In this document: one piece after another, positions 1 to 16,887 of the stretch
Numbering within the stretch: position 1 is the stretch's first letter
Layout: every line of letters starts with the position of its first letter
Translations under genes and position numbers: made by a program
Notes under the pieces: generated by a model
The model's input: the letters and a program-made list of their open reading frames with translations, nothing else
Database searches by the model: none
What the model was told of the DNA's origin: nothing
NCBI GenBank assembly: GCA_016764535.1
Contig: JAESRR010000178.1
Span: 3,192-20,078, forward strand
DNA from: Cohaesibacteraceae bacterium
GTDB lineage: Bacteria > Pseudomonadota > Alphaproteobacteria > Rhizobiales > Cohaesibacteraceae
Length of the DNA: 16,887 nucleotides
Reading direction: 5' to 3'

Positions 1-361
1 CCGGTTTATGAGTGTCCAGACACAGGATCAAACCTTCGACGTTTGAGATCGAATACTGAATAAAATTGTCCATGCATGAATCCGGCAAAGGCAGATGTGC
101 ACGGAACAAGGCGCGATCATCATGATTGCCCACCATCGCATAAATCGGGAGTTTTGATGTATCCAGAACTCCGGCCAGCGATGTGTAATCGAGCTCGTCG
201 CCATCATTGACCATATCCCCCGAGATGATGCAAAATTCGCAGTCACCGTGGTGCTGATTGATGTGATCAATTGCCAGCCGCAGACGAACGCGCGGATCAT
301 GTCCCGTAACATCCCCCTCATGGCAATAGTGGGGGTCAGTCATCCAGATCAATTTTACCAT
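1..361 (-). CDS. Calcineurin-like metallophosphoesterase (class III cyclic nucleotide phosphodiesterase-like), 3' end outside window
   Basis: I translated this frame by hand from the ATG at 361-359; the first 120 residues are visible and the gene runs off the left edge. The metal-binding motifs of the calcineurin-like phosphoesterase fold appear in the right order: TDPHY (D9, H11), SGDMVND (D49, N52) and GNHDD (N79, H80, D81). The later LDTHKP stretch fits the CpdA/GpdQ-like branch, which hydrolyses cyclic nucleotides or phosphodiesters with a two-metal centre. Full members are about 260-280 residues, so the C-terminal histidine motifs should lie beyond base 1. There is no signal peptide, so it is probably cytoplasmic. 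The start codon directly follows the TAA of the exporter gene upstream (TAAATG), which suggests translational coupling. The substrate cannot be told from sequence. Confidence 0.82.
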   Translation of the reverse strand, partial: MVKLIWMTDPHYCHEGDVTGHDPRVRLRLAIDHINQHHGDCEFCIISGDMVNDGDELDYTSLAGVLDTSKLPIYAMVGNHDDRALFRAHLPLPDSCMDNFIQYSISNVEGLILCLDTHKP

Positions 362-988
362 TTACCGCTCCAGAAATGCGATGCGAACACCAAGAAAAAT
401 TAATAACCCACCGAACAATCTGTTGACTGTTACCTGGCCTTTTTCAAGCGCATTACGCACAAACCGGCGATCCAGCGTCGTGACAAAAATCAGCCAGAAC
501 AACCCGCTGACGCCGACCGAAATCGCGCTTAAAATCACGGTGGCAAATGTTGAAGTTTCCGGCGTAATCACCATGGTAAAAACGCCCAGATAAAACAGCG
601 TGCCCTTGGGGTTCAGCACATTGCTGACAAAGCCCTGCAGGAACCAGGTCCGCGTCTGCTTTAAAGTCCCGGCATCATCCGCATTTACTTCAAGGCTCAT
701 GGTTTTGTTGCTATTTCGCAAGCTTATAAACCCGAGATAAAGCAAATACAGCACCCCGGCATATTTGAGAATATTAAACGCCACAATACTCTGCGAGATC
801 AACAGCCCGATGCCCACAGCGCAATATGTGATATGCACCATATTGCCCAGCAATATCCCCGCAGATGTTTTGAACCCGCCAGCGCGCCCGCCTGTCAACG
901 TATTGCGGATCACAATCACCAGATCAGGTCCGGGGCTAAACATCACCAGCGTGGTGATGCCGATAATAACAAGGATCTGGTCGAGCAT
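362..988 (-). CDS. LysE/RhtB-family amino-acid exporter
   Basis: A 208-residue inner-membrane protein of normal LysE/RhtB length. The N-terminal helix carries the family signature SPGPD at residues 18-22, and NPKG lies at 126-129. About six hydrophobic segments are visible (roughly 2-22, 42-63, 70-90, 115-140, 150-170, 188-205). The family exports small amino acids such as homoserine, threonine or lysine using the proton gradient; the substrate here is not determinable. SPGPD rather than SPGPA sets it apart from its two upstream neighbours, so it is a more distant paralog. The start ATG at 988-986 follows a Shine-Dalgarno AGGA that overlaps the TAG stop of the upstream exporter. Its own TAA abuts the ATG of the phosphoesterase. 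Confidence 0.88.
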   Translation of the reverse strand: MLDQILVIIGITTLVMFSPGPDLVIVIRNTLTGGRAGGFKTSAGILLGNMVHITYCAVGIGLLISQSIVAFNILKYAGVLYLLYLGFISLRNSNKTMSLEVNADDAGTLKQTRTWFLQGFVSNVLNPKGTLFYLGVFTMVITPETSTFATVILSAISVGVSGLFWLIFVTTLDRRFVRNALEKGQVTVNRLFGGLLIFLGVRIAFLER

Positions 989-997
989 TGTGAAGTC

Positions 998-1633
998 CTA
1001 TTCTACCGAAATGAGTGATGTTGTGAGAATTTTGGCACCGGCTGCGCCAAAGGCCAGCGCAAAAGCACCTTCAAACCAGCGCCGCAATCTAATGTAGCTG
1101 GCTGTTATCCGGGCGCTTGAAAACAATATGGCGTAACCCTGAAATGCGGTGAACCCCAGACCAACAACAATGCACATGACAATTGCGACCGATTGCACAG
1201 GCGCAGTTGCAGGCACACCGATGGATACCAGCGAACCAAAAAACAGGATCGCCTTGGGGTTGGTGAGATGCACCGCAAGTCCCTTGAAATATGCCGCTTT
1301 GAGCGATTGCGGATTAAAGCCTATTGGCTTGGCGCTGGATGGCTTGATCGCCGAGCGCAGGGATTTATAGGCAAGGAACATCAGATAACAGGCACCCAGA
1401 TAACGGACGATCTCGAACATCCAGGCGTTTGTTTGCATCAATGCGGCAAGACCGAACATCGCCGACAAGGCCCAGATAATTGACGCGGTTGATATCCCCA
1501 CCGCCAGCACCATGCCATATTTGCGTCCGGCGTTCATCGATGTTCCGGCAATCGCAAGGGTCGCGGGACCAGGGCTTAGCGCCCCGATCATCGAAGCGCC
1601 AATAATCAGCGGTAAGTTGATCCCTTCAAGCAT
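998..1633 (-). CDS. LysE-family translocator, second of a tandem duplicate pair
   Basis: A 211-residue membrane protein with the LysE hallmarks SPGPAT (20-25) and LTNPKAILFF (123-132). It aligns without gaps, end to end, with the next gene upstream: about 130 of 211 positions are identical by hand count, including the C-terminal LRRWFEG and AGAKILTTS segments. This indicates a tandem duplication. Predicted function is proton-driven export of an amino acid or similar metabolite. I chose the ATG at 1633-1631, which has AGGA seven bases upstream; a TTG two codons earlier is also possible. The AGGA overlaps the TAG stop of the preceding gene, as it does at the next junction, so translation is probably coupled through the operon. 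Confidence 0.88.
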   Translation of the reverse strand: MLEGINLPLIIGASMIGALSPGPATLAIAGTSMNAGRKYGMVLAVGISTASIIWALSAMFGLAALMQTNAWMFEIVRYLGACYLMFLAYKSLRSAIKPSSAKPIGFNPQSLKAAYFKGLAVHLTNPKAILFFGSLVSIGVPATAPVQSVAIVMCIVVGLGFTAFQGYAILFSSARITASYIRLRRWFEGAFALAFGAAGAKILTTSLISVE

Positions 1634-1642
1634 GGTCAAATC

Positions 1643-2278
1643 CTATTCAGCAGTGACGATAGAGGTGGTGAGAATTTTGGCACCGGCAATACCAAACCCC
1701 AGCGCAAAAACACCCTCAAACCAGCGGCGCAGTTTGACATAACCCGCTGTCACCCTGGCGCTTGAGAACATCAGCGCATAACCGTGAAAAACAATGACGC
1801 TGAGCGTGAACACAGATCCAATCACCAGCAATAATGTCTGCGGCGATGCACCGGAAGGTATGCCCAGCGAATAGAGCGATCCGAAAAACAGGATGGCTTT
1901 TGGGTTAGTGAGATGGATCGCCAGCCCCTTGCCGTAAGCCGCGCGCATCGATGCGGTTTTCATGCCGCCGCTTTCCACGTCGCCGGATTTAAACGCTGAA
2001 CGCAGAGACTTGTACGCCAGATAGAGCAGGTAGGCCGCACCAAAATAGCGCACAATTTCAAACAACCAGGCGTTGGCCATCATCACGGCAGCAAGACCAA
2101 AGGCAGCAGATACAGACCAGATCAAGGACCCGGTTGCAATCCCGGCAGCAAGCGCCAGACCGTATTTACGACCCGATTTCATTGAGGTTCCGGCAAGCGC
2201 CATCGTTGCCGGACCAGGGCTCGCCGACGCCACAAACGCAGCCACAAGAATAAGGGGGAGATTGATATCATTGAGCAT
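1643..2278 (-). CDS. LysE-family translocator, first of a tandem duplicate pair
   Basis: A 211-residue inner-membrane exporter of the LysE family, with SPGPAT at 20-25 and LTNPKAILFF at 123-132, closely matching its downstream duplicate. The open frame extends 41 codons further upstream. That extension is hydrophilic, cysteine-rich and unlike the family, whereas MLNDINLPLI aligns exactly with the start of the paralog, so the ATG at 2278-2276 is preferred; AGGTG lies a few bases upstream. It is the first gene of the exporter and phosphoesterase operon, so the promoter should lie between it and the repeat-filled gap ending near 2487. The substrate is unknown. Confidence 0.87.
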   Translation of the reverse strand: MLNDINLPLILVAAFVASASPGPATMALAGTSMKSGRKYGLALAAGIATGSLIWSVSAAFGLAAVMMANAWLFEIVRYFGAAYLLYLAYKSLRSAFKSGDVESGGMKTASMRAAYGKGLAIHLTNPKAILFFGSLYSLGIPSGASPQTLLLVIGSVFTLSVIVFHGYALMFSSARVTAGYVKLRRWFEGVFALGFGIAGAKILTTSIVTAE

Positions 2279-2808
2279 GGATACACCTGGCGGGGAAGCA
2301 GAAAAGCAGACCTTCACCATAACCGTCGGATAGAAAAAGGAAAGACCTTTTGTTGCATCCACGTCAAGCTGATGACAACCCGCGCACTGACTACGACACA
2401 CGGCTTTCGAGCTACTTACAGTCCAAACGGATCCTCGTCCAGCGCTCGGGTGAACAACGGCAATAGATGATCTCTTTGACTCCGCATGATGGATTCTGAA
2501 ATAAATTCAGAATGACAGGGAACGCGCCGATAATTCCGAAAAAACGCAACTTCTTCAGTGATTTGACACCAACACAAACACACCCTCTGTGTCATGCTGA
2601 CGAAGGTCAGTATCCATAGTAACGCCCGGGCGCAAGGCGCGGAGGGATCGTCAGCAAAAACACCATAACCACCTCCATACTCCACGCCAGATCACCATCC
2701 CCTGCGACATTACAGCCCGGTTTATGGTCGCGCGATCAAGTGCCATAATTCACCCCGATTTGAATTGCATCCTCGCCGCGATATTTCAGACAGGACCACA
2801 GCAAAAAC
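2279..2808. other. Intergenic gap between divergent genes, mostly repeat
   Basis: No gene is supported here. The gap separates the minus-strand exporter operon from the plus-strand multicopper oxidase, so it must hold both promoters, though I cannot identify convincing -35/-10 pairs. It contains one intact 133-bp palindromic repeat. The short reading frames across it are translations of that repeat and recur at other copies. Confidence 0.6.
2487..2619. repeat. REPIN/MITE-like inverted-pair repeat, copy 1
   Basis: The left half has stem ATTCTGAA/TTCAGAAT with loop ATAAA. The right half has stem ATGCTGAC/GTCAGTAT with loop GAAG and ends ATCCATAG. This right half is a covarying variant of the commoner ATGCTGAT/ATCAGCAT form. 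Length is 133 bp. Confidence 0.85.
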
Positions 2809-4218
2809 ATGACCAGACTCACCCGCCGCAGCTTCGTTTCAACTCTTGTCGGCACTGCGGGTCTTGCAGCGGTTGATCCTGTTCTGGTGCTCGCAAAAAC
2901 CGCTGACGGTTTTTTTGATCTAACGGCAAAACAAAGCGCCATCCATCTGGTTGGCAAGGATGGACCATCCTCAACTCTTTGGGCCTATAACAATACCTCC
3001 CCCGGGCCACAAATTCGTGTCCGGCAGGGCGAGCGAGTCCGGGTCCGGTTCCACAACAATTTGACTGAAGCGACCTCAATCCACTGGCATGGCATCCGGA
3101 TAGATAACGCCATGGACGGAGTATCGGGTTTGACCCAGGAGCCGGTTCAGCCGGGGGACAGTTTTGATTATGATTTCGTCGTTCCCGACGCCGGGACATA
3201 CTGGTACCACGCGCACAACAAAAGCTGGAACCAGGTTGCGCGCGGATTATACGGGTCCCTTATCGTTGAAGAACCAGCTGAAGTCTTTGACAGGGACCAC
3301 GATCTGACCCTGGTGCTGGACGACTGGCGTTTGCAGCAGGATGGCACGTTCGATACAGCATCCCTTGGCTCAATGATGGACTGGAGCCATGGTGGCAGGG
3401 TTGGCAACTGGCCGACCACCAACGGCGAACGGCTGCCAAATTTTGTACTCCGGACTGGCGAAGCCTATCGTCTGCGCCTGATCAATGCGGCCAATGCACG
3501 AATATTTGAAATTGATCCCAATCGCTTTAATGCACGCATTCTTGCGTGGGACGGACAGGCCGTTCCCCTCCCACACAAGCTGCCTTATCAACCGCTGCTT
3601 CTCGGGCCAGCGCAACGGGTCGATCTGCTGGTTATTCCCAAAAAGCCAGGTGAGTTTGCACTCGAGGAAATTTCAGGCCCCAAACCATGGCCTACTGCTG
3701 TGTTCCGGGTGATCGCGGGCAATTCCGGTACGGCACAAGAAACACCAATTCTACCGGTGAATAGTCTGCCCGACCCTGATCTTGATAAATCCATCACTGT
3801 CCCTTTGAAGATGACTGGTGGCGCAATGCGACGGATGGGTCCGACAACATATAAGGGCCAGCCGCTTGATGGAGAAAACTATCAACGCACCCGTCAGTTC
3901 TGGGCCTTTAACGGGGTCGCCAATCTGGGTGAAGACCCGTTGTTCCGGGCGCAAATCGGCCAGACAATGCAGGTCGAAATCAGTAACGCTACCGCTTTCC
4001 CCCACGCCATGCATGTGCACGGACATCATTTCCGGGTTGTGGCGCGCGATGGCAATAAAATTAATGATGGATCACCCTGGCGCGACACGGTGATGGTTGG
4101 TGCGGAGCAAAGTGTCACCATTGCCTTTGTCGCGGATAATCCGGGCAAATGGTTACTGCATTGTCATATGCTGGAACATGCAGCAGCAGGCATGAACACC
4201 TGGTTTGAAGTCGCCTGA
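2809..4218 (+). CDS. Tat-exported multicopper oxidase (laccase / CueO-CumA-like)
   Basis: A 469-residue three-cupredoxin-domain oxidase. The N-terminus TRRSF at 5-9 followed by a hydrophobic stretch is a twin-arginine export signal, so it should fold with copper in the cytoplasm and act in the periplasm. All four copper-binding motifs are intact: HWHG (H92, H94), HAH (H134, H136), PHAMHVHGH (H399, H402, H404) and HCHMLEH (H451, C452, H453, H457) with a likely axial methionine at M462. Such enzymes couple one-electron oxidation of Cu(I), Fe(II), Mn(II) or phenols to reduction of oxygen to water. There is no obvious methionine-rich CueO insert, so copper tolerance is not assured. The Shine-Dalgarno AGGA is about 13 bases from the ATG, which is weak. 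It appears monocistronic, with no copper chaperone or regulator nearby. Confidence 0.93.
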   Translation: MTRLTRRSFVSTLVGTAGLAAVDPVLVLAKTADGFFDLTAKQSAIHLVGKDGPSSTLWAYNNTSPGPQIRVRQGERVRVRFHNNLTEATSIHWHGIRIDNAMDGVSGLTQEPVQPGDSFDYDFVVPDAGTYWYHAHNKSWNQVARGLYGSLIVEEPAEVFDRDHDLTLVLDDWRLQQDGTFDTASLGSMMDWSHGGRVGNWPTTNGERLPNFVLRTGEAYRLRLINAANARIFEIDPNRFNARILAWDGQAVPLPHKLPYQPLLLGPAQRVDLLVIPKKPGEFALEEISGPKPWPTAVFRVIAGNSGTAQETPILPVNSLPDPDLDKSITVPLKMTGGAMRRMGPTTYKGQPLDGENYQRTRQFWAFNGVANLGEDPLFRAQIGQTMQVEISNATAFPHAMHVHGHHFRVVARDGNKINDGSPWRDTVMVGAEQSVTIAFVADNPGKWLLHCHMLEHAAAGMNTWFEVA

Positions 4219-4251
4219 ATACCATCCGCCAGACCGGGTTTTAAGGCACAG

Positions 4252-4384
4252 TGATGGATCCTGAACAAATTTCAGAATGACGTGGAGGGTGATGCCAAAG
4301 CCTGATAAACACAACAATATCAGTTGTTTAATACCAAATTTACCCCAACCGCTCCGTCACCCTGATGTAGATCAGGGTCCATAG
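4252..4384. repeat. REPIN/MITE-like repeat, copy 2
   Basis: 133 bp, starting 34 bp after the oxidase stop codon. The left stem ATCCTGAA/TTCAGAAT is a mixed form with one mismatch. The right stem is ACCCTGAT/ATCAGGGT with loop GTAG, a fully paired variant of the ATGCTGAT stem. No separate terminator is visible for the oxidase, so this may end its transcript. Confidence 0.83.
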
Positions 4385-4390
4385 CCCGGC

Positions 4391-4487
4391 CTTACGGCAA
4401 AGCACGACACTGGCCGCGACACACCGCGAACAACCTGGCTCCATAGCAGAATATTCAACACCCTTTGACATGGTAGTAATCTCCGCA
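4391..4487. repeat. Conserved spacer block, type A
   Basis: This 97-bp block between two palindromic elements recurs nearly unchanged at 4885-4980. A shortened form starting GCACACCGCGAACAACCTGG recurs in every unit of the right-end tandem array. It contains GCAGAATATTCAA and ends TCTCCGCA immediately before the next element. Its conservation shows that spacer and element were amplified together. Confidence 0.75.
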
Positions 4488-4619
4488 CTATGGATTCCAG
4501 CCTCCGCTGGAATGACGACTTGGGAGTTATCAACACTGCATAAACACAACAACTTCAGCTGTTTAACTCCAACACCACATCACCCGCTCCGTCACCCTGA
4601 TGTCGATCAGCATCCATAG
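4488..4619. repeat. REPIN/MITE-like repeat, copy 3
   Basis: 132 bp. The left stem is ATTCCAGC/GCTGGAAT with a four-base loop CTCC, one base shorter than the ATAAA and CAAAT loops, which accounts for the missing base. The right half is a hybrid: the ACCCTGAT arm faces ATCAGCAT with loop GTCG, so it is imperfectly paired. Confidence 0.83.
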
Positions 4620-4745
4620 TCCGGCATCAATGCAAGGCATAGCGGCGATTGGTTCTTCGTTTCCGTGGCAGGCAAACACAATAAACAGGAATATTGCTGA
4701 AAGGCAGAGTTCTCAGCTTCTTCTGCAATCGCTGTGATCCCCGCA
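4620..4745. repeat. Conserved spacer block, type B
   Basis: It begins CCGGCATCAATGCAAGGC and ends with GCTGAAAGGCAGAGTTCTC followed by CTTCTTCTGCAATCG. Related copies lie between elements at 7292-7418 and, in part, at 7101-7158. This is a second spacer lineage, distinct from type A. Confidence 0.65.
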
Positions 4746-4878
4746 TGATGGATCCTGAACAAATTTCAGGATGACGATTTGGGTGTTACCAGCGCTGGAT
4801 AAACACAACAACTTCAGTTGTTTAATACCAAACTTACCCCAATCGCTCCGTCACCCTGATGCAGATCAGGGTCCATAG
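4746..4878. repeat. REPIN/MITE-like repeat, copy 4
   Basis: 133 bp, with fully paired left stem ATCCTGAA/TTCAGGAT (loop CAAAT) and right stem ACCCTGAT/ATCAGGGT (loop GCAG). It is the partner of copy 2 in a direct duplication offset by about 494 bp. Confidence 0.85.
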
Positions 4879-4884
4879 CCCGGC

Positions 4885-4980
4885 CTTACGGCAAAGTGCG
4901 ACACTGGCCGCGACACACCGCGAACAACCTGGCCCACGGCAGAATATTCAACACCCTTTGTCATGGTAGTAGTCTCCGCA
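4885..4980. repeat. Conserved spacer block, type A (second copy)
   Basis: Nearly identical to the block starting at 4391, from CTTACGGCAAAG to TCTCCGCA, with a few substitutions and small length differences. Confidence 0.72.
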
Positions 4981-5200
4981 CTATGGATTCCAGCCTTCGC
5001 TGGGTGAGAGCCGGTTGCGTAGCGATCAATTGTAATACAATGGAAGGATCGAACGGGCGCGAGAGAAAGGCGAAGCCCTCGAGTGCCCCGGACAGACACG
5101 AAGGATTTGTCCAGTGTCGGAATACCACCGCTCACCACCTTGTTTTGTTCAAGTTGTACCCACACCCACTGTGTCATGCTGATGTCGATCAGCATCCATA
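4981..5200. repeat. Interrupted REPIN/MITE-like repeat, copy 5
   Basis: The left end CTATGGATTCCAGCC..CGCTGG is normal up to about 5003. The second arm of the stem then breaks off, and about 160 bp of unrelated sequence follow before a normal right half (ATGCTGAT-GTCG-ATCAGCAT) ending CCATAA instead of CCATAG. The span is 220 bp instead of 133. The interior carries the inverted repeat ATTGTA-A-TACAAT at 5029-5041. It is either an insertion into an element or two half-elements left after recombination. Confidence 0.6.
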
Positions 5201-5675
5201 ACTGTGCCTGGCGACATACTGCAATTCTGCTTTGGTCAGTCAGCAATTCATAAGACAAACAACAGACAACAAGTCGCACGAGAAACGCGCACCAACAATT
5301 ATCCCCAGGGCTGCAGCTTCCCCGTATTGCCCGCGCCACAGCCACGCATAACACGCTTTGCTTTTTGCCAGTACACGGCCCAATGCTCAATTCGTTGATG
5401 AAACAACGACATGTAGTTGGTGTTTGCATAAACACATTCAAGTCTGGTTACGAATATCCGGGTTTGTGGTTACGTACATCTTTTTCTCAACCAGTGAGTG
5501 AAACACACTCAACCTTAAATAGCTTGGGAAATGGAGATGTTCGTGCCAACATCCAGGTCCAACGAAATTTCGCCTGGGTTGTATAGGTTGTGTTGAGTCA
5601 TCAGTTTGAGAGGCGGTCGATGGTGAATATTTCGCATCGTGAATTCGAAATTTTGTGATGTGAAAGCTACAACAC

Positions 5676-5699
5676 CCGCCAGTTACAGATAGTTGGCGG
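5676..5699 (+). promoter_or_regulatory. Hairpin in the likely 5' leader of the secreted two-domain gene
   Basis: CCGCCA and TGGCGG form a perfect 6-bp stem around a 12-base loop, ending 11 bases before the AGGGGAG ribosome-binding site and 24 bases before the ATG. It could affect mRNA stability or translation. It has no T-run, so it is not a terminator. Function is inferred only from position. Confidence 0.35.
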
Positions 5700-5723
5700 A
5701 TTGCAATTCCAGGGGAGAATACA

Positions 5724-6848
5724 ATGACCAAATTTTATCAGGGATGCAGATTAGCCGCGCCTGTTTTCGGCATGTTTGCATTGATTGCAGCCAGCCCGGA
5801 AAACGCCCGGGCGGCAGGGACGGCCTGTGAGATACCCGCAGAGCCCAACGTCAACTGGACGTTTGATACCATTCACGGCACTTGCACTGCAAACATCGGA
5901 GGCGCAGGCGCGCAGACCATCACAACAGACGGGTTCACAATTGGTATCCGCCCCCGTCATATCCAGTTGGTCACGGCCCGGCGCATTCTCAATGGAGGTA
6001 CGGGGCCGCTCGTTCAGGGACCGTTTCTTGTTGCCAATACGTATACTGAACAGGGGATTACCGCCGTTTCCATAAGCCCGCTAACAATGGGTGGTGATCG
6101 TGCAACCTACGAGGTCATCCAGGCTCCGGCAGGCAGGGGCAGCATGGGTATGCGGGTTGGCAAGCCAAAAGATCCAGCGACTGGAGGGTTGTTGCCATTT
6201 GAACCTGGCGATACAGTCGAGCAAACCTACACCCTTGAAATTGAAAGAACCCGAACAATTGACCCGGAATTAACCGACACCTATGTCATTAAGGTAACTG
6301 CAGGCTTTGGTGGTGATGGCACTTCTCTTGTCCCAAAATCCATCACCATCTCCGGCGGTGCCTTTAATCCACCGCAGGCGACAGTCTGCCCGGGCACGCC
6401 CAAACAATTCACCAAAGCACAATATTGGGCATTTGACACTGACAAAGGTACCTGCCGTAAAGGTCAAAAACTCCCGGCGAACGGGTTCTCGATAAAAGCG
6501 GCACGTGCCAAACTCGGCTTCTTTGGTATGGCTGACGATAGTGTAGCAGATAACACCGGTGTTTTCAGTGATCTGTTCTTTTATGAAGGAAATCAGGTCA
6601 CCTCTGTTTCAATAAAATCCAACAGCAGCAGTCGGGTGAAGGAATCCCTGAATGTCGGCCGTGGAAACTATGGCCTTGTTTTTAAGAACAAGGGCAAGAG
6701 GGCCGTTGGTCGTTTCACTCTGGAAGTGAGGCAGGCCGGAAGGCCCTATACCATCAACATTAACGGGAAATTTGCAGGTGACAAAACAAAGTTTCCAAAA
6801 TTTTTCATCAAATCTGTGTCCATTCTTGGAGGTGCCTTTGACAAATAA
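5724..6848 (+). CDS. Secreted protein of unknown function with two tandem copies of one domain
   Basis: I do not recognise the family. The 374-residue product starts with a Sec-type signal (hydrophobic 9-24, likely cleavage after ARA near residue 30), so it is exported. The mature part is two copies of one domain of about 150-190 residues. Matching landmarks are C..WTFDTIHGTC and C..WAFDTDKGTC near the start of each copy, DGFTI and NGFSI, TAVSI and TSVSI, YTLEIER and FTLEVRQ, and SITISGGAFN and SVSILGGAFD at the ends. Each copy has a cysteine pair about 20-25 residues apart near its start, plausibly a disulfide. The pattern looks beta-rich. The second copy is more basic (many lysines). AGGGGAG seven bases upstream of the ATG supports the start. 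It stands alone between repeat clusters, so context gives no function. Confidence 0.85.
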   Translation: MTKFYQGCRLAAPVFGMFALIAASPENARAAGTACEIPAEPNVNWTFDTIHGTCTANIGGAGAQTITTDGFTIGIRPRHIQLVTARRILNGGTGPLVQGPFLVANTYTEQGITAVSISPLTMGGDRATYEVIQAPAGRGSMGMRVGKPKDPATGGLLPFEPGDTVEQTYTLEIERTRTIDPELTDTYVIKVTAGFGGDGTSLVPKSITISGGAFNPPQATVCPGTPKQFTKAQYWAFDTDKGTCRKGQKLPANGFSIKAARAKLGFFGMADDSVADNTGVFSDLFFYEGNQVTSVSIKSNSSSRVKESLNVGRGNYGLVFKNKGKRAVGRFTLEVRQAGRPYTININGKFAGDKTKFPKFFIKSVSILGGAFDK

Positions 6849-6967
6849 GGGCAGCGATCATGAAAAATGAATGAAAACACATACCTCCTCCGCGGCTCCG
6901 GATAGATAGTGCTGCGGAGGGAGTGCGTATCCCAGGAACATCCGCCTAACCATGTTTTAACTCACAG

Positions 6968-7100
6968 CGATGGATCCTGAACAAATTTCAGGATGACGAT
7001 TTGGGTTTTGTTTGCATTGGAAAAACACAAATGCGTTGGTGAATTACGCCAGATTTTCCCCCACCCGCCGTGTCATGCTGACGAAGGTCAGTATCCATAG
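6968..7100. repeat. REPIN/MITE-like repeat, copy 6
   Basis: 133 bp. Left stem ATCCTGAA/TTCAGGAT; right stem ATGCTGAC/GTCAGTAT with loop GAAG. The core between the halves (TTTGCATTGG..GCGTTGGTGAATTACG) is shared with copy 8 but not with most others, so these two are a sub-lineage. Confidence 0.85.
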
Positions 7101-7158
7101 TGCGGCATGGCTGAAAGGCAGAGTTCTCAGCTTCTTCTGCAATCGTGGTGATCCCGCA

Positions 7159-7291
7159 TGATGGATCCTGAAATAAATTCAGGATGACGTGGAGTGTGGG
7201 TTTATTACTGAAGAAACATAACTGCTTCAGTGATTTAACTCCAACATAACCACACCCACCTTGTCATGCTGATGTAGATCAGCATCCATAG
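7159..7291. repeat. REPIN/MITE-like repeat, copy 7
   Basis: 133 bp. The left stem ATCCTGAA/TTCAGGAT carries the ATAAA loop usually seen with the ATTCTGAA stem. The right stem is ATGCTGAT/ATCAGCAT with loop GTAG, followed by GTGCGG, which mirrors the CCGCAC found before several left ends. Confidence 0.85.
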
Positions 7292-7418
7292 TGCGGCATC
7301 AATGCAAGGCACAGCGGCGATAGGCTCTCCCAGGTCGAGCCGGGTGAAATACAGCAACAAGGAAAACTGCTGAAAGGCAGATCCCTCAACTTCTTCTGCA
7401 ATCGTTGTAATCCCGGCA

Positions 7419-7550
7419 TGATGGATTCCAGCCTTCGCTGGAATGACATGGTGGGCTTTGTTCGCATTGGAAAAACACATATGCGTTGGTGAATTACGCC
7501 AGATTTTCCCACACCCACCTTGTCATGCTGATGTAGATCAGCATCCATAG
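7419..7550. repeat. REPIN/MITE-like repeat, copy 8
   Basis: 132 bp. The left stem ATTCCAGC/GCTGGAAT has the short loop CTTC; the right stem is ATGCTGAT/ATCAGCAT with loop GTAG. It shares its core with copy 6. It ends 55 bp from the stop codon of the CDF transporter and may lie in its 3' untranslated region. Confidence 0.85.
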
Positions 7551-7605
7551 CCCGGCATCAATGCAAGGTCGGAGCATGTTGAGTACGTCGTTTCACGATC
7601 GCCGC

Positions 7606-8502
7606 TCACCCAACATCAATACCATCCGCCTTGCGCTTTTGATCCGGTTCGATGTGGATCGTCGCGCTGGCACCTGCGATAGCTTTACCCAGCGCGTTCT
7701 CGATCCGGTCACAAATATCATGGCTGGCAGCAACGCTCATTGCGCCATCGACCACCAGATGAAACTCAATGAAATGCACCGGCCCGGCGATGCGGGTTTT
7801 GATGTCATGGACCTGCAATGCACCTGAGGCATGTTTGATAATCGTCGCTTCGATCAGCGCCGTGTCTTCGCTATCCGCAGCCTTGTCCATCAATCCATCG
7901 ACGGAGGAAGAAACCAGTTTCCAGCCTTCCCACAGCACATTCAGCCCGACGATGATTGCCATGATAGGATCAAGGATCGCCCAGCCGGTCAAAAGCGCGA
8001 CACCCAGCCCGAACAACACACCAACAGAAGTCACAACATCAGCCAGGATATGTCGCCCGTCGGCGGAGAGCGCTGGCGATCTCGCCTTCTTTCCGGCGGT
8101 GATCAAAACATAAGCCCAGATACCGTTGATCAGTGTCGCCACCGCATTGACCGCCATGCCTGACCCTGGCATATCCAGCGCATAACCATGGCGCAGGGCG
8201 GATATCGCTTCGTTGAAGATCAGTAAAGCCGCGACGACAATGAGGATGCCTTCAATCACTGCCGAGAAATATTCCGCCTTGTGATGGCCAAACTGATGGT
8301 CGGCATCTGCCGGGCGTTGCGCAATTGAAATCGCGATAAAAGCAACGATGGCCGCAACCACATTGACGATTGATTCAAGCGCATCTGACCACAGTGCAAC
8401 CGACCCGCTGAGATACCAGGCAAGAAACTTGATCCACATCACAATGATCGCGATGATGATTGACCAGAGGGCGAGGCGCGACAGGGATTTGGTTTCAGCC
8501 AT
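7606..8502 (-). CDS. Cation diffusion facilitator (CDF) family metal-ion efflux transporter
   Basis: A 298-residue CDF transporter: an N-terminal membrane domain with about six hydrophobic segments (roughly 10-30, 45-62, 80-100, 115-137, 155-172, 175-195) and a cytoplasmic domain from about 205. Family landmarks are SDALES at 39-44, HQFGHHKAEYFSA at 69-81, and GRHILAD at 149-155 giving H151xxxD155 of the transport site. The cytoplasmic domain contains H232, H243, H248, H261 and H283, candidate regulatory metal sites. CDF proteins exchange Zn(II), Fe(II), Mn(II) or Co(II) for protons to lower cytoplasmic metal. By eye, the position matching the second Asp of the YiiP DxxxD site is S44, with E43 adjacent, so specificity should not be assumed. 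Start ATG 8502-8500; its ribosome-binding site is weak. It appears monocistronic. Confidence 0.92.
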   Translation of the reverse strand: MAETKSLSRLALWSIIIAIIVMWIKFLAWYLSGSVALWSDALESIVNVVAAIVAFIAISIAQRPADADHQFGHHKAEYFSAVIEGILIVVAALLIFNEAISALRHGYALDMPGSGMAVNAVATLINGIWAYVLITAGKKARSPALSADGRHILADVVTSVGVLFGLGVALLTGWAILDPIMAIIVGLNVLWEGWKLVSSSVDGLMDKAADSEDTALIEATIIKHASGALQVHDIKTRIAGPVHFIEFHLVVDGAMSVAASHDICDRIENALGKAIAGASATIHIEPDQKRKADGIDVG

Positions 8503-8558
8503 GGTGACTTTCAGGGTATATGCGGATGTAACCGACCCATTATACGGTGATTCCGGTT

Positions 8559-8689
8559 TTATGGATTGTACGAAATGACGGTCTTTTGGGCGAGGTGGAC
8601 CTTCGCCGGTTAAACTGAACAGTCTCGGTTGCCTGGCACCAACGACACAACACTCGCTGTATCACCCTGATGTCGATCAACATCCATAG
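8559..8689. repeat. Decayed REPIN/MITE-like repeat, copy 9
   Basis: 131 bp. The left end TTATGGATTGTACGAAATGACG still resembles the consensus, but its stem is lost. The right half ACCCTGAT-GTCG-ATCAACAT is mispaired yet keeps ATCCATAG followed by GTGCGG. The preserved overall length argues that this is a mutated element rather than chance. Confidence 0.55.
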
Positions 8690-8813
8690 TGCGGCAGCGC
8701 AGCGAATCTCGCACTGGAGGTGACATACCGCCTTCGAACTTCTCCCGGTTCAACCCAGATCAGGCCGGGCGCTCAGGTAAATCGCTGCCGTTAGCGATGT
8801 CTTCAACGCTGCA

Positions 8814-8946
8814 TGATGGATTCTGAAATAAATTCAGAATGACAGGGAGAGAATCGCAAGCACCGGAAAATCACAACAATTTCAGTTGCCTGGCTCCAGC
8901 ATAACCCCACCCTCTGTGTCACCCTGATGAAGATCACGGTCCATAG
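8814..8946. repeat. REPIN/MITE-like repeat, copy 10
   Basis: 133 bp. Left stem ATTCTGAA/TTCAGAAT, loop ATAAA. The right half ACCCTGAT/ATCACGGT with loop GAAG has one internal mismatch. Confidence 0.82.
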
Positions 8947-9022
8947 TGATGCCGGACATCTGGCACAGGGTTGGCTTTATAAACACCCTTCGTTCGCTCC
9001 TGGTCTCTGACATCGCACTCCC

Positions 9023-9880
9023 TCAGCGGAACCTTGCCCGATAGGCGCGCGGGGTCATGCCGTTTAACGCCCGGAACTGCCGATTGAAATTAGCCAGCGA
9101 CTGATATCCAACGGCATCTGCGATAAATGCCACCGGCTGCTCGCCGCTCGATAGCCTGGCGCAGGCGTCTCCAATCCGCATCCGCATCAAATAGCCCGAG
9201 ATTGTCGTATGGGTGTGCTTGCGGAACAACCGGTGCAGGCCCGACGGGCTCAGTGCTGCGATATCGGCCAGTTCCTCCAGCGATATCCCCCGATGATAAT
9301 TGCTGTGAATGTGGTTGAGCACCCGGTCGAGCCGCCCGGCGTTTTCTCCAGCTTGCTCATTCGAAGGCCCGGTACTGGCGAGGATCACAGCGCCATCATC
9401 ACGCGTCAGCGCCATCAATATCCCCAGCAGATCCAGCAATCCTTCCGACGAAGGTTTCGCGAACAACGCCTCAATATCATCCCGCGCTGCATCGGACGCA
9501 GCGCCAGCGAAGTGTAACCCCTTGCCAGCCCGCTGCAACATGGTGTCGAGCACGCCAAACTCCACACAGCTGGATGTTAATTGCGACAGCCATGCCGGAT
9601 GCAAATGCATCACCAGCGCCACATGTGGCTCTGTGAGACAATATTTGTCCCGCGATGCCCAGGTGTGTGGCAGATTGGGGCCAATCAGAACCAGATCACC
9701 ATCATCATATTCCCCTGTGTGATCTCCGATAAATCGTTGCCCGCGTGAGTTCAGCGTCAGGGTCAGCTCATACTCAATATGGTGATGCCATTGAAACGGG
9801 ATGCAATCATCAAGCCGTCGATCAAGACGGGCCCAGGAGGCATTGGGGTCCCCCAGCGGTTTTTCCAAAAACGGCTTCAT
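9023..9880 (-). CDS. AraC/XylS-family transcriptional regulator with N-terminal cupin
   Basis: A 285-residue regulator of normal AraC length. Residues about 20-100 form an effector-binding cupin: WHHHIEYELT (H32-H34), GDLVLIGPNLPHTW at 61-74 and MHLHP at 91-95. The C-terminal 100 residues hold the two helix-turn-helix units: ISLEELADIAALSPSGLHRL (199-218) and the signature FIADAVGYQSLANFNRQF (252-269), then the family end GMTPRAYR. It binds DNA and senses a small molecule through the cupin. It is divergent from the oxygenase gene with only 121 bp between starts, so it probably controls that gene and perhaps itself. A GAGGG lies about 11 bases upstream of the ATG. Confidence 0.93.
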   Translation of the reverse strand: MKPFLEKPLGDPNASWARLDRRLDDCIPFQWHHHIEYELTLTLNSRGQRFIGDHTGEYDDGDLVLIGPNLPHTWASRDKYCLTEPHVALVMHLHPAWLSQLTSSCVEFGVLDTMLQRAGKGLHFAGAASDAARDDIEALFAKPSSEGLLDLLGILMALTRDDGAVILASTGPSNEQAGENAGRLDRVLNHIHSNYHRGISLEELADIAALSPSGLHRLFRKHTHTTISGYLMRMRIGDACARLSSGEQPVAFIADAVGYQSLANFNRQFRALNGMTPRAYRARFR

Positions 9881-9908
9881 GGCGCAACTACCCTCACAAC
9901 AACGCCAT

Positions 9909-9923
9909 TATAGTATCACTATA
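9909..9923. promoter_or_regulatory. Palindrome between divergent regulator and oxygenase genes
   Basis: TATAGT-ATC-ACTATA is a perfect 6-bp inverted repeat around a 3-base centre. Read on either strand it gives TATAGT, one base from the TATAAT -10 consensus. It could therefore be a shared pair of -10 boxes for both genes or an operator. I see no good -35 at the right spacing on either side, and AraC proteins usually bind direct repeats, so the role is uncertain. Confidence 0.4.
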
Positions 9924-10001
9924 CGCAATGACAAAACAACATCACTCGGTCTGTCTGGCGTTAAATTGATCCTTAAAAAGCATCAGGGCGAGGAGACGAT
10001 C

Positions 10002-10937
10002 ATGCAAGCAGATCTGGTTTTGGGAGATCACCCCAGCACAAAAAAAGTCACAACACAGCTCAAAGATATCAAAAAGACCATGCCGCTTCGGGTGCTGAGC
10101 GAGGATGACTGGCAGCACTGGATCACCAAAGGCTATGTGATCGTCCGACAAATCGTCCCGGCAGCCAATGTCGAACGGCTGGTTGAAACCCTGCTGGAGT
10201 TTGATGAAAAAGATCCGGGCGACCCGACAACCTGGTATGCACCCCAGCGCCGCGACCACATGATGAAAGAACTTAACAATGCGGGCATGGTCGAGATCTA
10301 CAATCACCAGCACCTGTGGGACAACCGCATGGAGCAACGGGTCTATGATGCCTTTGTCGATATCTGGGATCGCACAGATCTGTGGGTGACGATTGATCGC
10401 GCCAATCTCAACCCACCTAAAAAAACCAAGGGCAACCGGGAGGGCTTCATCCATTGGGACGTTGATACATCGGTGCGACCACAGCCCATCGGCGTTCAGG
10501 GTGTGTTGAGCCTCAAAAAACAGGACGGTGATGTTGGTGGCTTCCAGTGTGTGCCGGAGATCTTTGAGAACTTTGAAAAATGGGAGAAAACCCAGCCCAC
10601 AGATCGTGATCCCCTCCACCCCGCTATGGAGGGTCTCACCGCTATCAATATCGAGATGGAGGCCGGTGATCTGTTGATCTTTAATTCCCTGCTCGCCCAT
10701 GGCGTACGACCCAACCACTCGGATGACCGCCTGCGCATGGCGCAATATATCTCGATGCAACCATCTGACTGGGAGAATGTAATTGAGCGTGAGGAACGGG
10801 TGCGTATCTGGCGCGAGCGCGGTAACCCCAAGCGTGGCGCTTTTCCCGGCGATCCGCGCGAATGGGAGAGGAAAAAACATCAGACAGCAAAACTAACGCC
10901 TCTGGGTGAAAAGCTGCTGGGTCTCACCAACTGGTGA
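10002..10937 (+). CDS. Phytanoyl-CoA dioxygenase (PhyH)-family Fe(II)/2-oxoglutarate oxygenase
   Basis: A 311-residue soluble enzyme of the PhyH family, non-haem iron oxygenases that hydroxylate a substrate while decarboxylating 2-oxoglutarate. The facial triad is visible: HWD (H151, D153) and the distal H233 in LLAHGVRPNHS, with R243 about ten residues later as the likely 2-oxoglutarate carboxylate anchor. The double-stranded beta-helix core spans about 125-255. The ectoine hydroxylase signature is absent, so EctD is unlikely; the substrate is unknown. I chose the ATG preceded by AGGAG at optimal spacing. The longer frame adds 67 codons whose 5' part lies inside the AraC gene and is not protein-like. 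There is no signal peptide, so it is cytoplasmic. The divergent AraC gene is the likely regulator. Confidence 0.9.
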   Translation: MQADLVLGDHPSTKKVTTQLKDIKKTMPLRVLSEDDWQHWITKGYVIVRQIVPAANVERLVETLLEFDEKDPGDPTTWYAPQRRDHMMKELNNAGMVEIYNHQHLWDNRMEQRVYDAFVDIWDRTDLWVTIDRANLNPPKKTKGNREGFIHWDVDTSVRPQPIGVQGVLSLKKQDGDVGGFQCVPEIFENFEKWEKTQPTDRDPLHPAMEGLTAINIEMEAGDLLIFNSLLAHGVRPNHSDDRLRMAQYISMQPSDWENVIEREERVRIWRERGNPKRGAFPGDPREWERKKHQTAKLTPLGEKLLGLTNW

Positions 10938-10947
10938 TACAGGCCGA

Positions 10948-10981
10948 AATAAAAAATGGGTGCAGCGCTTGCGCTACACCC
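10948..10981 (-). terminator. Rho-independent terminator of the binding-protein operon
   Basis: On the minus strand GGGTGTAGCGC and GCGCTGCACCC form an 11-bp stem with one mismatch and a minimal AA loop, directly followed by ATTTTTTATT. It starts 29 bp after the stop of the last binding-protein gene. On the plus strand the hairpin has no T-run, so it would only weakly stop the oxygenase transcript. Confidence 0.85.
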
Positions 10982-11010
10982 GGTCTTGCGACACATAAAC
11001 GATTCAGAAC

Positions 11011-11844
11011 CTAGTGGCGACCAAAAGGTTCGAAACCTGGCAGCATAGCGGTGTTCCACTTGCCTTCTTCAGGCAGATACTCCGCGCGAATTTTAGCAAG
11101 TGTGCCATCTGTCACCATTGAGGCATAGGCATCTTCCCATTTTTTCACGACGTCCTTTGCAGTAGCGTTGGAGAAGCTGAGATAAAGACCCAGACGTCCA
11201 TAGGTTCCGACCGAGCGCACAGCCGTTGAATCTTTGCCCTGTTTCTTCAGCTCATGGGCCATCGCCACATCCGGCATTACCACCGCAACCGTACGACCTT
11301 TTAGCAGCATAAATGCCAGTTTACCGGCATCATGCACTTCCATGATATTTTCAAGACCGGCCTTTTTGGACATTTTTTGTGCACCGCCTCCGGCCTGCAT
11401 CAAAACACTGTCTACATTGCGGAGATCATCCAGATTTTCGATTTTCACATCGGAATTAGCGTCAATAAACACAGTTTCATTCATCGCAAATAACGGGCCG
11501 ACCCATTGAAATTTACCTTCACGTGATCCAACACGGGCCATAGAAAACAAACCCACATTGGGGATTTTCTCCGTCATTTTGTAGGCCCGTTTCCAGGGAA
11601 GAACCTCGATCTCGCCGGTATAGCCAACACGTTTGTTCATTTCGCGAACAATCGCGACGGCAATGCCTTTCAGTTCACCATCTTCCATATAGTCAAATGG
11701 CTCGAAATCCTCGGTCAAAATACGAACTTCAGTCGCACTTGCAAAAGCGCTCATGCCGGGCATCAATGTTGCCGCCAGTGTGAGCGCCAGTCCGGCGAGC
11801 GCTGATTTCAGAAAGGTGCTGCGTTTCATAACATTCTGTTTCAT
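11011..11844 (-). CDS. Family-3 periplasmic solute-binding protein, paralog 5 (last in operon)
   Basis: A 277-residue exported protein of the SBP_bac_3 / PBPb fold (COG0834-like). The signal peptide covers about 1-37 (hydrophobic 15-30, cleavage probably near AFASA). Conserved blocks shared by all five neighbours are ILTEDFEPFDYMEDGELKG at 42-60, VLPWKRAY at 81-88, SMARVGSREGKFQWVGPLF at 101-119, the QAGG loop at 150-153, D192 after the GRTVAVVM strand, and YLPEEGKW near the C-terminus. The ligand-loop HQ of the other four paralogs is replaced here by QK, so the ligand may differ. A 69-bp gap separates it from the preceding gene, the longest in the cluster, and AAAGGG precedes the start. No transporter subunit is present. 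Members normally bind polar amino acids or similar compounds. Confidence 0.88.
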   Translation of the reverse strand: MKQNVMKRSTFLKSALAGLALTLAATLMPGMSAFASATEVRILTEDFEPFDYMEDGELKGIAVAIVREMNKRVGYTGEIEVLPWKRAYKMTEKIPNVGLFSMARVGSREGKFQWVGPLFAMNETVFIDANSDVKIENLDDLRNVDSVLMQAGGGAQKMSKKAGLENIMEVHDAGKLAFMLLKGRTVAVVMPDVAMAHELKKQGKDSTAVRSVGTYGRLGLYLSFSNATAKDVVKKWEDAYASMVTDGTLAKIRAEYLPEEGKWNTAMLPGFEPFGRH

Positions 11845-11913
11845 TGCATTTTCCCTTTGTTGTGTTCTTTTTGGCCGGCAAGATCTCCCCCCGGCAGGTG
11901 GTTTATTTAAAAT

Positions 11914-12705
11914 CTAGAAAGAATATGCGTCGATTTCCGAAATCTGGTCGGCGTGCCAGTCCTGTGCATCGGGGACATATTGCGCCCGGATTTTATCAAG
12001 CGTTCCATCGGCCTTCATGGCTGCGTAGGCAGTGGTCCATTTCGCGATTTCGGTTTTTGAGGTCTTTTTGGAAAACCCAAGATAAAGCCGTGCTTCACCA
12101 AAAAACATCACCGGGGTAACAGTGCCATTTTCCTTACCCAGCTTTTTGAGTTCGTGCGCCAGACCCAGATCGGCTATCGCCAGCGCGTCGGTCCGCCCGC
12201 GCACCAGCATGGTGGCAAGACGATTAACGTCGTGAACTTCCATTATATTGGTGAGGCCATGTTTGACCAGCATCTGGTGCAACCCGCCGCCTGCTTGCGC
12301 CGCGATAGACCCCAGTTTTTTCAGATCGTTAAGTGAATTTACTTCAATTTCCTCTCCGGTCCGCATGAAGATATATTCGCGGGCAGAATAGAGCGGGCCG
12401 ACCCATTGAAATTCATCTTCCCGGACTGATGTACGCAACATCGAATAAATGCCGGTATTGGCATTGTCGTGCGCCATTTTGTACCCGCGCTTCCACGGCA
12501 ACATTTCCATGCTGACTTCACTGTCTACCCGACTGATAAGTTCCTTGACGATCGCTGGAGCAATGCCTTTGAATTCACCGTCTTCCATATAGTTAAATGG
12601 TGCGAAATCCTCGACAACAATGTGGATTTTCTCGGCAGCGACATTTGAGACACCCAGAGTCAGTCCGAGCAGCGCTGCGCCTATTGTCTTGCTCAATTTG
12701 TTCAT
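11914..12705 (-). CDS. Family-3 periplasmic solute-binding protein, paralog 4
   Basis: 263 residues from the ATG at 12705-12703, which has GAGGGA eight bases upstream; a TTG two codons earlier is less likely. The signal peptide is about 1-24 (ends NVAA-EKIH). Family blocks: VEDFAPFNYMEDGEFKG at 31-47, MLPWKRGY at 68-75, RTSVREDEFQWVGPLYS at 91-107, QAGGGLHQ at 137-144, D179, and YVPDAQDW near the end. It resembles paralog 5 most in NIMEVHD and AHELKKxGK, suggesting a more recent duplication. It starts two bases after the stop of paralog 3, so translation is probably coupled. The ligand is unknown. Confidence 0.88.
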   Translation of the reverse strand: MNKLSKTIGAALLGLTLGVSNVAAEKIHIVVEDFAPFNYMEDGEFKGIAPAIVKELISRVDSEVSMEMLPWKRGYKMAHDNANTGIYSMLRTSVREDEFQWVGPLYSAREYIFMRTGEEIEVNSLNDLKKLGSIAAQAGGGLHQMLVKHGLTNIMEVHDVNRLATMLVRGRTDALAIADLGLAHELKKLGKENGTVTPVMFFGEARLYLGFSKKTSKTEIAKWTTAYAAMKADGTLDKIRAQYVPDAQDWHADQISEIDAYSF

Positions 12706-12707
12706 GA

Positions 12708-13511
12708 TCAAAGTCCCTCGAGTTGCGGAGCGTCCCAGACATCGCTTGATGGCAAATACCGGTCCTGTATTCGTTGAAGCGTGCCGTCGTCGCGCATGGA
12801 TTTAAGAGCCGTGCGCCAGCGGCGAAGTACTTTGGGAGACGTCGCCGGGGAGAACCCGATATAGCTTCCCCACCCACTCGCACGCACCACGGGTTGTATG
12901 GAAGAATAGTCCTCGCCCATATCCTGCAATTGTCTGGCTACAAACAGATCGGAACTCATAATCGCGGTGACCCGCTTGTTGAGCAGCAAGTGCGAGATAC
13001 GCGAAATATCATGAACGCCCAGAACATTGGTTAGCCCCAGACTTTGCAAATATTGGTGATTGGCACCACCGGCCTGGGTGACGATTTGTTCAAGCTTTGC
13101 AAGATCGTCAATGGAGCTGATTTTTAGTTTTGAATCCCCATGCACAAAGATAAAAGTGTTGGCGGCGAACAGCGGCCCGACCCATTGAAATAAATCCTCA
13201 CGCACAGGTGTACGCGCCATGGAAAACAAACCTGTACCGGACCGGTTTTTAGCCTGTTCATAGCCGCGTTTCCAGGGCAGAATCTCGATAGGCTCAACAT
13301 GACCCATACGCTTTTGAAGCTCCCTGACAACTTCAGCACCAATACCTGTGAGCTGGCCATTTTCCATATATTGCAGGGGCGGATAAATCTCGGTGAGCAG
13401 TCGCACACTTTTTGCCTGGGCCAGGTTTAAACCAGGCCCGCTCCAAAGCATTATGGCTACAAAACCGCAGCAAACCCGTTTGATTGCGGTTTTCAGAAAC
13501 TCCATACTCAT
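12708..13511 (-). CDS. Family-3 periplasmic solute-binding protein, paralog 3
   Basis: 267 residues; the ATG at 13511 overlaps the TGA of paralog 2 (ATGA), and a second ATG lies two codons in. Signal peptide about 1-33, hydrophobic 13-32, likely cut after AQA. Family blocks: LLTEIYPPLQYMENGQLTG at 38-56, ILPWKRGY at 77-84, SMARTPVREDLFQWVGPLF at 97-115, QAGGANHQ at 146-153, D188 and YLPSSDVW near the end. The acidic ED of the first block (TEDF in paralogs 4 and 5) is EI here, and the usual FNY is LQY, a change near the predicted ligand cleft. Two cysteines (14, 15) in the signal do not form a standard lipobox. Confidence 0.88.
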   Translation of the reverse strand: MSMEFLKTAIKRVCCGFVAIMLWSGPGLNLAQAKSVRLLTEIYPPLQYMENGQLTGIGAEVVRELQKRMGHVEPIEILPWKRGYEQAKNRSGTGLFSMARTPVREDLFQWVGPLFAANTFIFVHGDSKLKISSIDDLAKLEQIVTQAGGANHQYLQSLGLTNVLGVHDISRISHLLLNKRVTAIMSSDLFVARQLQDMGEDYSSIQPVVRASGWGSYIGFSPATSPKVLRRWRTALKSMRDDGTLQRIQDRYLPSSDVWDAPQLEGL

Positions 13512-14317
13512 GAGGGGAACCCCTCAAACACCGGCGCGTTCCAGACATCATCGCCTGGCAAATATTGCTCGCGAATACGCTTGAGTGTGCCGTCGGCTTT
13601 CATCGCTTCAAAAGCTTCGGTCCAGGCATTGATAATTGTGTCCGGGGTTTGCTTGCCGAACCCCAGATACAAATCCCGCCTGCCAAGCGAGGTCACCGGC
13701 CGCACCGAAGAAAGCGGAACACCGGCATCCGCCAGATCCTTGGCGATCAAAACATCACTGGAAATTGTCGCAGCAACCCGGCCTTTCAGCAGCAATTGGG
13801 TTCTCTTTTCGAGGTCGAAAAGCGGGACAATATTTTTCACCCCGATTTTCTTCAACATCTGATGGTTTGCACCACCCGCCTGCAAGGCAATGCCCTCGAT
13901 GTTTTGCAGATCTTCAAGGGTCTCTATTTTCAGGGGATTGTCAGCGCGGGCGAATATGATCATGCCCATGCTGTAAAGCGGGCCAACCCAGTGAAATTTG
14001 TCTTCACGCTGCGCGATGCGCATCATCGAATACACACCAACGTCCGGCTTTGTCAGCGCTTCATTATACGCCCGTTTCCACGGCAGCACTTCAACCTTTG
14101 CTGTGTGCCCGACCCTGGCGCGCAGCTCATCAACAATTGCCGCACCGATGCCCTTGAGAACGCCGTCCTCAAGGTAATTTATCGGCTTGAAGTTTTCGGT
14201 CAGTATTCTGACATCGCCTGCTCCCGCATTTGCGTGAGACAATGTCTGTGCAATCAACAGCGCCACCGCAGGCAGCGCCAATATTGTTGATCGCAGGGTT
14301 CCCTCAGGAAATTTCAT
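13508..14317 (-). CDS. Family-3 periplasmic solute-binding protein, paralog 2
   Basis: 269 residues with a signal peptide about 1-32 (hydrophobic 10-25, cut near NAGA). Family blocks: ILTENFKPINYLEDGVLKG at 38-56, VLPWKRAY at 77-84, SMMRIAQREDKFHWVGPLYS at 97-116, QAGGANHQ at 146-153, D188 in TISSDV, and YLPGDDVW near the end. It groups with paralog 3 by the AGGANHQ loop and the SSD motif. GGGGAC stands upstream of the ATG, 14 bp after the stop of paralog 1; its own TGA overlaps the start of paralog 3. Predicted to be a periplasmic binding protein for an amino-acid-like ligand that is not yet assigned. Confidence 0.88.
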   Translation of the reverse strand: MKFPEGTLRSTILALPAVALLIAQTLSHANAGAGDVRILTENFKPINYLEDGVLKGIGAAIVDELRARVGHTAKVEVLPWKRAYNEALTKPDVGVYSMMRIAQREDKFHWVGPLYSMGMIIFARADNPLKIETLEDLQNIEGIALQAGGANHQMLKKIGVKNIVPLFDLEKRTQLLLKGRVAATISSDVLIAKDLADAGVPLSSVRPVTSLGRRDLYLGFGKQTPDTIINAWTEAFEAMKADGTLKRIREQYLPGDDVWNAPVFEGFPS

Positions 14318-14331
14318 GGCCCCGTCCCCGG

Positions 14332-15225
14332 CTAGCTACCTGTGTATCCAAAGGCTTCCAGCCCGGTGAGAAAATCTGCATTCCAGGTCGTTGAATCCGG
14401 AGCCCAGCGTTTTTTGATTTTGGCAACGGTGCCGTCTGAAATCATTTCAGCAAATGCATTTTGCCAGCGTGTGACAAATGCATCGGGTGTATCGGCGGAG
14501 AAGCCCAGATACAGATGCGCCACACCAAACATTGTTGCAGGGCGAACAGCAGATACGGCAATGCCGCGTTTTTTCAACTCATATGACATGGTGAAATCAC
14601 TGAGCAAAACAGCTGAAACGCGCCTGGTTAGCAGCATTTCAGGCATTTTGCCGATGTTATGCAATTCAAGAACGTCTTCTTTGTTGACCGATTTAAACAC
14701 CTGATGGGTTGAATTACCGGCCTGAATGGAAAGTGTGCCCATGTCGCGCAGATCTTCAACATTGTTCAGCACAACGTCATTGTCAGCCAGCACGAACAAA
14801 TAGTCCCGCACGCTGAACAACGGTCCAACCCAGCGGAAATTATTCTCCCGAACCGGGGTGCGAGAGAGCGAAAACAGGCCAACACGTGGTTTGGTCGACG
14901 CCATGTTAAAGGCCCGTTTCCATGGCAGAACCTCGACTTCCATGCCGGGCATGGTGCGGGCGATTAGTTCGTTGACGATCTCGGTTCCAACACCGGTAAC
15001 GGTGCCGCTCTCATCTACAAAATTAAAGGGTGCCCAGTCTTCCGTAATAATACGAACTTCAACTGCCCTTGCGTTCGGGGCCATGGTTGTAAACAGCAAT
15101 ATAAGAATGAATAAAAATGCCACGGCCTCTGCCAGCACGTAAAGATACTGGCCGGGTTTCTCCGGCATGTGCATATGATCTGTAAGATGATTGAGAAAAT
15201 GAAAATGCGGTTTCAAAACTGACAT
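14332..15225 (-). CDS. Family-3 periplasmic solute-binding protein, paralog 1 (first in operon), with long N-terminus
   Basis: 297 residues, the longest of the five. The usual signal segment (hydrophobic 29-48, possible cut after NARA) is preceded by about 25 residues rich in histidine (H7, H9, H13, H17, H19). Starting at M18 or M20 would remove most of this, but neither has a ribosome-binding site, whereas GGGGGC precedes the first ATG, so I keep the long form with caution. The segment might act as an uncleaved anchor. Family blocks: IITEDWAPFNF at 59-69, VLPWKRAF at 99-106, SLSRTPVRENNFRWVGPLFS at 119-138, QAGNSTHQ at 168-175, D210, and WAPDSTTW near the end. The first block has DESGT where the others have (E/N)DG. 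Confidence 0.85.
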   Translation of the reverse strand: MSVLKPHFHFLNHLTDHMHMPEKPGQYLYVLAEAVAFLFILILLFTTMAPNARAVEVRIITEDWAPFNFVDESGTVTGVGTEIVNELIARTMPGMEVEVLPWKRAFNMASTKPRVGLFSLSRTPVRENNFRWVGPLFSVRDYLFVLADNDVVLNNVEDLRDMGTLSIQAGNSTHQVFKSVNKEDVLELHNIGKMPEMLLTRRVSAVLLSDFTMSYELKKRGIAVSAVRPATMFGVAHLYLGFSADTPDAFVTRWQNAFAEMISDGTVAKIKKRWAPDSTTWNADFLTGLEAFGYTGS

Positions 15226-15650
15226 ATCGGTGCCCCCGTTGTTTGACTACCGGCACCTGGTTATGACCGAACACTATAATGCCCGGATCGGGAAGAAGGC
15301 TGCGCTCCCTTATGCGGAAGTCGCAGCCTGCTATAACCAGAAGAAATTCCCTTGGGGAGTTCCTCCGCCAGACTGCCAGGATATCACGCAAAATTGCAGT
15401 TCTAAAGTCGAGACTGATTTCCTCGTCTCCAAAATCTTAAAGAACGAACGGTCATTAAGTGTTTGATAAATCGATGTTTACCTGCTGGTAGGGTTTGAGG
15501 GGTGCCACCGTTTTTTGCACATCGCATGCATCTGAAATCCAGCGGCGAAATCAGTATGTTGGCATGGATTGAAGAGTTGGTATGGGATTATGCAAAGGCT
15601 GTTTACCATTATGATAATTCGGCAATACGGCAGAGTACGCACGGGATACG
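15226..15650. other. Leader/promoter region of the binding-protein operon, then unassigned sequence
   Basis: The promoter for the five-gene operon must lie here on the minus strand. The best -10-like boxes are TATAGT (15278-15273) and TTATAG further upstream, without convincing -35 partners. A plus-strand frame starting with GTG at 15230 lacks a ribosome-binding site and overlaps the leader, so I do not call it. From 15467 to 15650 I see nothing recognisable. Confidence 0.45.
15297..15329 (-). promoter_or_regulatory. Leader hairpin upstream of the binding-protein operon
   Basis: AGGCTGCG and CGCAGCCT form a perfect 8-bp stem with a 17-base loop, about 70 bp upstream of the first gene. On the operon's strand it is followed by TTCTTCCC, pyrimidine-rich but not a proper T-run. 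It could be an attenuator-like or stability element if transcription starts upstream of it, or merely part of the promoter region. Confidence 0.35.
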
Positions 15651-15719
15651 GCACACCGCGAACAACCTGGCTCGATAGCAGAATATTCAGCGCCCTTTGT
15701 CATGGTAGTAATCTCCGCA

Positions 15720-15852
15720 CTATGGATTCTGAACAAATTTCAGGATGACGATTTGGGTGTTACAAGCGCTGCATAAACTCAACAACTTCAGCTGTTTAAC
15801 TCCAACACCACATCACCCACCGTGTCATGCTGATGTAGATCAGCATCCATAG
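15720..15852. repeat. REPIN/MITE-like repeat, copy 11 (array unit 1)
   Basis: 133 bp. The left half is a hybrid of ATTCTGAA with TTCAGGAT and has one mismatch; the right stem is ATGCTGAT/ATCAGCAT with loop GTAG. Confidence 0.83.
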
Positions 15853-15955
15853 TGATGACTGACGGAAAGGCACGGCGGTAGAGTCGGCACACCGCGAACA
15901 ACCTGGCTCGATAGCAGAATATTCAACGCCCTTTGTCATGGTAGTAATCTCCGCA

Positions 15956-16088
15956 TGATGGATTCTGAAATAAATTCAGAATGACACAGAGAGTGTTGCG
16001 AAGGCCGGAAAAACTCTACAACTTCAGCGGTTTAACTCCACCGTAACCTCACCCCCTGTGTCATGCTGATGTAGATCAGCATCCATAG
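15956..16088. repeat. REPIN/MITE-like repeat, copy 12 (array unit 2)
   Basis: 133 bp. Left stem ATTCTGAA/TTCAGAAT, loop ATAAA; right stem ATGCTGAT/ATCAGCAT, loop GTAG. Confidence 0.85.
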
Positions 16089-16192
16089 TGATGACTAACG
16101 GAAAGGCACGGCGGTAGTTGTCGGCACATTGCAAACAACCTGGCTGCACGGCAGAATATTCAACACCCTTTGACATGGTTGCAATCTCCGCA

Positions 16193-16326
16193 CTATGGAT
16201 TCTGAAATAAATTCAGAATGACAATGTATTGGGTTCCACCGCCAGAAAAACACAGCAACTTCAGTTATTTGCCCCCACCACTCACCTCACCCCCTGTGTC
16301 ATGCTGATGTAGATCAGCATCCATAG
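16193..16326. repeat. REPIN/MITE-like repeat, copy 13 (array unit 3)
   Basis: 134 bp, with the same stems as copy 12. Its left end is preceded by CCGCA, giving CCGCACTATGGAT, the longest form of the terminal inverted repeat. Confidence 0.85.
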
Positions 16327-16429
16327 TGATGACTAACGGAAAGGCACGGCGGTAGTGTCGGCACACCGCGAACAACCCGGCTCCACGGCAGAATATTCAA
16401 CCTCTTCTGTCATCGTTGAATTCTCCGCA

Positions 16430-16562
16430 TGATGGATCCTGAACAAATTTCAGGATGACAAGGAGAGTGTTGCCAACGTCGGATAAACACAACAACTTCA
16501 GCTGTTTAACTCCGCCATCAATTCACCCCCTGTGTCATGCTGATGTCGATCAGCATCCATAG
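16430..16562. repeat. REPIN/MITE-like repeat, copy 14 (array unit 4)
   Basis: 133 bp. Left stem ATCCTGAA/TTCAGGAT with loop CAAAT; right stem ATGCTGAT/ATCAGCAT with loop GTCG. The left stem differs from the neighbouring units, so array units have exchanged or converted stem types. Confidence 0.85.
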
Positions 16563-16665
16563 TGATGACTGACGGAAAGGCACGGCGGTAGTGTCGGCAC
16601 ACCGCGAACAACCTGGCTCCACGGCAGAATATTCAATACCCTTTGCCATCGTTGCAATCTCCGCA

Positions 16666-16798
16666 TGATGGATTCTGAAATAAATTCAGAATGACAATGT
16701 ATTCGGTACCAACACCAGAAAAATCCAACAACTTCAGCTGTTTAACTCCAGGCTCACCTCACCCCCTGCGTCATGCTGATGTAGATCAGCATCCATAG
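16666..16798. repeat. REPIN/MITE-like repeat, copy 15 (array unit 5)
   Basis: 133 bp. Left stem ATTCTGAA/TTCAGAAT, loop ATAAA; right stem ATGCTGAT/ATCAGCAT, loop GTAG, preceded by TGCGTC instead of the usual TGTGTC. Confidence 0.85.
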
Positions 16799-16887
16799 TG
16801 ATGACTGACGGAAAGGCACGGCGGTAGTGTCGGCACACCGCGAACAACCTGGCTGCACGGCAGAATATTCAACACCCTTTGACATGG

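Follow-up and report, generated by a model that had tools for sequence, protein, structure and literature searches.

Five tandem SBP_bac_3 proteins in a Cohaesibacteraceae bacterium: probable coupling to signalling receptors rather than to transport

The window analyzed here is the whole 16,887-nucleotide stretch of DNA from a Cohaesibacteraceae bacterium (genome G000), which runs to the end of its contig (C234:3192-20078 of 20078). According to the ORF listing and Pfam searches, five genes for SBP_bac_3 solute-binding proteins (SBPs), denoted S1 to S5, lie head to tail on the minus strand between positions 11011 and 15225 (Table 1). The five tandem family-3 binding proteins described in an earlier note on this DNA are thus confirmed, with scores of 43.9-51.4 bits against a PF00497 cut-off of 26.4 bits. 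All five frames are intact, and the proteins share 35.5-45.7% pairwise identity. S1 and S2 are 14 bp apart, S2 and S3 overlap by 4 bp, S3 and S4 either are 2 bp apart or overlap by 4 bp, and 69 bp separate S4 from S5; S4 starts with TTG or with an ATG two codons downstream, of which the ATG gives the 2-bp gap noted earlier and the TTG the 4-bp overlap.

Table 1. Features of the cluster and its flanks (positions in the window)
Feature	Position	Strand	Details
S1, SBP_bac_3 protein, first gene of the cluster	14332-15225	-	297 aa; PF00497 50.2 bits
S2, SBP_bac_3 protein	13508-14317	-	269 aa; PF00497 49.3 bits
S3, SBP_bac_3 protein	12708-13511	-	267 aa; PF00497 51.4 bits; overlaps S2 by 4 bp
S4, SBP_bac_3 protein	11914-12711	-	265 aa; PF00497 48.2 bits
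S5, SBP_bac_3 protein, last gene of the cluster	11011-11844	-	277 aa; PF00497 43.9 bits
Probable intrinsic terminator of the cluster	10958-10981	-	10-pair stem, 7 G-C, loop of 4, T-run
PhyH-type oxygenase	9942-10937	convergent to cluster	Pfam scan
236-bp repeat array upstream of the cluster	15649-16887		TRF, 5.2 copies; contig ends at the array; boundary, outside the function

The cluster is flanked, as previously reported, by an oxygenase gene on one side and a repeat array on the other; further copies of the 236-bp repeat family occur at other places in the window. Given that terminator-like sites are not enriched in the region (7 versus 7.2 in shuffled sequences), the terminator was called on the strength of the site and its position between convergent genes, not on the number of sites. 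The promoter scan found 3 sites versus 6.4 expected, the Rfam scan yielded 0 matches, and the search of plasmids returned only matches below 60% identity (44 records). Domain scanning of 13 window ORFs, taken from the 72 listed (60 aa or longer; the remaining ORFs were inspected by reading), identified no ABC permease, ATPase, kinase or chemoreceptor. The reported lack of a transporter beside the five genes is therefore borne out for the window ORFs scanned, with 1,662 bp known upstream of the cluster, and a permease and an ATPase in the same operon, as in ABC amino-acid importers (PAAT), were not found within these bounds.

A sixth close paralog, 46% identical to S2, is encoded on contig C262. 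In the phylogenetic tree, S1-S5, the C262 copy and P0002, the ortholog of S1 from another assembly (91% identical), form a single clade (support 99/97), in which S1 groups with the C262 copy; the five proteins and the C262 copy are a lineage-specific expansion. S3 also has an ortholog in another assembly (P0045, 80% identical); the longest contig is 10,843 bp for the clusters of both P0002 and P0045. The existence of these orthologs indicates that the diverged paralogs are being retained.

PF00497 is the sole Pfam family matched by the five proteins, and the NCBIfam matches are to amino-acid or ectoine SBP models, below the cut-off. The AlphaFold model of S2, the one protein modelled (pLDDT 92.6), resembles amino-acid SBPs. 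R126 and D210 (S1 numbering) are invariant across the five and align with the R and D of AncQR and AncCDT-1; in SBP_bac_3 proteins, this Arg and Asp bind the ligand through its alpha-carboxylate and alpha-amino groups. Given this invariance of residues aligned with those of solved amino-acid-binding relatives, each of the five probably binds an amino-acid-like ligand. Each is probably exported to the periplasm. We consider it fairly likely that the divergence of the paralogs extends to their ligands, with at least two different ones recognized among the five; the set of several related ligands suggested in the earlier note is plausible.

A collection of 80 related loci contradicts the premise of the earlier note that a binding protein is usually single: in this subfamily, fused doubles account for 38 loci, tandem genes for 22 and single genes for 20. 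A search for permease, ATPase and kinase ORFs with a few reference proteins, which can miss distant ones, detected a polar amino-acid permease-like ORF at up to 1.5 kb from the SBP in 1 of the 80 loci and at up to 5 kb in 2. Permease and ATPase genes sharing an operon with the SBP, which the earlier note had asked about, were sought and not found in the loci examined; given that no relative examined has such an operon, simple loss of the transporter from an ABC operon was rejected as the leading reading. Kinase-like ORFs occur within 1.5 kb in 11 of the 80 loci, or as 11 of 264 ORFs within this distance versus 7 of 809 beyond it. As the sole argument, kinase adjacency was set aside as suggestive yet weak until a shared CHASE5-like domain emerged. 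A CHASE5-like receptor is present in the fetched flanks of 7 of the 80 loci; none was seen in the flanks of the other 73, including those of the Pseudomonas pairs and of Kiloniella (L044), the nearest named relative, where the SBP adjoins housekeeping genes. The domain (A3) was also not found in two genomes with triplets (G627, G443).

Among 60 relatives of the source organism (own genome excluded), the S2-type SBP is present in 7 genomes, 3 of them from one genus, and in all 7 a gene for a CHASE5-like receptor is directly adjacent (L202, L203, L269, L330-L333). The outputs of these receptors differ (GGDEF-EAL in 5, a nucleotide cyclase in 1, an MCP in 1), yet their periplasmic parts are related, and profile comparison of this periplasmic domain with canonical CHASE5 gives a probability of 99.3 (E 4.6e-20). 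The genome search detects the domain in 6 of the 7, the seventh (G026) being a weak case recovered only in a local profile search (6e-7), compared with 5 of the 53 relatives that lack the SBP (Fisher 5.9e-5, own genome left out, phylogeny ignored). The SBP follows the receptor in the seven relatives, including the three from the same family (L202, L330, L331), whereas in canonical CHASE5 loci it mostly precedes the receptor. An MCP neighbour in another genome (G684, L200) was excluded from the A3 alignment and counts because its BLAST matches to other receptors lie near HAMP. Near home, there is good support for coupling of this subfamily to receptors.

The association also appears when the receptors are taken as the starting point. 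An SBP_bac_3-like ORF adjoins 33 of 58 CHASE5 genes (43 genomes, one phylum sample), compared with 1 of 246 ORFs located more than two genes away from a CHASE5 gene; 32 of these 33 neighbours are on the 5' side of the receptor and 26 are on the same strand. PF00497 at E of 1e-3 or below confirms 19 of the 33, and the others depend on profiles that we built, one of them partly from SBPs beside the receptors of the A3 test described below (locus G560 is in both sets). As a control we used CHASE8, the sensor domain of YfiN, with which YfiR interacts: 0 of 20 loci have an SBP_bac_3-like neighbour, and ten neighbours picked by eye, from 10 of these 20 loci, all proved YfiR-like.

Starting from the CHASE5-like A3 domain, an adjacent SBP_bac_3-like ORF was found in 11 of 19 loci (own profiles, counted from the listing), two of the matches being weak (L257, 6e-5; L260, 1e-5). 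The 19 loci are the best 24 rows without G657 (in the A3 alignment), G614, G420 and G638 (taken as near-duplicates) and the second G429 row; G042, added for its already seen SBP, stands outside the 19. One locus (L252) with an SBP-like neighbour that has no Pfam match was scored as a miss, and the receptor ORF of another (L262), as called, has no Pfam domain. Across the phylum, the A3 domain was detected in 29 of 41 genomes with the SBP (undetected in 12) versus 73 of 357, with phylogeny ignored and all counts, like the largest array seen, being lower bounds as at most 6-9 candidates were scored per genome. Gene adjacency is no proof of interaction between an SBP and a kinase: AgtS showed no binding to AgtB or PA0602 (PMC11113362). 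Of the options offered by the earlier note (a distant transporter, a sensor, or a non-transport role such as scavenging or signalling), the sensor gains from these results, given the CHASE5-like receptors adjoining relatives near home and the frequent SBP_bac_3-like neighbours of CHASE5 receptors, whereas the distant transporter receives little support.

Taken for the five proteins themselves, receptor coupling rather than transport appears probable. The whole explanation, that the five are a receptor-coupled SBP_bac_3 tandem expansion that signals without transport, is one that we favor with some reservation. We infer that the five function like the receptor-linked SBPs of the relatives. Each SBP would capture an amino-acid-like compound in the periplasm, and the loaded protein would dock on a membrane-bound signalling protein through the latter's periplasmic domain, which is CHASE5-type (single-Cache-like), and whose cytoplasmic part would be switched without any transport.

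The search for the partner in the window's own genome identified one CHASE5 receptor, a 1489-aa hybrid histidine kinase (C269:222-4691) accompanied by a response regulator. Its domain is canonical CHASE5 (E 3.5e-27), unlike the diverged type that adjoins the SBP near home, and it has no SBP beside it; likewise, neither the five genes (5' side known for 1.66 kb) nor the C262 copy has a directly adjacent receptor. That contig C269 abuts the contig of the window was considered and rejected: its end lacks the 236-bp repeat and lies in the response regulator gene. The C269 kinase can be proposed only tentatively as the partner of the five, this estimate being lowered because a GGDEF protein with a CHASE domain (PF03924, not CHASE5), located 1.9 kb from the C262 paralog in divergent orientation with two small ORFs between, is a second candidate. 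The GGDEF-EAL receptor of a relative (G002) has 25 matches in the genome via its output domains (best row, residues 371-819), which does not allow a partner to be named. Should the C269 kinase be the partner, several ligands might converge on one phosphorelay via the kinase and its response regulator. The broader generalization, with CHASE5 as a general docking domain for SBP_bac_3 and six SBPs, five of them in one operon, reporting different amino-acid-like ligands to one hybrid kinase, is in our view rather doubtful.

The same genome was searched for a distant permease, as the earlier note had suggested. Permeases matching TIGR01726 are found on eight other contigs, none of which carries the five genes or the C262 copy, and the polar amino-acid permeases have an SBP_bac_3 match on their own contig, except one cut by the contig end (C72) and one that belongs to another system (C289); no free polar amino-acid permease was found in this genome. 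These observations, along with the adjacent receptors of all seven SBP-bearing relatives and the scarcity of permease-like ORFs in the 80 loci, make it unlikely that the five supply different substrates to a shared polar amino-acid ABC transporter encoded elsewhere, even though the fold and ligand residues match those of amino-acid importers, a permease with its own SBP can be shared, several polar amino-acid permease operons are present, and transport genes adjoin the SBP in two genomes (in G713 the SBP is followed by an MFS gene, in L103 the SBP pair is followed by a binding protein of the TRAP type, NMT1_3). There is also a precedent in Borrelia, where five oligopeptide-binding proteins, which probably differ from one another in peptide range, serve one Opp system (PMC5736914); those peptide SBPs feed a transporter, whereas no transporter is linked to S1-S5.

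It is quite improbable that the five belong to an ordinary SBP-receptor operon with extra SBPs whose own CHASE5-like receptor lies just past the end of the contig or in the 13% of the genome that the assembly (87% complete, 302 contigs) does not cover. The contig does stop inside the repeat, 1.66 kb upstream of S1, and in the three relatives of the same family the receptor gene directly precedes the SBP. However, the approximately 400 bp upstream of S1 contain no convincing ORF and give way to at least 1.2 kb of repeats, which makes a directly co-transcribed upstream receptor unlikely, and the C262 copy, internal to its contig, likewise lacks a directly adjacent receptor. Scavenging or a dead duplication, with redundant paralogs of no distinct role kept by chance, has a parallel in large unexplained SBP redundancy such as that of TctC in Comamonas (PMC9602780) but is very improbable, given that the intact frames, the invariant ligand residues and the contrast between orthologs (80-91% identical, S1 and S3 only) and paralogs (36-46%) indicate genes that are retained and separately constrained.

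Orphan amino-acid-type SBPs, annotated as parts of ABC transporters, are frequent in genomes. With an SBP_bac_3-like neighbour beside more than half of the CHASE5 genes sampled, such an orphan SBP becomes a receptor input that can be tested, and CHASE5 acquires a predicted partner; in the library searched, CHASE5 is mentioned in three papers, all off topic judging by their titles, and PF17149 in none. If the five converge on one receptor, sensory range would have grown through duplication of a detachable ligand-binding subunit, as a many-to-one 'nose' in which the SBP, not the receptor, is duplicated in tandem. Such convergence, if true, would bear on the question, raised in PMC9602780, of why some bacteria keep many apparently redundant SBPs.

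Several known systems resemble the proposed arrangement in part. In YfiR-YfiN of Pseudomonas, a periplasmic partner likewise controls a receptor through its sensor domain, but YfiR has a different fold and acts as a repressor, and the receptor carries CHASE8 as its sensor domain. LuxP-LuxQ and TorT-TorS pair one SBP with each receptor, LuxP and TorT being members of other SBP families. NspS-MbaA is said to signal independently of transport. A similar pairing is seen in G002, G006, G011, G056 and G042, except that the SBP is the second gene there; NspS is a PotD-type polyamine SBP, one per receptor, whereas here SBP_bac_3 proteins are involved, five plus one, with no adjacent receptor. In Vibrio cholerae and Sinorhizobium meliloti, the NspS gene lies together with that of a GGDEF-EAL receptor bearing a periplasmic domain (PMC9993111). 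Sensor kinases of the BvgS type likewise use SBP_bac_3-type (Venus flytrap, VFT) input. The VFT domains of BvgS are part of the hybrid kinase itself, whereas S1-S5 are free proteins of 265-297 aa; among their relatives, the SBP domain is fused to kinases in five further loci (L188-L192; L188 and L189 checked by Pfam).

The window, which makes up the final 16,887 bases of a 20,078-base contig (G000:C234:3192-20078), belongs to an assembly of 302 contigs and 3.86 Mb that is 87% complete. The nearest named protein relatives of the window come from Kiloniella and Thalassospira, so that its source is probably alphaproteobacterial. The five SBP_bac_3 genes S1-S5 share 36-46% pairwise protein identity. 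The intergenic gaps from S1 to S5 are 14, -4, 2 (or -4) and 69 bp, and a strong stem-loop closes the gene row at its 3' end, where S5 is convergent with a PhyH-type oxygenase gene. The approximately 400 bp located 5' of S1 contain no convincing gene, and beyond them a 236-bp repeat array runs to the contig end, where the sequence covered on the 5' side of the cluster stops. The repeat unit is a member of a dispersed family with many copies in the intergenic stretches of the window, and short pieces of this family are also found on contig C253.

Coordinates of the S1-S5 cluster, other features of the window and loci elsewhere that are mentioned in the text
Feature	Location	Strand	Description
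S1-S5	window 15225-11011	minus	SBP_bac_3 (PF00497) genes, 265-297 aa each; all above the Pfam cut-off
Repeat array	window 15649-16887		236-bp unit repeated 5.2 times in tandem up to the contig end
Other copies of the repeat family	window 2480-2656, 4252-5003, 6969-7568, 8811-8957
LysE-type exporters (PF01810)	window 362-2401	minus	three tandem genes
LysE stretches	window 981-1635 and 1626-2280		68% DNA identity; second local tandem duplication in the window
ORF	window 5724-6848		374 aa; start signal-peptide-like by eye; no Pfam match
AraC-type regulator	window 9023-9880		adjoins the PhyH-type oxygenase gene
PhyH-type 2OG oxygenase	window 9942-10937		weak, sub-threshold match to chlorinating enzymes (TIGR01762, E 5e-5)
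Sixth close paralog	C262:7562-8431
CHASE-GGDEF protein	L021:10310-12067 (C262)		1.9 kb from the sixth paralog, divergent
Distant SBP_bac_3 pair	L020:8943-9737 and 9761-10651 (C219)		tandem; about 40 bits to the S1-S5 profile
SBP_bac_3 and dCache_1 matches in one protein	L046:8428-9900		490 aa, Candidatus Celaenobacter; a single-domain relative comes after it

Searching the same genome with TIGR01726 returned 11 polar amino-acid permease matches on eight contigs (one match below the cut-off), none of them on C234 or C262, the contigs that carry S1-S5 and the sixth close paralog, respectively. An SBP_bac_3 match is also present on six of the eight permease contigs; the permease operon on C72 is truncated by the contig end, and the C289 permease, judged by eye, seems to belong to another system that has a binding protein of its own. 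Of 80 related loci from the genome_contigs collection, 65 extend at least 1.5 kb on both flanks. Across the 80, one locus (L098) has a permease-like ORF at most 1.5 kb from the SBP, and a limit of 5 kb adds one more (L118); at the 1.5-kb limit, 11 loci have a kinase-like ORF. The frequency of kinase-like ORFs is 11/264 near the SBP versus 7/809 far from it. Two other transport-related neighbours were encountered: an MFS gene immediately follows the SBP in G713, and in L103 the gene after the SBP pair encodes a binding protein of the TRAP type (NMT1_3).

The neighbour of a related SBP is a hybrid kinase in 7 of the 80 loci, a HAMP-GGDEF-EAL protein in a genome of the same family as the window (G002), a HAMP nucleotide cyclase in a genome of the same order (G057) and an MCP in G684; in G657, a GGDEF protein is flanked by two SBPs, and five loci encode fusions of the SBP domain with a kinase (confirmed by Pfam for L188 and L189). 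SBP-GGDEF-SBP gene triplets in which the middle protein contains a CHASE5-like domain were observed in L197 and L251. Ten of these receptors differ in output, yet pairwise matches connect their periplasmic parts and survive trimming of the transmembrane ends (for example, L121-L203, 6e-10; L088-L101, 2e-6; L072-L197, 8e-6; L093-L202, 3e-4); the L202-L203 match weakens to 0.003 after trimming, and some pairs show no match. CHASE5 (PF17149) is matched by seven of the ten receptors, in every case below the cut-off, and profile comparison of the ten, taken together, with canonical CHASE5 gives a match with a probability of 99.3 (E 4.6e-20), although flanking transmembrane segments are part of both profiles.

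The association was examined from the SBP side in 61 genomes, comprising the source genome of the window and 60 relatives, where S2-type SBPs (E<=1e-10) were detected in eight. In all seven of these genomes other than the source genome, the SBP follows, on the same strand, an adjoining gene for a receptor with a CHASE5-like domain; six of these domains were detected by the genome search and that of G026 solely by a local profile search (6e-7). The receptor output is GGDEF-EAL in five of the seven and MCP in G026, and G056 encodes an additional second SBP without a CHASE5-like receptor. Of the 53 genomes that lack the SBP, five contain a CHASE5-like domain (exact test excluding the source genome and uncorrected for kinship, 5.9e-5).

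From the receptor side, all 58 CHASE5 matches outside the source genome (E<=1e-8), found in 43 of 398 genomes of the phylum, were analyzed. An SBP_bac_3-like ORF directly adjoins 33 of the 58 genes and lies within two genes of 35, compared with 1 of 246 among the farther ORFs of the same stretches. The adjoining SBP is on the 5' side of the receptor in 32 of the 33 cases and on the same strand in 26, with several 4-bp overlaps. Pfam assigns 19 of the 33 to PF00497, two to TctC and one to Lig_chan-Glu_bd; the remainder were identified by our profiles, and the training set of one such profile included some SBPs found beside CHASE5-like receptors. Some of the 25 misses have SBPs of other kinds as neighbours (Peripla_BP_6 in L306, Peripla_BP_4 in L318 and a sub-threshold ABC_sub_bind match in L278). 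For CHASE8, taken as a control, none of the best 20 of 77 matches (279 genomes) has an adjoining SBP_bac_3-like ORF. Ten neighbours picked by eye from ten of these 20 loci (L335-L354) are all YfiR/HmsC-like (PF13689), so that at least 10 of the 20 show this pairing, which parallels that of CHASE5 with SBPs. YfiR is described as a periplasmic partner of YfiN; thus, adjacency recovers a true partner in a case with a known answer.

The docking of ligand-loaded SBPs on receptors is already known, being an established mode that, in the passages of PMC9602780 covered here, extends to chemoreceptors, kinases and c-di-GMP enzymes. We propose that S1-S5, once loaded with ligand, would likewise dock on a membrane receptor, with the only detected CHASE5 hybrid kinase of the genome (on C269) as the most likely single partner. 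The CHASE5 domain of this kinase covers approximately residues 41-145. Signalling of S1-S5 via this kinase, which we infer from the receptor-coupled relatives, is weakened as a proposal because no CHASE5-like receptor is present in the fetched flanks of the Kiloniella relative or the Pseudomonas pairs, because no CHASE5-like domain was found in the triplet genomes G627 and G443, and because adjoining SBP and kinase genes need not interact, such interaction being sometimes absent according to the passages of PMC11113362 covered. The CHASE-GGDEF protein on C262 is a possible alternative receptor candidate.

CHASE5 as a frequent partner of SBP_bac_3 was not found in the literature searched by name and accession, which covered few subscription papers: the name occurs in three papers, whose titles are all off topic, and the accession in none. 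The passages covered of a c-di-GMP review (PMC8846402) name several CHASE families, CHASE5 not among them, and state that arginine sensing depends on ArtI as well as on the STM1987 dCache domain; in the main text of a 2022 SBP census (PMC9602780), the term 'CHASE' is absent.

Of the 17 PF00497 matches in the source genome, six match S2 at E<=1e-10, namely S1-S5 and the C262 copy, which scores 337 bits against the S1-S5 profile versus 72 bits for the next nearest protein compared (on C253). In a maximum-likelihood tree of 40 proteins, these six and P0002 form one clade (support 99/97), and tandem copies from other lineages (the G379 pair, the G706 pair and the G627/G712 triplets) form separate groups of their own; such grouping by lineage implies repeated duplication. 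The orthologs of S1 and S3 in another assembly (P0002 and P0045; 91% and 80% identical, respectively) are both in clusters with a longest contig of 10,843 bp, which suggests a putative single related contig bearing the cluster. The 80 related loci (L044-L123) include 38 fused double SBPs, 22 tandem gene pairs and 20 single genes, so that multiplicity is usual in this subfamily. The fused doubles are mostly 480-500 aa long, and many of them come from Bacteroidales and deltaproteobacterial assemblies. Five in tandem is the highest number seen in this analysis; the largest other array, across samples of 397 genomes for the order and 398 for the phylum, contains three, a lower bound given that few candidates were scored per genome. 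The more distant SBP pair on C219 is preceded by an ABC-ATPase-like 654-aa gene, and none of its listed neighbours is a permease.

With respect to the ligand, the structure predicted for S2 has a pLDDT of 92.6, and its matches are proteins that bind arginine, cystine or glutamine. In the alignments with AncQR and AncCDT-1, an Arg and an Asp of these two proteins coincide with an Arg and an Asp that are invariant across S1-S5. The loop after 'QAG' varies among the five (N-S-T, G-A-N, G-A-N, G-G-L and G-G-A), a pattern that is suggestive only and could reflect differing side-chain pockets.
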